Positions 1 through 64,000 of a stretch of 64,000 nucleotides of DNA are shown one piece after another. This DNA is from Actinomycetota bacterium (GTDB lineage Bacteria; Actinomycetota; Thermoleophilia; BMS3ABIN01): contig JACRMB010000002.1 of the NCBI GenBank assembly GCA_016235065.1, positions 186,001-250,000 on the forward strand, read 5' to 3'. Every line of letters begins with the position of its first letter. Positions within the stretch are counted from its first letter, which is position 1. The notes under the pieces are model-generated. The model saw nothing but the letters and a program-made list of their open reading frames with translations, was not told the origin of the DNA and did no database searches. Both the position numbers and the translations under genes were made by a program.

Positions 1-2
1 AG

Positions 3-1028
3 AACCTCAAGTACGTCTACCAGACGCAGAACGAAGTCATCTCTTTCGCCTCGTCGGGCACCGGTGCCATGGAATCAGCCGTGGTCAACCTCTGTTCGCC
101 TGGTGATAAGGTGCTCATCGCCTCCTGCGGCAAGTTCGGCGAGCGCTGGCGAGACCTCTCACAGGTCTACGGCCTTGATTATGATTACCGCGAATACGAG
201 TGGGGGACAGCTGTGATCCCGGGCGATATCGAGGCGGCTCTTGCCGCCGACCCGGACATCAAGGCGGTCTTCGTCACCCACAGTGAGACTTCGACCGGCG
301 TGGTCAACGACATGGAGGCCATCGGCGCCGCCGTGGCCAAATCCGATGCCGTGCTGGTTTCCGATTCAATCAGCGGCATGGGCTCGTCCGAGATCAAGAC
401 CGACGCCTGGGGCATCGACGTGGTAGTCGCCGGTTCCCAGAAAGCTTTGATGATCCCGCCGGGGCTGGCCTTCGTCAGTGTCAGCGCCAAGGCCTGGGCT
501 CTGGTGGAGAAGTCCACCCTTCCCAAGTATTACTTCGACTGGACCAAGGCCCGCAAGGCCCTGGCCCAGGACAAGCCGACAACCGCTTTCACTCCGGCAG
601 TATCGCTGGTCGTCGGCCTCGACAAGGCACTTTCCATGATCCGTGAAGAGGGTCTGGATAACCTGTTCCAGCGGCATATCACCCTGGGCCGGGCCACCCG
701 CGCCGCGGTCAAGGGCCTCGGCCTGACCCTGTTCTCGCCCGATGATGACCGCTGCAGCTCGGTGACATCGGTGCTGGTCCCCGAGGGAGTCGACGAGGGC
801 AAATTGCGCACCCTGACCCGCGACAAATACGGAGTGCAGATGGCCGGCGGCCAGGGGCATATCAAGGGCAAGATCTTCCGCATCGGACATTGCGGCTATT
901 ACAACTACACTGACATCATCGTCGCCATCACGGCGCTGGAGCTGGCCCTGAAGGAACTGGGGCATCCGGTAGAACTCGGCTCCGGGGTATCCAAGGCGCA
1001 GGCGGTGTTCGGGGAGGAGATGGTTTGA
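3..1028 (+). CDS. class V aminotransferase (serine/alanine-glyoxylate type), 5' end cut by window
   Basis: PLP-dependent class V aminotransferase. The frame is open from base 3, and residues before the first ATG (base 69) match the family, so the true start lies before the window. The lysine expected to bind PLP is in GSQKALMIPPG (codon 441-443), preceded by the SDSISGMGSSEIK stretch typical of serine-glyoxylate and alanine-glyoxylate aminotransferases. The stop overlaps the start of serA (TTGA), so the two are translationally coupled. With serA as partner the likely role is transamination in the phosphorylated serine pathway, replacing SerC; serine-glyoxylate or serine-pyruvate transamination is the alternative. 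The fold is sure, the substrate is inferred from the neighbour. Confidence 0.88.
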   Translation, partial: NLKYVYQTQNEVISFASSGTGAMESAVVNLCSPGDKVLIASCGKFGERWRDLSQVYGLDYDYREYEWGTAVIPGDIEAALAADPDIKAVFVTHSETSTGVVNDMEAIGAAVAKSDAVLVSDSISGMGSSEIKTDAWGIDVVVAGSQKALMIPPGLAFVSVSAKAWALVEKSTLPKYYFDWTKARKALAQDKPTTAFTPAVSLVVGLDKALSMIREEGLDNLFQRHITLGRATRAAVKGLGLTLFSPDDDRCSSVTSVLVPEGVDEGKLRTLTRDKYGVQMAGGQGHIKGKIFRIGHCGYYNYTDIIVAITALELALKELGHPVELGSGVSKAQAVFGEEMV

Positions 1029-2797
1029 GCGCAGCTAGCAGGAGTAAAAGCGCGAGCAAGGGCAAGGGCGCCACGGCGGCGAAAAAGTCCGCGGTAAAAA
1101 AGTCTACGGCGAAGAAGTCAGCGGCAGCCGCAAAGGCGAAGAAGCCCGCGACAAAAAAGTCAGCGGTGAAAAAGACTTCAGTGAAGAAATCCGCGGCATC
1201 AAAAGCCGCAAAGCCGCTCGTCCTGGTCAAGGAGAAGATCGCCCAGAGCGGCATCGATCTGCTCAAGAAGGAATTCAACGTCGACGTCCGGCTGGACATG
1301 GACCAGGCCCAGCTCAAGAAGGAGATCGGTAAATACAACGCCATCATCATCCGCAGTTCCACCCGGATGACAAAGGAGATCATCGAAGCCGCTGACAACC
1401 TCAAGGTCATCGGCCGCGCCGGTATCGGCGTCGACAACGTGGACGTCAAGGCGGCCACCAAGAAGGGCATCATCGTCGCCAATGCCCCCCAGAGCAACAT
1501 CGTCGCGGCGGCGGAGCACACCATCGGCCTGTTGCTGGCCCAGAGCCGCAATATCGCCCAGGCCAACAGCTCGCTCAAGGACGGCAAGTGGGAGCGCTCA
1601 AGCTTCGGCGGAGTCGAAGTAGCCGACAAGGTGCTTGGCGTCATCGGCTTCGGCCGCATCGGCGTGCTTGTCGCCCAGCGTGCCCGCGGCCTGAAAATGA
1701 AAGTGATAGCTTACGACCCCTTCGTCAGCGCCGCCCGCTTTGAGGAACTCGGCGTCGAGGGCGCTGACAAGATAGATGACCTTTACAAGCAGGCGGACTT
1801 CATCACCGTCCACCTTCCCAAGAGCCCCGAGACCGAAGGTTTCGTCGACGAGGCTGCCTTTAAAAAGATGAAGAAGGGCGTCCGTATCATCAACTGCGCC
1901 CGTGGCGGCATCGTCAAGGAAGAAGCCCTGGTCAAGGCGCTCAAGTCAGGCAAGGTCGCCGGCGCCGCCATCGACGTCTTCGTCAAGGAGCCGCCGGTAG
2001 GCAATCCGCTGCTCGACTTCGATAACGTCATTGCCACGCCGCACCTCGGCGCCTCCACCATCGAGGCCCAGGACCGCGCCGGTACCATCATCGCCGAGCA
2101 GGTCGCGGCGGCGCTCAACAACCAGTTCGTCAGCAACGCCGTCAACATCGCCCCGGTCAGCCCCGAGGAGATGAATGTGGTCCGTCCGTTCCTGCCACTC
2201 TGCGAGCAGCTGGGACGTCTCATCACCGAGATAGCCGACGGGCCGCTTGAGAGCTTCGACATCACCTACCAGGGAACCCTGGCGGACTACAACACCAAGC
2301 TTCTGACAGTCGCCTTCTTCAAGGGCGCGCTGGAGGGAAAGGTAGAGGACACGGTCAACTACGTGAACGCCGAGGGCATCGCCGAAGAGCGCGGTATCCA
2401 GGTAACCGAATCCAAGAAACGCCAGGCCGTCGACTTCACTAACGTCATCACGGTGGTCTCGAGCGACAAGCGCGGCAAGCTGACTGTAGGAGGAACTACC
2501 ATCGGGCCGAAACATCGCCCCCGATTCGTCAAGATCTACCGCCACGACATCGACATCGAGCCGGGCCAGTACATGGCTTTCTTCCGTTATGACGACGTGC
2601 CGGGCATGATCGGCCGGGTCGGCACCCTGCTGGGCAGCCGCGGTATCAACATCGCCAACATGAACGTTGGCCGCAAGAAGCGTGAAGGCAAGGCGGTCAT
2701 GTCCGTGACCCTGGACAAGCCGATCCCCGAGGACGTGCTCAAGGAGATCAAGGCCGAGCCCGGCTTCGACGACATCACCTTCATCACGTTCGCCTGA
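1025..2797 (+). CDS. serA: D-3-phosphoglycerate dehydrogenase with lysine/alanine-rich N-terminal tail
   Basis: First step of serine synthesis: NAD-dependent oxidation of 3-phosphoglycerate. Start is TTG, overlapping the upstream stop, behind GGGGAGGAGA. Residues ~65-590 are a complete long-type enzyme: Rossmann motif GFGRIG, catalytic-site stretch INCARGGIV, the HLGAST histidine motif, an intervening ASB-like domain, and a C-terminal ACT domain (YDDVPGMIGRVG, INIANMNVGR) that in the family senses serine. Odd: the first ~60 residues are Lys/Ala/Ser repeats (KKSAVKKS, KKSAAAAKAKK) like histone H1 tails, which ordinary SerA proteins lack. Lon in this window carries a similar tail at its C-terminus. 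Followed by a strong terminator. Confidence 0.95.
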   Translation: MSAASRSKSASKGKGATAAKKSAVKKSTAKKSAAAAKAKKPATKKSAVKKTSVKKSAASKAAKPLVLVKEKIAQSGIDLLKKEFNVDVRLDMDQAQLKKEIGKYNAIIIRSSTRMTKEIIEAADNLKVIGRAGIGVDNVDVKAATKKGIIVANAPQSNIVAAAEHTIGLLLAQSRNIAQANSSLKDGKWERSSFGGVEVADKVLGVIGFGRIGVLVAQRARGLKMKVIAYDPFVSAARFEELGVEGADKIDDLYKQADFITVHLPKSPETEGFVDEAAFKKMKKGVRIINCARGGIVKEEALVKALKSGKVAGAAIDVFVKEPPVGNPLLDFDNVIATPHLGASTIEAQDRAGTIIAEQVAAALNNQFVSNAVNIAPVSPEEMNVVRPFLPLCEQLGRLITEIADGPLESFDITYQGTLADYNTKLLTVAFFKGALEGKVEDTVNYVNAEGIAEERGIQVTESKKRQAVDFTNVITVVSSDKRGKLTVGGTTIGPKHRPRFVKIYRHDIDIEPGQYMAFFRYDDVPGMIGRVGTLLGSRGINIANMNVGRKKREGKAVMSVTLDKPIPEDVLKEIKAEPGFDDITFITFA

Positions 2798-2817
2798 GCC
2801 AGTCAGGACCCCCCAAC

Positions 2818-2840
2818 CAGGGGGACACATTACTTAATTA
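2818..2840. repeat. interspersed repeat copy A
   Basis: CAGGGGGACACATTAC plus TTAATTA, identical over 23 bp to 43252-43274. It is followed by a second TTAATTA-type AT block. It resembles the GGGGACACATTAC elements often called REP-like and associated with Y1 (RAYT) transposases. No such transposase is in the window. Confidence 0.7.
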
Positions 2841-2867
2841 CTAATTAAGTACACACATAGAATGCAT

Positions 2868-2903
2868 CGAGAGGGCGGCCGAAGGCCGCCCTCTCGTTTT
2901 TTT
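2868..2903 (+). terminator. intrinsic terminator after serA
   Basis: A perfect 13-bp stem (CGAGAGGGCGGCC / GGCCGCCCTCTCG) with a GAA loop and seven T. It ends the aminotransferase-serA operon and separates it from the convergent gene at 2924. Confidence 0.93.
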
Positions 2904-2923
2904 ACAGTCAGGAGTCTAAGCCG

Positions 2924-3463
2924 CTACGGCAGGACCGTGAACGTTGAGTTCGGCCCTTCCTTGATGGCTCCGTCGCTCGCATTGACGATGGCCTTGTAGG
3001 CATAGTTGCCGGCGAGGCCGGGAGCTGCTGTCGCGGCCGCCCAGGTTGTGATGTTGTTGACTGTCGGCCCCCGCACCAGCTCGACTACCATGGGCGCGCG
3101 GCCGTTGATATCCATCTTCACGCTGTTCACGTTACCCTTGGTCCTCACCGTAAGGGCGATCGGGCCGCTACGTTCCACGGTCGTCGGATTTATCGACTGT
3201 TCTACGATCTCGACTCCGACGCCTGGCTGCGGTTCGACCTGGGTGATCGTCTGTACGTTGGTCACTGTGGCCACCGACTGGGTCTGTGCCTGGGTCGGTG
3301 TCGTCGCAGTCGGCGTTGTCTGGGTAGCCGTGGGAGTCGTAGCGGTCGAGGTCTTGTCCTCGTCCGACTTCATGCCCAGGAAGTAGGCAGCGGCGATGGC
3401 TGCGATGACCAGCACCGCCACTATCCCGATGGTCATGTACCGTTCTCTTTTTGTGAGCGCCAC
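2924..3463 (-). CDS. membrane-anchored Ig-like domain protein
   Basis: 179 aa, function unknown. Residues ~10-30 form one transmembrane segment (IGIVAVLVIAAIAAAYFLG), then comes a long Thr/Gln-rich linker (TATTPTATQTTPTATTP), then a ~90-residue beta-sandwich-like domain containing RGPTVNNITTWAAAT. The layout is that of an extracytoplasmic domain tethered by an N-terminal anchor. The next gene (3657-4265) is a paralog with the same GPT..NITTW/GGITTW motif and the same end (F.V.P). The ~190 bp between them hold no gene. Confidence 0.75.
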   Translation of the reverse strand: MALTKRERYMTIGIVAVLVIAAIAAAYFLGMKSDEDKTSTATTPTATQTTPTATTPTQAQTQSVATVTNVQTITQVEPQPGVGVEIVEQSINPTTVERSGPIALTVRTKGNVNSVKMDINGRAPMVVELVRGPTVNNITTWAAATAAPGLAGNYAYKAIVNASDGAIKEGPNSTFTVLP

Positions 3464-3619
3464 GATTGCCTCCCTGTAGGATTTCCGGCCATGCCGGCAC
3501 TAGGTCCGGATATGACCTGCGACTTTTTGCTACATTTCGCCCGCAGCCAGCCTTATCCTGCCACGGAGCGCGCCGGGCAGGATCCGGCAGCCTGATATGT
3601 GACCCCGCGGCACGACTCC

Positions 3620-3672
3620 GGGACACGACCCCAGGGACCGACCCCAGGGCACGATCCTAGGGCACGACCTCG
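3620..3672. repeat. short 13-14 bp tandem repeat
   Basis: Four degenerate units: GGGACACGACCCCA, GGGACCGACCCCA, GGGCACGATCCTA, GGGCACGACCTCG. The last overlaps the 3' end of the 3657-4265 gene, and a related unit lies just before. Confidence 0.7.
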
Positions 3673-4265
3673 AACGGTAGCAGGCTGGCGGACAGCCCGC
3701 CGGCGTCGGGAAGGACCTCGGTGCCATCGCTGGCGATGGCTCTGGCTCCGAAGCGCCAGCCACCGACCATCGGTGGCGCAGTAGTCACGGCCGACCAGGT
3801 AGTGATGCCGCCCGAAGTCGGACCCGCGACCAGGTTCACAGTCTGAGACACCGAGCCAGATGGCCCCGTGAGCCCCATGATGACCGCCGTTGCTTCTCCC
3901 TCGACTGTGACCGTGCAGGCCAGTGGAGCTCCCGCACTCACGGTGTTCGGCACCACGTTGTAGTCGATTATCCTCAAGGGCATGACCGGCTCGGGAGCTG
4001 GCGAAGGCTCGGGTTCCGGTTTCGGCGATGGCGGCACTTCCACCGTCGTATCCATGCCGGTGTTGCCCGCAGGCGATGTGGAGGAACCGGTACTGGTCTT
4101 CGCAGTAGTCCCATTGGAAGAGGTATCCTGCTTCTCATCGCCGCCGCAACCGCCCGCGCCAACTGCGAATACGGCCAGGATCAAGACGAGTATGGCTATA
4201 AAAAGCAGTGATACCGCCTGATGCCGATCGAGTCGCGCATGTGATTTTCGGGAACCGCTGTTCAT
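3657..4265 (-). CDS. Ig-like domain protein with N-terminal anchor, possible lipoprotein
   Basis: 202 aa from the ATG at 4265, chosen because AAAGGGGA precedes it; a longer frame begins 60 bp upstream. A hydrophobic segment (LLFIAILVLILAVFAVGAGG) ends at a cysteine (AGGCGGD), so it may be a lipoprotein with a non-classical lipobox or a simple anchored protein. A Ser/Thr/Gly linker and a Pro-Glu stretch (PSPKPEPEPSPAPEP) lead to a beta-sandwich domain paralogous to that of the 2924-3463 product (GPTSGGITTWSAVT). The function is unknown; both look like extracytoplasmic binding or spacer domains. Confidence 0.72.
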   Translation of the reverse strand: MNSGSRKSHARLDRHQAVSLLFIAILVLILAVFAVGAGGCGGDEKQDTSSNGTTAKTSTGSSTSPAGNTGMDTTVEVPPSPKPEPEPSPAPEPVMPLRIIDYNVVPNTVSAGAPLACTVTVEGEATAVIMGLTGPSGSVSQTVNLVAGPTSGGITTWSAVTTAPPMVGGWRFGARAIASDGTEVLPDAGGLSASLLPFEVVP

Positions 4266-4624
4266 GTCTTCCCCTTTGTCTGTTTGCTGAGTGTTCGTCT
4301 GTTGTCCGTTTTTTCCTGCCAGCATGAGTCCGGCGTTAAGGCTTTCACTACTATGATGGTCTCAGAGGCGAAAACTTACGCCCTGCTGCCGCTATGTCCT
4401 GCCATAATGCCCCGCCAGTCGACCGGCCGCAATGATTAAGAAACCGGCCATGCGGCTATATAAAGGAATCAGAAGCCCTGAATAGATAATCAGAGCTCCG
4501 AAAGGCGATCCAGCTTATCCGCGCCTCAATAAAGACTGTGTCCGGTTGCTCTATATTCGGCCGTGTCCGGTGTGATATCTTATTAGGCGTTATCCGGCCC
4601 TTGAAGTTCCCTGGAGGGATTGTA
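4266..4624. other. intergenic region upstream of hsp20
   Basis: No gene is supported here. It should hold the divergent promoters of the 4265 gene and of hsp20-lon. GTGTCCGGT occurs twice (4538-4546 and 4563-4571). I see neither a CIRCE-type nor a HAIR-type inverted repeat, so no heat-shock operator can be named. Confidence 0.5.
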
Positions 4625-5086
4625 ATGGCACCCAAGAAGCACAACCCGTTTGCAGATTTCGAACGGCTCAGTTCCGAGATCGAGGAGATGTTCTTCCGCT
4701 TCTACGGCGGCCCGCGCCTGCGGGTGATGAAAGGCGGCTCCTTCCAGCCGCTGGCCGACGTCTATTACGTCAAGGAGACCAATTCCGTCATCGTCAAGCT
4801 CGAGATCGCAGGCATCTCGCCCGACGACGCCCGCCTCACGGTTCAGGACAAGACCCTGATAATCGAAGGCTCACGTGTAGATCCCAAGCAGGAAGGGCAG
4901 AAGGTCTACCAGCAGATGGAAATCGACTACGGACATTTCAAGCGCAAGATCATGCTCCCGGTCACGGTAGACGCCGATAACGCCCAGGCCAGCTACCTGG
5001 ATGGCTTCCTGACCATAGAGCTGCCGGTGGCGGACAAGTCCGCATCGGCCATCAACCTGCCAATCACCGTCAAGGATAAAGAATAA
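4625..5086 (+). CDS. small heat-shock protein, Hsp20/alpha-crystallin family
   Basis: 153 aa ATP-independent holdase chaperone. The ATG at 4625 follows CTGGAGGG; the longer upstream frame has no RBS. The alpha-crystallin domain spans ~residues 45-140, with the family signature ending in SYLDGFLTIELPV (beta-9 G-x-L motif). The N-terminus (FADFERLSSEIEEMFFRF) is amphipathic, as in class A Hsp20. The stop overlaps the first possible lon start (TAATG), so chaperone and protease are co-transcribed, a sensible protein quality-control pair. Confidence 0.93.
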   Translation: MAPKKHNPFADFERLSSEIEEMFFRFYGGPRLRVMKGGSFQPLADVYYVKETNSVIVKLEIAGISPDDARLTVQDKTLIIEGSRVDPKQEGQKVYQQMEIDYGHFKRKIMLPVTVDADNAQASYLDGFLTIELPVADKSASAINLPITVKDKE

Positions 5087-7695
5087 TGGAAGGCAGCATG
5101 ACCGACTCCCCCCATATCATCAAGCCGGTTGACAAGATCCCGGATACCCTGCCGATCCTGCCGCTGCGTGAGACCGTCGTCTTCCCCGAGACGGTGACGC
5201 CGCTGGCCGTCGGCCAGGAGCGTTCGGTGAAGCTGATCGACGACGTCCTGCACAAGGACAAGATGATCGGCCTGGCCACCATCCGCAACCCCGAGGTCGA
5301 GACCGCCGGACCGGACGACATCTTTGAGATAGGCACCGCCGCCATCATCCACAAGATGCTCAAGGTGCCGGACGGTTCGCTACGCATCCTCGTCCAGGGT
5401 GTCAAGCGTATCCGAATCGTCAAATACAAGAAATCCGATCCCTATCTGATCGCCAAGGTGGCGCCGCTGGAAGACAAGGTCGAGATGACCAAGGAAGTCG
5501 AGGCGCTCTCGCGCAACCTTCAGAACGTCTTCACCAAGATCATCGGGCTGGTCCCGTACCTGCCGGAAGAGCTGCAGATGGCGGCGTCCAACGTCGATGA
5601 CCCGAGCGCCCTCTGTTACCTGATCGCCTCGGCGATCAAGATCCGGACCGAGGAGAAGCAGGACCTGCTCGAAGAGATCGACGTCGAGAAGCGTCTGCGC
5701 AAGCTGACCGTCATCCTCAACCGCGAGCTCGAGGTCTTCGAGCTGGGCAGCAAGATCCAGAACGACGTCCAGAGCGAGATGGACAAGAACCAGCGCGAAT
5801 ACTTCCTGCGCCAGCAGATGAAGGCGATCCAGGAGGAGCTGGGGGAGACCGACGAGATCGCCGCCGAGGTCAACGAGCTGCGCGCTCAGATAGACGAGCT
5901 GCAGCTGCCGGAGGAAGTCGACCGCCAGGCCCGCCGAGAGCTGGACCGCCTTTCGAAGATGCAGCCGGCCGCCGCCGAGTACTCGGTCATCCGTACTTAT
6001 CTCGACTGGCTGATCACCATCCCCTGGAACCGGGGCACCGAGGACATCCTCGACATCGTCCGGGCCCAGCAGGTGCTCGACGAGGACCATTATGACCTGG
6101 AGAAGGTCAAGAACCGCATCCTGGAATATCTCTCAGTCGCCAAGCTGAAGAAGGACATGGCCGGGCCGATCCTCTGCTTCGTCGGGCCTCCCGGCGTCGG
6201 TAAGACCTCGCTGGGCCACTCGATCGCCCGCGCCCTGGGGCGGAAGTTCATCCGCATCTCCGTCGGCGGCGTCCGTGACGAGGCTGAGATCCGCGGTCAC
6301 CGGCGCACCTATATCGGCGCCATGCCCGGCACCATCATCAGGGCCATCCGTGACTCCGATTCCAACAATCCGGTCTTCGCCATCGACGAGATGGACAAGC
6401 TGGGCGCAGATTTCCGCGGCGATCCGTCATCGGCTCTGCTCGAAGTGCTCGATCCGGAACAGCACTTCAGTTTCCGCGATCATTATCTCGACCTTCCGTT
6501 CGATCTGAGCCGGGTGCTCTTCATCGCCACGGCGAACATGCTCGATCCCATCCCGCCGGCGCTCCGCGACCGCATGGAGGTCATCGAGCTCTCCGGATAC
6601 ACCGAGGAAGAAAAGCTTCATATCGCTAAAAAATATTTGATCAGCAAGCAGACCGAGGCGAACGGCCTGGGCCCGAAGCGGATCTCTTTTACTGACAAGG
6701 CTATTCTAAGGATAATCCAGGATTACACCCGCGAGGCTGGCCTGAGGAATCTCGAGCGCGAGATCGGTTCGGTCTGCCGCAAGGCAGCCCGCGAGATCGC
6801 CGAGGGTAAAAAGGGCAAGTTCAAGATCGACGAGAAAGCAGTGGAGAACTATCTGGGCAAGAAACGCTACTTCTCCGAGGCGAAGCGGATGACCTCTGAG
6901 CCCGGCGTGGCCACCGGCCTCGCCTGGACCACCAGCGGCGGCGACATCATCTTCATCGAAGCCACCAGCATGCACGGCAAGGGCGGTCTGACGCTTACGG
7001 GCCAGCTGGGCGACGTCATGAAGGAATCGGCCCAGGCGGCGCTTTCGTGGGTGCGTTCTCATTCAGACGAGCTCGGCATCCCCAAGGATTATTTCCAGGA
7101 ACACGACATCCACGTGCACGTGCCCGCGGGCGCGGTGCCCAAGGACGGCCCCTCGGCCGGCGTCACCATGACCACGGCGCTGGCCTCGCTGGCCATCGGC
7201 AAGTCGGTGGCTTCCAATGTGGGCATGACCGGTGAGGTGACCCTGAGCGGCAAGGTACTGCCCATCGGCGGGCTCAAGGAGAAAGTGCTGGCGGCGCGCC
7301 GGGCGGGCCTGGACACCATCATCCTGCCGAGCGAGAACGAGAAGGATCTGGATGACGTCCCCGAGCACCTTCGCAAGACCATGAAGTTCATCCCGGTGGA
7401 AGAGGTGCATGAAGTGCTGGCGGCGGCGCTGCTGGACCATTCGCTGAAAATGAAGAAGAAACGTGTGACTGGGGGCAGGAAGCCGGCGGCCGCCGGTAAA
7501 ACCGCAGGCTCCCGAAAAGCGAAGGGCTCCGTCAAGTCCATCAGCAAGGCTTCTGGCAAATCCGCCAAAGCCAGGGCTACCGGCAAGACAGCCAGAAAAG
7601 CCTCTGGCAAAGGCGCGGGCAAGGTGAGCAACCTAAAGAAGGCTGCTTCACCGGTAAAGGCAGCAGGCCGCAAAAAGGCATCCCCGAAGAAATAA
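5086..7695 (+). CDS. lon: ATP-dependent Lon protease with lysine-rich C-terminal tail
   Basis: Cytoplasmic ATP-driven serine protease for misfolded and regulatory proteins. The N-terminal LonN domain begins LPILPLRETVVFPE, a coiled coil follows, then the AAA+ module (Walker A GPPGVGKT, Walker B FAIDEMDKLG) and the protease domain with its Ser-Lys dyad (Ser in PKDGPSAG, Lys in GGLKEK). The start is ATG 5086 (AAGGA at 5072) or 5098. Residues ~785-869 are an extra Lys/Ala/Gly/Ser tail (KASGKSAKARATGKTARKAS) resembling histone H1, absent from ordinary Lon. It could bind DNA or polyphosphate, but that is inference. Confidence 0.97.
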   Translation: MEGSMTDSPHIIKPVDKIPDTLPILPLRETVVFPETVTPLAVGQERSVKLIDDVLHKDKMIGLATIRNPEVETAGPDDIFEIGTAAIIHKMLKVPDGSLRILVQGVKRIRIVKYKKSDPYLIAKVAPLEDKVEMTKEVEALSRNLQNVFTKIIGLVPYLPEELQMAASNVDDPSALCYLIASAIKIRTEEKQDLLEEIDVEKRLRKLTVILNRELEVFELGSKIQNDVQSEMDKNQREYFLRQQMKAIQEELGETDEIAAEVNELRAQIDELQLPEEVDRQARRELDRLSKMQPAAAEYSVIRTYLDWLITIPWNRGTEDILDIVRAQQVLDEDHYDLEKVKNRILEYLSVAKLKKDMAGPILCFVGPPGVGKTSLGHSIARALGRKFIRISVGGVRDEAEIRGHRRTYIGAMPGTIIRAIRDSDSNNPVFAIDEMDKLGADFRGDPSSALLEVLDPEQHFSFRDHYLDLPFDLSRVLFIATANMLDPIPPALRDRMEVIELSGYTEEEKLHIAKKYLISKQTEANGLGPKRISFTDKAILRIIQDYTREAGLRNLEREIGSVCRKAAREIAEGKKGKFKIDEKAVENYLGKKRYFSEAKRMTSEPGVATGLAWTTSGGDIIFIEATSMHGKGGLTLTGQLGDVMKESAQAALSWVRSHSDELGIPKDYFQEHDIHVHVPAGAVPKDGPSAGVTMTTALASLAIGKSVASNVGMTGEVTLSGKVLPIGGLKEKVLAARRAGLDTIILPSENEKDLDDVPEHLRKTMKFIPVEEVHEVLAAALLDHSLKMKKKRVTGGRKPAAAGKTAGSRKAKGSVKSISKASGKSAKARATGKTARKASGKGAGKVSNLKKAASPVKAAGRKKASPKK

Positions 7696-7793
7696 CACGC
7701 AGTCCAGGTTTCGGTGGGCTCCCGGCCGCAGCTTTTACAATTCTTCATCTCCATCTTACATTTCCATTACATTAGGCAAATAGAATCCTGCCG

Positions 7794-7827
7794 TCCCCCA
7801 GTGATGCGGATCCCCCAGTGATGCGGA
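7794..7827. repeat. perfect 17-bp tandem duplication
   Basis: TCCCCCAGTGATGCGGA occurs twice back to back in the leader region of the DUF4405 gene. Confidence 0.85.
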
Positions 7828-7857
7828 ATTGTAAAAGTTCGAGCTGTGGAGGTGCGG

Positions 7858-8373
7858 ATGTCCGCAAAGAAGAACCTGGTTATCGATCTCATCGCTTTTG
7901 TCAGTCTGCTGGTCGTTCTCGATCCCCGTCTCACCGGTATTGCCGTACACGAATGGCTCTCTATCGCGTTTGCGGCGCTGCTGGTATTACACCTGCTGAT
8001 ACACTGGACCTGGCTTGCTAGCGCGACCAGGCGCTTCCTTAAGGCCATGCCTCTGACCCGCTGGAAGTTCGTGCTCAACAGCCTGATCTTCGCCGGATTC
8101 ACCATAGCCATGATGAGCGGTTTTATGGTCTCGGAAAGCATAATCGAACTGTTCGGGATGCGCCGCTCGGCTAACTTCAGCTGGCGCGAAGTCCACGAGA
8201 TCTCATCTAACCTCACCCTGCTACTTACCGGAATCCACGTGGCGCTCAACTGGGGCTGGCTGAAAAAGGCTTTCAGGAATGTTTTGCCTGCGCAGTTCAA
8301 ACGGCATCAAGCAACGTCTCCGGCGCAGCTTGTGCCGGTGTCAGTAAGTGATAATCGGGAAAGCGAGAGGTAG
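7858..8373 (+). CDS. DUF4405-like integral membrane protein
   Basis: 171 aa from the ATG at 7858, which has GGAGGT five bases upstream; an in-frame ATG at 7846 is less well placed. There are four hydrophobic segments. Histidines in or near the membrane (VHEWLSIAFAALLVLHLLIH, HEISSNLTLLLTGIH) match the DUF4405 / cytochrome b561-like pattern, suggesting heme binding and membrane electron transfer, although no redox partner is adjacent. Five bases separate it from the next membrane gene, so they form an operon. Confidence 0.78.
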   Translation: MSAKKNLVIDLIAFVSLLVVLDPRLTGIAVHEWLSIAFAALLVLHLLIHWTWLASATRRFLKAMPLTRWKFVLNSLIFAGFTIAMMSGFMVSESIIELFGMRRSANFSWREVHEISSNLTLLLTGIHVALNWGWLKKAFRNVLPAQFKRHQATSPAQLVPVSVSDNRESER

Positions 8374-8377
8374 ATAA

Positions 8378-8737
8378 ATGGGGAAGATCCTGACAAGGAC
8401 CGTGATCGTCATGCTGGTAGCCGGTATCATCTCGGCTGCAACATATTATGCTGTGCCGGTAAGCTCTGAGCCGCAGAGGGCTCGCGGAACCGCCTCTGAA
8501 ACTGCGCTCGTCGCAGAAGCGGATGGAGTAGAAATGCTGGCCTCTGAATCGGCTGACAGCCAGAGGGACGAATTCCATGCCAGTCCAGATGGCGAACGCA
8601 ATGGCCGCCATGGGGAGTTTTCCATCGCGGGCGGCCTCGGAGGGTTTCTCAAGAACGGCACGCTGTTCGCAGTGGCGGTACTCGGTGCTATCGGCATCCG
8701 CAGATGGCGAGGCGGCAAAACAGTAAAATCAATCTGA
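8378..8737 (+). CDS. small two-helix membrane protein
   Basis: 119 aa of unknown function. An N-terminal hydrophobic segment (VIVMLVAGIISAATYYAV), an acidic and Ser-rich loop, and a second segment near the C-terminus (NGTLFAVAVLGAIGI) ending in basic residues (RRWRGGK) suggest the loop lies outside the cytoplasm. It follows the DUF4405 gene by four bases, so it is probably its accessory subunit. Confidence 0.62.
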   Translation: MGKILTRTVIVMLVAGIISAATYYAVPVSSEPQRARGTASETALVAEADGVEMLASESADSQRDEFHASPDGERNGRHGEFSIAGGLGGFLKNGTLFAVAVLGAIGIRRWRGGKTVKSI

Positions 8738-8795
8738 TAATCCAGAAAGAACACCTGCATCACTGCAAGCTTTCATATAGTCGGGCCGCGAAACT

Positions 8796-8954
8796 ATAGA
8801 TGGCGACAAACAAGCCGCTGCTTGTCTTCCCACCTATACTCCTCTATAGTCAGTCAGACTCGTAAAGTGCGAGTCACAATGGTTTGAGTGCTGGTAGGTT
8901 CTTCTCCGAGGAATTCGAGTACTTTTACCCGAGTTGTTGGGAGGAGGAAGTATC
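8796..8954 (+). promoter_or_regulatory. probable structured 5' leader of the cold-shock gene
   Basis: About 160 bases precede the csp start, holding local inverted repeats (ACTATAGA.../...TCTATAGT; GACTCG...CGAGTC). Cold-shock genes commonly have long thermosensing leaders. The role here is inferred from position and pairing only. Confidence 0.4.
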
Positions 8955-9158
8955 TTGTCAGAAGGAACAGTAAAATGGTTCTCCGATCAGAAAGGCTTCG
9001 GCTTTATTGAGCAGGAGAACGGAAACGATCTGTTTGTACACTTTTCTGAGATCAAGAGCGAGGGTTTCAAGACTCTAGCCGAAGGCCAGAAAGTGACGTT
9101 CGATGCAGCTGAAGGTCCCAAGGGACCGCAGGCGACGAATGTGAACATCAGCATGTAA
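8955..9158 (+). CDS. cold-shock domain protein (CspA family)
   Basis: 67 aa single OB-fold nucleic-acid chaperone. The start is TTG 8955 behind GGGAGGAGG, which gives the canonical N-terminus [11 protein letters not shown]1 (KGFGFI) and RNP2 (LFVHFSEI) are both intact. It binds single-stranded RNA or DNA and melts structure. It is monocistronic, with a terminator 23 bases downstream. Confidence 0.96.
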
Positions 9159-9181
9159 TTGTCACAAAAGTGATGATCATC

Positions 9182-9210
9182 GGGTCCTCCTTCGGGAGGG
9201 CCCTTTTTTT
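9182..9210 (+). terminator. intrinsic terminator after csp
   Basis: GGGTCCTCC-TTC-GGGAGGGCCC hairpin followed by seven T. Confidence 0.9.
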
Positions 9211-9264
9211 ATGGATTTCCTCGGTCTTTTTTGCTTATATTCCTGCTGTTATCACAAAGACTTC

Positions 9265-9537
9265 CTACCCGCCCGCAACCGCCGGAACAATACTGACCTC
9301 GGCGCCATCAGCCACCTCGGTCTCCATCCCATCGGCAAAGCGGATGTCGTCGCCATCGATGTAGATGTTGATGAAGCGGCGCACCTCGCCGTTGTCCAGC
9401 AGGCGTTCGGCGATGCCCGGGTTCAGGTTCTCCAGCTCCATGATGATGCCGCCGATGGTGCCGGGATCCATCTCGATCATTCCTTCGCCGCCGGTCAGCT
9501 GCCTGAGCTGTGACGGTATCCTTACTTTAACGCTCAC
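9265..9537 (-). CDS. MoaD/ThiS-family ubiquitin-like sulfur carrier
   Basis: 90 aa from the GTG at 9537, chosen because AAAGGAG lies 8 bases upstream; the longer frame reaches into the thrC end with no RBS. Beta-grasp features: VSVKVRIPSQLRQLTGG, INIYIDGDDIRF, and the C-terminal diglycine VPAVAGG that MoeB/ThiF-like E1 enzymes adenylate and convert to a thiocarboxylate. It lies 73 bp downstream of thrC on the same strand with no terminator between, so it is in the same S-box-controlled transcript. No molybdopterin or thiamine gene is near. A role as sulfur donor in methionine-linked chemistry, like CysO or HcyS, is inferred. Confidence 0.85.
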   Translation of the reverse strand: MSVKVRIPSQLRQLTGGEGMIEMDPGTIGGIIMELENLNPGIAERLLDNGEVRRFINIYIDGDDIRFADGMETEVADGAEVSIVPAVAGG

Positions 9538-9610
9538 GGTGTTGCTCCTTTCAGGTCTGCCGGACGCTGTTCGCGACTCCGGCTTCCCGGTCCCGGATGG
9601 GGGAATCCGG

Positions 9611-10849
9611 TCATGATTTGATGACTTCTCCCAGTACATCTTCCTCGAACTGGGAATAACTTGGGTCGATCTGGAACGTACTTATCGTGTCCGCAACGGC
9701 GTCCAGCGTCTTGAGGCCGTCGCCGGTTATATACAGTACTGTCTCGTCGTCGGGATAGATCTTGCCGGCCGCAGCCAGTTTGGCGAGCACAGCGGTGGTG
9801 ACACCGCCAGCCGTCTCGGTAAAGATGCCGGTCGTCTCCGCCAGAAGCTTGATGCCGTCGACTATCTCCTGCTCGGTGACGCTCTCGATGGAGCCGCCGG
9901 TCTCGCGGACGACTTCGAGCGCGAAGATGCCGTCCGCCGGGTTGCCGATGGCAAGCGATTTGGCGATGGTGTCCGGTTTCACCGGCTTCACGTGCTCGGC
10001 TTCCTCGGCGTAAGCTGCCGCCACCGGGCCGCAGCCCAGCGCCTGGGCGCCGTGTACCGAGGGAGCCTTGCGCCTGATCAGCCCGACTTCGCCCAGCTCC
10101 CAGAAACCCTTGTGTATCTTCGTCAGCAGTGAACCGGAAGCCACCGGGGTGACGACCTTGTCAGGAGCCCGCCAGCCCAGCTGTTCCGCGGTCTCGAACG
10201 CCAGCGTCTTCGAACCTTCGGCGTAATACGGCCGCACGTTCACGTTGACGAAAGCCCAGTTTTTCTCGGAAGCGATCTCGGTGCAGAGGCGGTTCACGTC
10301 GTCATAGTTGCCGTTGACCTTGACTACATTGACTCCGTAGATGGCTGTGGCGATTATCTTCTGGATCTCCAGGTTGGCCGGCACGAAGACGAAGGCCTCG
10401 GTGCCTGATGCCGCCGCGTGGGCGGCGACGCTGTTGGCCAGGTTGCCGGTGGAGGCGCAGGCGACCACCTCGAAGCCCATCTCCAGGGCCCGCTGCAGCG
10501 CCACGGATACGACCCGGTCCTTGAAGGAGTGGGTGGGGTTGGCGGTATCGTTCTTGACCCAGAGCTTCTTGAGCCCCAGTTCCGCCGCCAGCCGGTCGGC
10601 TTTGATCAGCGGTGTGAATCCGGCCTGCAGATCGACCGCGGGCTTGTCGTTCACGGGAAGGAAATCCTTGTAACGCCAGAGGGATGGCGGACCATGGCTG
10701 ATGCGCTCCTTTGTGGCCCGCCGGCGGATCTTCTCATAGTCGTAGGCGACCTCGAGCGGTCCGAAGCAGAATTCGCAGACGAACAGCGCTTTCAGCGGAT
10801 AGGTTCGCCCGCATTCCTTACACTTCAGATTTTCGGCGGTAGTTGCCAA
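9611..10849 (-). CDS. thrC: threonine synthase-family PLP enzyme under SAM riboswitch control
   Basis: 412 aa, fold-type II PLP enzyme. An N-terminal zinc ribbon (CKECG...CEFCFG, residues ~10-30) is followed by the PLP lysine in NPTHSFKDR, the SNxAN-like ASTGNLANS loop, and the phosphate-binding TGDGLKT near the C-terminus. The family converts O-phosphohomoserine to threonine. Two points are unusual: expression is governed by a SAM-I riboswitch, and the next gene encodes a sulfur carrier. Either this is ordinary ThrC coupled to methionine status at the O-phosphohomoserine branch point, or it uses a carrier thiocarboxylate as nucleophile to make homocysteine. The sequence alone cannot decide. 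Confidence 0.9.
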   Translation of the reverse strand: MATTAENLKCKECGRTYPLKALFVCEFCFGPLEVAYDYEKIRRRATKERISHGPPSLWRYKDFLPVNDKPAVDLQAGFTPLIKADRLAAELGLKKLWVKNDTANPTHSFKDRVVSVALQRALEMGFEVVACASTGNLANSVAAHAAASGTEAFVFVPANLEIQKIIATAIYGVNVVKVNGNYDDVNRLCTEIASEKNWAFVNVNVRPYYAEGSKTLAFETAEQLGWRAPDKVVTPVASGSLLTKIHKGFWELGEVGLIRRKAPSVHGAQALGCGPVAAAYAEEAEHVKPVKPDTIAKSLAIGNPADGIFALEVVRETGGSIESVTEQEIVDGIKLLAETTGIFTETAGGVTTAVLAKLAAAGKIYPDDETVLYITGDGLKTLDAVADTISTFQIDPSYSQFEEDVLGEVIKS

Positions 10850-10944
10850 AACAGACTCCTATTTGGCGATGGCGCAAGTGGGGAACTCCAGAGGCGGGCT
10901 CACAGCGTGCCGATGGCACAGTATTGCCCACCGGGCGGGGCATC

Positions 10945-11122
10945 AAAAAAACCTCCGCACGGTGATGTGGCAGAGGCTTGCACAGGTTATAACCTATAGC
11001 CACATCTTCCAGACCGGTAAGGTCTGCAGGAGTTGGCACCTTGCATGCTTGGGTCCGAAGACACCTTACCGCAGGTTGCCGAGGCTTCACAGGGCCAGTC
11101 CCTCCACCTCTCCAGATGCGCA
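10945..11122 (-). ncRNA. SAM-I (S-box) riboswitch with terminator, upstream of thrC
   Basis: Read on the minus strand, the aptamer contains the S-box core GGTGGAGGGACTGGCC, then GAAGCC.CGGCAACC and later GGTGCCAACTCC. P1 pairs CGCATCT (11113-11119) with AGATGTG (from 11007 down). Downstream a CCTCTGC.AC / GTGCGGAGG hairpin with seven T (T-run at 10945-10951) forms a terminator. The P1 3' strand GATGTGG is complementary to CCACATC in that terminator, so an antiterminator is visible. SAM binding should therefore switch thrC and the sulfur carrier off. Confidence 0.95.
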
Positions 11123-11149
11123 CAACGCGTGTACAGTTGTAGCTTTAGG

Positions 11150-11179
11150 AGTCTAACAAGCAGGCGCGGGGCAAGTCAA
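11150..11179 (-). promoter_or_regulatory. promoter of the thrC transcript
   Basis: TTGACT (11179-11174) and TAGACT (11155-11150) with an 18-bp spacer, ~30 bp before the aptamer. Five of the six -35 bases belong to the left copy of the casposon target duplication, so the insertion boundary sits nine bases upstream of the -35 box. Confidence 0.75.
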
Positions 11180-11188
11180 GCCATAGCT
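11175..11188. repeat. casposon target-site duplication, left copy
   Basis: GTCAAGCCATAGCT, identical to 25064-25077, abutting the left terminal inverted repeat. A 14-bp duplication is the size reported for casposons. One further G is ambiguous, so 15 bp is also possible. Confidence 0.95.
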
Positions 11189-11223
11189 GGGATAGGAGAT
11201 AGGGGGGCGCAAAAGTGCACCCC
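11189..11223 (+). repeat. casposon left terminal inverted repeat
   Basis: Starts GGGATAGGAGATAG and ends AAAAGTGCACCCC. It matches the reverse complement of 25029-25063 except at positions 15 (G/A) and 22 (C/A). It contains the palindrome GTGCAC. Confidence 0.95.
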
Positions 11224-11275
11224 TTACCCGGGGCAGTATATTCAAGCTGCCCGCAGATGCGCCCGGATGCCTAAT

Positions 11276-11611
11276 CTATTTTTTTATATTAATTAAGCGC
11301 GTAATTATTTCTATTTTTATGTGTTCAGGTATGTTTGGATTTTTAGAAATTCTTTCTAACCGTTCCTCAAATCTATCATTCTTAACTTTAAACAATGCAT
11401 TTATTAAAGTGAGAAACAGCGCGGTAAGTGCGCAGATACCAATGGTGTACCAGTTTGTTTCAAATAGCTTAAAGAAAATAATTGGCCTTGTTTCTTCATC
11501 TGACCAATTTAATTCAAAATGAAATACAAATGTTAGTAAGGCCCCCCCAATAAGAATCGAATATAACTTTATTTTTAGATTCATGAAAGACGGCAATTTA
11601 ATTCTCCTCAT
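11276..11611 (-). CDS. casposon cargo: small membrane protein
   Basis: 111 aa, unrecognised. Two transmembrane segments (LYSILIGGALLTFVFHF; WYTIGICALTALFLTLINALF) are followed by a basic cytoplasmic-type tail (RFEERLERI...IKK). AT-rich codon use contrasts with the host genes. Its start overlaps the end of the 11598-11915 gene by 14 bp, so the two are co-translated and probably interact. Confidence 0.6.
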   Translation of the reverse strand: MRRIKLPSFMNLKIKLYSILIGGALLTFVFHFELNWSDEETRPIIFFKLFETNWYTIGICALTALFLTLINALFKVKNDRFEERLERISKNPNIPEHIKIEIITRLINIKK

Positions 11612-11915
11612 TATTAAGTTCTATGTCAGAATCGGAAATAGTTTCTCCAATTTTATTGAAACCAAGATAATTCTTTTGAAATGATATATCGATCATTGAT
11701 TCGTATCTTCTTTTTTCCATATTTGATAAATAACTTCCGGCGCTCAGAAAAATGCCCAAGCTGATAAAAAACATCAAATTAATGGAAGATGCTATAAGAG
11801 TAATCAGTATAAGAATCAGAATGGTAGTTAGAGACAGTATGGGCCATTCATATCTCCAAAAATGTGCATTGAATACTTCTCTTTTTATAACCATTTCAAA
11901 ATAAGATGATTTCAT
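11598..11915 (-). CDS. casposon cargo: small membrane protein
   Basis: 105 aa, unrecognised. Residues ~24-62 form two adjacent hydrophobic segments (WPILSLTTILILILITLIAS; LMFFISLGIFLSAGSYL), followed by a polar, acidic tail. It is the upstream member of a two-gene operon with 11276-11611. The pair is the leftmost cargo; small two-TM proteins in mobile elements are often defence effectors or immunity proteins, but nothing specific supports that here. Confidence 0.58.
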   Translation of the reverse strand: MKSSYFEMVIKREVFNAHFWRYEWPILSLTTILILILITLIASSINLMFFISLGIFLSAGSYLSNMEKRRYESMIDISFQKNYLGFNKIGETISDSDIELNNEEN

Positions 11916-12060
11916 TAAACAGCTTCCTATCTTTTTGTGAGCGTCAGGGAAAGTCGGAGCGGTTCATAAAGACACTTTCTACATCAGATAGCAGTTACTA
12001 TTTCCTGCCAGAAAAAAATATACTGCCCCCACTTTGGTAGGCTTGTCCTTAGGTATAGAC

Positions 12061-12309
12061 TCAGTGCTCTTTATCTTTTGGTGGATTCGGATCATGTCCG
12101 GGAGGAATAGTATCTTTACTTCGAATCTTTCCATTCAAGCCCTTTATCGTAAGCTCGCCACCACCCTGATTTTGGAGCATTGATTTTGCGGCTTGTTCCG
12201 CATCTTTTTGTGTTCGATGAAGACTAGATGCCTTCGAAGCGCTGTTTAGCTTGTTTTCCCAAGCGCCATCTGAACGTTTTGACACTGTTCTGTTTTTATT
12301 TCCAGCCAT
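12061..12309 (-). CDS. casposon cargo: DUF2188 family protein
   Basis: 82 aa from ATG 12309 (AAGGAGG six bases upstream). The DUF2188 pattern is clear: RTVSKRSDGAWENKL, then ASSLHRTQKDAEQAAKSML, then GGGELTIKGLNGKIRSKDTI and a PPGHDPNPP tail. The family is small, widespread and of unknown biochemical role, often in accessory DNA. It has its own RBS and stands alone between the membrane-protein pair and the DUF3892 gene. Confidence 0.82.
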   Translation of the reverse strand: MAGNKNRTVSKRSDGAWENKLNSASKASSLHRTQKDAEQAAKSMLQNQGGGELTIKGLNGKIRSKDTIPPGHDPNPPKDKEH

Positions 12310-12418
12310 CACATACCTCCTTCATTATTTTTTTGGGGCGTTCCATATTTTCCCTTTACTGCACAACTCAATTCTTCCAAGTTTAGATATACATGTTGTT
12401 TTTTGTAAGAAAAGACGC

Positions 12419-12721
12419 TCAAAATCTCGGCAAATTTTCAAGATTATCATTCTCTTGTCTATTAGCATCTGTTCGAATATATTTTTTCCCATTTACATTG
12501 ATGATTTCAACATCTGAGCCTTTTTGCCATTGTTTATCTTTCTTTATAATTGTTACGAGTGTTACCCCTGTTTCTAAAGCAGCGATAACGTTCTCTCGTA
12601 GCACATCCTCAGGATCACCAAATGTTTCTCCCAAGTCTTCCCTTACACGCGCCTTGATGATATGAGTTTCAGGTTCATTGTATTGAACATGAGTAATTCC
12701 AAAGTCCGCCCATTTTTCCAT
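12419..12721 (-). CDS. casposon cargo: DUF3892 family protein
   Basis: 100 aa from ATG 12721 (AGAGAGG upstream); the frame extends further but the family begins at EKWADFGITHVQYN. Features are THIIKARVREDLG, VTLVTIIKKDKQWQKG, and the conserved C-terminal block GKKYIRTDANR..NDNLENLP. The function is unknown. DUF3892 and DUF2188 proteins both recur in accessory regions, and finding both here suggests a shared cargo theme. Confidence 0.8.
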   Translation of the reverse strand: MEKWADFGITHVQYNEPETHIIKARVREDLGETFGDPEDVLRENVIAALETGVTLVTIIKKDKQWQKGSDVEIINVNGKKYIRTDANRQENDNLENLPRF

Positions 12722-12896
12722 GATAAGGCCTCTCTTATAGCTGATTTTAGCTATCCATCGATGATTCAATCATTTGAAAGTAACCGTGTCAAAATAATCT
12801 TTAAGCTTCTAGAACACACTTATTTATCCGATTCACCCTGTATAATTTCTTGAACCAGATCAAATCAAAGAGATAGAATCAGATCAAAGTTGAAAT

Positions 12897-13403
12897 ATGA
12901 GCGAAAAACTAAAAACTGAAGATGACAGCCTCGACCTCGTTTTTGAGGAATCGAGAGCCCAGCTAAATAGCCAATTTGAGCAGATTCATCAGATTAATGG
13001 ACGAGCTCAAATGCTCGTTACGTTTTCGGGAGTCTACCTAGCGGCACTGATCGCCGTGGGACGCTATCTTTTCATTCCGGCGACGATTCTTTCAACAATT
13101 CTTGGAAGTGTGGCAGTTGCAATCTACATAGTCGAAAGCTTCTTTGCTTATCGCGGTTACAAGGTTAGGGATTTTGAGAGAGACCCTAATCTTGAGAAAC
13201 TGAATAAGAGTTATGCGGAAAGAACTAGCAGATACACAAAACAACAATTAATTCTTAATTGGAGCAAGAATCATAAGAAGAATATCGCAGTAATTAAAAG
13301 GAAATTAAAGAATTTAAACCGAGCTCTTTTCCTTCTCTTTTTTGAAACGGTGTATCTAGCAATAATTCTAATGGTTTTATCTTCGTTTAAGGGAGGTGAT
13401 TAA
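12897..13403 (+). CDS. casposon cargo: multi-pass membrane protein with helical linker
   Basis: 168 aa. An N-terminal amphipathic helix (ESRAQLNSQFEQIHQINGRA) leads into two transmembrane segments (LVTFSGVYLAALIAVGRY; TILSTILGSVAVAIYIVESF), a charged helical stretch, and a third segment at the C-terminus (LFLLFFETVYLAIILMVLS). The layout, with an RAQMLxxFSG entry motif, recalls small sensor/effector membrane proteins such as the SLATT and Pycsar-TM groups, but I cannot assign it to either. It is translated with the two small acidic ORFs that follow immediately. Confidence 0.6.
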   Translation: MSEKLKTEDDSLDLVFEESRAQLNSQFEQIHQINGRAQMLVTFSGVYLAALIAVGRYLFIPATILSTILGSVAVAIYIVESFFAYRGYKVRDFERDPNLEKLNKSYAERTSRYTKQQLILNWSKNHKKNIAVIKRKLKNLNRALFLLFFETVYLAIILMVLSSFKGGD

Positions 13404-13502
13404 ATGATGGATGATAAAGATGAGGCTCCAGAAGAACCTGATCCCGAACTTTCTAATACGGTTGAATTAAATGATGATGAAGGAGGTATTAAGTTAAAGT
13501 GA
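13404..13502 (+). CDS. small acidic protein (32 aa), first of a tandem pair
   Basis: MMDDKDEAPEEPDPELSN continues to a C-terminal GGIKLK. GGGAGGTGAT precedes the start, which directly follows the stop of the membrane-protein gene. Its stop overlaps the next start by four bases (GTGA). Strongly acidic and Pro-rich. The function is unknown; it may partner the preceding membrane protein. Confidence 0.55.
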   Translation: MMDDKDEAPEEPDPELSNTVELNDDEGGIKLK

Positions 13503-13612
13503 ATGAAGAAAAGGAAGAACCTGAAGAACCAGAACCAAGCGAGCCTGATCCTGACTTAACACACATCATTACAGAAGACGATAAACCGGCTACCGAGAAA
13601 CGTTCGGAGTAA
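13499..13612 (+). CDS. small acidic protein (37 aa), second of a tandem pair
   Basis: GTG start overlapping the previous stop, with AAGGAGG 12 bases upstream inside the previous ORF. EEPEPSEPDPDLTHIITEDD parallels EEPDPELSNTVELNDD of the first ORF, so the two are probably a tandem duplication. The stop is at 13610-13612, ahead of a terminator. The function is unknown. Confidence 0.55.
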   Translation: MNEEKEEPEEPEPSEPDPDLTHIITEDDKPATEKRSE

Positions 13613-13644
13613 AAATTGATGCTGGGGGGATTAATCACTGCCTT

Positions 13645-13677
13645 AAAAATACGCCTTCACCAGAAGGCGTATTTTTT
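13645..13677. terminator. bidirectional intrinsic terminator
   Basis: AAAAATACGCCTTC-ACCA-GAAGGCGTATTTTTT hairpin between convergent cargo genes (13612 forward, 13718 reverse). The A-run and T-run let it serve both strands. Confidence 0.92.
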
Positions 13678-13717
13678 ATGTGTGCGATTATTCTCTGTAA
13701 CCCAATAAATGTAGCCC

Positions 13718-15202
13718 TTATCTCTTAAATCTTCTTCTAATTGCTAATAGGGAAAGTGCAATAAATATCGGGCCAAGAATTGCCCATGAGACCGCTATCA
13801 ATCGACTCCAATTACTTATTAGACTAATGTCTTCTGGTCGTTGAAGAATTGCTACTTGTAATCCATACAGCATAGTTCTCGAAAAAAACGACCAGGATAA
13901 ATCCATTCTTTGTTCGTCTACGGTTGCACCAGCTATTAGTATTAACAATGCAAAGACAGGCAATCCAAGTATCAAAAATAGGATTGGACGAAGCCATTTC
14001 TCACCGTAATAACTGACTAACATGTATGCCGAGAGCAACCATCTCTCAGGCTGCCATGGCTTACGAAGGCTTTTCTTAAATTCCATTTCGCCGATGTGAA
14101 AATCCCCAGCCGTTTCGTAATCAGCACGGCTTTCGCAACTATGCTTTAGTTGACGATAAAGTATTTCGAGCGAATTTTGTATCGATGAGTCTCTGCGGAT
14201 TTCGATTCCATTCTTTTTCCAATACTCTTGGTCGTCTTCATACAGTCTTTTCCTTTTAAAAATCCACCTTCCCTTTTCGGGCCACTCAACATCCTCAAAA
14301 CTGAAATTTGTTACATCCGTATATAGAAACTTTGTCTTTGACAGATCAAGACATCGAAATACGATATTTGATTCATTCTGAAGATTCAGGTATCTGAAAT
14401 CTGCCTCTTTACAAAAATATTGGTCCTCTGGACTGTAAGGCTTCATTTTCTGAAAAATTCCTTTTCTTAAGAAATTAGATTTCGTAAATTCTACAGAATC
14501 TTCGAAGCGCGCATTAGTAAAGTCTGCGACGTCTGCAAATAGTACGTTCTGAAAAATTGTTTCTTTGAAAAATTTAGAATTCGTAAAATCAAGTTTCTGA
14601 AACTCTGCTTTTCGGAATATTGCCACATCATGAAAATTTGCATCCTCAAAATAGGCTTCATCACGAAATTTCACATAATCAAACCTTGCTTCACCCAAGA
14701 ACTTTACATAACGGAACGACCCACCTTGGTCAAAACATTCTCCCATCACTGCCTTTGAAGAAAAGGTAGTATCGCGAAAGCCAGCACTCCCTCGGAACTT
14801 TGCATAGAAATAAACTTCCCCATTAAAGGCTGCACTTGAGAAATTTGCACCTTTTTGAAATTCAGTTTCAATAAAATATGCGTCATCTAAAAAAATGGTA
14901 TTAAAGAATTGGCAAGCGCCAATAAATTTGGAATTAGAAAAAGCAACTTTACCTCTAAAAATGGCGTTCTTAAAAGTTACTTCTGGTAACTGACTATTTA
15001 CGAAATATTCAACGGGAAAGTCTTTTGGGAAAACGAACCCACTAAAATTCCATGAACGTGGATTTCCTTCTTGTAATCTTCGCAGCTCGCCTAGAAAGTG
15101 TTCAAAAGTTTTTTGCGGATCATCATCATGAAATAAGCAGAAACCGTTTTCTGTAACAGCTTTTCGCCAACATCCATCCGCATGACATTGTTGTTCATTC
15201 AT
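13718..15202 (-). CDS. casposon cargo: pentapeptide-repeat membrane protein
   Basis: 494 aa. An N-terminal Cys/His cluster (C6, C11, C22, H25) looks like a small zinc site. Residues ~70-275 are pentapeptide repeats of the F-rich type (VTFKNAIFRGKVAFSNSKF; ANFSSAAFNGEVYFYAKF), forming a quadrilateral beta-helix. The C-terminal third has two transmembrane segments (LRPILFLILGLPVFALLILI; LIAVSWAILGPIFIALSLLA), ending in the basic RRRFKR seen in pentapeptide proteins with channel-like membrane domains. The role is unknown; it is the largest cargo gene outside the core. Confidence 0.85.
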   Translation of the reverse strand: MNEQQCHADGCWRKAVTENGFCLFHDDDPQKTFEHFLGELRRLQEGNPRSWNFSGFVFPKDFPVEYFVNSQLPEVTFKNAIFRGKVAFSNSKFIGACQFFNTIFLDDAYFIETEFQKGANFSSAAFNGEVYFYAKFRGSAGFRDTTFSSKAVMGECFDQGGSFRYVKFLGEARFDYVKFRDEAYFEDANFHDVAIFRKAEFQKLDFTNSKFFKETIFQNVLFADVADFTNARFEDSVEFTKSNFLRKGIFQKMKPYSPEDQYFCKEADFRYLNLQNESNIVFRCLDLSKTKFLYTDVTNFSFEDVEWPEKGRWIFKRKRLYEDDQEYWKKNGIEIRRDSSIQNSLEILYRQLKHSCESRADYETAGDFHIGEMEFKKSLRKPWQPERWLLSAYMLVSYYGEKWLRPILFLILGLPVFALLILIAGATVDEQRMDLSWSFFSRTMLYGLQVAILQRPEDISLISNWSRLIAVSWAILGPIFIALSLLAIRRRFKR

Positions 15203-15348
15203 ATGATCGCTATTGGAGTAATAATATTTTGCCTTCTAATTCTTAATGACCGAGACCAATGCGTTATTTCTATTACAAACTGTTCCTTTTGCCATTTTAA
15301 TTTGACTTAGTAACCTTATCACTTGAATAGGTCCGGGTTCATCCTTTC

Positions 15349-16890
15349 TTAGAGCCCCTGAGTAGCCTGGCGAAACTTCTCCCAATGCCTGGGATGCGGC
15401 ACCTTAAGCCCCCGCCGTATAAAAGAACAATACCTGATGGAAAGACCAGTCTCCCGCTGTAGCTTTCTAAGCGGAACATCTTTGATTAAAGGAAGAATCT
15501 CCCGCGTAAATACCGCCGGTTCAGGCCGCTCATTGGCTTGATCCCATGCTTTGTTAGCTTCCAAGCTGGCAGATACCACCTTGCCGCGCTTCACCGCTGC
15601 CTTACCTCCGTGCGTTGGGTCTTTACCCGCATCCATTAAAGCAGCCAGCTTGGCTGGGCCTAATATACTTAACCGCTTAAGATTTTCTTCTCTCTCACTA
15701 CCGAGACAAGCGTCGCAAAACAAGCGCCCATCTTTCTCAAGTGGTCCACCACACGACTGACAAACGGGCTTTAGTTTCGGTAGTGCGGTGTTTGAACTCT
15801 TCTTAGGCTTACGTCTTATTCCATCCCTGCCGCTGCTTCTGTTTGCTTGGGTTAAATTTGTCGGCAGTTTAATCGGTAATCCGTCCACCAAGCTCTTCGC
15901 GGTCTCTTCAACCAGTGGAGCCGCTAGCTGCGACCAGGTAAGGCGTGTTTCTGCGAGCGTATGCGTAAACGGTGATAAGAGACGGCAAACGCCTTTTCTG
16001 GTCTCGGCAAAATCCGCCGCCCTAAACGTCCTGCTTTGAAGAATCTTAATGACACATAAATCGACTTTGGGCCGGATAGCTTCCATAAGATCGAGAGTAA
16101 GTGAATCCCTGCTACCTTGATCGGCATGCATAAAGCCGAGTCCGGGATCAAGACCACCGGCAAGGCATGCAATTCTTGTTTCCGCTTCCACTATTGCATA
16201 TAGATAGTTAAGCAAGGCATTAATAGGATTTGCGGCAAGTCTCGGAGAGCGAGTTAAAGGTGATAGTCTTTTCCCAAAAGTTAGCCAATGATCAGGAAGA
16301 CGTTTGATATCACCTTTGGCGAATCTGATAGAAACAGCTTTCCACGTGTTCCAATATGCCAATGCGGCGCCTGCTTCTAAAATTCGAAGAGCTTTGATAG
16401 ATGAGGTCTTTTCAACCTGCATCAGCGCTTTTTCGATTTCCCGCTTGGCGTTTTCGGAATTCGGTAAATGTTCCAAAACCTCAAGATGCCCGGCAAATTT
16501 TTCTGCAATTAACTTTTGGGAAATCCTGAGTCCTACTCCATTTGCACTAGCGATAGCTTGCGCCCTTCTAAGTTTCGCTTCATTTAGACCATAGCCAGCC
16601 GAAGAGGCAAGTAGCTTTCCGTCTTTATCGATCTGAATGAAAGTAATTCCGACATCCGAAAGCCAGCGAATGGCCTCGAACGTAATAATTCCAGTATGAC
16701 CGACAACGACAAGCCGCTTTATATTCGCTAATGCCTTCGGAAAGACGCGCTCTCGCCGCTCGCGACCAATGCCGTCAGAGACAACTAGATGCTTGCGGTT
16801 CACGCAAATTTTGACGCCGTAGCCATCAACAACGCAGACGCCGTTTTTGGGGGTAAGAGAAGAAAAGGTTGTGCTAATATCAGTTTGCAT
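15349..16890 (-). CDS. casposase: Cas1-family integrase with zinc ribbon and C-terminal HTH
   Basis: 513 aa integrase, predicted to insert the element's 3' ends into target DNA. Residues ~15-100 form the Cas1 N-terminal beta domain (RVFPKALANIKRLVVVGHTG). The alpha-helical domain holds the metal-binding triad E237 (YAIVEAE), H255 (DPGLGFMHAD) and E270 with D267 (LDLME). Unlike CRISPR Cas1 (~300-340 aa), it continues with a Cys4 zinc ribbon (C377, C380, C392, C395) and an HTH at ~465-500. The HTH is homologous to the end of the PolB at 19048-22239. The context of TIRs, PolB and no cas2 supports casposase rather than CRISPR adaptation. Confidence 0.95.
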   Translation of the reverse strand: MQTDISTTFSSLTPKNGVCVVDGYGVKICVNRKHLVVSDGIGRERRERVFPKALANIKRLVVVGHTGIITFEAIRWLSDVGITFIQIDKDGKLLASSAGYGLNEAKLRRAQAIASANGVGLRISQKLIAEKFAGHLEVLEHLPNSENAKREIEKALMQVEKTSSIKALRILEAGAALAYWNTWKAVSIRFAKGDIKRLPDHWLTFGKRLSPLTRSPRLAANPINALLNYLYAIVEAETRIACLAGGLDPGLGFMHADQGSRDSLTLDLMEAIRPKVDLCVIKILQSRTFRAADFAETRKGVCRLLSPFTHTLAETRLTWSQLAAPLVEETAKSLVDGLPIKLPTNLTQANRSSGRDGIRRKPKKSSNTALPKLKPVCQSCGGPLEKDGRLFCDACLGSEREENLKRLSILGPAKLAALMDAGKDPTHGGKAAVKRGKVVSASLEANKAWDQANERPEPAVFTREILPLIKDVPLRKLQRETGLSIRYCSFIRRGLKVPHPRHWEKFRQATQGL

Positions 16891-16967
16891 ACGGACCTCG
16901 TTTCCGTGTGCCAGGCCCCCGGACCGCTACAACGGTTGCGGGGGCGATTAATATGGTAAGAACTTAT

Positions 16968-17810
16968 TTAACCTGTCGTCTCTTTCTCGATAGATTCTTT
17001 GGCTGTTTCTTGCCTCTGTGCGCTAAGCTCAGTTATCAATGATAGACATGCGTTATCAACACGCTCCGGGTAGTCCTTCCTGCTATCTTTGTATAGGCGG
17101 TCCAATCTAGGATCTCTTACAACATTACGGTATGGTTTTAAATATCTTAAAGTTGTTCCTACGTAGCGACGCCTTGCCCGCTCAAACTCATTGTCTGAGA
17201 AAGATTCAAGCTTACTGAGCGCTAAGTATCGCGCCTCAATCAGATCAACAGACAAGCGAGCTATATCAGTGTTTCCTGGGCCGCACACTTTCTCAACTGC
17301 TTCTCTTAACGACTTTCCGTTAGACATGCCTCGATTATGAATGTCCACAAGTGTATCTATGAGCGCTTGCCGGTCAGTTTTGCGGGCGTTCATATGAGAT
17401 AACATTTCGGTGAACTGCCTGGCCGCTCGCCGTGCTTTGGTTATCGACTCAGATGGATCGTGTTTTTCCTTCCAGGTTGTCAGGGCTTTCCTCACTTGGC
17501 TAAGCGGAATGCCATCATCACCCCATTCGAGCCAGCGCCAGACGGGGATGTTTAAGAGTCTGCCGATCTCCCAGGTATTGTTCTTTTGCTTGTCTAAAAG
17601 CTCAAGCAGCAGCGCAAGTTGAATCTCAGGCCACGTGGCAACCGTTCCCTTGCCCTTACCTTCACCACGACCTTTTCGCTTTGGCCTGGAGAGCAGACCC
17701 ACGAAAACCCAATCGTCGATCATGCGCGAGGTGATCTTGTATCCCCGTGCCTTTGCTTCAACGATTAGCTCTTTTTTTGTGTATTCGTGATTTTCTGAGA
17801 GGCTCAACAT
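16968..17810 (-). CDS. casposon core: HTH protein, leaderless transcript
   Basis: 280 aa from ATG 17810; the frame runs on but the promoter places transcription start at or next to this ATG. The N-terminus (HEYTKKELIVEAKARGYKIT then SRMIDDWVFVGLL) looks like a MerR-type or winged HTH. A basic KRKGRGEGKGKG loop and a WPEIQLALLLELL helix follow, then a long helical remainder. It lies directly upstream of the casposase on the same strand (77 bp), so they share transcription. Probable role: control of the element or recognition of its ends (inferred). Confidence 0.65.
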   Translation of the reverse strand: MLSLSENHEYTKKELIVEAKARGYKITSRMIDDWVFVGLLSRPKRKGRGEGKGKGTVATWPEIQLALLLELLDKQKNNTWEIGRLLNIPVWRWLEWGDDGIPLSQVRKALTTWKEKHDPSESITKARRAARQFTEMLSHMNARKTDRQALIDTLVDIHNRGMSNGKSLREAVEKVCGPGNTDIARLSVDLIEARYLALSKLESFSDNEFERARRRYVGTTLRYLKPYRNVVRDPRLDRLYKDSRKDYPERVDNACLSLITELSAQRQETAKESIEKETTG

Positions 17811-17817
17811 GATTACC

Positions 17818-17846
17818 ATCTTACACCAATACACGCGGCTTGTAAA
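17818..17846 (-). promoter_or_regulatory. promoter of the HTH-casposase unit
   Basis: On the minus strand, TTTACA (17846-17841), 17-bp spacer, TAAGAT (17823-17818). The -10 box ends seven bases before ATG 17810, and no Shine-Dalgarno is visible, which predicts a leaderless mRNA. Confidence 0.65.
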
Positions 17847-17921
17847 GAATAATTACTTGCTATTATCCTTATCTGAAGCGTATTATTACATTTTCCTATT
17901 ACGTCCAAAGTTAGAGAGGTA

Positions 17922-17978
17922 ATGATGAAACGAATTCATTGTCATCAAATTCACCGGTCAATTTGGGGGCGGTTATAA
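17922..17978 (+). CDS. possible 18-aa leader ORF
   Basis: MMKRIHCHQIHRSIWGRL behind AGAGAGGT. Its stop overlaps the next gene's ATG as TAATG, so it could couple translation of the 17978 gene. It is short and His-rich; it may be a chance ORF. Confidence 0.35.
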   Translation: MMKRIHCHQIHRSIWGRL

Positions 17979-18604
17979 TGGCCCGGCCCCCGATCACCAA
18001 GAAAAACCCGTGGACTCCAAAGTCAGGTGCTTTTGCCGGTCAGACTTTTCACAGCGAACGCCAATATCGTAACGCCCTCGCAAGAAACAAGGGTTTTAAG
18101 TCCTGGCACCACCAGCAGCGCTCCCCGAGAAAAGTTACTAAAAAGGCGCTTGGCACCTTTAAACCTTCCCAAGAAGAGGCATACCGAAGGTCGCTGGAGG
18201 CGCTATCGCATATGAGAAAGGGAAACTCGTTAAAAGTAGCGACAAGGAAAGCCGGGACAACTCCCAACACTGTTATAAAATACGCGGGCTCTACACTTGA
18301 GCGCGGGCCTGGAGGGAGATGGAGTGCCAAGAGCTCGGACCGTCTCCCCGGGCTGCCCATGAATGTTCTCACCACTGAGGGCCTGCAGTTTATAGCCCCA
18401 AGAAGCCGCCGGGAAGCCTCGCGAATCGGGGAACACAACAACGCCATCCGGCACTTTCTTGCTACGGGAGATGTTAGCAAGCTTAAGAAATTCAAGGGCA
18501 AGAAAGTTGCCGGTTTTACCTTTGAGACGAACCCGGACAAGATCGAAGAAACTGGCCGAAAGGGTGAGCTTGTTTTTGAAGACATATACGATAAAGCAGC
18601 TTGA
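17978..18604 (+). CDS. casposon core: basic DNA-binding-type protein with HTH
   Basis: 208 aa from ATG 17978 (overlapping the stop of the small ORF). The N-terminus is very basic (RPPITKKNPWTPKSG, then HHQQRSPRKVTKKALG). Residues ~75-105 form a helix-turn-helix (SLKVATRKAGTTPNTVIKY) like that of small mobile-element regulators. The C-terminal half is mixed and unrecognised. It is transcribed toward the HNH and PolB genes, heading the replication operon, so a replication-accessory or regulatory role is plausible. Confidence 0.6.
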   Translation: MARPPITKKNPWTPKSGAFAGQTFHSERQYRNALARNKGFKSWHHQQRSPRKVTKKALGTFKPSQEEAYRRSLEALSHMRKGNSLKVATRKAGTTPNTVIKYAGSTLERGPGGRWSAKSSDRLPGLPMNVLTTEGLQFIAPRSRREASRIGEHNNAIRHFLATGDVSKLKKFKGKKVAGFTFETNPDKIEETGRKGELVFEDIYDKAA

Positions 18605-18606
18605 CA

Positions 18607-18918
18607 ATGCATATGATTATTATGGATGTCAATGATGATAAATTCGAATCTGTACCGTGCATTTTATTTTGCGGCAACCTAGCTGAAGAGTGGCATCATA
18701 TCGCCGGAATTTCTAACGGTGTCTTTATGGTGCCACTCTGCAAGAAATGTCACCTTATGTTAACCAATCTTATGCGAGCAGCTGGTATTGATCTCTCTCA
18801 CGTAAAGAAACCGTTTCGGGTGAAGCTCGAAGGCATCTTGATAGGCGTTGGGATATTCCTGGTAGCGTTGTCATCAGCGCTAATAAAGGTGGTGGTTGCT
18901 CAATGGACCCCTGCATGA
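18607..18918 (+). CDS. casposon core: HNH-like treble-clef protein with C-terminal membrane helix
   Basis: 103 aa (the frame also allows TTG 18601). Pattern CILFCG, then EEWHHIAG...NG, then VPLCKKCHLMLT: two Cys pairs around a His-His as in small HNH endonucleases, with the first pair spaced CxxxC rather than CxxC. HNH nucleases are recurrent casposon genes. Unusually, residues ~75-100 form a transmembrane helix (LIGVGIFLVALSSALIKVVV). The nuclease call rests on the motif only. The 3' end overlaps the next small ORF. Confidence 0.65.
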   Translation: MHMIIMDVNDDKFESVPCILFCGNLAEEWHHIAGISNGVFMVPLCKKCHLMLTNLMRAAGIDLSHVKKPFRVKLEGILIGVGIFLVALSSALIKVVVAQWTPA

Positions 18919-19058
18919 TTCTGCTAATAGTCGCGATACTTCTATTTTGGCTAGGAAAGTACTTGATTACCTGCGGTAGAGAACTTGCCGCCGAAAACCG
19001 GGCGCTTGATTTCTTCTTCCCCGAGTGGTGTGAGAAAATAATGAGTCTTGATTTATGA
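18903..19058 (+). CDS. small single-TM protein (51 aa)
   Basis: MDPCMILLIVAILLFWLGKY, then a polar tail ending CEKIMSLDL. It overlaps the HNH-like gene by 16 bp and the PolB start by 11 bp, filling the gap with no spare bases, which argues that it is translated. A membrane-anchored accessory of the polymerase or HNH protein is possible; the function is unknown. Confidence 0.5.
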   Translation: MDPCMILLIVAILLFWLGKYLITCGRELAAENRALDFFFPEWCEKIMSLDL

Positions 19059-22000
19059 CCCTAAAAGAATCGCCCTGCGGTGCTTTAACGAGCCGGAAGA
19101 ATCGGAAGAAAGAAAGACGCGGCAGAACGTAAATTTTCCGCCGCTCTACGCCCTCGCCTTCGATACGGAAACGACCGCTGACGAAACCCAGCGCCTGAAC
19201 TTCGGTTCCTGGAGAATAATTCGCATCACGTGGACCGGAGCCAGGAAAATCAAGAGGGTCGACACCATAAAGGAAGGACTCTTATACGCGGATGACCTAG
19301 AAGAGCGAGACCCAAAAGGGCTGGCGGTTCTTCAAAACTATGTTCTATCCCACTCCCCCGACGTAACAGACGGCAGTGATATTCCTTTGGAAGATTTCCT
19401 TGAGGTTGGGCTTGAGATCGACACGAATCTTGGTTTTCATTCCAGCCGAGAGTTTGTCAACAAACTTTTTTACAAATGGGCCTATAAGCGGAGGCTCAAT
19501 GCGCAGGCTGGATATAAGAAACAGGTAAGGTCCTGGGTGGTGGGCTTCAATTTACCGTTCGATCTCTCGCGTCTAGCGATCCATGCAGGTGAAGCACGCG
19601 ATAAGAAGTTTGCCGGCGGGTTTTCTTTGGCAATCTGGGGCTCAAAGCGACCGAATTCACACCGGCCTCGGCTCTCAATCAAAAACATCGATAGCAAGCG
19701 CGCTCTCAAAGGGTTTATGCGCCACCCCAACCCTGATCCAGAAGACTTAATCCCCGAGGGTGAAATCGAGCCAGACCCCAATTACGTATTCAGGGGGCAT
19801 TTCCTTGACCTTCGCACCCTCGTCTTTGCACTGACCGACAAGGGTCACACCCTTGAATCGGCAGCGGGTGCGTTCGGAATTGGTTTCAAAAAACTAAAGG
19901 TCGAAGATCACGGAAAGATCACGCCTGAGTACATCGATTACAACCGACGGGACGTTAAGCTCACAGCTGAAATCTTTGCCAAGTCCATAGAAGATTATTA
20001 CCGACATCCTATTGAGCTTCAGCCTACGATAGCATACTCACCGGCATCGATTGGCAAGGCATATCTGAGAGCCATGAACATTACCCCTATCCTCAAACGC
20101 CCCGGTGAGTTTCCAAAAAAGGCCCTGGGGCATGCCATGAATGCCTATTATGGCGGGCGGGCCGAGGCGAAGGTAAGGCGCGTTTCCGTCCCCGTTGTTC
20201 ATACCGATTTTCTTTCGATGTATCCAACGGTAAACAGCCTCATGGACATGTGGCGTTTTCAAATTGCAGAGAGAATTAAAGCAGTGAAAGACACCAATAA
20301 TGTGCGTCGCTTCGTAGAGCGGGTAACGTTGGATGATTGCTTTAATCCAGCAACATGGAAAGAGCTCCCCGCCCTCGTTCTAGTCGAACCTGACGGCGAG
20401 CCCTTCCCGGTTCGAGTTAAATATGACGAGTACGCGCAGAGTTGGCAGATCGGAGTTAACGAACTCAGGAGCAAAACACCACTATGGTTAACTCTTCCCG
20501 ATGTGATAGCAGCCAAAATGCTCTCTGGGAAGACGCCAAAGATAAAACAGGCGATCAGGCTTGTCCCTGTCGGGAAACTTAAGAAACTTAAACCAGTAAA
20601 ACTCGGCGGTCAGATCAGCATTGACCCCAGGAGCACTGATTTCTTTCGCACGGTGATCGAAGAGAGAAAGTCGCTGCCCCGCCGCAGTCTCTCTGATTCC
20701 GAGCGCGACCGCCTGGATAAGTTTCTCAAAGTCCTGGCAAACTCCACGAGCTACGGGATCTTTGCTGAAACTGTTAGAACTGAGCTGGCGAGCAAGCAAA
20801 GGGAAACGGTCAGAGTTTATGCCGTTGACGGAGAGACTTTTTTGGCAGACGTAAACGCGGTAGAGAAGCCGGGGGAATTCTCTTTCCCGCCGGTGGCTGC
20901 ATGTATCACCGGAGCCGCCCGGCTGATGCTGGCTCTTCTTGAACGCATGGTAACTGACATCGGAGGTACTTACGCCTTTTGCGATACGGACTCGATGGCG
21001 ATTGTGGCAAATAAGAAGGGCGGCAATATCCCTATTGGCAAAGACACGGTAAAAGCCCTTAGTTGGGAAGAGGTTGACGAGATTGTTTGTCGGTTTTCAT
21101 CTCTTAATCCATATAACGAGCGAGTAATTGCCGGTTCGGTTCTTGAAATTGAGAAGGAAAACTTCGTTGAAAAGACCCGTAAACGAAAGCAGCTCTACTG
21201 CTACGCCATAAGCGCTAAGCGATACGCTCTTTTTAATCTGGATAGCTCAGGATTGCCGCACCTGCGAAAAGTTTCAGAGCACGGCCTTGGGCATCTTTTA
21301 CCGCCGAATGTTTTTGAGCACCCACTTAGCCAGCTTGACTTAGAGGCCGACGAGGACCCGAGCGAGGAAGGACGAAAAACTCCTTCTTGGATCGAAGAAA
21401 TCTGGAATCATATTGTTATGAAAGACGGCCTGGGAAAAGAAGCGAATGAGATGACCTGGTTGGACCGACCGGCGATAACGCGGCTGGCTATATCCAGTGC
21501 ACATATGCGAAGACCCTTTGAGAGCTATAACAAAGGAAAAACTTACCAAGAGCAAATTAAACCATTTAACTTTATGCTCTCGGCGCATGTTACCCCTTTT
21601 GGATATCCGCCGGGAGTAGACGAAACTCGTTTCCAACTTGTAACTCGCTATAGCACTGACTCCAAGCAATGGCTAAGGATGAAATGGCTAGATAAATACT
21701 CAAGCAAGAAATACTCCGTGACGACCAGCGCGGGAGCTTCAAAGACCTTTGTCCAGATCAAGACTTACGGGGACGTGCTTGAAGATTACCGGGCACACCC
21801 TGAGGCAAAGAGCTTGGGGCCAGACGGTAATGTATGCGACAGAAAAACCAAGGGGCTTCTAAAAAGAAGGCCGATTGAGGCAATAAACATCACCTATGTG
21901 GGCAAGGAATCCAACCGGCTTGAAGAGGTACAAGCGGGCCTTGTTCATGATGTAGTCGAAGTTCTAAATGAACTCCAGGACCCCAGGAATGACGAGTTTA

Positions 22001-22239
22001 AGAATCTTGTCTTGCCGGTGATTAAGGAAATGCCGGTGCAAAGATTAATCGATGAATCGGGGCTTAGTCGCCGTGCAATCTTTAACCATCGTGCGGGGAA
22101 GAAATTGCCGCGGGATACTAGTAAATACGTAAAAATTGCGGCGCGGTACGCGAGAGAAAATCTGAAATCTGTCGGGATTGAGGCTCGGAAGAATGATTTG
22201 GAAGCAATTTACCAATATTGTGAAATACAGAAACGCTAA
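19048..22239 (+). CDS. casposon family B DNA polymerase with 3'-5' exonuclease and C-terminal HTH
   Basis: 1063 aa; TTG start (the frame is closed by TGA just upstream). Exonuclease motifs: D39-T-E41, N168...D172 (FNLPFD), Y298...D302 (YNRRD). Polymerase motifs: A D387 (DFLSMYP), B K561 (KVLANSTSYG), C D646-T-D648 (FCDTDSM). All catalytic residues are present. About 170 residues separate motifs A and B, leaving room for a TPR1-like insertion as in protein-primed enzymes, but I cannot confirm it. The C-terminal ~80 residues hold an HTH (LPVIKEMPVQRLIDESGLS, 989-1007) homologous to that of the casposase. Predicted role: copying the element during transposition. Confidence 0.94.
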   Translation: MIYDPKRIALRCFNEPEESEERKTRQNVNFPPLYALAFDTETTADETQRLNFGSWRIIRITWTGARKIKRVDTIKEGLLYADDLEERDPKGLAVLQNYVLSHSPDVTDGSDIPLEDFLEVGLEIDTNLGFHSSREFVNKLFYKWAYKRRLNAQAGYKKQVRSWVVGFNLPFDLSRLAIHAGEARDKKFAGGFSLAIWGSKRPNSHRPRLSIKNIDSKRALKGFMRHPNPDPEDLIPEGEIEPDPNYVFRGHFLDLRTLVFALTDKGHTLESAAGAFGIGFKKLKVEDHGKITPEYIDYNRRDVKLTAEIFAKSIEDYYRHPIELQPTIAYSPASIGKAYLRAMNITPILKRPGEFPKKALGHAMNAYYGGRAEAKVRRVSVPVVHTDFLSMYPTVNSLMDMWRFQIAERIKAVKDTNNVRRFVERVTLDDCFNPATWKELPALVLVEPDGEPFPVRVKYDEYAQSWQIGVNELRSKTPLWLTLPDVIAAKMLSGKTPKIKQAIRLVPVGKLKKLKPVKLGGQISIDPRSTDFFRTVIEERKSLPRRSLSDSERDRLDKFLKVLANSTSYGIFAETVRTELASKQRETVRVYAVDGETFLADVNAVEKPGEFSFPPVAACITGAARLMLALLERMVTDIGGTYAFCDTDSMAIVANKKGGNIPIGKDTVKALSWEEVDEIVCRFSSLNPYNERVIAGSVLEIEKENFVEKTRKRKQLYCYAISAKRYALFNLDSSGLPHLRKVSEHGLGHLLPPNVFEHPLSQLDLEADEDPSEEGRKTPSWIEEIWNHIVMKDGLGKEANEMTWLDRPAITRLAISSAHMRRPFESYNKGKTYQEQIKPFNFMLSAHVTPFGYPPGVDETRFQLVTRYSTDSKQWLRMKWLDKYSSKKYSVTTSAGASKTFVQIKTYGDVLEDYRAHPEAKSLGPDGNVCDRKTKGLLKRRPIEAINITYVGKESNRLEEVQAGLVHDVVEVLNELQDPRNDEFKNLVLPVIKEMPVQRLIDESGLSRRAIFNHRAGKKLPRDTSKYVKIAARYARENLKSVGIEARKNDLEAIYQYCEIQKR

Positions 22240-22252
22240 TAAGCCCTTTGGA

Positions 22253-22471
22253 TCATTCTTCTGCGCTTTGGATTATCTCGCTGAGTTTTACATCAAGTGC
22301 AACCGCAAGCTTGTTAGCCACACTTAAACTCGGATCGACTTTGCCGAGTTCTATTGAGCTGACGTATGTCCTATGTATTCCGGCTTTTTCGGCAAACTTC
22401 TCTTGAGAAAGGCCGAGGCTTTCTCTCTGTTTTCTGACTTCTGATCCAAAACTCTTTGCAAGACTAGCCAT
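22253..22471 (-). CDS. XRE-family HTH regulator
   Basis: 72 aa, a lone lambda-repressor-type domain: EVRKQRESLGLSQEKFAEKA, then GIHRTYVSSIELGKVDPS and a C-terminal LAVALDVKLSEII. Convergent with PolB (13 bp apart). Likely a regulator of the element, acting on its own promoter or on that of the divergent lipoprotein gene. TTGCAT/TAGATA-like boxes lie upstream. Confidence 0.85.
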   Translation of the reverse strand: MASLAKSFGSEVRKQRESLGLSQEKFAEKAGIHRTYVSSIELGKVDPSLSVANKLAVALDVKLSEIIQSAEE

Positions 22472-22580
22472 GTTAAAAAACTAGTGACTTGCATTTGATA
22501 TATCTACAGAGGATCGTCTACAATGCAACAATCATTGCCATATCCCAAAGCTCTGACTGAGTGTTGTGTGAGCGTCCGAT

Positions 22581-23351
22581 ATGAAAAATTCAAAAACATT
22601 AATCGTCTTGCTCGCTGCCGGAATATTGGCTATTGCTGTTTCTGCTTGTACCAACAATAGTACGGGTGAAGAAAAGGACTCAGTTAAAGCCGCAAATGCA
22701 CCGAGCAAAACCACTGGTTATCTTGCAAGTGCGGCAGATAACTCATGGATTATATATCTGGATACCGCAGGCGGGCTTGTGGATATAGCAAGTTATTCAG
22801 ACGGTAGTAAGCTTGGCGAAGGCGGCAAGCCACAGGTAAACATTGAGCATGGCACTTTCGGTCGCTCCGGTGGAGAGGCGGTTGATTTCATTGGCATCGA
22901 TCTAGCCGTGCTCAAATCATGTCCGTGTCGGATGCTCTATGAGGGATCGAACCTGCAAATCCTTGTTTCAACCAGTAGCGGGCTGGAGACGCTTACTTTC
23001 CATCCATCGAACGTCGCCGATTACAATAGCTCTGTTTCGAAATTGAATGCGAAGGTCGCCCAGATAAATACAGAGCAGGAGAAGAAGAAAGCTGATGAAC
23101 ATGCAGCAAAGCAAGCTCACGAGCAACAGGTGCTCGCGAAGGAGCAAGCAACGTGTGCTCAGGTGGGGGGAAAGTGGTATTCCGACGGTATCTGCAGCGT
23201 TCATTACACTTATGACTACAACCCTTATTACGTCAAATTCGACGACGACGGGAATGTCGCGCCACGCTCAGGCGAAAGTCCCGAGAGCTGCGCATCAAAT
23301 CATAACGTTTGGCATTCTGACACCGCTATTTGCGAGATCGTTGCGCCGTAG
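22581..23351 (+). CDS. casposon cargo: lipoprotein
   Basis: 256 aa. A signal peptide with lipobox (AGILAIAVSAC, acylated Cys ~24) is followed by a beta-rich domain, a coiled-coil of ~45 residues (KLNAKVAQINTEQEKKKADE) and a Cys-containing C-terminus (CAQVGGKWYSDGICSVHYTY; SCASNHNVWHSDTAICEI). Paired C-terminal cysteines suggest disulfides outside the cytoplasm. Divergent from the XRE gene. The function is unknown; a surface protein is unexpected cargo for a self-synthesizing transposon. Confidence 0.7.
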   Translation: MKNSKTLIVLLAAGILAIAVSACTNNSTGEEKDSVKAANAPSKTTGYLASAADNSWIIYLDTAGGLVDIASYSDGSKLGEGGKPQVNIEHGTFGRSGGEAVDFIGIDLAVLKSCPCRMLYEGSNLQILVSTSSGLETLTFHPSNVADYNSSVSKLNAKVAQINTEQEKKKADEHAAKQAHEQQVLAKEQATCAQVGGKWYSDGICSVHYTYDYNPYYVKFDDDGNVAPRSGESPESCASNHNVWHSDTAICEIVAP

Positions 23352-23414
23352 TTAAGAATACCGAGAGTAAATTCAACCTTTCAAGTCATGCAAGGTGGGA
23401 TAAGCTCGTTTGCC

Positions 23415-24845
23415 TCAATTATCATTTATACCAGGCACAAAATAGGTCGTTTCCATATATCCAAGAGTTATACCATTATTAAGTAAATACTCTAATAAAT
23501 ATGGTCTATTATCTTTTGCTGAAAAATTATCGATGACCGCAAAACTATTGGGTATTTTCGCATTCCTCCACGACATAAAACTCTCCGATGAAAAAAGACA
23601 ATCCATGTGAGTAATCGACTCGTCACAATTCATACTATAGTCAAAAACTGGAATACCATCATCATTCATATCAAACCACACGCCTGAACCAGATAATGAA
23701 AAAATGTAACTAACAGGCATTCCTGCGGAAGCTTTTGAAGCATAGTACATTTCTGAGTAAAAACCGGGAAAATCCGCTCCAGCAAGAACACGAACATCCT
23801 CAAGATGATGCCAATCGTGTATATCACTAAATTTCATATCTCCTAATTTATTAAAATCACTTTTCCAGTTTTGATTGATACGTATCGGAGTCAAAGGTTT
23901 AAAATTTTCTTTTATAGGTGTAACTGAGTAAGCGACAGTGGTCTTTTCCTTGTCGAAGATTAATCTTAAAATATAGTCAGCTGTTATATAGTAATTTTCA
24001 TTGAACCATTCTATTTCCTCTGGTACTGCTTTTGTTACGAATTTACCTCCACTGATAATCGTGTAATTTCTTTTAAGCGATCCTGTAATTGTTGGAGAAC
24101 CCAATAAATCTGTGACTTTTTCGACTGACATACCGAGTTTTATTTGAGCCAACTGTTCATAAGATTGAGACCGAATATTATTTTCAGAAGAAGCCACGGT
24201 ATTTGCTTGCCCAAAATTATCGGACTCGATTTTTGTGCAACTGTAGATTCCGATGCCGCTTGAGATTATGCCTAAAATAACACTAATGGCAACTATAACT
24301 TTCCATCCCTTTTTAAAAATGCTGAATAATTTTGATAATAGTCCTTCAATTTTTGAGCCAGATAATGCATTCAGTCTGGTTTCAACATTGCCTAGATCAA
24401 GGAAATCATGCATTGATTGGCTAGAGTGATAGTAAACGGTATCGAATAAAGGCCTTTCAGCATCCACTCTCCCATCAAAACTATTCTTAAAATTTCTGCA
24501 TACACGTATGTGTCGCTCAAGATTTTTATGTAATTGAGCAACCATATTTATATGTCGTTGTTGCACCCCCTTTGGTAATTCTTCTAATAGAAGTTCAAAA
24601 TCATTAATGTAACTATTGAAAACAGTGGTGAAATAGCCAATGAACGAAAAAAAATCATCTTGCCATTCTGCTCGTACCATGGCCGGAACATCGTCTCTAG
24701 ATATTAATAAGTTGGATAAAGATTCTTCAGCATAAGATTTCCAAGTCTCGATCTGTTTAATGATGTCCGAAAGAGATGCTCCGGTAAAATCTGTCATTCC
24801 GGTGAAGGGCGAATCTAAGTAGGTTTTTCGTTTTTCTTTTCGCAT
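23415..24845 (-). CDS. casposon cargo: membrane protein with BamE-like segment
   Basis: 476 aa, no clear family. The N-terminal ~175 residues are helical (IETWKSYAEESLSNLL; HLHK-type amphipathic repeats), followed by one transmembrane helix (GWKVIVAISVILGIISSGIG). After it comes LAQIKLGMSVEKVTDLLGSP, matching the I..GMS...V..LLG.P signature of BamE/SmpA-like domains. The C-terminal ~170 residues are unassigned. It is the rightmost cargo gene and reads away from the right end of the element. Confidence 0.6.
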   Translation of the reverse strand: MRKEKRKTYLDSPFTGMTDFTGASLSDIIKQIETWKSYAEESLSNLLISRDDVPAMVRAEWQDDFFSFIGYFTTVFNSYINDFELLLEELPKGVQQRHINMVAQLHKNLERHIRVCRNFKNSFDGRVDAERPLFDTVYYHSSQSMHDFLDLGNVETRLNALSGSKIEGLLSKLFSIFKKGWKVIVAISVILGIISSGIGIYSCTKIESDNFGQANTVASSENNIRSQSYEQLAQIKLGMSVEKVTDLLGSPTITGSLKRNYTIISGGKFVTKAVPEEIEWFNENYYITADYILRLIFDKEKTTVAYSVTPIKENFKPLTPIRINQNWKSDFNKLGDMKFSDIHDWHHLEDVRVLAGADFPGFYSEMYYASKASAGMPVSYIFSLSGSGVWFDMNDDGIPVFDYSMNCDESITHMDCLFSSESFMSWRNAKIPNSFAVIDNFSAKDNRPYLLEYLLNNGITLGYMETTYFVPGINDN

Positions 24846-25028
24846 TTGATAGGTCCCATCGATAACAATCCGAGATATAAGCTATTTTACATTATGTCTC
24901 ATAGACCAATGTTTGCAATTAGTTTGGATGGAATTAAAGAAAGTTAGGGGAACCGCGAAGAGGGATTATTTCTCAGGTGGATGCTTGGGACGCGGGTGCG
25001 GCGATGAGCTTATACATTATCCCCCTTG

Positions 25029-25063
25029 GGGGTGCACTTTTTCGCCCCTCTATCTCCTATCCC
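25029..25063 (-). repeat. casposon right terminal inverted repeat
   Basis: Read on the minus strand it begins GGGATAGGAGATAG and ends AAAAGTGCACCCC, pairing with 11189-11223 at 33 of 35 positions. It ends flush against the right target duplication. Confidence 0.95.
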
Positions 25064-25077
25064 GTCAAGCCATAGCT
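25064..25077. repeat. casposon target-site duplication, right copy
   Basis: GTCAAGCCATAGCT, identical to 11175-11188. Host sequence resumes at 25078, 36 bp past the 3' end of the large surface-protein gene. Confidence 0.95.
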
Positions 25078-25108
25078 GTGGCCGGCCTTGCCTGCATGCC
25101 GCACAACA

Positions 25109-25170
25109 TCAGGCTACAAGCCCTTCCCCACGACCTCGTTGAAATAGCCGTTCCAGAGGACGCGCTGGGA
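25109..25170. repeat. 62-bp identical 3'-end segment, copy 1
   Basis: Identical to 28692-28753. It encodes the last residues (ASQRVLWNGYFNEVVGKGL) and stop of two adjacent surface-protein genes, including untranslated bases. This indicates recent duplication or gene conversion. Confidence 0.9.
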
Positions 25171-28100
25171 TGCGAATGCCAGGTAGGGATCTGCTTTGCG
25201 CTGCTTGCCGGTAACGGTATCGATATCCGAGATCCAGCTCTCAACTTGCACCGGACCACCGATTTTTCCGGCAAAACTGGGCGTCTTGCGGTCGAACGGG
25301 GCGATCGTTTCACCCCAGACAGTCTCACCGGCAATCCTGACCTCGGCGTATATCTCGGTATTAGTGGGATTCGCTATCATGACCCAGTTGGCGACTCCTG
25401 GCGCAACCTGGTCATACCAGGTCCAGTTGGCAGTCGTATACTGTAGATCCGAAAACGCTGTACCCGAAAGCTCACCGAAGGACGGCCCCCACAGAACGCG
25501 CTGAGAGGCGATTATATCAGCGTCAGGTTGCGTAGAGCTGGTGTATTTATAGCCGAATGCATACACGGGGCCGCCGATACCGCCCGGTTCCTGGAATGCA
25601 TGCGATGAGTAAGCTCCGATTTGCTGTACATCGACGAATATCGGGTCTTCCGGATTTCCGGCAGCGACGACGGCTTGGACTGGAAATGGATTGGGATTGG
25701 AGATCACTATCCAGTTCGAGCCACCGACGTTGTCATACCAGGTCCACATGTAACTATTATCAATACTCGATGCCGCTATGCCGGGCATCTCGTTGAAAGC
25801 GCCCTTATAAAGGACCCTTTGCGAAGCGATTACTTTCCGGGCATCCGCCGCGGAAGACTCGCTGCCATTCTTTATCCATCCTTTTACCTCTACCGGGCCT
25901 GCCTGCACCCCAGGATATGACGGAGTCCAGGACTCTCCAGGGGCGAGTGTTTTCGTTTCGTTGATGGTCGTGCGGTAGATTCGGACCCTGACGGTCACAT
26001 CTTCGCCGCTTTCCGGGGGATTCGCCACAAGGATCCAGTTCTGCATGCCCGGGGTGGCGGCATCGTATACCGGCCACCAGTAATGAGAATCCAGTTCTTC
26101 ATATGATGTCCCCCAGACCTCCTCGAAAGAGTTGCCGAAGAGGGAACGTTCGCTTACCAGGCCGTCACCATGGTCGGTTACTGCCATGACCGGTCCGCCC
26201 ATCGCCCCCGCCTTATAGACATAGTTCGTCCGCCCCTTGTCGACTGGCACCGGCCCATCGGCGTTCATCTCCTCCATGAGCCGGGTGTCCAGATTCCTCA
26301 GAAATATATCGAAGGTGTTGTCACGCGCAGCCGGCGAGCCGGAGGACGGCTGCGCCATCATGACCCAGGTCTTGCCTGCTTGCGAGTCGTACCAGGGAAA
26401 ATAATAGTGCGCGGGGGCTGTGGTCATCCAGTATTCATTTGATGAATTCTGAGCCCTGTCGCCGACGATTAGATGAGCATAGTGGGTCCCGTCCCTGTTC
26501 ACACTCAGACCGATATGCCCTTCAGTGATCGTCGACTGGCTGGTGACATCCTCGCCATCGATATAAAGATGGATCGTTGTTTCATCTATCCCGGAGGCTG
26601 TATCAGCGAAGTCGGCGCTAATCTCAAATGCATTTGACGTCTGGTCGCTCTGAGGCTGAACGTTGCTGATAATCGGCGCGGTGATATCCATATCAAAAGC
26701 ACCTGTTGATGTGGATGTGTTACCGGCGATATCAAATGCCTCGATCAGAAGGGTGTGGTGACCTTCTGCCAGAACGGACCCCAGGCAGCTGATGTTAGAG
26801 GCGGAGCGCGTGCAGCTTTTCAACGGCAGGTCCGAACCATCCATGTAGATATTGGTTTTGGCCGAGTCGATGCCAGACTGGGCATCGCTCAGGTTGGCGG
26901 TTATCGAGGGATTGTTTTTCGTCCAGCCGGCAGGGCTTGCATTCGTGATAGCGGGATTGGTCAGGTCGACCCCAAATGAGCTATTGATGTGTCCACAGGT
27001 GTCGTCATTCGTGCAATAAGCGGCATCAGCCGTATGCTGGCCCTCTGCCAGGCTTGACACAGCACAACTAAAATTCGAGTCGATAATGGAGCAACCTGTG
27101 AGACCGACGCCGTCCAGCATGACTTGCAGACTGGAAAGATCCAGTCCCGAAGAGTTATTGGCGAGGTTAGCCTCAAATAAAGTATCAGCGCCATTGATCC
27201 ATCCTGTTGGACTGACATTCGTGGCTGCTGGCAATTGAATAGTATTAGCAAGGAAATGATCCCTCGCGTTATTCGTATCAAGTTGAACAAGATTAGATGC
27301 GAAAGACAGAAATACGACATGTCGGCCATCGCCCGCAATGCAGGGATGCTCGCTGGAAAAGTTTGCCTGTCTACCAAAAGTGTCGACCGAGACTCTTGAT
27401 ATCAGGCCATTTGGCAGCTCTTTTACAAAAACATCTGTCCAATTATTTGAATCCGCAAGGACCAGATTGTTTGCATCTGACTCAAAAGTCAGCATGCTGC
27501 CATCTGCTGAAATGGAGGGATTAAAACTGGAGCCGTTACCCCAGACTCCTGCCTGGCTTATAGAGGCAAGCTGGGTTGTACCCGTGGCCATATCTCTGAC
27601 ATAGATATGTGAGATACCGCCCCACACTGTTTGCGCTCGAAAGGCAATGTACCTGGCATCGGCAGAAATGGAGGGATCCGAGGCACTAGTAAAATTACCG
27701 CTGCTGGAAGCCTTTATCGTACTACCCGTTAAAGTATCTTTTACAAAGACCTGATATGTACCGCCTACTCCTCCTGCTAGAGGAGCACTCGAGCAGAAGG
27801 CGACATATCTGCCATCAGATGAAATTGAGGGATTAAATAAGTCTGGGATAGACCAATCTGAATATTGATTTCCCGATGAATCGGATGTAAGCACAACAGT
27901 CGTACCTGAAAATATATTCTTCATAAAGACATCCCCAAATACGTTTGTGTCACTGGATATCAGATTTCCAGCATCGGAAGCAAAGACAACACGGCTACCG
28001 TCGGATGATATCGCGGGGCTGTAACTATTAGAGGTCGCCTGCCGCCCCGACGAATCTGTTGAAACCCTCGTAGTAATACCCGTCTGGGTATCTTTTACAA

Positions 28101-28542
28101 AGATATCTGTTCTATTGTTCGTATCTCCGTAGACTAAGTTGGCTGCATCTGACGAGAAGGCCACATAGCGGCCATCAGATGATATGGAAGGGTCGTAACT
28201 ATCGTCGTAACCATCGTTGCCGGCTGAATCGGTGGAGGCTGAGGTGATGGCCCCTGTCTCGGTATCCTTGATGAATACATCGACAGTGCCGCCGCGGTTT
28301 CCGGGAACCAGGTCGGAGGCGAGACTGTCAAATGCCACATACCGGCCGCCTGTCGATATTGACGGAATGGTGGACGTCCGGCCACTTGGTTCACTCGAAG
28401 ACTGATTCCCGGCTGAGTCCGTCGAGATCCTCACGATCGCCTTGTGCTCGGTATTCGTCGCATAACCGGTAGACATCATGGACACGACAGTGACGCAGGC
28501 CAGTATGGTCAGAATGATGACGATTACGTGCCTAGCCTTCAA
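25114..28542 (-). CDS. secreted beta-propeller/Ig-like/ASQRV-repeat surface protein
   Basis: 1142 aa. A signal peptide (VIVIILTILACVTVVSMMS) is followed at ~45-440 by a TolB/WD40-like beta-propeller with repeating PSISSDGRYVAFSSDA / DIFVKDTQTG blades. Residues ~445-710 hold three Ig-like repeats (VSPTGWINGADTLFEANL; MDGSDLPL). From ~715 come four ASQRV repeats, e.g. YMWTWYDNVGGSNWIVISNP ... GGPV ... ASQRVL ... FNE, the last being the C-terminus itself (NEVVGKGL). There is no LPXTG or membrane anchor. It is the first of three same-strand paralogs, each with its own promoter. An adhesive or structural surface role is inferred. Confidence 0.85.
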   Translation of the reverse strand: MKARHVIVIILTILACVTVVSMMSTGYATNTEHKAIVRISTDSAGNQSSSEPSGRTSTIPSISTGGRYVAFDSLASDLVPGNRGGTVDVFIKDTETGAITSASTDSAGNDGYDDSYDPSISSDGRYVAFSSDAANLVYGDTNNRTDIFVKDTQTGITTRVSTDSSGRQATSNSYSPAISSDGSRVVFASDAGNLISSDTNVFGDVFMKNIFSGTTVVLTSDSSGNQYSDWSIPDLFNPSISSDGRYVAFCSSAPLAGGVGGTYQVFVKDTLTGSTIKASSSGNFTSASDPSISADARYIAFRAQTVWGGISHIYVRDMATGTTQLASISQAGVWGNGSSFNPSISADGSMLTFESDANNLVLADSNNWTDVFVKELPNGLISRVSVDTFGRQANFSSEHPCIAGDGRHVVFLSFASNLVQLDTNNARDHFLANTIQLPAATNVSPTGWINGADTLFEANLANNSSGLDLSSLQVMLDGVGLTGCSIIDSNFSCAVSSLAEGQHTADAAYCTNDDTCGHINSSFGVDLTNPAITNASPAGWTKNNPSITANLSDAQSGIDSAKTNIYMDGSDLPLKSCTRSASNISCLGSVLAEGHHTLLIEAFDIAGNTSTSTGAFDMDITAPIISNVQPQSDQTSNAFEISADFADTASGIDETTIHLYIDGEDVTSQSTITEGHIGLSVNRDGTHYAHLIVGDRAQNSSNEYWMTTAPAHYYFPWYDSQAGKTWVMMAQPSSGSPAARDNTFDIFLRNLDTRLMEEMNADGPVPVDKGRTNYVYKAGAMGGPVMAVTDHGDGLVSERSLFGNSFEEVWGTSYEELDSHYWWPVYDAATPGMQNWILVANPPESGEDVTVRVRIYRTTINETKTLAPGESWTPSYPGVQAGPVEVKGWIKNGSESSAADARKVIASQRVLYKGAFNEMPGIAASSIDNSYMWTWYDNVGGSNWIVISNPNPFPVQAVVAAGNPEDPIFVDVQQIGAYSSHAFQEPGGIGGPVYAFGYKYTSSTQPDADIIASQRVLWGPSFGELSGTAFSDLQYTTANWTWYDQVAPGVANWVMIANPTNTEIYAEVRIAGETVWGETIAPFDRKTPSFAGKIGGPVQVESWISDIDTVTGKQRKADPYLAFASQRVLWNGYFNEVVGKGL

Positions 28543-28579
28543 GCACAGACTCCTTTTTAATCAAGAAATAAGGGAACTA

Positions 28580-28608
28580 ATAGTACCCAAGAAGTTAGAT
28601 TATGTCAA
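28580..28608 (-). promoter_or_regulatory. promoter of the 1142-aa surface protein gene
   Basis: TTGACA (28608-28603), 17-bp spacer, TACTAT (28585-28580), 38 bp before the ATG; AAAAAGGAG lies just upstream of the start. Confidence 0.82.
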
Positions 28609-28691
28609 CGACTTTTTGCCGGGAATCGTTGCCGGGGAAGAGAATCTCGCAGGACTGGCCGGCACTCGCATGGGCCACTCCCGCGTCCGTT

Positions 28692-28753
28692 TCAGGCTAC
28701 AAGCCCTTCCCCACGACCTCGTTGAAATAGCCGTTCCAGAGGACGCGCTGGGA
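28692..28753. repeat. 62-bp identical 3'-end segment, copy 2
   Basis: Identical to 25109-25170. It covers the 3' end of the 28697-30118 gene and four bases beyond. Confidence 0.9.
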
Positions 28754-30118
28754 GGCCATTACCGGAATCGGTGTTGCGGTTCCCTGGATCCAGGCATTCA
28801 CCTGCAGGGGACCGCCGATCTCTCCGGGGAACACAGGCGTAGCGTTAGCGCCCACAGCAAGATTCCCGCTGGCTCCAGGAGTCGTCGCCGGGTTGATACC
28901 AGGGCCTGTGATCTCATAATGGATAGGCACTGACTGCACGTTGGAGACGAGCACCCAGTTGAGCGATCCGGGTGTCTGCATGTCATACCAGGTCCAGTTG
29001 GCCGTCGGCTGCAGGTCGGATAATGGCGTGCCTGCGATCTCACCATATGAGCGGTTATAGATGATGATCTGGGAAGCATAGATATTAGCCGGGCTGTTGC
29101 AGGGAACAGAAGTATTGAGGCAGCCTTCGATTTTGACCGGACCATTCACCAGCGGGGTGCTGCTCACCCAGCCGCCTGTCTTCCCGGCATAGAGCGCAGC
29201 GGGAGCCTCCTGAAGAGCTCCACCAATATAAACGGAAACGTACACCGTGAACGCGTTGGGATTGCCGACTCCAATCAGGTTGAAGCTGTTGACGCTGTCG
29301 TACCACGTCCAATAGTACGATGACGTAAGTTTTGACGCCGGTATACCGGCCATCTCGTTGAAGGCGCCTCCCAGCAGTACACGTTCCGAAGCGATGACCT
29401 TCCGGGCATCAGCTGGATTGCCGGGCGAGCCGCCGACTCTGTAGGCTTTGATCACGACCGGGCCGCCACCGTATCCGGGATAGGTCGGCGTCCAGCTTTC
29501 ACCTGGATGGATCAGGTGCTGCTGAACAAGGATGTCGGGCGGATTCGGATCTCCATCATTGATGGGCTCGGTGACTATGCTGAGATCGACATAGACATCC
29601 TCGCCGTTCTCGAGGGGATTCGACACCAGCACCCAGGTGTTCATGAAGGTGCATTCATAGAGCGGCCAATAGTAATGAGAGTCGAGCTCGGCATAAGGTG
29701 TCGCCCATACTTCCTCGAAAGAGTTGCCGAACAGCGACCGTTCGCTGACCAGGGCCGCGCCGTTATGTGAACTCACCGTCAGAGGCCCGCCAATCCGTCC
29801 AGTGAATCTCTGGAACTCTGAACTGCCGCCCAGGACCGTGAAATCCGTACTCAGCGCCTCGCTGTTCAGATATGTGTCGAAGGCCGCGTCGGCGCCGCCG
29901 GCAGGGTTGGATGTGAGAACCCAGGAGAGGCCGTACTGGTCGTCATACCACGGGAAATAATAATTCGTGCCGCCGGGATAAGCGCTCAGGGCGGTGCTTC
30001 CGGATGAGAAGACGATCGCTGCCGCCAGCATCAAGGCTAGGGGAAGAAAAACGGCGGTGACCGTGATCACCCTCGTCGCGTTGTACCGCAAAATGCGCCT
30101 TCTGTTATCTGCGTTCAT
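28697..30118 (-). CDS. secreted protein made only of ASQRV repeats
   Basis: 473 aa from ATG 30118 (GGGAGGA upstream). A signal peptide (VTVFLPLALMLAAAIVF) leads directly into four repeats of ~100-115 aa: YYFPWYDDQYGLSWVLTSNP, YYWPLYECTFMNTWVLVSNP, YYWTWYDSVNSFNLIGVGNP, and WTWYDMQTPGSLNWVLVSN. Each closes with GGP.V ... ASQRVL-like and F.E(V/I).G. It therefore defines the repeat as a free-standing unit. It carries the same C-terminus, NEVVGKGL, as the neighbour at 25114. A promoter-like TTGACC...TACCAT lies upstream. The function is unknown. Confidence 0.82.
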   Translation of the reverse strand: MNADNRRRILRYNATRVITVTAVFLPLALMLAAAIVFSSGSTALSAYPGGTNYYFPWYDDQYGLSWVLTSNPAGGADAAFDTYLNSEALSTDFTVLGGSSEFQRFTGRIGGPLTVSSHNGAALVSERSLFGNSFEEVWATPYAELDSHYYWPLYECTFMNTWVLVSNPLENGEDVYVDLSIVTEPINDGDPNPPDILVQQHLIHPGESWTPTYPGYGGGPVVIKAYRVGGSPGNPADARKVIASERVLLGGAFNEMAGIPASKLTSSYYWTWYDSVNSFNLIGVGNPNAFTVYVSVYIGGALQEAPAALYAGKTGGWVSSTPLVNGPVKIEGCLNTSVPCNSPANIYASQIIIYNRSYGEIAGTPLSDLQPTANWTWYDMQTPGSLNWVLVSNVQSVPIHYEITGPGINPATTPGASGNLAVGANATPVFPGEIGGPLQVNAWIQGTATPIPVMASQRVLWNGYFNEVVGKGL

Positions 30119-30270
30119 TTTTCCTCCCACCCGGCCCGTTTAACTCACAGTAATATAAGCAAAAAGATGGTATATCAACTATTGCGGAGCGGTCAAGAGG
30201 TTGTTATTCGGAGCGATGCTACCCTGAATCGATGTTCCCGCTATCGATGCAGAATTACTGGTCCCTGAAT

Positions 30271-30295
30271 AAAAGGGCGCCCCGGAGGGCGCCCT
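30271..30295 (-). terminator. terminator after the 811-aa surface protein gene
   Basis: AGGGCGCCC...GGGCGCCCT hairpin followed on the minus strand by TTTTATTC. Confidence 0.8.
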
Positions 30296-30334
30296 GTGAT
30301 CCTGCAGTTTTGAAGCGATGCTTCATGCCATCAA

Positions 30335-32770
30335 TTACTTCACCGGCGGCCGGCCTACCACCTCGTTGAAGCTGTCGAGGTAGATAACGCGCTGGCTGAT
30401 GATGAGCTTCTGGCCAGGCGTACAGGTGGTGCAGACTGCCTTCACCGGTCCGCCTATGACGCCAGTGAAAAACGGCGTGGCTATTCCGCCGCTCTTGAAC
30501 GCCCAGAAACCATTCGGCCCTCCGCCAGACATGGCCATCGGCGAGCCGCTTGAGCCGATATATACCTGCATATAGGCGTCGGCTGCGGCATCCTGGTTTC
30601 CGATGAGCACATAGTCGCCCTTCATCTCGGGAGACTGCCAGTCGTACCAGGTGAACACAGCGCTGTCGCCCATGTCATTGGGGCTCAGGCCCTGGACTTC
30701 CTCGAATGAGTTCTTGTAGATAACCCGCTGGCTGGCCATGATCTTCGAACCGTATACCTCACAGCTGGCACATGAGACTTTCACCGGGCCGTCCATCACA
30801 CCCTGGAACAACGGCGTCACGCGGTCTCCTGGCGGGATGATCCACTGTCCGCCGTCAGGACCTGCCATCTTGGTTCCGCCTATCTCGATATCGACGTAGG
30901 CGTTAACCGTGGCGCTCTCGTTGCTCACCAGGATGTAGTTGCCGTTCATGCCAGGTGTCTGCCAGTCATACCAGGTGAAATAGTACTCGTCATCCAGCTC
31001 GCTGACCGGCGTCCCCATTACTTCTGAGAAGGCATCCTTGTAGAGCACCCGCTGGCTGACGATCAGCTTCTCGCCGCCGCGGCTCTTGACCTTGACCGGT
31101 CCGTCCATCAGGTTGTTGAACTGGGACATGCCGGTACCCGGTGTGTCGATGTCGCCTGGAGCGATGGTTCCCGTATAAAGCGGAGTCGTGCTGGCGCCCA
31201 CGTATACATCAACAACGGCGCTGCTGGTCGGATCGACATTGCCGATCAGGATCCAGTTGCCGGACATGTTGTTCGCGGGCTTGGAATCGTACCAGGTGAA
31301 GCGGTATTCGGAGTCCAGCTCGTTCTCGCGCACTGCTGGGACCTCATTGAAGGATTCCTTGTAGAGCACCCGCTGGCTCACGAGCAGCTCGTTGCCGTTG
31401 GTGGAGACCACTCTCACCGGCCCGGTCATCTTGTTGGCGAAAGCCGGTTCGGCTCTGCCGCCGCCGGCGATGTTCCAGTGGCCGCCACTATCCGCCTCGG
31501 GATTAATCATCTGCTCGCTGCCGATGAACACGTCGACCACTGCTTCGGTGGATTCCTGGTTGCTGATCATGATCCAGTTGCCCTTCATGCCGTTCGCGGT
31601 CATGGAGTCATACCAGGGCGCGTAATAACTGATGGGGGTCGAATAACGGAAGCTCGATGTCTTCGTCAGTGACTGTTTGCCTGTCTTGTCCTTCACATAT
31701 ACGGAGACGCTATGGGTGCCCAGTGACAGGCCACCAGCCTGATAAGAGAGGCCGTATTGGCCCAGCGCCGCGCTACCGGTCACATCGACCCCGTCCAGCT
31801 CCAGGTGGGCCGTGTACTGGTCCACTCCGGCGCCCATGTCCAGCCAGGCGATGTCGATCAGGGGGCTGCCGGTGCCGACGCGCTCGCCGTCGGCAGGAGA
31901 GATCTCGCCGATTACCGGCGGCTGGGTGTCAACAGTGAACGAGCAGGTGGACGTAGCGGGATTGCCGCCATTGTCCTTGATGTGGAGCGTCGCCGTGTGG
32001 ACGCCGTCACCAAGCCCGGTGGGCGTATAAACAGCTTCAGCGGCGCTGGTATAAACTGCTCCGGCCGCCGTCGGGATGCCATCTATATACATCTTCACGG
32101 AAGCATTGTCGATGCCGGACGCGTCACTGTAGCCGAAGGATAGAGTCGGCGAGTCGGTCTCCACAAGGGTGCCGCAGATCGCCGGGGAACTGATGACCGG
32201 CGCGGTGTTATCGATGAAGAAGGTCCACGAGAAAGCGGTCTGATTCGCAGTGGGGTTCGCAGCGCTCCAGGCGCCGTCCTTGACCGTGATGGTGACGGTG
32301 TGTTCGCCATCGGTCATTGGAACATCTGCGGTCTCATAGATGTCGCATCTCCTCGGTCCCCACACGGTCACGGTCTCGTGGTTCCAGGAAATACCGGGAT
32401 TAGGGCCACTGGCCGTGAAAGTGACTCCGGGCATATTGCTGCCGCACTTGGTCAGCTCGTAACCGTCATAGAACATCTTGGGATACTCGTAAGGATAGAT
32501 GCCGTCCGGATCGGAAAAATTGACGCTGATCGGCTCCATGTTGTTATTTGTGGAGGGGAAAGGTTCGTTGTTCGTAAACACGGTCGGACCGGTATCAGCC
32601 CCGGCAATGATCAGTGAATTCCCCGCGGGAAGCAAACTGTTAAGGAGTTGGGAGGTATACGGCCCTGAACCGTCCTGGGCCAGGCCCAGCGAGGGTGCCA
32701 TCAGCATCAACGCGAGGATAACGGCTGGAACAATCATTAGCGCAAGGCGCGCCGGACGTCTCGATTTCAT
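30335..32770 (-). CDS. secreted Ig-like/ASQRV-repeat surface protein
   Basis: 811 aa from ATG 32770, chosen because AAGGAG lies seven bases upstream and it gives a clean signal peptide (ALMIVPAVILALMLMAPSLG, cleavage near LAQ). Residues ~60-400 hold Ig-like repeats (PVISSPAICGTLVETDSP; DGERVGTGSPLIDIAW). From ~405 come four ASQRV repeats in a variant with a longer insert: YYAPWYDSMTANGMKGNW, YRFTWYDSKPANNMSGNW, YYFTWYDWQTPGMNGNY, VFTWYDWQSPEMKGDY. It ends NEVVGRPPVK. This variant matches the 1786-aa protein more than the two upstream paralogs, so the cluster holds two repeat subfamilies. Confidence 0.84.
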   Translation of the reverse strand: MKSRRPARLALMIVPAVILALMLMAPSLGLAQDGSGPYTSQLLNSLLPAGNSLIIAGADTGPTVFTNNEPFPSTNNNMEPISVNFSDPDGIYPYEYPKMFYDGYELTKCGSNMPGVTFTASGPNPGISWNHETVTVWGPRRCDIYETADVPMTDGEHTVTITVKDGAWSAANPTANQTAFSWTFFIDNTAPVISSPAICGTLVETDSPTLSFGYSDASGIDNASVKMYIDGIPTAAGAVYTSAAEAVYTPTGLGDGVHTATLHIKDNGGNPATSTCSFTVDTQPPVIGEISPADGERVGTGSPLIDIAWLDMGAGVDQYTAHLELDGVDVTGSAALGQYGLSYQAGGLSLGTHSVSVYVKDKTGKQSLTKTSSFRYSTPISYYAPWYDSMTANGMKGNWIMISNQESTEAVVDVFIGSEQMINPEADSGGHWNIAGGGRAEPAFANKMTGPVRVVSTNGNELLVSQRVLYKESFNEVPAVRENELDSEYRFTWYDSKPANNMSGNWILIGNVDPTSSAVVDVYVGASTTPLYTGTIAPGDIDTPGTGMSQFNNLMDGPVKVKSRGGEKLIVSQRVLYKDAFSEVMGTPVSELDDEYYFTWYDWQTPGMNGNYILVSNESATVNAYVDIEIGGTKMAGPDGGQWIIPPGDRVTPLFQGVMDGPVKVSCASCEVYGSKIMASQRVIYKNSFEEVQGLSPNDMGDSAVFTWYDWQSPEMKGDYVLIGNQDAAADAYMQVYIGSSGSPMAMSGGGPNGFWAFKSGGIATPFFTGVIGGPVKAVCTTCTPGQKLIISQRVIYLDSFNEVVGRPPVK

Positions 32771-32915
32771 GCTGTACTCCTTGTGAGTTTTCGCTTGCCC
32801 CCGATGCCCAGGGCACAGAAGACCGTCTACCAAACAGTCACTGGCCTGGGAATTAAGCGTGGCGCAGCGAGCGCCATGCCGGGTACCGCTTCTCAACCGT
32901 GAAAAACGGTAATCA

Positions 32916-32945
32916 ATGATACATCCGGGGGGTATATTCGGTCAA
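32916..32945 (-). promoter_or_regulatory. promoter of the 811-aa surface protein gene
   Basis: TTGACC (32945-32940), 18-bp spacer, TATCAT (32921-32916). The leader to the ATG is ~140 bases and includes a CCCAGG...CCTGGG pairing. The mobile cassette's target duplication starts only eight bases upstream of the -35 box. Confidence 0.72.
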
Positions 32946-32952
32946 GAATCCG

Positions 32953-32960
32953 GGGAGATG
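32953..32960. repeat. 8-bp target duplication of the cassette, left
   Basis: GGGAGATG, repeated at 35655-35662 immediately outside the right inverted end. Confidence 0.85.
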
Positions 32961-32976
32961 GGTAGTGGGTCAGTTT
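32961..32976 (+). repeat. cassette left inverted end
   Basis: GGTAGTGGGTCAGTTT, exact inverted match to 35639-35654. Confidence 0.9.
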
Positions 32977-33093
32977 GAAAATTATCGGGAAAAATAATTT
33001 GCACCCTGTGAAAAGATCCGTTAAATTATCTCTTGTCTATCAATCAGGTGAATTACCCTGATGAATGGATAAATATATAAAAAGGGCTCATTC

Positions 33094-33113
33094 ACCTCCT
33101 GTTTGTAGGAGGT
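33094..33113 (+). promoter_or_regulatory. hairpin sequestering the Shine-Dalgarno of the 23-aa ORF
   Basis: ACCTCCT-GTTTGT-AGGAGGT: a perfect 7-bp stem whose 3' arm is the entire Shine-Dalgarno. A TATAAA box with TTACCC 17 bp upstream precedes it. Such occlusion is typical of type I toxin mRNAs. Confidence 0.75.
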
Positions 33114-33116
33114 CAC

Positions 33117-33188
33117 ATGATCTCGTTTCACGATCTTGAAGTGCTTTTGCTGCTTCTGATCGCCTTGATAAAAGCCATCAAGGCATAA
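33117..33188 (+). CDS. 23-aa hydrophobic peptide, candidate type I toxin
   Basis: MISFHDLEVLLLLLIALIKA plus IKA. AGGAGGT lies three bases before the ATG and is locked in a hairpin; a strong terminator begins two bases after the stop. One short hydrophobic helix with a lysine-containing end, tight SD control and a compact transcript are the hallmarks of small membrane-acting toxins (Fst/Ldr/TxpA-like in style; no homology claimed). No antisense antitoxin promoter can be named with confidence. It could instead be a leader peptide. Confidence 0.55.
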   Translation: MISFHDLEVLLLLLIALIKAIKA

Positions 33189-33190
33189 AT

Positions 33191-33228
33191 AAAAACGAGC
33201 GGACTGGTTTTTTTATCCGCTCGTTTTT
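33191..33228. terminator. bidirectional terminator after the 23-aa ORF
   Basis: AAAAACGAGCGGA / TCCGCTCGTTTTT, a 13-bp stem around a 12-base T-rich loop. Confidence 0.88.
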
Positions 33229-33277
33229 ATTTCCATTACTTTCGATTAAAAATATCGCGCTGTGGTATCAGTAGGGT

Positions 33278-33535
33278 ATGCCTGACCGCTCAAGAAAGAA
33301 AAAGAAAGCCCGCGATCTCAATATCCTGGCCTCTCAGATCGTATCTGAGGCCACCAAAGAGGAGAAGCCACCTTATGAACCGGAGGCCGAGAAGAATCCG
33401 GCTGTTGTTGAGCTAGGCCGTAAGGGTGGACTTAAAGGTGGCAAGGCCCGGGCAGAGAAATTGTCTCCTGAACGTCGCCGCGAGATTGCCAAAAAAGCCG
33501 CTCAGGCACGGTGGAAATCCAAAAGTAAGGAATAG
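33278..33535 (+). CDS. KGG-type basic nucleic-acid-binding protein
   Basis: 85 aa, highly charged. The C-terminal half is VVELGRKGGLKGGKARAEKL, then SPERRREIAKKAAQARWK, a common bacterial and plasmid motif resembling the KGG (GsiB-type) and histone H1-like repeats. The N-terminal half is Lys/Glu-rich (RSRKKKKARD). A nucleoid or RNA-binding role is inferred. It is the first protein-sized gene of the cassette; ~80 bp separate it from the next gene, so it may be transcribed with it. Confidence 0.72.
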   Translation: MPDRSRKKKKARDLNILASQIVSEATKEEKPPYEPEAEKNPAVVELGRKGGLKGGKARAEKLSPERRREIAKKAAQARWKSKSKE

Positions 33536-33616
33536 AAAAGGAATATTATTCTTGACTTATGCCAATGCTCTGAGATATGCTCCTAGCACTATAATCGACA
33601 TTAGGAGTGGGCACTA

Positions 33617-34234
33617 ATGACACGTAGTAAAGAAGAAGCAGCGCAGGACTTAGAACCTTTCTTACCTCGAATCTATCAGTGCGTTGACGAAGCACTCAGC
33701 GATTACTTGAAACAGGATTATGCCTCGCTTAGGAACCGCCTAACGAAAAGAAGTGATTCCTCAATCCGTAACGACATGATTGTGGGCAAGCTTTTGGCTG
33801 AATTTGAAAGTGATGCTGAGATCACCTTTATAAAAAAATATGGGCGCTACTCGATGCTCGTAAGTAATTACCAGATTCGTGTGAAGAAGTTCGACAAAAA
33901 TTTTCTCCCCAACAACATCTACACCCAAGCTGTCTTAGATTTCCTGACTCAACAGAACCCCTCAAGTTTCCCAGGGATGGAACCCCCTACAAATCTTGAT
34001 CTCGGATACATGTTCAACAACGATATTGAAACTGACTATGGTGTATATTTTCGCTGCCCGGATGGATTAAAGAGTTGTATCTGGCATATGGAGATATTCG
34101 GCAGCGAAGCAGAAGTCGTTCGCCTCAATAATTTACAGACTGAAACCGATCTTTCCACCGAGCGTTTAGTCCAGCCCAAGCGCGAAGTAATTGAAAAAGA
34201 TAAGGAGAAGCCTGATGACCCGATGGCCAACTAA
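33617..34234 (+). CDS. unknown protein paired with XRE-ImmA
   Basis: 205 aa, unrecognised; RBS TAGGAGTGGG. The N-terminus is alpha-helical and acidic (EEAAQDLEPFLPRIYQCVDE), the middle mixed (AEITFIKKYGRYSMLVSNYQ), the C-terminus Lys/Glu-rich. Its last 20 bp overlap the start of the ImmA/IrrE gene, so the two are a co-translated pair. In such pairs the metallopeptidase-regulator commonly controls or cleaves its partner, so this may be the effector or the substrate. No catalytic motif is visible. Confidence 0.6.
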   Translation: MTRSKEEAAQDLEPFLPRIYQCVDEALSDYLKQDYASLRNRLTKRSDSSIRNDMIVGKLLAEFESDAEITFIKKYGRYSMLVSNYQIRVKKFDKNFLPNNIYTQAVLDFLTQQNPSSFPGMEPPTNLDLGYMFNNDIETDYGVYFRCPDGLKSCIWHMEIFGSEAEVVRLNNLQTETDLSTERLVQPKREVIEKDKEKPDDPMAN

Positions 34235-35306
34235 GGATTCACCTCCGGCCAATCATGAAATGGTGACTCTTGCAAGGGAGTCGCGCGGCTTAACACAAAA
34301 AGAAGCAGCTAATCGACTTGGCATTTCCCAAGCGCGACTTTCAAAAACTGAAGGCGGCCTTGCGTCTATTGATGAAGAATTACTTGGAAAATTATCGAAA
34401 GTATTCCAGTATCCACCTGAATTTTTCTCAGTCAAAAATGCTGTATTCGGGCCAGGCATCAGCGAATTTTTCCATAGAAAGCTCCAGGCTACGCCTGTCC
34501 GTAAATTGCGCAAACTTCATGCTGAGATCAGTATCAAGATATTCAACATACAGCGGCTTCTAAGAGCAGTTGACATCGTAGCTGATGATATTCCACGTTT
34601 TGACTTGGAGGAAGATTGGTCAGTTAAAGAAGCTGCGCGTGCAGTACGTGCAAGGTGGAATCTACCTCCTGGGCCAATTCAGAATGTGGTTAAGTCGATT
34701 GAAACGGCTGGGGGAATTGTAATTCCGTGTAAATTCGAGTGTTCCGTTGACGCAATAAGTAGATATATACCTGGGCTTCCTCGGCTTTTTTTCGTTGATG
34801 ATAGTCTCCCGGGTGATCGCCTTAGAATGACGCTTGCACATGAACTTGGACATGCTGTGATGCATCAGGTGCCTAACCCCGAGATGGAAGACCAGGCCTT
34901 TCAATTTGCTGCAGAGTTTTTAATGCCTGAAAGAGAAATATGTACTCAATTTGGCGATCAAGTGAACTTGGCAAAACTTGGGACAATGAAGCAAGTTTGG
35001 AAAGTGTCAATGGCAGCGCTACTAAAGTGCGCCGGTGACCTTGGAAAAATTACACCCCGCATGCAGCGACATTTGTGGGCGCAAATGAGCAAAGCTGGAT
35101 ATAGAACAAGAGAGCCTGCCGATTTTGATATCCCCAAAGAAGAACCTCAACTGCTCAAACAAATCATTGAGATCCACCAAACAGACCTTGGATATGGGCT
35201 ATCTGAGCTAAGCAAACTGCTGGTTCTTTTAGAAGACGAGGCTAGAAACACTTTTAATATCGATCGTACAAAAGCCGAATCAAAACTTCGCCTGCGTGCA
35301 GTCTAA
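34215..35306 (+). CDS. XRE HTH plus ImmA/IrrE metallopeptidase
   Basis: 363 aa from ATG 34215 (AAGGAG upstream). Residues ~12-70 form an XRE HTH (LARESRGLTQKEAANRLGIS; QARLSKTEGG). Residues ~160-270 are the ImmA/IrrE domain with zinc motif HELGH (MTLAHELGHAVMHQ) and the downstream AAEFLMPE glutamate. This class regulates mobile elements, stress responses or toxin-like partners by cleaving or sequestering repressors. It is co-translated with the 205-aa protein. Confidence 0.88.
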   Translation: MTRWPTKDSPPANHEMVTLARESRGLTQKEAANRLGISQARLSKTEGGLASIDEELLGKLSKVFQYPPEFFSVKNAVFGPGISEFFHRKLQATPVRKLRKLHAEISIKIFNIQRLLRAVDIVADDIPRFDLEEDWSVKEAARAVRARWNLPPGPIQNVVKSIETAGGIVIPCKFECSVDAISRYIPGLPRLFFVDDSLPGDRLRMTLAHELGHAVMHQVPNPEMEDQAFQFAAEFLMPEREICTQFGDQVNLAKLGTMKQVWKVSMAALLKCAGDLGKITPRMQRHLWAQMSKAGYRTREPADFDIPKEEPQLLKQIIEIHQTDLGYGLSELSKLLVLLEDEARNTFNIDRTKAESKLRLRAV

Positions 35307-35333
35307 ACTGACCAAAATGCTTGACTATGCTAA

Positions 35334-35639
35334 ACCGCTCTCGGAATAGAGAAAGAAAGAATTTGGGGCCATCCGGACCCGGCGCATATCTCCACTTCCT
35401 ATGTCGAGCGGCAGAATCTTACAATACGGATGGGAATGCGGCGATTCACTAGACTGACTAACGGCTTTTCAAAGAAGGTCGAGAACCTTGCTCATGCCGT
35501 CAGCCTGTATTTCATATACTACAATTTCGCGCGGCCTCACAAGACTCTGGCGAATCCGTACCCCCGGACTCCCGCTATGACTGCCGGGATAACTGTTCAC
35601 GTTTGGACACTTGAAGAAATCGCGGGACTGCCAGATTGA
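35334..35639 (+). pseudogene. transposase remnant (C-terminal part of a DDE transposase)
   Basis: The frame opens after TAA at 35331 with no start and encodes PDPAHISTSYVERQN, TRLTNGFSKKVENLAHAVSL, YYNFARPHKTL, then HVWTLEEIAGLPD. This is the end of the catalytic domain (E of the DDE triad near VERQN) of a widespread IS1-like or integrase-type transposase. The upstream two-thirds are missing and replaced by cargo. The stop lies at the first base of the right inverted end. Confidence 0.82.
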
Positions 35640-35654
35640 AACTGACCCACTACC
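35639..35654 (-). repeat. cassette right inverted end
   Basis: AAACTGACCCACTACC, exact inverse of 32961-32976. Confidence 0.9.
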
Positions 35655-35662
35655 GGGAGATG
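35655..35662. repeat. 8-bp target duplication of the cassette, right
   Basis: GGGAGATG, matching 32953-32960. Confidence 0.85.
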
Positions 35663-35720
35663 CCGCTGCTTTGGAATCCGGGTGGCTGTTGGAACGAGAC
35701 CTGATAAAGCAGCAGGGTGA

Positions 35721-35776
35721 GAATGAGATCGATAAAGCATCCAGGCGGGAATGAGATCGATCAAGCAGCCAGGCAG
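35721..35776. repeat. 28-bp tandem repeat, two units plus a partial
   Basis: Unit begins GAATGAGATCGAT and ends CCAGGC.G; three mismatches between the units, and a third partial copy begins at 35777. Confidence 0.8.
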
Positions 35777-35810
35777 GAATGAGGCATGGCATTCATATCA
35801 GCAAGACAGA

Positions 35811-35841
35811 AGGGGCGGGGCCGCTTCGCGGCCCCGCCCCT
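35811..35841. terminator. strong GC-rich hairpin between convergent units
   Basis: AGGGGCGGGGCCGC-TTC-GCGGCCCCGCCCCT, a perfect 14-bp stem followed by GGTTTTAC on the plus strand. It is downstream of the 1786-aa gene on the minus strand, where the T-run is poor. Confidence 0.6.
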
Positions 35842-35946
35842 GGTTTTACTTTTATATGCTGCGCGCTGCTTTATGCATCACGCTCTGCGTGCATCACGTT
35901 ATCGCTGCCTCACGCGGTTCCCCGCGGTGCATCCTGATGCGACTGC

Positions 35947-38900
35947 CTACCCGCGCGGCCTGCCTACGACCTCGTTGAAGCTGTCCTTGTAAAGGACGCG
36001 CTGGCTGATGATGAGCTTGTCGCCACCGGCGCAGCTCGAACAGGTGGCCCTCACGGGACCGTCCATCAGACCCGCGAAGCTCGGCGTCACGGTAGCATTG
36101 GCGCTCACCGGGAAGTTGGCTGTACCAGTCCCGACGTTCACCATCGGAGTGGCGGCTATGGTTATGCCCATATCCTTGCCCGAGGCGTTCTGATTGCCTA
36201 TCAGGATCCAGTCACCGTTCATGCCGGCTGACTGCCAGTCGTACCAGTTGAAGTCGGCGTTGGTTCCCATCTGGGCCGGTGTCAGGCCCTGCACTTCCTC
36301 GAAGCTGGTCTTGTAGATCACGCGTTGGCTGGTCATAAGCGGCTGGCCGTTGGTAGAGCGGACTCTCACCGGACCCTCGGTGCGCACGGTATCGGAGATC
36401 CAGACTGCGGCCTCGCCCGGCAACACGCCGGTTATGGTTGCAACTGGCGTGGCGCCGGCGCCGACGTTGTTAAGGTAGATCTCGACGTCCGTGGTGGTGC
36501 TGCCCATGTTGGAAGCCATCACCCAGTCGCCACCCATCCCGTGGGCTGGATCACTGTCATACCAGGTGAAGAAGCCCTCGTCCTGCAGGGACGATTTCTC
36601 GGAGGCAAGCACTTCGTTGAAGCTGTTCCTGTAGATGACCCGCTGGCTGACAACGAGCTTCTGGCCGCTCCGGCTGATTACCTGCACAGGGCCATCAGTG
36701 ATGGGAGCTGGCAAAGTTGGAGCCTGCCAGAACTGGTATCCGCCGGCGGGGACAGTCAGTGTTGTCATCTGAACGCCGCCGATATAGACGTCGGCTGTCG
36801 CAGAAGCCGCCGTGTCGATGTTGCCGACCATGATCCAGTTGCCGCCCATGCTATGAGCGGGATCATTGTCGTACCAGGTGAAGTCGAACTCGGTATCATC
36901 TATGTCCGCATCGCTGGCGGCCATGATCTCGTTGAAGCTGTCCTTGTAGAGGACGCGCTGGCTAACCAGCAGGGTCTGGCCGTTGGTCGAAACCACACGT
37001 ACCGGGCCGTTGGCCAGCGGTGTCGGCGAGAACCAGGAGACCTGGCTGTTGGGAGCGATCGCATTGCCGCCGGCTACATCGTACTGGGCTACTGGTGTGG
37101 CCGCGTCGCTGATGTCGCCTACATAGATCTTGACCTCCGCGGCGACGCCGCCCAGGTTGGAGATCATCAGCCAGTCACCCTTCATGTTGTTGGCTGCCAT
37201 GTTGTCATACCACGGGAAGTAGTAGTTGAGCTGCGTCAGCGTGAAGGAACCGCTTGAACTGCCGGTGTTGCCCGCCATGTCGTCGACGCTGACTGTGTAG
37301 TTGTGAGCTCCACTCGTGACCGCGGCCGTGCAGCTGATGCCGCTCGTGGTAGCCAGGCATCCGGCGACCGGATTGCCATCAAGGGTTACCACCGCTGTCG
37401 CCGCATCGACGCCAGTGCCGCCGGTATCGGCGAAGTCGGCCGTGATCGTCGGTGACGATGTGGTGATATCACCGCTTGGCGAGAGGTTGGTCACGCCCGG
37501 CGCGAGCGTATCCACTGTGAAGGAACCGTTGCCAGTCCCGGGATTGGTTGCATTGTCGTTCAGGGTTATGCCGATCGTGTGCGCGCCTTCGGCCAGGCCT
37601 GTCGCCGGGCAGGAGGCGGTGGTAGCGGTGATTGTGCAGTCAGCCATCGGCGAGCCATCCAGATTCACTACGACGGAAGCAGCGTTCACGCCGTTGGCGT
37701 CGCTGAGGTCCGCCGTCACTGTAGTCGTTCCGGAGCTGATGATGCCACTCGGCAGGATGCTGGTGGCCGACGGCGCCGTCGTGTCGACGGTGAAGCTGCT
37801 GCTGCTGGAGCCGGGATTGCCGGCATTGTCATTCACGGTAACCGTATAGTTATGCAGTCCGTCAGCCAGGCCCGATGTCGGGCAGCTGATGCCGGTGCCG
37901 GTAGCCGTGCAGCCCGCAAGCGAGCTTCCGTCTACGGAGATCTGCGCCGTTGCAGAGTTGATGCCTGTGCCACCGTCAGTGTAGTCGCCGCTGACGGTCG
38001 GTGAGGCGCTGGCTACCAGGCTGACAGGCGACAGGTTAGTCACGCTCGGCATGACGGTATCAACTGTGAAGCTGCCGAGGCCTGTCTGGGTATTGCCGAC
38101 ATTGTCTTTGACAATGATCTCGATGTTGTGGACACCCTCAGCCAGCCCGGACTTCGGGCAGCTGATGCCGGCGCCGGTAACCGTACAGCCGGACATGATC
38201 ATTGAGCCATCCACATGGACCATCGCCGTGGTGGAGTCGATGCCGCTGCCGGCGTCGCTGTAGTCGCCGCTGATCGTGGTCGAGTTGACCGTGATGTTGC
38301 CGCTCGGCAGGATGTTGGTAGCTGACGGAGCGGTCGTGTCAATGTTGATGCTCGTCGTGCCGCTGCCGGGATGGTTAAGCGAGTATTCAGCAGTGAACTC
38401 GACAGTGTGCGAACCAGCCGAACGGGCGGATCCCGGCGTGCAGGAAATTACAGTATTGCTGAGGGCGATCTCGCCGCCGCTGCAGGAATACTCATTGCCG
38501 GTCCCCTTGTCGAATATCACCGTGCCGGCATTGATGTTCTGGCCGCCGGGGACACCGCTGATCGTGGCGCTGACTGTCGGCGTCGTATCCGCGGTCCAGT
38601 TTCCCGGCTGGAAGCCGAGTGAATCCGGCGTCACTGTCGGAGCTGCCGTATCGACTGAGAATGAGCCGCTGCCGCTGCCGGTGTTGCCGGCTACGTCATC
38701 GACGGTCACGGCGATTGCGTGGGCTCCATCGGCCAGACCTGTGGCGGGACAGCTGACGCTGCCTGCGCCGACAGTACAACCGGTCATCGCCACTGTATCC
38801 AGGGTGACGGCGACTGTCGCCTGATCGATCCCGGAAGTAAGGTCGCTGTAATCAGCGGTGACTGTCGTACTGCTGGTGCCTATGGCGCCACTCGGCTGGA

Positions 38901-41307
38901 TGTTGCTGACCGTCGGCGCGGCTGAATCTACGCTGAAGCTGCCGCCACCGGTGTTCTGATTGCCTGCCAGGTCATATGCGGTCACCAGGATCGTATGGGC
39001 TCCCTGGGCGAAGTTGGCTGCACTGGTGTTACAGCTGATCGAAGTAGTCGTGACCGTGCAGCCTCCCAATGGGGTGCCATCCACCGCGATCGAACCAGTG
39101 GCTGTGTTTATGCCGCTGCCGGCGTCGCTCAGGGCTGCCTGAACCGTCGCGGGGCTCGTGGTCGTGATCCAGCCGGAGGGCAGGACGCTGCCGATGCCCG
39201 GAAGCGAAGTGTCAACAGTGAACGAACCGCTGCCGGTTCCGATGTTTCCAGCGACGTCGGTCAACTTGATGATCGCGTTCCTGGCGCCATCGGCAACCGC
39301 AGGTGTCACGTCACAGGTTACAGTGCCGCTGGCAGCCACGCAGGCGTACGGGAACGAGCTACCGCCATCCAGGCTCAAAGTCGCGCTGGCAATACCAGAC
39401 GACGGAGCCGGATCTGAATAGGTTCCAGTAACTGTCGGGGTATTGTCGTTGATGTTGCCGCTGGGGCCGCTGTAGGTGACCGCCGGCGATGTGGCATCCG
39501 CCACTGTGAAGTAGGTGCGGTTTATCGTCTCGTTGCCCACCATGTCCGAAACATATATGTCGAGCGGGTGAGTTCCGAGGGTCAGGTCGCCAGCGGTCGC
39601 GTTACACTCCACATGAGAAGCCGTCTGGATGGGGCAATCCATCAGCATGTTGCTGACGTCCAGGTGGACCATCACAGAGGCAATGTCGACGCCGCTGCCA
39701 GTATCTGAATAATCCGCGGTTATGGTCAGGGATGTGATGTCGTTCAGGGTCGCGCCGTCGGCGGGATATATATTGCTCACCGTCGGAAAGGTCGAGTCAG
39801 GAGGTGCGAGAGTCGTGAAGTTGCCTTCGACGCTGACGGTGCCATTGGCGTAACCGTCATACGAGGTCACCCTGTAGTAGTAGGTGGTGCTCGGACTGAG
39901 GCCGGTCAGGCTCGCCGCGTTGCCGACAGCGACATCCTTGGTCGCGTTGAGCACGGTGTCATTGACTACACCGGTGTATGGTCCACCAGAGGTAGTACCG
40001 TATTCGACCTTCAGGGTCGCCGGCTCAGCAGCTGTGCGCTCGATGGCGGCGCTGCTGGTGGTCACGCTGGTGTGGCCTACGCTGGTGACCGACGGACCTG
40101 TCGTGTCAACAGGACCTGGGGCAGCGAAGGCAGCGATTGTCTGCGTCGGCAGGTTATCGCCGAGGACTACCTGCTGCTCGCCCTGAGTGCTATCCCAGCG
40201 GACGATACCGCCGTTGATGCTTCCAGCAGTGGCAGTCAGGTCATATCCGAGCATCTTGAGGCCGATAGCTGCATCAGCGCCGTGCTGTGTGTGGCTGACC
40301 AGTGCGGTCGACTTGGTCGGATCCACGTTGGCCAGGCCGCCGAGGCTGAACAGCGTGCTGATCGGCACCTGGATGTTGACGCCAGTGGACGATACGGTGT
40401 TTATCGTACCGGGCCTGATGTCTACCGTCTGCGCTACGCCTGCGATGGCGGACATGGTGGTCGTGCCGTTACCGACGTTGCCGAGGGTGGCTGCTATGGC
40501 CCAGTTGGCCTGGCAGCGGACCAGATCATAGTCGGTTGCCGAAGCATCACAGTTGGCTACGGTAGCAGGAGCAGCGAAGCCTCCAGCTGACGACTCAGGT
40601 ACTGCGACCGGATTGGCGCCGCTTACTGCTGTGGCGAAGTTACGCCAGCCGTTACGCGCATACTTGAGCGTATAGACATTCGGTGTCAGCGTGGTATCGC
40701 TCGACAGGGCGCCAGGGACCTGGGCGATGATGCCGAAGCCACCCGTGGTCGGCCCGGCGGTCTGGGCGCTGACGCAGTAGTCGACTATGTCAGTGGAGAA
40801 GCCGGCAGCCTTGTGGTTGTCGACGATCGTCCTGATCGCTGAGATCGATGAATCCGCGAAGCAGCTATTATCGACATTCCAGTTGCAACGGAATTCCGTA
40901 CCCGGGATCACGTCGGTACGCGTCATCAGGTTGTCGATGAGCACCGGGCGGTTTGCCATGTCGTCACCTTCATCAGCTACACCGGTGACGGTCGTGGGGC
41001 CAGGGACGGTGCCGCTGGTCGCCGGGGACGCATACTTGGGAGAGATGTCGTTATCGGAGTCCAGCCTGCCCACCAGATCCACCTTGGTGATGCGGAAGCC
41101 GAGCTCACCTGCCTCTCCTGCATTGTACTGCGGACCGCCGAAGTACTCATTGACGTAGCGGCGGACCGTTTCCCACTGGCTGACATTCAGAGCATTTGCC
41201 TGCGTCGCCACCGACAAATAAACCGGCATAAGGGCCGCGATCAGCAGCAGTACCGGAAATATTGTGAATGTCGCCCGCCTGAACTGTCTCTTCTGCCTTT
41301 TACTCAT
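35947..41307 (-). CDS. giant secreted protein: rhodanese-like, FN3, Ig-like and ASQRV repeats
   Basis: 1786 aa. A signal peptide (FTIFPVLLLIAALMPVYL) is followed at ~45-235 by a rhodanese-like region: IDNLMTRTDVIPG, then DYCVSAQTAG at the expected active-site cysteine, then VYTLKYARNGWRNF. Next is an FN3-like domain (~400-495, GLSPSTTYYYRVTSYDGYANG), about nine ~90-aa Ig-like repeats (ILPSGNITVNSTTISGDYSD; GLAEGVHNIEIIVKDNVGNT) and four ASQRV repeats (YYFPWYDNMAANNMKGDW ... NEVVGRPRG). It belongs to the same repeat subfamily as the 811-aa protein. A stalk-like cell-surface protein is inferred; a sulfurtransferase-like head would be unusual outside the cell. Confidence 0.85.
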   Translation of the reverse strand: MSKRQKRQFRRATFTIFPVLLLIAALMPVYLSVATQANALNVSQWETVRRYVNEYFGGPQYNAGEAGELGFRITKVDLVGRLDSDNDISPKYASPATSGTVPGPTTVTGVADEGDDMANRPVLIDNLMTRTDVIPGTEFRCNWNVDNSCFADSSISAIRTIVDNHKAAGFSTDIVDYCVSAQTAGPTTGGFGIIAQVPGALSSDTTLTPNVYTLKYARNGWRNFATAVSGANPVAVPESSAGGFAAPATVANCDASATDYDLVRCQANWAIAATLGNVGNGTTTMSAIAGVAQTVDIRPGTINTVSSTGVNIQVPISTLFSLGGLANVDPTKSTALVSHTQHGADAAIGLKMLGYDLTATAGSINGGIVRWDSTQGEQQVVLGDNLPTQTIAAFAAPGPVDTTGPSVTSVGHTSVTTSSAAIERTAAEPATLKVEYGTTSGGPYTGVVNDTVLNATKDVAVGNAASLTGLSPSTTYYYRVTSYDGYANGTVSVEGNFTTLAPPDSTFPTVSNIYPADGATLNDITSLTITADYSDTGSGVDIASVMVHLDVSNMLMDCPIQTASHVECNATAGDLTLGTHPLDIYVSDMVGNETINRTYFTVADATSPAVTYSGPSGNINDNTPTVTGTYSDPAPSSGIASATLSLDGGSSFPYACVAASGTVTCDVTPAVADGARNAIIKLTDVAGNIGTGSGSFTVDTSLPGIGSVLPSGWITTTSPATVQAALSDAGSGINTATGSIAVDGTPLGGCTVTTTSISCNTSAANFAQGAHTILVTAYDLAGNQNTGGGSFSVDSAAPTVSNIQPSGAIGTSSTTVTADYSDLTSGIDQATVAVTLDTVAMTGCTVGAGSVSCPATGLADGAHAIAVTVDDVAGNTGSGSGSFSVDTAAPTVTPDSLGFQPGNWTADTTPTVSATISGVPGGQNINAGTVIFDKGTGNEYSCSGGEIALSNTVISCTPGSARSAGSHTVEFTAEYSLNHPGSGTTSINIDTTAPSATNILPSGNITVNSTTISGDYSDAGSGIDSTTAMVHVDGSMIMSGCTVTGAGISCPKSGLAEGVHNIEIIVKDNVGNTQTGLGSFTVDTVMPSVTNLSPVSLVASASPTVSGDYTDGGTGINSATAQISVDGSSLAGCTATGTGISCPTSGLADGLHNYTVTVNDNAGNPGSSSSSFTVDTTAPSATSILPSGIISSGTTTVTADLSDANGVNAASVVVNLDGSPMADCTITATTASCPATGLAEGAHTIGITLNDNATNPGTGNGSFTVDTLAPGVTNLSPSGDITTSSPTITADFADTGGTGVDAATAVVTLDGNPVAGCLATTSGISCTAAVTSGAHNYTVSVDDMAGNTGSSSGSFTLTQLNYYFPWYDNMAANNMKGDWLMISNLGGVAAEVKIYVGDISDAATPVAQYDVAGGNAIAPNSQVSWFSPTPLANGPVRVVSTNGQTLLVSQRVLYKDSFNEIMAASDADIDDTEFDFTWYDNDPAHSMGGNWIMVGNIDTAASATADVYIGGVQMTTLTVPAGGYQFWQAPTLPAPITDGPVQVISRSGQKLVVSQRVIYRNSFNEVLASEKSSLQDEGFFTWYDSDPAHGMGGDWVMASNMGSTTTDVEIYLNNVGAGATPVATITGVLPGEAAVWISDTVRTEGPVRVRSTNGQPLMTSQRVIYKTSFEEVQGLTPAQMGTNADFNWYDWQSAGMNGDWILIGNQNASGKDMGITIAATPMVNVGTGTANFPVSANATVTPSFAGLMDGPVRATCSSCAGGDKLIISQRVLYKDSFNEVVGRPRG

Positions 41308-41703
41308 AGCCTCAGTTCCTCCTCAAGTTTGAAAAACACTGGTACCCCACAAAACCGTCTAAACACAACAACTATTAAAACCTGATAAATGCGGAGAGCT
41401 TCGCGGAGGTAAAACAGTACGCGTTCAAACAGTATCGCTTCTGATTCCCTGCGTTCGCTTTGGCATAGGAATGCCGCCACGGTCCCGAAACATGGAAGTT
41501 ACTGCGAAGAGCGAAAGGCCTTACCCAGACTTATGCACCCGCCAACCCCTGGTGAAAATAGAGGTTGATTAATCGTACAACAGCGATGCTTAATCAGTCA
41601 ATAAGCAAGTGTGGATGGATTCTCTTATTTGCAGGGAGAATACGATTGCTTTTCTGCGGATATGTTATAGGAAACACCAAAATAGACTTGGGATGAAGCT
41701 GCT
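41308..41703. other. intergenic region
   Basis: No gene is supported. The left part holds the leader of the 1786-aa gene (RBS GAGGAGG near its start). An ORF reading plus from 41609 into guaA is antisense to guaA and rejected. Nothing else is recognised. Confidence 0.5.
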
Positions 41704-43230
41704 CTACTCCCACTCAATGGTGCTGGGTGGCTTAGACGATATATCCAGCGCCACCCGGTTCACGCCAGGCACCTCGTTTATGATGCGGCTCGACACCGTC
41801 TCCAGCAGATCGTAGGGCAGGCGCGCCCAGTCTGCTGTCATCGCGTCTTCGCTGGTCACGGCGCGGATTATGATCGGGTAAGCATAAGTACGCTCGTCGC
41901 CCATGACGCCGACGCTCCTGATCGCCGGCAGTACGCAGAACGACTGCCAGAGGTCGCGGTAAAGACCGGCGCGGCGGACCTCTTCCTGCAGGATGAAATC
42001 AGCTTCGCGCAGGAGCTCCAGCCGCTCGTGGGTGACTTCACCGATGATGCGGATGGCGAGGCCAGGCCCCGGGAACGGCTGGCGCCAGACCATGTTGTCG
42101 GGCAGCCCCAGCTCCGCAGCCACGTTGCGCACCTCATCTTTGAAGATGTGCCGAAGCGGCTCGACCAGGTCGAGGTCCATGTCTTCGGGCAGGCCGCCGA
42201 CGTTGTGGTGCGACTTGATCTTGGCGGCGTCGCGGGTGCCGCTCTCGATGACGTCAGAATATAAAGTGCCCTGCACCAGGAAGCGGGCGCCTTCCAGCTT
42301 GCGGGCCTCTTCCTCGAAGATACGGATGAACTCTTCGCCGATTATCTTGCGCTTCTGCTCCGGCTCGGTGACGCCGGTGAGCTTCTTCTGGAATCGCTCC
42401 TCCGCCTGGATATGGATCAGCGGTACATGGAAATGGTTCTCGAAGGCGTCGATGACCTGTTCCGCCTCGTTCTTCCGAAGCAGCCCGTGGTCCACGAAGA
42501 TGCAGGTGAGGTTGTCGCGCACCGCCCGGTAGACCAGCAGCGCCGCAGTCGAGGAGTCGACCCCGCCGGACAGCCCACAGATGACCCTTTCGTCGCCGAC
42601 CTGCGCCTTGATGGCATCCACCGATTCCTCGATGATGGAGACCACGGTCCAGCTGGGCGAACAGTCACAGGCTTCGAAGAGGAAATTCTTGAGGATGTCG
42701 GTGCCGTAAGGCGTATGTACGACTTCCGGATGACACTGGATCCCGTAAAGTTTGCGTTCTGTACTCTCCATGACCGCGACCGGCGAGCTGGCGGTGGTAC
42801 CGGTTACCTCAAAGCCATCGGGCGGGGTGGTCACGGAATCGCGGTGGCTCATCCAGCAGGTCTGGGTGGCGGGGAGGTCATCGAAGAGGACTACTTCCTT
42901 GGTGACGTTGAGCTCGGTCTTGCCGAACTCGCTCTTGCCGGTGCGGGTTACTTCGCCGCCCAGCGAATGGGCCATCGCCTGCATGCCGTAGCAGATCCCC
43001 AGCACCGGGATGCCCAGCTCGAAGATCTCCGGGTCTATCTCCAGGGCGTCGTCGGCGTAGACGCTGGCCGGGCCGCCGGAGAGGATGAGCCCCTTGGGCT
43101 CGCGCGCCTTTATCTGCTCGACGGGCGTGTCATAGGGGATCATCTCGGAGTAAACACGGCACTCACGTACCCGCCGAGCGATGAGCTGGCTGTATTGAGC
43201 GCCGAAGTCGAGTACGAGAACCGTTTCCAT
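41704..43230 (-). CDS. guaA: GMP synthase (glutamine-hydrolysing)
   Basis: 508 aa; converts XMP to GMP with ATP and glutamine. The N-terminal class I glutamine amidotransferase domain has its nucleophile in [15 protein letters not shown] and the His-Glu pair in QCHPEVVHT. The ATP-pyrophosphatase domain has the P-loop SGGVDSS. The C-terminal dimerisation domain ends at the family-typical PPSTIEWE. Length is normal. It lies 116 bp downstream of the NDUFA9-like gene on the same strand, with repeat elements between them, so it is probably monocistronic. Confidence 0.97.
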
Positions 43231-43251
43231 AAGTGGGGCGTATTATAACAC

Positions 43252-43343
43252 CAGGGGGACACATTACTTAATTAACAGTTAAGGGGACACATTACGAGGT
43301 CGCGCCGGGACCAGGCAGGGGGACAAATTACTGACAGGTAATC
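43252..43343. repeat. interspersed repeat copy B, with two further partial units
   Basis: 43252-43274 is identical to 2818-2840. Two degraded units follow: AAGGGGACACATTACGAGG and CAGGGGGACAAATTACTGAC. Confidence 0.7.
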
Positions 43344-43346
43344 TCT

Positions 43347-44240
43347 CTACAGCACGCCCCGCAGCCCATCCTCGAACGAAACCGGCTCCACCCCCAGCTC
43401 CTCCCGCATCGCCCTGATATCACAGACGTTGTCAGTCAGCAGCATCGCCAGCTGATCCCGGGTCAGCAGCGGCTTGGGCATCACCTTCTCGCTGAACCAG
43501 GCGACCGGGCGCACGAGCGCCACAGGAACATGGGCTTTCGCCCGCCGCTTTCCCATGACCCGGCAGATAGTTTCGATCATCTCGTCATAGCTCAGCGCTG
43601 CCGGTCCGCCGATCTCGTAGACCCTGTTCACCGCGTCAGCTGTAGTCAAACTCGCGGAAAAAGCCGCCGCGACGTCATCGACCGAGATGGGCTGCATGCG
43701 GTAGCTGCCGTTGCCGATCACCGGCACGACCGGCATCAGGCGTATCTGCCGCCTGAGCATGTTGATGAACTCACCCCCCGGGCCATAGATGATGGAGGGT
43801 CTGAAGATCGTGTAGTCGAGCCCACTGGCGCGGACCATCTCCTCGGCATCCCACTTGGTGCGGTGGTATGCTGCGCCGGCGCCTTCCCGGGTTCCGAGGG
43901 CGCTCATGTGTACGAATCGCCTGATTCCCGCCGCGTCCGCGGCCACCAGCATGTTGCGCGTGCCTTCCACATGGACCTGCTCGAAAGTAGCCGCTCCCTG
44001 CCCTTCGAAGATGATCCCTACCAGATGAATTACAGCGTCACAACCGGCGGCGCCGCTGGCCAGAGAGTGGCTGACATGGATGTCGCCCTCGACGACCTCA
44101 GCACCGATTCCCTTGAGGAACCAGGCAGAATCGCTCTCAGTCGAGCGGACGAGGCATCTGAGTTCGTGCCTGTCCTCAACCAGCCGCGAAGCGATATGTC
44201 TGCCGACGAAACCGGTGGCGCCTGTTATGAATACCTTCAT
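43347..44240 (-). CDS. NAD(P)-binding epimerase-type protein, NDUFA9-like
   Basis: 297 aa atypical short-chain dehydrogenase. The N-terminal dinucleotide motif is TGATGFVGRHIASRL. The middle has the SALGTREGAGAAYHRTKWDAE segment, i.e. the YxxxK-like site in the variant of complex I NDUFA9 and quinone-binding homologs, followed by FRPSIIYGPG. The C-terminal part is substrate-binding and not diagnostic. No sugar-nucleotide genes are adjacent. A role in quinone or lipid metabolism fits the family better than sugar epimerisation, but the substrate is unknown. Confidence 0.85.
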   Translation of the reverse strand: MKVFITGATGFVGRHIASRLVEDRHELRCLVRSTESDSAWFLKGIGAEVVEGDIHVSHSLASGAAGCDAVIHLVGIIFEGQGAATFEQVHVEGTRNMLVAADAAGIRRFVHMSALGTREGAGAAYHRTKWDAEEMVRASGLDYTIFRPSIIYGPGGEFINMLRRQIRLMPVVPVIGNGSYRMQPISVDDVAAAFSASLTTADAVNRVYEIGGPAALSYDEMIETICRVMGKRRAKAHVPVALVRPVAWFSEKVMPKPLLTRDQLAMLLTDNVCDIRAMREELGVEPVSFEDGLRGVL

Positions 44241-44325
44241 GGCGACATCATATATGGTGGCGCCACAAACGGCGACTGATCAGTTTGACGCGCCGCCATA
44301 TCCGGCAGACGCGGCGCAGGTTCCC

Positions 44326-45408
44326 TTAGATCCCTGCTCCCTTTTCGCTCAGGTCTTCACTCTTCTCGGCCACTCCCGCCTCGGCGAAGGTCGCCATCTC
44401 GGAAAGGACCTTGCAGCTGGCCTCCACCAGGCTCGACGCCAGCGCCGCGCCGGTGCCTTCGCCCAGACGCATGTTCATGAACAGCATCGGCTTCAGGGAC
44501 AGCTCGTCCAGCATCAGCTTGTGGCCGGGCTCGACGCTCACGTGCGAGGCGATCATGTAACTGCGGCTCTCCGGGCAAAGGCTTGCGGCTACCATCGCGG
44601 CGGCGCCGCTGATAAATCCGTCGATTATTACTGCAACGCCGTTGGCTGCCGCACCGAGGATGACTCCGGCCAGGCCGCCGATCTCGAGGCCGCCGACCTT
44701 GGCGAGCACGTCGAGGCCGTCACGCTTGTCAGGCTGGTTGGCGCGGATGGCTTCGGTGATCACTTCCCGCTTGATCTCAAGGGCCTCGGAACCGATGCCG
44801 GTGCCCCGGCCGACGCTGTGCAGCAGGTCGGCGCCTGAGAAGACAGTGAGTATGGCGCTGCTGGCGGTTGTATTGGCGATACCCATGTCTCCCGTGCCCA
44901 GCAGGTCCGCGCCGGCGGCAATCTCAGCCTCGGCTACTTCGATACCGGCTTCGATACAGGCGATCGCCTGCTCGCGGGTCATCGCCGGTCCCTCAACCAT
45001 GTTGGCGGTGCCGGGGCGGATCTTCCTGTTGATGACACCCGGGATATCGACCACGGTCGCAACGCCCATGTCAACGATTCGGACCTCGGCCCCCGCATGC
45101 CGCGCCAGCACATTGATGCCCGCGCCGCCGGCCGCGAAATTGGCAACCATCTGCGGCGTCACTTCCTGAGGGAAGGCACTGACACCCTCAGCGGCGACAC
45201 CGTGGTCGCCGGCCATGACGATTATGACTTTTTTGGTGACCTCGGGGAGGGGCTTCCGCTGGATCCCTGCCATTTTGATGGAAAGCTCCTCCAGCACGCC
45301 CAGGCTTCCCTTCGGCTTGGTCAACTGGTCCTGCCGTTCCCGCGCCAGGCGCATGGACTTGATGTCCGGGCCGTCGATCTTCTCGATTGTCTCGTTGAGT
45401 TTCTGCAT
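44326..45408 (-). CDS. cobT: nicotinate-nucleotide-dimethylbenzimidazole phosphoribosyltransferase
   Basis: 360 aa; activates the lower-ligand base for cobalamin nucleotide-loop assembly. Family features: RQDQLTKPKGSLGVLEELS, the GDHGV motif (MAGDHGVAAEGVSAFPQEVT), GTGDMGIANTTASSAI, and the C-terminal KPMLFMNMRLGEGTGAALA with the catalytic glutamate. Complete and of normal length. No cobalamin riboswitch element is recognised upstream and no other cob gene is near, so this looks like a salvage or dispersed pathway gene. Confidence 0.96.
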   Translation of the reverse strand: MQKLNETIEKIDGPDIKSMRLARERQDQLTKPKGSLGVLEELSIKMAGIQRKPLPEVTKKVIIVMAGDHGVAAEGVSAFPQEVTPQMVANFAAGGAGINVLARHAGAEVRIVDMGVATVVDIPGVINRKIRPGTANMVEGPAMTREQAIACIEAGIEVAEAEIAAGADLLGTGDMGIANTTASSAILTVFSGADLLHSVGRGTGIGSEALEIKREVITEAIRANQPDKRDGLDVLAKVGGLEIGGLAGVILGAAANGVAVIIDGFISGAAAMVAASLCPESRSYMIASHVSVEPGHKLMLDELSLKPMLFMNMRLGEGTGAALASSLVEASCKVLSEMATFAEAGVAEKSEDLSEKGAGI

Positions 45409-45518
45409 AGCTGCCTCCGTTCAGTTTCTGTACTTGTCACCTTGCATGCTTGTGATAAATAAACCAGTTCTCTGGCGGGTCATCGCCTGTGACGACGGGT
45501 TCCACCGAAAAAATCTTT

Positions 45519-45965
45519 TCAATCGATCTGACTGCGGCATCCTTCCGGCCGGCACCGTCCCAGCGCTACCAGAAGAGCCGCCATCGATACCGCCGACTGA
45601 GTAAGAAGGCGCACCCGGAATTCTTCGGCGCCCGGGATCTTAAGGGAATGGAAAGGCCGGTTGTGCGTCGGGAACCAGCGCCGGCGTCCCCGTTTGGGGT
45701 CGGTCCAGGGAAGCACCTGTTCCACGTCGGGAAGCACTCCGCCTATAGCGCACCAGAACGACGGCGATTTCAGACCGCAACTCGTGCTCACGAGCCCCAG
45801 CATGATCAGCACCAGCAGGCCTTCGGCCTTGTGAGCGGATACATCCTTATGGGGAACGAGGTCGAGCAGGGCATGCCCGGCCACACCCGCGGCAAAAGCG
45901 GTGAATGGCCTTTTGAAAAGGCTGCCTGCAGCGGCGTTCACGCAGGCATGCGGTACGAGCATCAT
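45519..45965 (-). CDS. small membrane protein with metal-dependent hydrolase-like signature
   Basis: 148 aa. The N-terminus (HACVNAAAGSLFKRPFTAFA, then GVAGHALLDLVPHKD) and the centre (GGVLPDVEQVLPW...THNRPFHS) carry the H, HxxxD, LPD and HRxxxHS-like histidine/aspartate pattern of the membrane-bound YdjM/DUF457-type predicted metal-dependent hydrolases. Two to three hydrophobic stretches. It sits between cobT and the divergent cytochrome c gene; no functional link is visible. Confidence 0.6.
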   Translation of the reverse strand: MMLVPHACVNAAAGSLFKRPFTAFAAGVAGHALLDLVPHKDVSAHKAEGLLVLIMLGLVSTSCGLKSPSFWCAIGGVLPDVEQVLPWTDPKRGRRRWFPTHNRPFHSLKIPGAEEFRVRLLTQSAVSMAALLVALGRCRPEGCRSQID

Positions 45966-46164
45966 CCGGGGCTACTCCTTCTCGAATTGGAGAGAATCAG
46001 CCGTCTGGTGAGGGAACATTCTTCAGGATTCAGGGTGGGAATGCAACCCGGTTCTTCAGATGGAAATCCACTCGTGGTTCACCCTGCCAAGCTGTTCGGG
46101 CCAGGCCGTATCGAACCCGGTGAGTTCTTTACATAAATATCAGGGTAATACCCTACTAAAATAG

Positions 46165-46267
46165 TTGGATTTGAGCGTAAAAAACATCTATAATCCTATG
46201 ACCAGGCAAGCTTTTGAACGGGTGCAAGAGCGGCGGTTTTCGCGTTCTTGTGCCTTTTTTTTGCCTG
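46165..46267 (+). promoter_or_regulatory. promoter and attenuator-like structured leader of the cytochrome c gene
   Basis: TTGGAT (46165-46170), 18-bp spacer, TATAAT (46189-46194). Some 26 bases later a GGTGCAAGA.../...TCTTGTGCC hairpin ends in eight T, a terminator before the gene. CAGGCAA (46203-46209) is complementary to TTGCCTG (46261-46267), which brackets the hairpin and could form an outer or competing stem. The layout suggests conditional termination; no known riboswitch class is recognised. Confidence 0.6.
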
Positions 46268-46319
46268 TAACTAAGAAGCGGGTTCAAATAAGGGATATTG
46301 AAGGAAAGGGGGTGTTTGA

Positions 46320-46769
46320 GTGAGCAAATCCATTCGTTTCGCAATTGCTTTGGGTCTCGGCATCGTGTTCGTGCTCACCGTGAGCGTGTTCGCATTCGCC
46401 GGCGACTCGACGGGCAGTGCCGTCTATCAGCAGTACTGCGCAGGATGTCATGGAGCCAGCGGGCAGGGAACGGCCTACGGTCCCAACATCCAGGGCGAGT
46501 CTGCGAAGGAAGTTTCGTCAGTCACCCGCAAGGGCGAGGATGACGAGATGCCCGCCTACGGCAGGTCTGCGATCAACGACAGTCAGCTCAAGGCACTAGC
46601 CGCCTATGTCGCCGGACTTCAGAAGTCCAGTGACGATGAGTATGACCGCGATGATGACGACAATGCCGGTGGCAGCCAGTATGGCGGCGACCGGGATGAC
46701 GATCGTGACGACCGCGACAGTGGCCGCAACGGCGATCGCAACCGCAGGAGCAATCGTAGCCGCGACTAG
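46320..46769 (+). CDS. secreted c-type cytochrome with charged repetitive tail
   Basis: 149 aa; GTG start behind GGAAAGGGGG. Signal peptide (FAIALGLGIVFVLTVSVFAFA), then a single class I cytochrome c domain: heme motif CAGCH (QQYCAGCHGASGQG), GPNIQG, and a candidate axial Met in DEMPAYGR, ending LAAYVAGLQ. After ~residue 103 the protein is a low-complexity Asp/Arg/Ser/Asn tail (YDRDDDDN, RDDDRDDRDSGRNGDRNRR). It is an extracytoplasmic electron carrier; the tail may hold it at the surface or bind metal (inference). Confidence 0.9.
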   Translation: MSKSIRFAIALGLGIVFVLTVSVFAFAGDSTGSAVYQQYCAGCHGASGQGTAYGPNIQGESAKEVSSVTRKGEDDEMPAYGRSAINDSQLKALAAYVAGLQKSSDDEYDRDDDDNAGGSQYGGDRDDDRDDRDSGRNGDRNRRSNRSRD

Positions 46770-46872
46770 TACCGACACCAGGGGTACTAGTCGCACCGGA
46801 TGAAACCGGAGAAAGATGCTGGATGAAGCCGGGATCCGGATGAAACCGGGCGCTACATGGTTTGAAACAGTT

Positions 46873-46896
46873 GGGGGGGCCGCTTCGCGGCCCCCC
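46873..46896. terminator. GC-rich hairpin after cytochrome c
   Basis: GGGGGGCCGC-TTC-GCGGCCCCCC, without a T-run. Probably ends or stabilises the cytochrome transcript. Confidence 0.55.
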
Positions 46897-47011
46897 TGCT
46901 GCATTAAAAACTCACCTCATCTCACCTCACCCACTGCAATATCGAGGGACTCCACAACCATATAAGGAGACACCAGTCTCTGGCTTCCTGAGTCCGGTGG
47001 AGTATGAAAGA

Positions 47012-48361
47012 ATGCCGGAAGTGCCACCCAATAAGCCGTCATTTAAACTGATGCGCAAAAAGAAACGACGCGACTCCAACATCACCTTAATGAATAACCG
47101 ACTCTGGACCACATTAATCAAATACGAACCATTTAAAAAGTGCTCTGACTGCGGATTTTGCTACGATTTTTGCCCAGCTTACTCGGTTGCTGGTGAGAAC
47201 ACGCAATCTGCCGATCCTGAGCATGAAAATGGCAAAGTTAGGCCTGAAAGTAAATACGGATTTTTCCAGGTTGAAAAACGGTTGTCTGCCTGCCTCCTGT
47301 GCAAGGCATGTTTTCCCTCGTGCTCTACTGGAAGGACACCAGACGAAGTTGTCCTGAACCTAAGGGAGTGTCGGCTTGAATCTCAAGGTATGAGCCTGGC
47401 TTACAGGATCTTATTCCGTGGGGTGCTGCCTTATCCGAACAGAATAGACCATGCCGTGAGACTTATCTCGCTGATAAAGAAGCTCGGGCTGGTCCGCCTG
47501 GCAAAGGCGCTTAATTTTGATACAAGGAGTTTGAGACTGGCTGATGCCATCACGGCAAGAACGCCAAATGCTCATGACAGCACCACTTCGTCGAATGATA
47601 CAGCCATCGAGTCAGGGAAAACCGTAACTTATTTCAGGAGTTGCGGATTTGATCACTTCCTGCCCGAAGTGAGGCTCGCCACCATGAATATCCTCAATAA
47701 CGCAGGATACAATGTCGATCATGCAAACAATCATTGCTGTGGCCTTCCCTCATATGCCAACGGCGATACGGGGACAGCCAGGGAGTTGGCGAAGAAAAAC
47801 ATCAAGCTCCTCGAAAGTTCCGAGATAATTCTGACCGAATGCGCGGGCTGCTCGTCTTTCCTGAAGAAATATTCTGACCTATTCGCCGACGAGCCCGAAT
47901 ATGAGGACATCGCCTGGCGTTTTGTGGAGCGTGTCAAAGACTCGCATGAGCTTTTCCAGAGCGATCTACTGATGATTCCGCAGTATCCAGTAAATAGTGC
48001 ATCCGTGGATATCAAAGTTACATATCACGACCCCTGCCATCTTAACCGCTACCAGGGCATCACTGAGGAACCTAGAAAGATACTAAACGCGATCCCTGGA
48101 ATAGAATATGTCGAACTGCCGGAATCCGACTGGTGCTGTGGCGGGCCAGGCCTATACAGTGTCACGAATAATGACACATCCATCAAGATATTAAGAAGGA
48201 AGATAAGAAATATCAAAAGGACCAATGCAGACATTGTCGCCACAGCATGTCCCGCCTGCATTATTCAGCTTTCAGATGGAATAAGGAGGGAAGGACTGAA
48301 GGTGGATGTCATGCATGTAAATCAACTGGTGGCGCAATATGCTGCTGTGCCTGCCCGGTGA
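47012..48361 (+). CDS. (Fe-S)-binding oxidoreductase subunit with two CCG domains (GlcF/LutA/HdrB-like)
   Basis: 449 aa from ATG 47012 (GGTGGAG nine bases upstream); an in-frame ATG at 46862 lies in the hairpin region and is unlikely. Two [4Fe-4S] motifs, CSDCGFCYDFCP and CLLCKACFPSC, are followed by two cysteine-rich CCG domains (CCGLPSYANGD ... CAGCS; CCGGPGLYS ... CPAC). This is the architecture of glycolate or lactate oxidase Fe-S subunits and of heterodisulfide reductase B/D. No FAD subunit is adjacent. The nearby cytochrome c may be an electron partner, but the genes are separated by a hairpin. Confidence 0.88.
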   Translation: MPEVPPNKPSFKLMRKKKRRDSNITLMNNRLWTTLIKYEPFKKCSDCGFCYDFCPAYSVAGENTQSADPEHENGKVRPESKYGFFQVEKRLSACLLCKACFPSCSTGRTPDEVVLNLRECRLESQGMSLAYRILFRGVLPYPNRIDHAVRLISLIKKLGLVRLAKALNFDTRSLRLADAITARTPNAHDSTTSSNDTAIESGKTVTYFRSCGFDHFLPEVRLATMNILNNAGYNVDHANNHCCGLPSYANGDTGTARELAKKNIKLLESSEIILTECAGCSSFLKKYSDLFADEPEYEDIAWRFVERVKDSHELFQSDLLMIPQYPVNSASVDIKVTYHDPCHLNRYQGITEEPRKILNAIPGIEYVELPESDWCCGGPGLYSVTNNDTSIKILRRKIRNIKRTNADIVATACPACIIQLSDGIRREGLKVDVMHVNQLVAQYAAVPAR

Positions 48362-48427
48362 CGCAATTGCGCAACGTTATTGGGCAAAAAGCCGGGATCT
48401 AAGGCCAATGATAGCGTCTGCCCCCTT

Positions 48428-49087
48428 TTAAATAATCGCCCCCGGGCAAAGCCCCTCGATCAGACACTCCCCGCACCTCGGCCGCAGCGCCTTGCAGACT
48501 TTCCGCCCATGCAGCACCAGGTTGATGTGAAAGCTGTAGCGGTCATCCTCTGGCACGATCGCGTTAAGGATCCAGTGGGCTTCCTCACGGGTGGCGTCTT
48601 CCGGCAGAAAATCAAGGCGCTTGCAGACGCGGAACACATGCGTGTCCACCGGCATCACCGGCCGCCCGAAGGCGAACATCAGCACGCAGGCGGCGGTCTT
48701 TATTCCGACGCCGGGAAATTGCGTCAGGTAGTCCAGCGCCTCACGGTCACCCATTTCCTCCAGGAACCCCAGTTCAAGGTTCCCGTGCTCGGCCAGGATC
48801 GCCATAAGGGTCTCCTTGATATAGCGTGACTTTGGGCCGGAGATGCCGCTCATCCTGATGGCGCTGGCGATACTGCCCACCGGCGCCCGGGCGGCGTCTT
48901 CCCAGGCCGGATATTTCTTCTTCAGCGATTCCAGGGCCCGGCCGGCGTTTATGTCGGTAGTGTTCTGGGAGCAGATCGTGAAGACCAGCTCGTCGACCGG
49001 CGGATAACGGGGCGCGAAGCGCGGCCGGAAATATTCCTGGTCGAGGTAGCGGATGATGACCGGCAGGCGTGCGGGAGTGACGACCAT
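48428..49087 (-). CDS. endonuclease III-family DNA glycosylase
   Basis: 219 aa from ATG 49087 (no good RBS; longer frames exist). HhH-GPD fold: FTICSQNTTDINAGRALESL, hairpin LTQFPGVGIKTAACVL with the catalytic lysine, and catalytic aspartate in PVDTHVFRV. The [4Fe-4S] cluster ligands are C...CGECLIEGLC at the C-terminus. Predicted to remove oxidised pyrimidines and nick abasic sites. It lies 70 bp downstream of the lipid kinase on the same strand and may be co-transcribed. Confidence 0.92.
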   Translation of the reverse strand: MVVTPARLPVIIRYLDQEYFRPRFAPRYPPVDELVFTICSQNTTDINAGRALESLKKKYPAWEDAARAPVGSIASAIRMSGISGPKSRYIKETLMAILAEHGNLELGFLEEMGDREALDYLTQFPGVGIKTAACVLMFAFGRPVMPVDTHVFRVCKRLDFLPEDATREEAHWILNAIVPEDDRYSFHINLVLHGRKVCKALRPRCGECLIEGLCPGAII

Positions 49088-49157
49088 CAGAAGACACCGA
49101 TTTCGCCAGCCGCCTCGCACGAGGCCCCGGCAGATGAGACACACGAATCAGTCGCCA

Positions 49158-50036
49158 TCAGGATCCGATCCCCGCGCACACCCGCAATCCTCCGGGAATC
49201 AACCCTATCTTCACCGGCAGTTCGCCGACGATCTCACCGTCGGTCTGCACCAGCACCGGTTCGCCCGAGGGACAGCTTATCTCGGCCATGTCCGAACGGA
49301 AATATTCGGCCAGCGGTTCCTCCAGCTGCTCTTTCATCAGGGCGCTGACCCAGAACCTGATCATCTCCGTAAAGCTCTTCTCCTTGAGCACGCAGAAATC
49401 CAGCAGCCCGTCCTGCATATGCGCCAGCGGTGTCGGCCCGAAGCGGCCGCCATAATAGCGCGAGTTGGCCGCGACCACGAAATAACCCTCAGTCTCGTGG
49501 CCGCCGCCCTTCACCGATATCAGCGGCAGTTCTTCCGTGACCAGAGTCTTGATCCCGGAGATCGGGAAGGCTGCATGGCGGAGCGCCCGCTTGAGCACCG
49601 GATCAAGGTTCTTGATGGTCAGCGCATCGAAACCGACGCCGGCCATCAGGGTGAAGTAGCGGTCGCCGGCGATACCCAGGTCCAGCGGGATGCTCTCGCC
49701 TCTGACCGCAAGCCGGCAGGCGTCGTTTATATGGGAAGGGACGGAAAGGGCCTTGGCGAGTACATTGACGGTGCCCACGGGGATGATCGCTAGGTCGACG
49801 TCGCTTCCGGCCATGCCGTTGACGACTTCGTTGATGGTGCCGTCGCCGCCGGCGACGACGATGCGGCTGGCGCCGCTGTCCGCCGCGCTCCGTGCGAGGT
49901 CAGTCGCGTCGCCAGGCGCTTTGGTGCCCATGGGAACGACGACGGCGCCGTAAGCTTCGAGGGCCGTAGCGATCTTCATCGCTCGCCGCTCGCCACAGCT
50001 TCCCGCCGCCGGGTTATATATAAGTGGGATCTTCAA
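49158..50036 (-). CDS. diacylglycerol kinase-family lipid kinase
   Basis: 292 aa, YegS/DgkB-type. The N-terminus PLIYNPAAGS and the catalytic-loop motif GGDGTINEVVNGM are diagnostic. Further family positions are IPVGTVNVLAKAL and the GVGFDAL segment, then a beta-sandwich C-terminal domain with a VQTDGE motif. It phosphorylates diacylglycerol or another lipid alcohol at the membrane. The exact substrate is open; sphingosine-like or polyprenol lipids cannot be excluded. Confidence 0.9.
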   Translation of the reverse strand: MKIPLIYNPAAGSCGERRAMKIATALEAYGAVVVPMGTKAPGDATDLARSAADSGASRIVVAGGDGTINEVVNGMAGSDVDLAIIPVGTVNVLAKALSVPSHINDACRLAVRGESIPLDLGIAGDRYFTLMAGVGFDALTIKNLDPVLKRALRHAAFPISGIKTLVTEELPLISVKGGGHETEGYFVVAANSRYYGGRFGPTPLAHMQDGLLDFCVLKEKSFTEMIRFWVSALMKEQLEEPLAEYFRSDMAEISCPSGEPVLVQTDGEIVGELPVKIGLIPGGLRVCAGIGS

Positions 50037-50112
50037 AGTGGGATCCTTATTCCGCCGTACATCTCATGACTGAGAGATTCACGATTGCTGGCGGCAGGCC
50101 TCATGCTGGCAT

Positions 50113-50925
50113 CTACTCCGGGATCGACGGCAGCGGCCGGGGAATCCGCTTTCGCGCTTCAAAACCGACATAGTCGGTATAGCCGGCGCTGCGTGCCAGG
50201 ACCAGCAGCTTGTCGAACTCGCGTCCGACCTGGGACGGTTTGTGAGCGTCAGAGCCGAAAGTTATCGGAACTCCGTACTCGTGCAGGATCTCGAGGATCT
50301 CCAGGCTGGGGTAAATCTCCTCCACGGGGCGGCTCAGCCCTGATGCATTAAGCTCCACCGCCACATCGCTCTTCGCCAGCGTCCGGGCGACATCCCTGTA
50401 AAGAGGTTTCATATCCGTCGTGGGCCGGTGCCCGTATTTCTTGACCACGTCAATGTGCGTCATCACATCGAAGAGCCCGGAGCGGGCTGCATCCATCACC
50501 AGCCCGAAATAGCTCTCGTAGACCTCGTTGATGTCCCGGCGCTCGAACACGAACTTGAACCGGGACTGATCGATGCCCCAGCCGCCGATGAAATGCACCG
50601 AGCCATATACATAGTCGAACTCGTAACGCGCCAGCGCTTTGGCGACTTCGTCCAGGTGAGTGCTGATGTAATCCGCCTCGATGCCGAGTCTCACCGGGTA
50701 GTCTGAGTGAGCTACCTGAAGGTCCCTCACCTTGTCTATATAGAGTGGAAGGTCAGACTGGGCCATCGCCAGAGTCGGGTCGTCGATATGGAACAGAGGC
50801 AGGTGGTCGGCGAAACCCATCTCCGGCAGGCCGAGCTCGCGTGCCGCCAGCACGTATTGCTCCATCTCGCCACCTGCGTGCCCGCAGAAAGGTGTGTGGA
50901 TGTGGTAGTCAGGTAAATCAGTCAT
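50113..50925 (-). CDS. PHP-family histidinol-phosphatase
   Basis: 270 aa HisK-type phosphatase. Metal motifs of the PHP barrel: DYHIHTPFCGHA, GFADHLPLF, GIEADYI, YGSVHFIGGW, MTHIDVVKKYG, NASGL, and TFGSDAHKP. It dephosphorylates histidinol phosphate in histidine synthesis. No other his gene is near, as is usual for this form. Complete. Confidence 0.9.
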   Translation of the reverse strand: MTDLPDYHIHTPFCGHAGGEMEQYVLAARELGLPEMGFADHLPLFHIDDPTLAMAQSDLPLYIDKVRDLQVAHSDYPVRLGIEADYISTHLDEVAKALARYEFDYVYGSVHFIGGWGIDQSRFKFVFERRDINEVYESYFGLVMDAARSGLFDVMTHIDVVKKYGHRPTTDMKPLYRDVARTLAKSDVAVELNASGLSRPVEEIYPSLEILEILHEYGVPITFGSDAHKPSQVGREFDKLLVLARSAGYTDYVGFEARKRIPRPLPSIPE

Positions 50926-50972
50926 CGGTTAATCATAAACAACCCTGGGGCCAAACCCGAAACGGCGCCCGC

Positions 50973-51016
50973 TTGCTTTAGAGTTGTCGAACGGTTAAAA
51001 TAAGGCTCGTCTTATT
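50973..51016 (+). promoter_or_regulatory. promoter and candidate metal-regulator operator upstream of the DtxR-feoB operon
   Basis: TTGCTT (50973-50978), 17-bp spacer, TAAAAT (50996-51001). The inverted repeat AATAAG-GCTCGT-CTTATT (50999-51016) overlaps the -10 box, where a DtxR/MntR-type repressor would block transcription. Autoregulation is inferred. Confidence 0.65.
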
Positions 51017-51059
51017 CATTCAAGCCGACAGGTTTTACCTGCAAGGAGGGGACAGCCGA

Positions 51060-51725
51060 ATGCCTGACGAGGTGCTCACCGAAGCTGTTGAGGAATATCT
51101 GGAAGCCATATACAAGATGTCCCTGGAGGGTCCGGTCATCGCCGCGCGCCTTGCCGAGAATATGGGCGTATCGCCGCCGACTGTGGCCGACATGCTCAAG
51201 CGCCTCTCGGAGAAAGGCCTGGTCAAGACCAGCCGCCGTGACGGCGTCAAGCTGACTAAAAAGGGACTCGAGGCCGCCGAGACCATGGTCCGCCGCCACC
51301 GCCTCTGGGAACGCTTTCTCACCGACGTCCTCGGCCTCAATTGGGACGAAGTCCACGAAGAAGCCTGCCGCCTCGAACACGCCATGAGCCCTCAGGTGGA
51401 AGAAAAGCTCGCCGATATCCTCGGCCATCCCGAGACCTGTCCCCACGGATTCCCCATACCCGGCACTCGGGGCGCCAAAAAGCGTGCCCGTGAGGCCAAG
51501 CCCCTTTCGATGCTGTCGGTCGGCGACGAAGCTGTCATCGAGCGGGTCACCGAAGAAGATTCCCAGCTGCTGCAGTACCTTTCCTCACTGGGCCTGCTTC
51601 CCGAAGCGAAGATCTCCATTAAGGAGATTGCACCGTTCAGGGGCCCGATGCTGGTGCAGGTCTGCGGCGCCCAGTATGCCCTCGGCCAGGAAGTGGCTTC
51701 CAAGATCATGGTAAAGGCCAAGTAG
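51060..51725 (+). CDS. DtxR/MntR-family metalloregulator with C-terminal FeoA-like domain
   Basis: 221 aa; RBS AGGAGGGG. The winged HTH (EEYLEAIYKMSLEG; GVSPPTVADMLKRLSEKGLV) and metal-binding dimerisation domain (RRHRLWERFLTDVLGLNWDE; EACRLEHAMSP) are followed by a ~70-aa FeoA/SH3-like domain (LSMLSVGDEAVIERV; LSSLGLLPEAKISI). An iron- or manganese-responsive repressor. It sits 45 bp upstream of feoB, so the FeoA-like end may also serve FeoB function, as no separate feoA is present. Confidence 0.93.
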   Translation: MPDEVLTEAVEEYLEAIYKMSLEGPVIAARLAENMGVSPPTVADMLKRLSEKGLVKTSRRDGVKLTKKGLEAAETMVRRHRLWERFLTDVLGLNWDEVHEEACRLEHAMSPQVEEKLADILGHPETCPHGFPIPGTRGAKKRAREAKPLSMLSVGDEAVIERVTEEDSQLLQYLSSLGLLPEAKISIKEIAPFRGPMLVQVCGAQYALGQEVASKIMVKAK

Positions 51726-51770
51726 CCGTGAAGTCTTCCTCCTCGATAATCACGAAGGCCAGATAACGCG

Positions 51771-53795
51771 ATGCAGTTCTCCTGTCACGGCGCTATCCAC
51801 AAGCTGAGGGGCCAGACCGATTTCACGATCGCCCTGGCTGGCAATCCCAACGTGGGCAAGTCCAGCATCTTCAACAGTCTCACCGGCATGGGCGTAGAGA
51901 CCGCCCATTATCCCGGCAAGACTGTCGAGCTGAACATCGCCACCACTACCCTGGACGACCTCAACATCGGCATCATAGACCTGCCTGGGACTTACGCGCT
52001 TGGAGCCGTATCCGACGACCAGTGGGTAGCCCGGCAGGGAGTCCTTGACGGGCAGCCCGACGCGGTGGTCATGGTGATCGACGCCACCAACATGACCCGC
52101 AACCTTTACATGGTGCTTCAGTTCCTTGAGCTCGGTTATCCGATGGTAGTAGCCATGAACGTGATGGACGCCGCCAGGCGCGAGGGGCGCCATATCGACA
52201 TCAACCGGCTTTCGGTTCTTCTTGGAGTGCCCGTGGTGCCGACCGTGGCCAACCGCGGCGAAGGTCTCGATGAGATGATCATGGCGGCGGTAGAGGTTGC
52301 CAGGAACAAGCAGAAGCCTGCACCCCTGGGGATCTCATACGGCCTCGATGTGGAGAGCATGATCTCCCAGCTGACTGAGGCCATATCGGGAGCCGGCCTG
52401 GAGGAACCCTACGGGATACCCGAACGGGCTCTGGCCCTGCTCCTTCTGGAGAATGACCCGGAGTTTATCGAGATCACTTCGGAGCTTTCCGGATGGGAGC
52501 ATGTCCTGGAGCTGGCCATCGAACTGCGGCACAAGATGGAGGTCGCTCACGGCCAGAAAGCGGCGACCCGGATCGCCGGAGAGCGTCACGCGCTGGCGGG
52601 CATCATCAACGACGAGGTAGAAACCAGGGCTGAAGAAGAGAAGCAGGGCTGGGGCGAGCGGCTCTGGGGCTACACCACCAGCCCCGCTACCGGCATTCCA
52701 ATCCTTCTCCTGGTGCTGGCGGTCAATTTCCTGATCCTGTATTTCCTGGGCAATGCCCTGGCGGAGATCATCAGCAATTTCTGGGCGGGCCATGTGGCGC
52801 CGCCGATCAGGGACGCCGTCTTTGGCGCCTTTGGCGAGAATATCTTCACCATATCCTTATTGTGGGCAGTGGATGGTTTCGAGGCGGCGCTCACGGTTGG
52901 AATCCCGTTTGTCCTTGTCTTCTATCTGCTGTTCGCATTCCTGGAAGATACCGGCTACCTGAACTCGGTAGCGTTTCTCACCGACTCGGTCATGCACCGG
53001 TTCGGCCTGCACGGGCGCGCCATGATCCCCATCGTTGCCGGCGCCGGCTGTAACGTGCCCGCGATCATCGGCACCCGGGTGCTGACGACCATGCGCGAAA
53101 GGGTGATGGCCGGGGTGCTGATCGTGATGGTTCCCTGCAGCGCCCGGAACGCTGTCATCTTCGGGGCAGTGGCTTTTTATTCAGGCTGGCAGAGCACCCT
53201 GGCTCTCTACGCCATCATCCTGTTCCTCTGGGTGGCGGTGGGCCTGGCGCTCAACAAACTGATGCCGGGCGAGACGAGTGGGCTGGTAATGGAGATGTTC
53301 CCCTTCCGCCGCCCGCATCTCAAGACCATATTCAAGAAGACCTGGTTCCGTTTCAGGGATTTCGTCTTCCTGGCGATCCCGCTGCTGTTCATTGGCAGCG
53401 CGGTCCTCGGGCTGATGTTCGAGACAGGTGTGTTGCAAACGGTGGCTCACTGGTTCTCGCCCGTGCTCGAAGGCTGGATGGGCATCCCGGCGGCTGCCGG
53501 AGTGGCGCTGATGATCGCGGTGCTGAGGAAGGAGCTGGCACTTCAGCTGCTCGTGACCCTGGCTATCGCTTCGGGGGCCAGTGACGAATCCTGGGATAAC
53601 CTGAACTCCTTCATGACCAATGAACAGCTTTTCATCTTCGCGCTGGTAGCGGCTATCTACATCCCCTGTGTCGCCACGATCGCGGCGCTGGCGAGAGAGC
53701 TGGGTTGGAAGCGGGCACTACTGATCATGTCATTCACGATCGCCCTGGCGGTACTCGTCGGGGGCCTGGTCAATCAGCTGTTCAAGGTGATTTAG
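51771..53795 (+). CDS. feoB: ferrous iron transporter FeoB
   Basis: 674 aa. The N-terminal GTPase has G1 GNPNVGKSS, G2 region AHYPGKTVEL, G3 DLPGTYAL, and G4 NVMD (variant of NKxD). A helical regulatory domain follows, then the membrane part with two Gate repeats (FVLVFYLLFAFLEDTGYL; GAGCNVPAIIGTRV) and the conserved PCSARN segment. It imports Fe2+. The gene follows the DtxR-FeoA fusion. Its stop overlaps the convergent lipoprotein gene by four bases. Slightly short of the ~700-770 aa typical enzyme but complete in motifs. Confidence 0.96.
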   Translation: MQFSCHGAIHKLRGQTDFTIALAGNPNVGKSSIFNSLTGMGVETAHYPGKTVELNIATTTLDDLNIGIIDLPGTYALGAVSDDQWVARQGVLDGQPDAVVMVIDATNMTRNLYMVLQFLELGYPMVVAMNVMDAARREGRHIDINRLSVLLGVPVVPTVANRGEGLDEMIMAAVEVARNKQKPAPLGISYGLDVESMISQLTEAISGAGLEEPYGIPERALALLLLENDPEFIEITSELSGWEHVLELAIELRHKMEVAHGQKAATRIAGERHALAGIINDEVETRAEEEKQGWGERLWGYTTSPATGIPILLLVLAVNFLILYFLGNALAEIISNFWAGHVAPPIRDAVFGAFGENIFTISLLWAVDGFEAALTVGIPFVLVFYLLFAFLEDTGYLNSVAFLTDSVMHRFGLHGRAMIPIVAGAGCNVPAIIGTRVLTTMRERVMAGVLIVMVPCSARNAVIFGAVAFYSGWQSTLALYAIILFLWVAVGLALNKLMPGETSGLVMEMFPFRRPHLKTIFKKTWFRFRDFVFLAIPLLFIGSAVLGLMFETGVLQTVAHWFSPVLEGWMGIPAAAGVALMIAVLRKELALQLLVTLAIASGASDESWDNLNSFMTNEQLFIFALVAAIYIPCVATIAALARELGWKRALLIMSFTIALAVLVGGLVNQLFKVI

Positions 53796-54301
53796 GAATC
53801 CAGTTTCGCGAGCACTATGCTGGCGACCTTCTTGGCCTGCTCGAGGGCCGGCTTGTCATCCGCAGGGTCGGTGCCGGGGGCTCCGCCACCGCCGGAAGCA
53901 TAGACGCAGGTGTCTCCAGCCTTGGAGTGGACAAGAAGGACTGCTTTATCCCAGGAAGCATGCATCCCGATTCCCTCGACTGGCTCGGCCAGCGGGCCTT
54001 CGGCGTAATTCATGTAATCAGCCATGCTGCAGGGTTTGACGATGATGACGTTGGCCATGCGCGGCGCCGCGCCGGTAGAAAGGTAGGAGCAGGACCTGGT
54101 TCCTTCGCCTTCACTGCTTTCAGCAGCCGCCACCGGCTCGCCCAGGACTGATTCAGCGTCGGCCTTTGTGAAGAGGACGCAGGGATCGGGCACTTCTGCG
54201 CTGGCGGATTTGGTGGTGGTTTCGGTTGAGTCGCCACAGGCAGAGATCAGCACTGCGAATGCTGCGGCGAACAAAAGAACAGTCAGGAGACGAATCTTCA
54301 T
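53792..54301 (-). CDS. DUF3558-like lipoprotein
   Basis: 169 aa. The signal peptide ends in a lipobox (AFAVLISAC), then a Thr/Ser linker and the DUF3558 layout: PDPCVLFTKADAESVLGEPV, a cysteine pair around RSCSYLS and VKPCSM, and CVYASGGG later. DUF3558 is an actinobacterial surface lipoprotein family of unknown role. Convergent with feoB with a four-base overlap. Confidence 0.78.
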   Translation of the reverse strand: MKIRLLTVLLFAAAFAVLISACGDSTETTTKSASAEVPDPCVLFTKADAESVLGEPVAAAESSEGEGTRSCSYLSTGAAPRMANVIIVKPCSMADYMNYAEGPLAEPVEGIGMHASWDKAVLLVHSKAGDTCVYASGGGGAPGTDPADDKPALEQAKKVASIVLAKLDS

Positions 54302-54548
54302 TTAAGGCCTTCCCTTTCATCGTGGTACAGGCATGGGATATGGGACGCGCCCAATATAACCTCACCGCCCCTGCAATTCAAGCTCCAGGCCGGGATCGGG
54401 CCGCGCACCCTGCTTTTCCGATATCTGGAAGGATGCGCCGCTAAGACCTGGCCGCCGTTTTGTGGGTCAAGTTTCCCGTCCGGTTTCCCGATAAGGATTG
54501 CCACACGAGGCTAACTCACTCACCACCTTTGGGGAGGAGGTGAAAAAC

Positions 54549-54818
54549 ATGGCAACCGATGCCAGGGTCAAGACCCAGCCTGTCAGGGCGAAGATCCTCA
54601 CCGACGAGTACGAGATCGAGGGCAACGTACATCTGAAGCCGGGCGCACGCCTGGGACGGGTATCCGATATCCTCAACGCTCCCGACGCGGAGTTCATCCC
54701 GGTCACGCAGGCAAGCTGTACCAGCCGCGGATCGGCGGATTCCACCCCGGTGGAGACCGACTGTACAATCGTACAGGTGCGGACTATCAGGATGGTCTTT
54801 CCGTTCGAGGACTCATAA
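54549..54818 (+). CDS. DUF6812-like small protein
   Basis: 89 aa from ATG 54549 behind GGGGAGGAGGTG. Core: VRAKILTDEYEIEGNVHLKP, then RLGRVSDILNAPDAEFIPVT and the end VRTIRMVFPFEDS, matching small actinobacterial proteins of unknown function with an L-P-x-x-R-x-SD-x-LN block. Cytoplasmic, probably beta-rich. It has its own RBS and no operon partners. Confidence 0.7.
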   Translation: MATDARVKTQPVRAKILTDEYEIEGNVHLKPGARLGRVSDILNAPDAEFIPVTQASCTSRGSADSTPVETDCTIVQVRTIRMVFPFEDS

Positions 54819-55046
54819 GCCCTGCTCATAGCCGCTTTTTCAGGCTGTTGTGAGCCGGTTTTCTATCGCCGTGGAATGGGTATATTTATCCATGTGTACA
54901 GTAACGGGAATCAATTATTATACAATTGGATAAAATAATCCCGTCCGATAACGCATATTATTTATGCATGAGGCAGGGACACGTTTTTCCGCGTTTATCC
55001 AGCGGTACAGGTGTCCCGGCTCGACACCGCGGGCGAAAGGAAGAGC

Positions 55047-56726
55047 GTGGGACTGTCAGTAGCGGAAATCCTCAAGATGCCGATTCTGGCCGACGCCAGT
55101 GTGCTGGCCGGCGAGAAGGGGCTGGACCGCGAGGTGACCCAGGTCACTGTGGGCGAGGTTCCCGATATCGGCGACTGGCTCAGCGGAGGCGAACTGGTGC
55201 TCTCCACCTTCTTCGCAGTCGAGACCACACCGGAAGCCCAGGTCGAGTTCACCCGCAAGATCATCAAGGCGGGCGCCGCCGGCCTGATGCTCAAGCCCGG
55301 CCGCTTCATAGAAGAGATCGACGCCAAGATAATCGAACTCGGCCGCAAGCATGACTTTCCAATCGTCGAGGTCCCCTCTGAAGTCCGCTGGACCCATATA
55401 ACCGCCGAGATATCAGAACGCATCGTCGGCGAACACGTCGCACTCCTTCGCCGTTCCCAGGAGATCCACCAGCGCCTGCTTGAGGTAGTCATCGATGGCG
55501 GCAGCTGGAAGTCAATCGCCGACACCGCCGCCAGCCTGATCGGCCGGCCGGTACTTCTGGAAGACTCGTTCCATGAAGTCCTGGCCAGCTCGGAACTGAG
55601 CGACGACGATCTGAGCCTGGTCACGGAGTTCGAGGATGTGCGCAAGTCCACTGCCAAGGCCGGGGAAAAAGCCGCCAGGACGACCGAACGCTATAGCCGC
55701 ACCCCCCTGAGGAAGAAAGAAGCTTTCCCTGCCAGGATCACCGTTCCCATCATCGTCAGCCGCGACACTCTCGGCTACGTATCAAGTTTTGAAATGGATA
55801 CCGAGCTCAATGAACTCGACCTGGTCGCGCTGGAAAGCGCCGCCACCGTGGCCGCGGTAGAGATGGGCCGCGAGCTTACGCGCATGGAGGCCGAGACCCG
55901 GCTGCGCGGTGATTTCGTCGACGACCTCCTGGGCGACGAGTTCGACGGCGGCCCCACCATGTTGCAGCGAGCCAGTTTCCTCGGCGGCGACCTCAGCCGC
56001 GGCTGCCTCTGCCTCATCGCCGACATCGACGCCTTCGGCGAGTACGTCCGCGACAAGGCGCTCACCGAGCCAGAAGTCCAGCAGATCAAGAACCGCTTCT
56101 TCAGCGGCGTCAAGCAGGAGATCCGTTCCCACCACGAGAATGCGCTGCTTACGCCGAAGAGCGACAATGTCATCGCCTTCCTGCCGCCGCTCAAGGACGG
56201 CGACAAGCAGCTGATGGCCATAGCCCGCGCCACCGCCCTGCGCATCCGGCAGAGTTGCCGCGAGACCCTGCCCGACATCACAGTCTCGATCGGGATCGGC
56301 CGTTTCCATGCCGACCCGCTGGAGACCCGCCGTGCCTATCGCGAAGCCCAGTCGGCGCTGCAGGTGAGCCAGAGGCTGGGGGAGGCTGGCGCCATCGCCA
56401 CCTTCGATGACATGGGCATCTACAAGCTGCTGCTCGGCGCCCTCGAGGAAGACCCGGAAGAGGTGCGCAACTTCTACGAAGAGACGATCGCCCGCATCGA
56501 GGAATACGACAGGCAGCACAACACTGACCTGGTCGGAACCCTGGAGACCTACCTCACCAACAACCTCAGCGTCGCAGCCACGGCCGAGGCGCTCTTCACC
56601 CACCGGCACACGATCCGCTACCGCCTGGGACGCATCAACGACCTCACCGGCCTCGATGTCCACCGCAGCGAGGACCAGGAAAAGCTCGGCTTCGGGCTCA
56701 AGGTCATGCGTTTATTGCGGCGTTAA
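55047..56726 (+). CDS. PucR-family transcriptional regulator
   Basis: 559 aa from GTG 55047 (GAAAGGAAGA upstream); an ATG at 55011 lacks an RBS. The N-terminal PucR sensory domain (LSVAEILKMPILADASVLAG; GGELVLSTFF) is followed by a linker, a GGDEF-like CdaR middle domain (FLGGDLSRGCLCLIADIDAF; VSIGIGRFHADPLETRRAYR) and the C-terminal HTH_30 (NNLSVAATAEALFTHRHTIR, then YRLGRINDLTGLDV). Family members control purine, nitrogen or carbohydrate use. No target operon is adjacent, so the regulon is unknown. Confidence 0.93.
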   Translation: MGLSVAEILKMPILADASVLAGEKGLDREVTQVTVGEVPDIGDWLSGGELVLSTFFAVETTPEAQVEFTRKIIKAGAAGLMLKPGRFIEEIDAKIIELGRKHDFPIVEVPSEVRWTHITAEISERIVGEHVALLRRSQEIHQRLLEVVIDGGSWKSIADTAASLIGRPVLLEDSFHEVLASSELSDDDLSLVTEFEDVRKSTAKAGEKAARTTERYSRTPLRKKEAFPARITVPIIVSRDTLGYVSSFEMDTELNELDLVALESAATVAAVEMGRELTRMEAETRLRGDFVDDLLGDEFDGGPTMLQRASFLGGDLSRGCLCLIADIDAFGEYVRDKALTEPEVQQIKNRFFSGVKQEIRSHHENALLTPKSDNVIAFLPPLKDGDKQLMAIARATALRIRQSCRETLPDITVSIGIGRFHADPLETRRAYREAQSALQVSQRLGEAGAIATFDDMGIYKLLLGALEEDPEEVRNFYEETIARIEEYDRQHNTDLVGTLETYLTNNLSVAATAEALFTHRHTIRYRLGRINDLTGLDVHRSEDQEKLGFGLKVMRLLRR

Positions 56727-56813
56727 TCAGATTCTGCCACCCGGTAGACCAGCTTTTCCCAAAACCTGCCTCTTTGCTTTACTGGGATAATCAATCAATG
56801 TATCCTGTTTTTC

Positions 56814-58256
56814 ATGGGAAAAGCGTCTAAAAAAAAGAAGAAGATTATCAAAAAACCCGCAGAGGTCCGGAAGGGACCGGGCAATGCGGGGGAACACGAG
56901 CATTCGTCAACCCAGGGCGATGAATCCCCGAAAGACTCTATAGACTACCCCCTCGCTCAGGCTACTTTACTGATATTGATTTTCACGATCATCGTTTACC
57001 TGATCAGTTTTTTATCATTGCCTGTCCTCGCGGATTCAAGGTGGTCGATTCCCACCGCTGTAAGTATCTACAAAGAGGGTGACGTCGACCTTAATGAGTA
57101 TCGGGCCGTGGTGAAGGCCAACGATTATTACAAGGTCAGGACGATCGGCAGCAGGCTATATAACGAATTTCCGATTGGAGTCTCGCTGCTAGTACTGCCG
57201 ATCGTGTATTTCTATGATCAGTTCACGGACCTGGGTGAGTCAGTTAACTATGCCACTCCCAAAGAAGCCGAGATGTTCATGGCTTCGTGCATCGTGGCGC
57301 TGACAGCAATATTGCTGTACCTGATTGCGCGGAAAAAGGGCCTGGGCTTTGCCGGGGGTCTGTTTCTGGCGCTGATATTCACGTTCGGGACATCTGCATG
57401 GTCTACCGCAAGTCTGTCACTATGGCAACATGGGCCGTCCATGCTCATGATCACAATCACGCTGTACCTGGTCCTCATCGCAAAGGAAAGACCCTTTATT
57501 ATCCAGTTTGCAGCTTTGCCTCTGGCTTTTTCATACATCATCAGACCAACCAACAGCATAGCTATCATTCTTTTCTCGATCTACATCTTCCTTGAGTATC
57601 GCCGGTATTTTTTAAGATACATCCTGTGGGGAATTCTGATGGCAATCCCCTTCCTCTGGTTCAATTATTCGATTTACGGATCGCTGAGTTCGCCTTATTA
57701 TGCGACCGACAGGCTGTTTGGCCGGAGTCTGGAAACTATCCTTGTCGCCCTGGCGGGTAACCTCATAAGCCCAGGCAGGGGTATTCTAATTTTTTCACCG
57801 ATCCTGATCCTTTCTTTTGCTGGTGTGATTATCAAGATCAGGCGCAGCACTTTTGAAAGACTGGACCTGTTTCTGATTTTGATCATCGGATTTCACTGGC
57901 TGACTATTTCCATGGTAACTGAATGGTGGGGAGGTCACAGTTACGGTCCCAGATTCTTCACCGACATGATGCCGTTGATGATCTACTTTATGATCCCGGT
58001 TTTCCTGATCGTGCCCAAGCTTGATGGCTGGCACAAAAAAGCTGTTATAGCCGGGATTTCAGTCCTGACGATCTTCAGTGTGTTCGTGCACTTCAGAGGC
58101 TCAACCTGCGGGCAGGTGCAGGATTGGAACGTACATCCGGATATTATGGAAAATCAATCGAGGCTTTGGGACTGGGAGGACATCCCTTACCTGACTGGCA
58201 TCGATGGTAATCTGTTCCGCTGGCAAGAGGACTGCTACGATCCCGAGTTAAAGTAG
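56814..58256 (+). CDS. multi-pass membrane protein, GT-C-like
   Basis: 480 aa. A lysine-rich cytoplasmic N-terminus (KKKKKIIKKP) precedes about ten to eleven transmembrane helices. The first loop (DSRWSIPTAVSIYKEGDVDL; YNEFPIGVSLLVLPIVYF) resembles the first extracytoplasmic loop of GT-C glycosyltransferases, though the usual D-E/DxD pair is not obvious (RWSIPTA; GDVDLNEY). Conserved-looking elements: LSLWQHGPSM and WWGGHSYGPRFFTDMMPL. Likely a lipid-linked sugar transferase acting at the cell surface, possibly on the secreted proteins here; that link is inference. Confidence 0.68.
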   Translation: MGKASKKKKKIIKKPAEVRKGPGNAGEHEHSSTQGDESPKDSIDYPLAQATLLILIFTIIVYLISFLSLPVLADSRWSIPTAVSIYKEGDVDLNEYRAVVKANDYYKVRTIGSRLYNEFPIGVSLLVLPIVYFYDQFTDLGESVNYATPKEAEMFMASCIVALTAILLYLIARKKGLGFAGGLFLALIFTFGTSAWSTASLSLWQHGPSMLMITITLYLVLIAKERPFIIQFAALPLAFSYIIRPTNSIAIILFSIYIFLEYRRYFLRYILWGILMAIPFLWFNYSIYGSLSSPYYATDRLFGRSLETILVALAGNLISPGRGILIFSPILILSFAGVIIKIRRSTFERLDLFLILIIGFHWLTISMVTEWWGGHSYGPRFFTDMMPLMIYFMIPVFLIVPKLDGWHKKAVIAGISVLTIFSVFVHFRGSTCGQVQDWNVHPDIMENQSRLWDWEDIPYLTGIDGNLFRWQEDCYDPELK

Positions 58257-58424
58257 CAGACTGTAAGAAATTTCAGAAGCCGTCCTGAAAAGGTCATCTT
58301 TGGGCCAACTGTTTTGGATCCCCGAACCCGGCGTTGATACATCCCTCCATTTCTAGCAGCCGCCTCGTAATTACCCTGCAAAATAGCTGATATTCTGAAT
58401 AACAACTATAGGTGGATTGCCCTA

Positions 58425-58524
58425 TTGACTGTTGTGGTGACGGTATTATGATGGTATTGAAAGTAGCCCCGGACATAAGTTTGTGCCCGGCAGCCGGGAG
58501 ACTGGGGTTCTCGGAGGCCGGGCA
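58425..58524 (+). promoter_or_regulatory. promoter and hairpin leader of the beta-helix surface protein gene
   Basis: TTGACT (58425-58430), 16-bp spacer, TATGAT (58447-58452). The leader holds a TGCCCGGC...GCCGGGCA hairpin (58484-58491 with 58517-58524), with an inner CCGGGAGA/TTCTCGG pairing, followed by TCTTTT. It could be an attenuator; no known riboswitch class fits. Confidence 0.55.
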
Positions 58525-58567
58525 TCTTTTAGCAGCAACGAAGCAGGAAGCTGAAGGGAAGAGCCAG

Positions 58568-61500
58568 ATGCAATCGAAATGGAACAATGGCTCGATCCGG
58601 GCTCGAGGACCCGGCTCGCGAAGCCGGTTCATATCCTATGTCTTCCTGATCATGATCGCCCTGCTTGCAGGGCTTGTTTTTTACGCCAATCCCGCCCAGG
58701 CGGTTTCCACGGTCCACATCCTCAACGACGAGAACGGCGGCATGTGCCGTGACATGGGCTGGACCTGGGACCCTGAGACCCGAACGTGCACGATGACCGG
58801 TAGCATGGAACTTCCTGGCGCAGATGCGATCCATGTGGAAGGCGAAGGTCTCACCCTTGACGGCGCCGGATACACCATCACCGGCAACGGTCTGGGCAAC
58901 GGCGTCACCGTCGGTTCATTCAGAGGCGTAACGGTAAGGAACATACATATCTTTGGTTATAGCCTCGGCATCACGGCAGCAAGCGCTCCAGGGGCAACCG
59001 TACTGGGAAACGAGGTCATGAACTGCGCCACGGGTATCTACATGAACGGCTCCATCGACGCTCTCATCAGCACCAACACACTCACCAGCAACGGTCACGG
59101 CGTGAACCTGGGCTACGGTAGTGAGAATAACCTGGTCACCATGAACACAATGACCAGCAACTCCATCGGCGCCTATGTGTTTGTGTCCAACGACAGCACT
59201 TTCACCTTCAACACCATCGAATCGAGTTCTTCTTGTGGCGTAAGTATCAACTACTCCACCGGTAATGCTGTTTATAACAACATGCTGACCGGCAACGCCA
59301 CCCAGGCGGAAGTGGTCTTCAGTTCCAACATCTTTGACATGGGCCCTGTACTCGGCGGCAACTACTGGAGCGACTGGGCGCCGCCCGCTCATCCCGACGG
59401 TGATGGTGACGGCTTTGTCGACGATCCCTACGTCTTCTCCGGTGGCCAGGACAATTATCCGCTGGCAAGCCCGACCGGGTGGGACCAAACTGCCCCCGTG
59501 GTTGAGAACACGGCTCCCAATGGCACCATCCGCAACGGCAACCCGACGATAACCGCGTCTTATTCCGACCAGGCGCTTTCCAGTGGCATGGATACCGGTT
59601 CAGCAGCTGTGGTCTTCACTGACAGTCCGAATCAGGCGCCGGATGACTATGTCTGCGCGGCTACCGGCTCGCCTGACGGGACGATCACCTGCGCCCAGCA
59701 GGGCTCGCCAGTAAACTCGCTCACACAGGGCCATTATGAGTTCCAGGTTTCCATAAAAGACAACGAGGACAACACCGGTACGGCGTCGGGCAGCTTTGAC
59801 ATCCAGGCATACCGTATCTCGGATACCGTCGGCGGGCAGGACTGCACCCTGTTCGGCATCTGGGATGCCGATACAAAGACCTGTACGATGACAAGTGATT
59901 TGAATGTATATGACCTTGATGGACTGTATATACAAAGCAACGGCATAACCCTGGACGGCAATGGGCACTCGCTGACAAATACTGACACGCTCGGCTCCCT
60001 GTATTGGGGCGCTCACATCGAGAGCAGGACCGGCGTCACAATCAAGGACCTCACTGTCAGCGGCTTCTACGCCGGTATCTTCCTGCCTGGCGCATCCGGA
60101 AACACGATTTCCGGGAACCACCTTAACGGCAACACGATCGGCGCCCTTATCCCTTACGTCAATGCTCCCGGAGGCGGCATTTACCGCCCCAGCGACAACA
60201 CCGTCATCGGCAACGACATGTCCTCGAACTCCTATGCCGGTCTGTACTTCATCAAGGCTGACAACAACAAAGTCGTGGATAACACCTTCACCGGTAACAC
60301 CGAAATGTGTGTCATCGCCGACGCGGATGACGGGGCCGAAAACCACGGGCTCACATTCAGCGGCAACACCTGCAGCGGCAGCCCCGATGGTTTCCAGCTC
60401 TGGCGAACACATGAGAGCCGGTTCGTCGGCAACTCGGTAGCGCCAGGAACAGCGGGGAAAGGCTTCGCCCTCAACAAGTGCGACGGCAATATATTTGAGC
60501 GCAATGTCATCCTTGGTGAAAGTGCGAGCGGCTTCACTGGCTTCGCCGATGAGGGCATGTCACCCGACAATGACGCCAACCAGTTCTACAGCAATAGTTT
60601 TATCAAGACCACTTTCCCCTACCAGTTCACTGCATTTAATCTCGGGGACGCGGGGGACAGTGGCAACACCTTCACTCGCGAATTCGGCGGCGGCAATTAC
60701 TACTCATGGCGCGATAATCCCGGCGAGGGTTGCAGCGACGTCGACCCCACTGACGGTTTCTGTGACACTCCCTACGTCTTTTCCAACGGTCAGGATAACC
60801 GGCCGTGGACAATCGACGGAGCCTGGGCGCCAGACTACTATTGGACCTGGTACGACAACCTCTACGCTGACAACTGGGTGCTGATGGCCAATCCGCTTTC
60901 AGCCCCGGCTGATTCCTGGTTCGATCTCGAGATCGCCGGCGACGACCTGGATCCCGGCACTCTGGAGGGTCTGGAGTCCGGGCAAGTTCCCCCGGGCAGC
61001 TCACTGACGCCGGCATATCCCGGAACCATGGGTGGCCCGACAAGCATCAATCAGCGCGGACCCGGTCAGGCTATCACCAGCCAGCGCATCCTCTGGGCCG
61101 GCAACTCCATCGAGGAAGTGCTGGGCATGGATGTCGACCGGCTTTCTGACCACTACTACTGGACCTGGTATGACGAGCAGAGCGCTGGTTACAAGAACTG
61201 GGTCATGGTCGCCAATCCGGATCCGGTGCACGACGCTTACGCAGAAGTCAGGATCGCCGGCACGGTACGCTGGTCGGGAGCGGTAATAGCCGGCGGCAAC
61301 GTCACGCCGAACTTCCCGGGTGTCCTGGGTGGCCCGGTCGAAGTCCAGGCCTGGGTCGACGAGGACAAGACGGCGCCCGCAGATGTGCTGGCTTCCCAGC
61401 GGGTGCTGATGAACGGCGATACGGCATTCAATGAACTGCCCGGGACTCCGGCCGGCGAGCTTTCGGATCATTACATCTGGACCTGGTACGATTATTCATC

Positions 61501-62134
61501 ACCTGGTGCTCAGAACTGGGTGATGCTGGCCAATCCCAAGGCTTATCCTATCTACTATGAAGTCAAGGTTGCAGGGGTATCCATGGGAAGTGGGGAGCTG
61601 GCGTCTGCCGGCCAGACAGGAAGTATCGCCTACCCCGCTTTTGCCGGCGAGATCGGCGGACCCGTCGAAGTCCACTTCTGGAAGGATGCGGTTGGTGGTT
61701 CACTCATAACCGAAGGCATCGCCTCCCAGCGGGTGCTCTGGGGCCCGTCCTTCGGGGAGCTTCCCGGCTATCCATACACCGCTCTCGACTCCACTTATCA
61801 TTGGACCTGGTACGACTGGAACAGTCCAGGATCGCTGAACTGGATCATGGCCGCTCCCGATCCGGCCGTTACCGAGCCGGTTAGAGTAGAATTCAGCTTC
61901 ATAGACAGAAGTGGCACCCTCATGGTCGTACGCGCCGGCTCCTGTCTGGTCGACTCTGACGACCCCGATCCCGATAATCGCCGCTGCTTCTGGAGCTATC
62001 CTGGTTATAAGGGTGGACCCGTCCAGGTAAGAGCGGTGCTCGAGGGCACTTCGACACCGGCTAAAGTCATCGCCTCCCAGCGAGTGTTGTGGAACGGCTT
62101 CTTCAACGAGGTGCCGGGAACGGTGCTCAACTAA
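58568..62134 (+). CDS. secreted beta-helix/ASQRV-repeat surface protein
   Basis: 1188 aa from ATG 58568 (AAGGGAAGAG upstream), which gives a signal peptide ending NPAQA; the frame extends to 58412 but without signal features. Two right-handed beta-helix domains of the NosD/periplasmic copper-binding type (~45-300: LTLDGAGYTITGNGLGNGVT; ~395-690: NTISGNHLNGNTIGALI) flank one Ig-like domain. Four ASQRV repeats follow (YYWTWYDNLYADNWVLMANP, YYWTWYDEQSAGYKNWVMV, YIWTWYDYSSPGAQNWVML, YHWTWYDWNSPGSLNW), ending FNEVPGTVLN. It lies 31 kb from the other repeat genes, on the opposite strand. An adhesin-like or carbohydrate-binding surface role is inferred. Confidence 0.85.
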   Translation: MQSKWNNGSIRARGPGSRSRFISYVFLIMIALLAGLVFYANPAQAVSTVHILNDENGGMCRDMGWTWDPETRTCTMTGSMELPGADAIHVEGEGLTLDGAGYTITGNGLGNGVTVGSFRGVTVRNIHIFGYSLGITAASAPGATVLGNEVMNCATGIYMNGSIDALISTNTLTSNGHGVNLGYGSENNLVTMNTMTSNSIGAYVFVSNDSTFTFNTIESSSSCGVSINYSTGNAVYNNMLTGNATQAEVVFSSNIFDMGPVLGGNYWSDWAPPAHPDGDGDGFVDDPYVFSGGQDNYPLASPTGWDQTAPVVENTAPNGTIRNGNPTITASYSDQALSSGMDTGSAAVVFTDSPNQAPDDYVCAATGSPDGTITCAQQGSPVNSLTQGHYEFQVSIKDNEDNTGTASGSFDIQAYRISDTVGGQDCTLFGIWDADTKTCTMTSDLNVYDLDGLYIQSNGITLDGNGHSLTNTDTLGSLYWGAHIESRTGVTIKDLTVSGFYAGIFLPGASGNTISGNHLNGNTIGALIPYVNAPGGGIYRPSDNTVIGNDMSSNSYAGLYFIKADNNKVVDNTFTGNTEMCVIADADDGAENHGLTFSGNTCSGSPDGFQLWRTHESRFVGNSVAPGTAGKGFALNKCDGNIFERNVILGESASGFTGFADEGMSPDNDANQFYSNSFIKTTFPYQFTAFNLGDAGDSGNTFTREFGGGNYYSWRDNPGEGCSDVDPTDGFCDTPYVFSNGQDNRPWTIDGAWAPDYYWTWYDNLYADNWVLMANPLSAPADSWFDLEIAGDDLDPGTLEGLESGQVPPGSSLTPAYPGTMGGPTSINQRGPGQAITSQRILWAGNSIEEVLGMDVDRLSDHYYWTWYDEQSAGYKNWVMVANPDPVHDAYAEVRIAGTVRWSGAVIAGGNVTPNFPGVLGGPVEVQAWVDEDKTAPADVLASQRVLMNGDTAFNELPGTPAGELSDHYIWTWYDYSSPGAQNWVMLANPKAYPIYYEVKVAGVSMGSGELASAGQTGSIAYPAFAGEIGGPVEVHFWKDAVGGSLITEGIASQRVLWGPSFGELPGYPYTALDSTYHWTWYDWNSPGSLNWIMAAPDPAVTEPVRVEFSFIDRSGTLMVVRAGSCLVDSDDPDPDNRRCFWSYPGYKGGPVQVRAVLEGTSTPAKVIASQRVLWNGFFNEVPGTVLN

Positions 62135-62362
62135 ATTTATCGTCGCCACGCCGAGTCTGCACTCGCAGCCGGTCTGTCTTCCTGAGTTTCCCGTAGCCCT
62201 AACGGGCGTATCACTTCCTGCTGCTTTGCAGAGTTCCTGCACTCAAGAATCCCTGTTTTTGATGTAAATCAGATGAGTTTTCGACTCTTAATGTTTATCC
62301 GGGAACCTTGCGGTTATGTAAATATAATCAAGAACATGCGCTTGATAATAAAGGAGGCGCGA

Positions 62363-62431
62363 ATGGTAATACCAGCGATTTATCGAGGATGCGGGCGGCA
62401 ATTAATGCTCGAGAGAGCAATCGCAGTCTAA
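62363..62431 (+). CDS. possible 22-aa ORF upstream of the multicopper oxidase
   Basis: MVIPAIYRGCGRQLMLERAI plus AV, with an excellent AAAGGAGG five bases before the ATG and a TATAAT-like box ~30 bp upstream. It ends 35 bp before the oxidase start, so it could be a leader peptide. Short enough to be chance, but the RBS is notable. Confidence 0.35.
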   Translation: MVIPAIYRGCGRQLMLERAIAV

Positions 62432-62466
62432 TATAAAAGGGTGAAAGGTATTAGGGGAGATAGACC

Positions 62467-64000
62467 ATGAAAAAGATGAAACTCAAAATTCTTGTCAGTC
62501 TTGGGCTGGCGCTGGTATTGCTGGCAGCAATGGCCGGTACGCATGTTTTGGCAGCCAAGCCCGTCCCAGTTGGTCCCATCCAGTTTCCTGGAAACAAGAT
62601 CCAGCAGTTTGCCCAGCCTCTACCGACTCTGGATGCGGCTGGTGGAAGCATACAGACTATTCTGGATAATGGAACCGAGATTCCAATGAGGATGGTGGAG
62701 TTAAGGGCTAACATGTTGCCACCTACTTTCGTGCCGGCGAACGGCCTGCCATACGCGGGTACAGCTGTTTTCGGGTATAGGGCAAGCGCCGCGCCTGTTG
62801 CTCCGTTAACGGCCGTTGATACTTACGTCAATCCGGTCATAGTGGCATCAAGGGGAACACCAACCACGATGCGGTATATCAACAACCTGACTACAAATGC
62901 AATCAACTGGAGGGCCTGGACCGACGCGAGTCTGCATTCTGCCTTCCATCAGTCGGCAGACATGGGGATGCCCACATCTGGTGACCTGAACCACTACCAG
63001 GGACCGGTCCTGGCTGTGCCTCACCTTCATGGTGGCGAGGTCCCGGCGGTTCTTGATGGTGGGCCGGAAGCCTGGTTTGCCAGCGACGTACCGGGGCCGG
63101 ACACGGTAACACCCTACAAGACCCAGGGCCCCGCTTACTATTCCAAAGCCGGGGCAGCCTCCAACGAAGCCATTTACACCTATCCCAATGACCAGGAGGC
63201 AGCGCCTCTCTGGTTCCATGACCATCTGCTGGGTGGTACGCGCCTCAACGCCACCTTCGCCGGTCTGGCTGGTGGTTACGCTCTTACAGACCCGGGTCTG
63301 GCACTGCCGATCGGGCTGCTGCCGGTCGGTCTGGACACAAATGGCAACGGCGCGATGGATGCCGCAAACGAAGTAGTGACGCCACTGGTTATCCAGGACC
63401 GTATGTTCGATACCAACGGCGAGTTGTTCTTCCCCAATGTGGGGATCAATCCGGAACATCCTTACTGGGTACCGGAATTCGTCGGCGATACCATCGTCGT
63501 CAACGGTAAGGCCTGGCCGTTTCACAATGTAGACCAGCAACGCTATCGCTTCTACATGATAAACGGTTCTAACTCACGCCCCTATGATATGTTCCTGCAA
63601 AACACGACCACTGGAGCTAAGGGTCCTGGAATGTGGGTCATCTCCACTGATGGCGGCTATCTGGACAACCCTGTCTACATAAACCCGAACGCCACCCAGG
63701 CGCAGATAAAGGCTGGTGCGCAGAAGAGCCTGATGATGATGCCGGGTGAGCGCTACGAGGTGATCATCGACTTCGCCGGAGTGCCAGCCGGGACGAACCT
63801 TGTACTGCGCAACACCGCGCCAACAGTAATGGGTAATCCCAAGGCCAGCCTCGACGGGCGCATCATGCGGTTCCGGGTAACCGGCAACGTGCCTGTAGGA
63901 GGCGATAACAGCTATAACCCGGCTACTTCCCTCACGCCGTTACGTGCCGGCGCGCCTATTGTCCGCCTACCGGGAACGCCCGGTGGCCCCGCCATCAGCA
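62467..64000 (+). CDS. secreted multicopper oxidase, 3' end cut by window
   Basis: 511 codons are visible and open at the window edge. ATG 62467 follows AGGGGAG. A signal peptide (ILVSLGLALVLLAAMAGTHV, cleavage near LAA) precedes cupredoxin domains with copper ligands HLHGGEVPA and LWFHDHLLGGTRLN, the paired HxH motifs of CotA/bilirubin oxidase-type multicopper oxidases. The loops between domains are unusually long. The remaining type 1 and C-terminal HCH motifs lie beyond the window. It could oxidise metals (Mn, Fe, Cu) or phenols outside the cell; the substrate cannot be told. Confidence 0.9.
   Translation, partial: MKKMKLKILVSLGLALVLLAAMAGTHVLAAKPVPVGPIQFPGNKIQQFAQPLPTLDAAGGSIQTILDNGTEIPMRMVELRANMLPPTFVPANGLPYAGTAVFGYRASAAPVAPLTAVDTYVNPVIVASRGTPTTMRYINNLTTNAINWRAWTDASLHSAFHQSADMGMPTSGDLNHYQGPVLAVPHLHGGEVPAVLDGGPEAWFASDVPGPDTVTPYKTQGPAYYSKAGAASNEAIYTYPNDQEAAPLWFHDHLLGGTRLNATFAGLAGGYALTDPGLALPIGLLPVGLDTNGNGAMDAANEVVTPLVIQDRMFDTNGELFFPNVGINPEHPYWVPEFVGDTIVVNGKAWPFHNVDQQRYRFYMINGSNSRPYDMFLQNTTTGAKGPGMWVISTDGGYLDNPVYINPNATQAQIKAGAQKSLMMMPGERYEVIIDFAGVPAGTNLVLRNTAPTVMGNPKASLDGRIMRFRVTGNVPVGGDNSYNPATSLTPLRAGAPIVRLPGTPGGPAIS

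Follow-up and report, generated by a model that had tools for sequence, protein, structure and literature searches.

A hydrophobic 23-codon frame behind a sequestered Shine–Dalgarno sequence in a cargo transposon: a possible type I-like toxin mRNA

Introduction

Could a 23-codon hydrophobic reading frame, carried near one end of a transposon and preceded by a ribosome-binding site that is folded into a perfect hairpin, be the gene of a type I toxin? The question is raised by a locus within a 64,000-nucleotide stretch of bacterial DNA, which we call the window. The type I toxins in the literature are short, hydrophobic helices that usually carry positive charge at the C-terminal end, and their mRNAs are silenced by internal structure (PMC8309996, PMC11228461); as of 2021, no membrane-type members had been described outside Proteobacteria and Firmicutes (PMC8309996). 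A preliminary description had read the locus as a candidate toxin of this kind: a compact, self-silenced transcript, carried in a mobile cassette.

Results

The small unit, on the plus strand at 33094–33232, opens with an SD-sequestering hairpin (ACCTCCTGTTTGTAGGAGGT, ACCTCCT-GTTTGT-AGGAGGT, 33094–33113) that is evident from direct reading, from comparison with shuffled sequences and from folding. The bases CAC (33114–33116) separate this hairpin from an ATG at 33117–33119, and the AGGAGG core of the 7-base Shine–Dalgarno (SD) sequence lies 4 nucleotides before that start codon. The 23-codon frame, read directly as MISFHDLEVLLLLLIALIKAIKA (33117–33188, with its TAA at 33186–33188), has no in-frame ATG, GTG or TTG 5′ of this ATG. 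From its sequence, the 23-residue peptide is computed to form a single hydrophobic helix (mean hydropathy 2.7 in the best stretch of 15 residues, GRAVY 1.74), and its C-terminal end bears two lysines. An intrinsic terminator follows at 33187–33232, identified by complementarity and by folding. Its arms (33187–33203 and 33216–33232) form a perfect stem of 17 bp, 100% complementary, and overlap the stop codon of the frame, so that nothing else is encoded by the unit. A simple terminator scan missed this stem, as its 12-nucleotide loop exceeds the limit of the scan. With an A-rich 5′ arm and a U-rich 3′ arm, the terminator could work on the minus strand too. Direct reading and complementarity bear out each of the parts first described, namely the hairpin, the 3-base gap to the ATG, the hydrophobic frame and the terminator.

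The predicted transcript reaches further than these parts. A candidate promoter, TTGCAC-17-TAAATT, recognized by its match to consensus, lies on the plus strand at 32999–33027; its −35 element can alternatively be read as TTTGCA from 32998, which makes the spacer 18 bases long. This site has the top promoter-like score in 32940–33420 with both strands considered, a score that is expected by chance about 0.8–1.6 times in a stretch of that size. We regard it as a lead, from which the RNA would likely start at about 33034, end at about 33232 and measure about 199 nucleotides. The predicted start falls at the base of a 5′ stem-loop that appears in folds of the transcript at about 33033–33072. The compact transcription unit of the preliminary description is thus retained, but the interval assigned to it, 33094–33228, is too narrow, since the promoter puts the start at about 33034 and adds the 5′ hairpin.

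Within the predicted ensemble, every base of the SD sequence has a probability below 0.06 of being unpaired (<6%), and the ATG is mostly paired in the full transcript, in agreement with the occluded ribosome site proposed at the outset. The region 33030–33232 folds at −76.5 kcal/mol compared with −41.8 ± 4.0 kcal/mol for shuffled sequences, a z of −8.7 that is partly due to the terminator. The coding stretch alone folds at a z of about −3 to −4, and 3% of its synonymous recodings fold equally well. The hairpin pattern had no match in 100 dinucleotide-shuffled windows, and a hairpin of this pattern with a suitably spaced ATG behind it is present three times among 399 genomes of the class, the source genome included. 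When the coding stretch was shuffled, the frame stayed open in 36% of cases, and 0.2% of these open frames equalled the observed one in hydrophobicity; among 464 ATG-initiated frames of 18–40 codons in the window, two reach a GRAVY of at least 1.7, one of them being the 23-codon frame. Hairpin, hydrophobic frame and folding each exceed chance, with the caveat that the locus was picked by a reader from 64 kb.

Folding on this scale raises the alternative that structure is itself the product. The transcript could be a structured non-coding RNA, a chain of five hairpins with a terminator that acts on a target or just persists as a stable small RNA, in which case the 23-codon frame would be incidental. 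Nearly the whole transcript is predicted to be paired, the coding stretch included, and a strong, fully hidden SD sequence could arise as the by-product of a stem. However, a perfect 7-base SD sequence suitably spaced from an ATG, a frame that ends exactly at the terminator and hydrophobicity with a P of about 0.002 are unlikely to occur together, and Rfam returned only noise over the unit at both gathering and relaxed thresholds. We consider a non-coding RNA unlikely.

If the unit is instead a translated mRNA, its start site must open at some point. The leader sequence AGGUGAAU (33046–33053) is perfectly complementary to AUUCACCU (33090–33097), which overlaps the anti-SD arm; this 8-nucleotide complementarity has a P of about 0.02 relative to shuffled leaders. 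When the pairing is forced, the predicted fold loses about 6 kcal/mol and the SD sequence pairs with a downstream GAUCUC, so refolding alone does not free it. Two other modes of control were considered and dropped: a T4-type start inside the hairpin, as no promoter-like site fits, and attenuator control of downstream genes, as the folds never show the 17-bp stem in an alternative, anti-terminator pairing.

The mobile cassette named in the preliminary description is real. It occupies 32961–35654 and is delimited by 19-bp terminal repeats and an 8-bp target duplication, GGGAGATG, read directly at 32953–32960 on the left and 35655–35662 on the right. The left terminal inverted repeat (GGTAGTGGGTCAGTTTGAA, 32961–32979, plus strand) is 19 nucleotides long and 95% complementary to the right one (35636–35654, minus strand), after which the right target duplication comes next. 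G+C content is about 45% within the cassette versus mostly 54–63% outside. Terminal inverted repeats, target duplication and a transposase, here a 69-aa remnant, are features of an IS-type cargo transposon. The remnant (35430–35639, plus strand) matches the C terminus of an intact 294-aa transposase in a second genome, G015, and that of its relative in G001; it also weakly matches rve_3/IS481 models. The cassette is inserted between two genes for surface-type proteins, on the promoter side of one at 30335, and large proteins of this type, encoded at 25114–32896 and 35947–41307 (minus strand) and at 58412–62134 (plus strand), share a repeated domain and motifs such as ASQRVLWNGYFNEVVGKGL.

The cargo genes all lie on the plus strand, and the chief cargo is a Rosmer-type antitoxin gene together with an unassigned partner of 205 aa. 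The first, at 33278–33535, encodes an 85-aa basic protein with relatives in eight other genomes, where it stands in varied contexts. The third (34215–35306) encodes an XRE-HTH protein with an ImmA/IrrE protease domain that resembles the antitoxins RmrA and Spr1629 (RipB): it matches the PADLOC RmrA model of RosmerTA at 178 bits as well as Peptidase_M78 and HTH_3, and it also matches the Spr1629 family with a score below that model's cut-off. Between them, at 33617–34234, is the gene of the 205-aa protein, placed in the operon where a Rosmer-type toxin would be expected. This protein has no family match and a relative only in G015, 57% identical; it may be a divergent toxin of the Rosmer type. 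Complementarity between the mRNAs of the 23-codon frame and the RmrA-like gene (33139–33157 with 34301–34319, 79%) was attributed to chance, given the size of the region.

G015, which belongs to the same family, carries an intact 3.0-kb relative of the cassette (L019, reverse complement of 9686–12681), with the same terminal repeats, its own 8-bp duplication (GATTATTA), the full 294-aa transposase and all three cargo proteins (the 85-aa, 205-aa and XRE-ImmA proteins), at a DNA identity of about 72%. The small unit is absent from this element, which is the one further complete copy that turned up. Measured from the outer end of the repeat and with the first codons of the first gene included, G015 has 78 bases versus 329 here, and only about 47 bases lie there between terminal repeat and first gene. 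The preliminary description had named absence of the frame from other copies of the cassette as one of several results that would count against its claim; the whole copy in G015 lacks the frame. The same terminal repeat is present in six other genomes (G015 included), with no unit at the ends read. In one genome, G037, two ends of the transposon family stand back to back (GTAGTGGGTCAGTTTGAATTCAAACTGACCCACTAC) at about 1481–1537 of L028/L032, with no cargo between them.

This comparison bears on two further explanations. SD-locking hairpins shield the termini of IS10, IS50 and IS200, and the unit might likewise protect the transposon end: the hairpin would silence translation of host read-through transcripts, the terminator would protect the cargo operon, and the frame would be the residue of a former start region. 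The unit does sit directly inside the left terminal repeat, with a two-way terminator ahead of the cargo genes. Yet the intact G015 copy does without it, it has a promoter-like site of its own, and its hairpin locks the 23-codon frame rather than the transposase or a cargo gene, which leaves a shield quite improbable. Alternatively, the cassette is broken and the unit a decayed or non-functional fragment left within it. Such a leftover would be in keeping with a unit that is found once, is absent from the intact copy and shares its cassette with a transposase cut to 69 aa. A 9-base match between the G015 junction and the terminator arm (TTTTATCCG) weakly suggests that the unit was lost in G015 rather than gained here, and such a past loss would mean that it may be dispensable. 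But promoter, SD sequence, frame and terminator are all unblemished here, whereas random decay would be expected to break the perfect 17-bp stem or the frame; we therefore hold a leftover to be doubtful.

Searches for relatives of the unit were negative by DNA in 149 related genomes, by peptide in 376 genomes of the phylum (next best E 0.7) and, among phages and plasmids, by both. A covariance model of its structure, which has little power as it was built from one sequence, found no relative in 299 genomes of the class. Several matches were set aside: a 22-base DNA match in G080 and a 22-base match on a Priestia plasmid, inside a thiolase gene, were attributed to chance, and the two matches of the covariance model elsewhere in the class, at 42 and 23 bits and in one genome each, are GC-rich generic hairpins with neither frame nor SD sequence. 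The peptide was matched by no Pfam or NCBIfam model at E ≤10 and by none of PHROGs at E ≤1; models of this sort frequently miss peptides so short. Since no relatives were found, conservation neither supports nor refutes coding or base pairing.

The proposal of a type I toxin fares unevenly against these results: the unit, the occlusion, the helix and the cassette all speak for it, but no toxin-family match and no antisense candidate were found. In a DNA search of the whole genome (98.9% complete, E ≤1) the unit matches only itself and its own terminator arms, and minus-strand promoter-like sites able to cover the frame have background scores, in scans that short or imperfect pairing and non-consensus promoters may escape. 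A better minus-strand promoter-like site, at 33052–33025, is predicted to start near 33018 and to run away from the unit, and the bidirectional-looking terminator would stop antisense RNA that enters from the right.

An SD-locking hairpin is also a device that is not specific to toxins. At least 120 viral matches were listed with the same hairpin before an ATG, and they include several T4-type lysozyme genes and many other ordinary genes. Two short hydrophobic viral frames among the matches listed (L150, L070) were rejected because no strong terminator follows the stop codon, and two narrower viral pattern scans had no match. Scanning a genome collection for ACCTCCT-N6-AGGAGGT-N3-ATG returned 23 stretches, none of which precedes a similar short hydrophobic frame; one, from Paenibacillus, has a 42-aa frame that bears no resemblance to the 23-aa one. 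Nine of the 23 precede a single conserved family of membrane-protein genes in Fulvivirga and its relatives (MMIPI...; L154, L156, L159, L161, L164, L169–L171 and L175), each with a perfect hairpin ahead, for which translational control and an overlapping terminator are candidate roles.

Discussion

We tentatively favour the reading that the unit is a small mRNA that silences itself and encodes a membrane peptide, working like the mRNA of a type I toxin, and we put its likelihood a little short of even. In support, the frame chosen by the SD sequence is open and hydrophobic, the best promoter-like site of the region is aimed at the unit, and a toxin–antitoxin-like operon adjoins it on the transposon. 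Weighing against it are the lack of relatives, of an antitoxin candidate and of a toxin family, the G015 copy that does without the unit, and the presence of such hairpins before ordinary genes.

The cassette, the elements of the sequence and the failure to detect relatives are observations; for this mRNA we infer transcription, translation, membrane insertion, toxicity and a step of unlocking, as follows. The transposon would carry, in its left end, a small independent gene from which an mRNA of about 200 nucleotides (about 33034–33232) is made, encoding a 23-residue membrane-inserting peptide. The mRNA would be translationally silent from birth because the hairpin locks its SD sequence and, for the larger part of the predicted ensemble, its start codon as well; we propose that this silencing operates as for the membrane-acting type I toxins TisB, ZorO and TimP. 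A later unlocking step would be needed, which might be cleavage, an unfolding factor or capture of the anti-SD arm by the leader sequence AGGUGAAU. Once freed for translation, the peptide would insert into the host's own membrane and damage it.

Two hallmarks of type I systems are predicted here: a small hydrophobic peptide of fewer than 60 residues, and a cis structure over the ribosome site, the latter being a common rather than universal criterion. With TisB/IstR-1, ZorO/OrzO, DinQ/AgrB and ShoB/OhsC, the unit shares a hydrophobic single-helix peptide, a structured leader, a hidden ribosome site and a compact arrangement (PMC8309996, PMC11228461). These trans-acting enterobacterial systems each have a neighbouring antitoxin RNA, whereas none is detectable at the 23-codon frame, and the 23-aa peptide has no sequence or family match. 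In length, those toxins are similar to it. As in TimP/TimR, a hairpin hides the SD sequence, and the leader contains a stem-loop for which refolding is conceivable (PMC11228461). However, TimP keeps its leader structure conserved among homologues and has an sRNA that is known, whereas the small unit is one sequence whose alternative pairing keeps the SD sequence paired.

Outside the type I systems, the same ACCTCCT-loop-AGGAGGT stands directly before the ATG of phage genes that include the T4-type lysozyme gene e. T4 gene e escapes this hairpin through transcripts that start inside it. Unlike the 23-codon frame, the genes behind the phage hairpins are full length, and no promoter-like site would start transcription inside the hairpin of the unit. 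A likeness to Rosmer (RmrT/RmrA; Spr1630/Spr1629 = RipAB) is seen in the cargo, where an RmrA-like XRE-ImmA gene has a partner gene ahead of it, but it concerns the neighbouring operon and not the 23-codon frame, and the 205-aa partner is without a family match. Spr1630/Spr1629 (RipAB) is a Rosmer toxin–antitoxin pair for which the sliding clamp has been proposed as the target (PMC12795458).

Membership of the unit in a type I toxin–antitoxin system is unproven. Filing it as such a system would be unjustified, because its toxicity is only predicted, no antitoxin was found and the G015 copy lacks the unit. A bolder version of our reading, in which the unit is the founding member of a group of ultra-short membrane toxins that are silenced by mRNA structure without an antisense antitoxin, and serves as an extra addiction or defence gene beside a Rosmer-type system, strikes us as very unlikely.

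A type I-like unit would be of a kind that is already known, here represented by one sequence only. Even so, should the locus prove to be a type I-like toxin gene, and provided that its host lies outside the two phyla from which membrane-acting type I toxins had been reported by 2021 (PMC8309996), the described range of these toxins would widen. Such a gene would also exemplify, in minimal form, control that relies on mRNA folding and nothing else, on a transposon that stacks two kinds of toxin-like genes. If it is not a toxin, the locus illustrates how easily a self-complementary SD hairpin and a short hydrophobic frame suggest one.

Elsewhere in the window, a 513-aa Cas1 protein (Pfam, 150 bits) is encoded on the minus strand at 15349–16890, and a 1,063-aa protein with weak similarity to family-B DNA polymerases and a DTDS motif nearby on the plus strand at 19048–22239; the two are reminiscent of a casposon-like pair. 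The window also contains a SAM riboswitch (RF00162, 83.9 bits) on the minus strand at 10999–11122.
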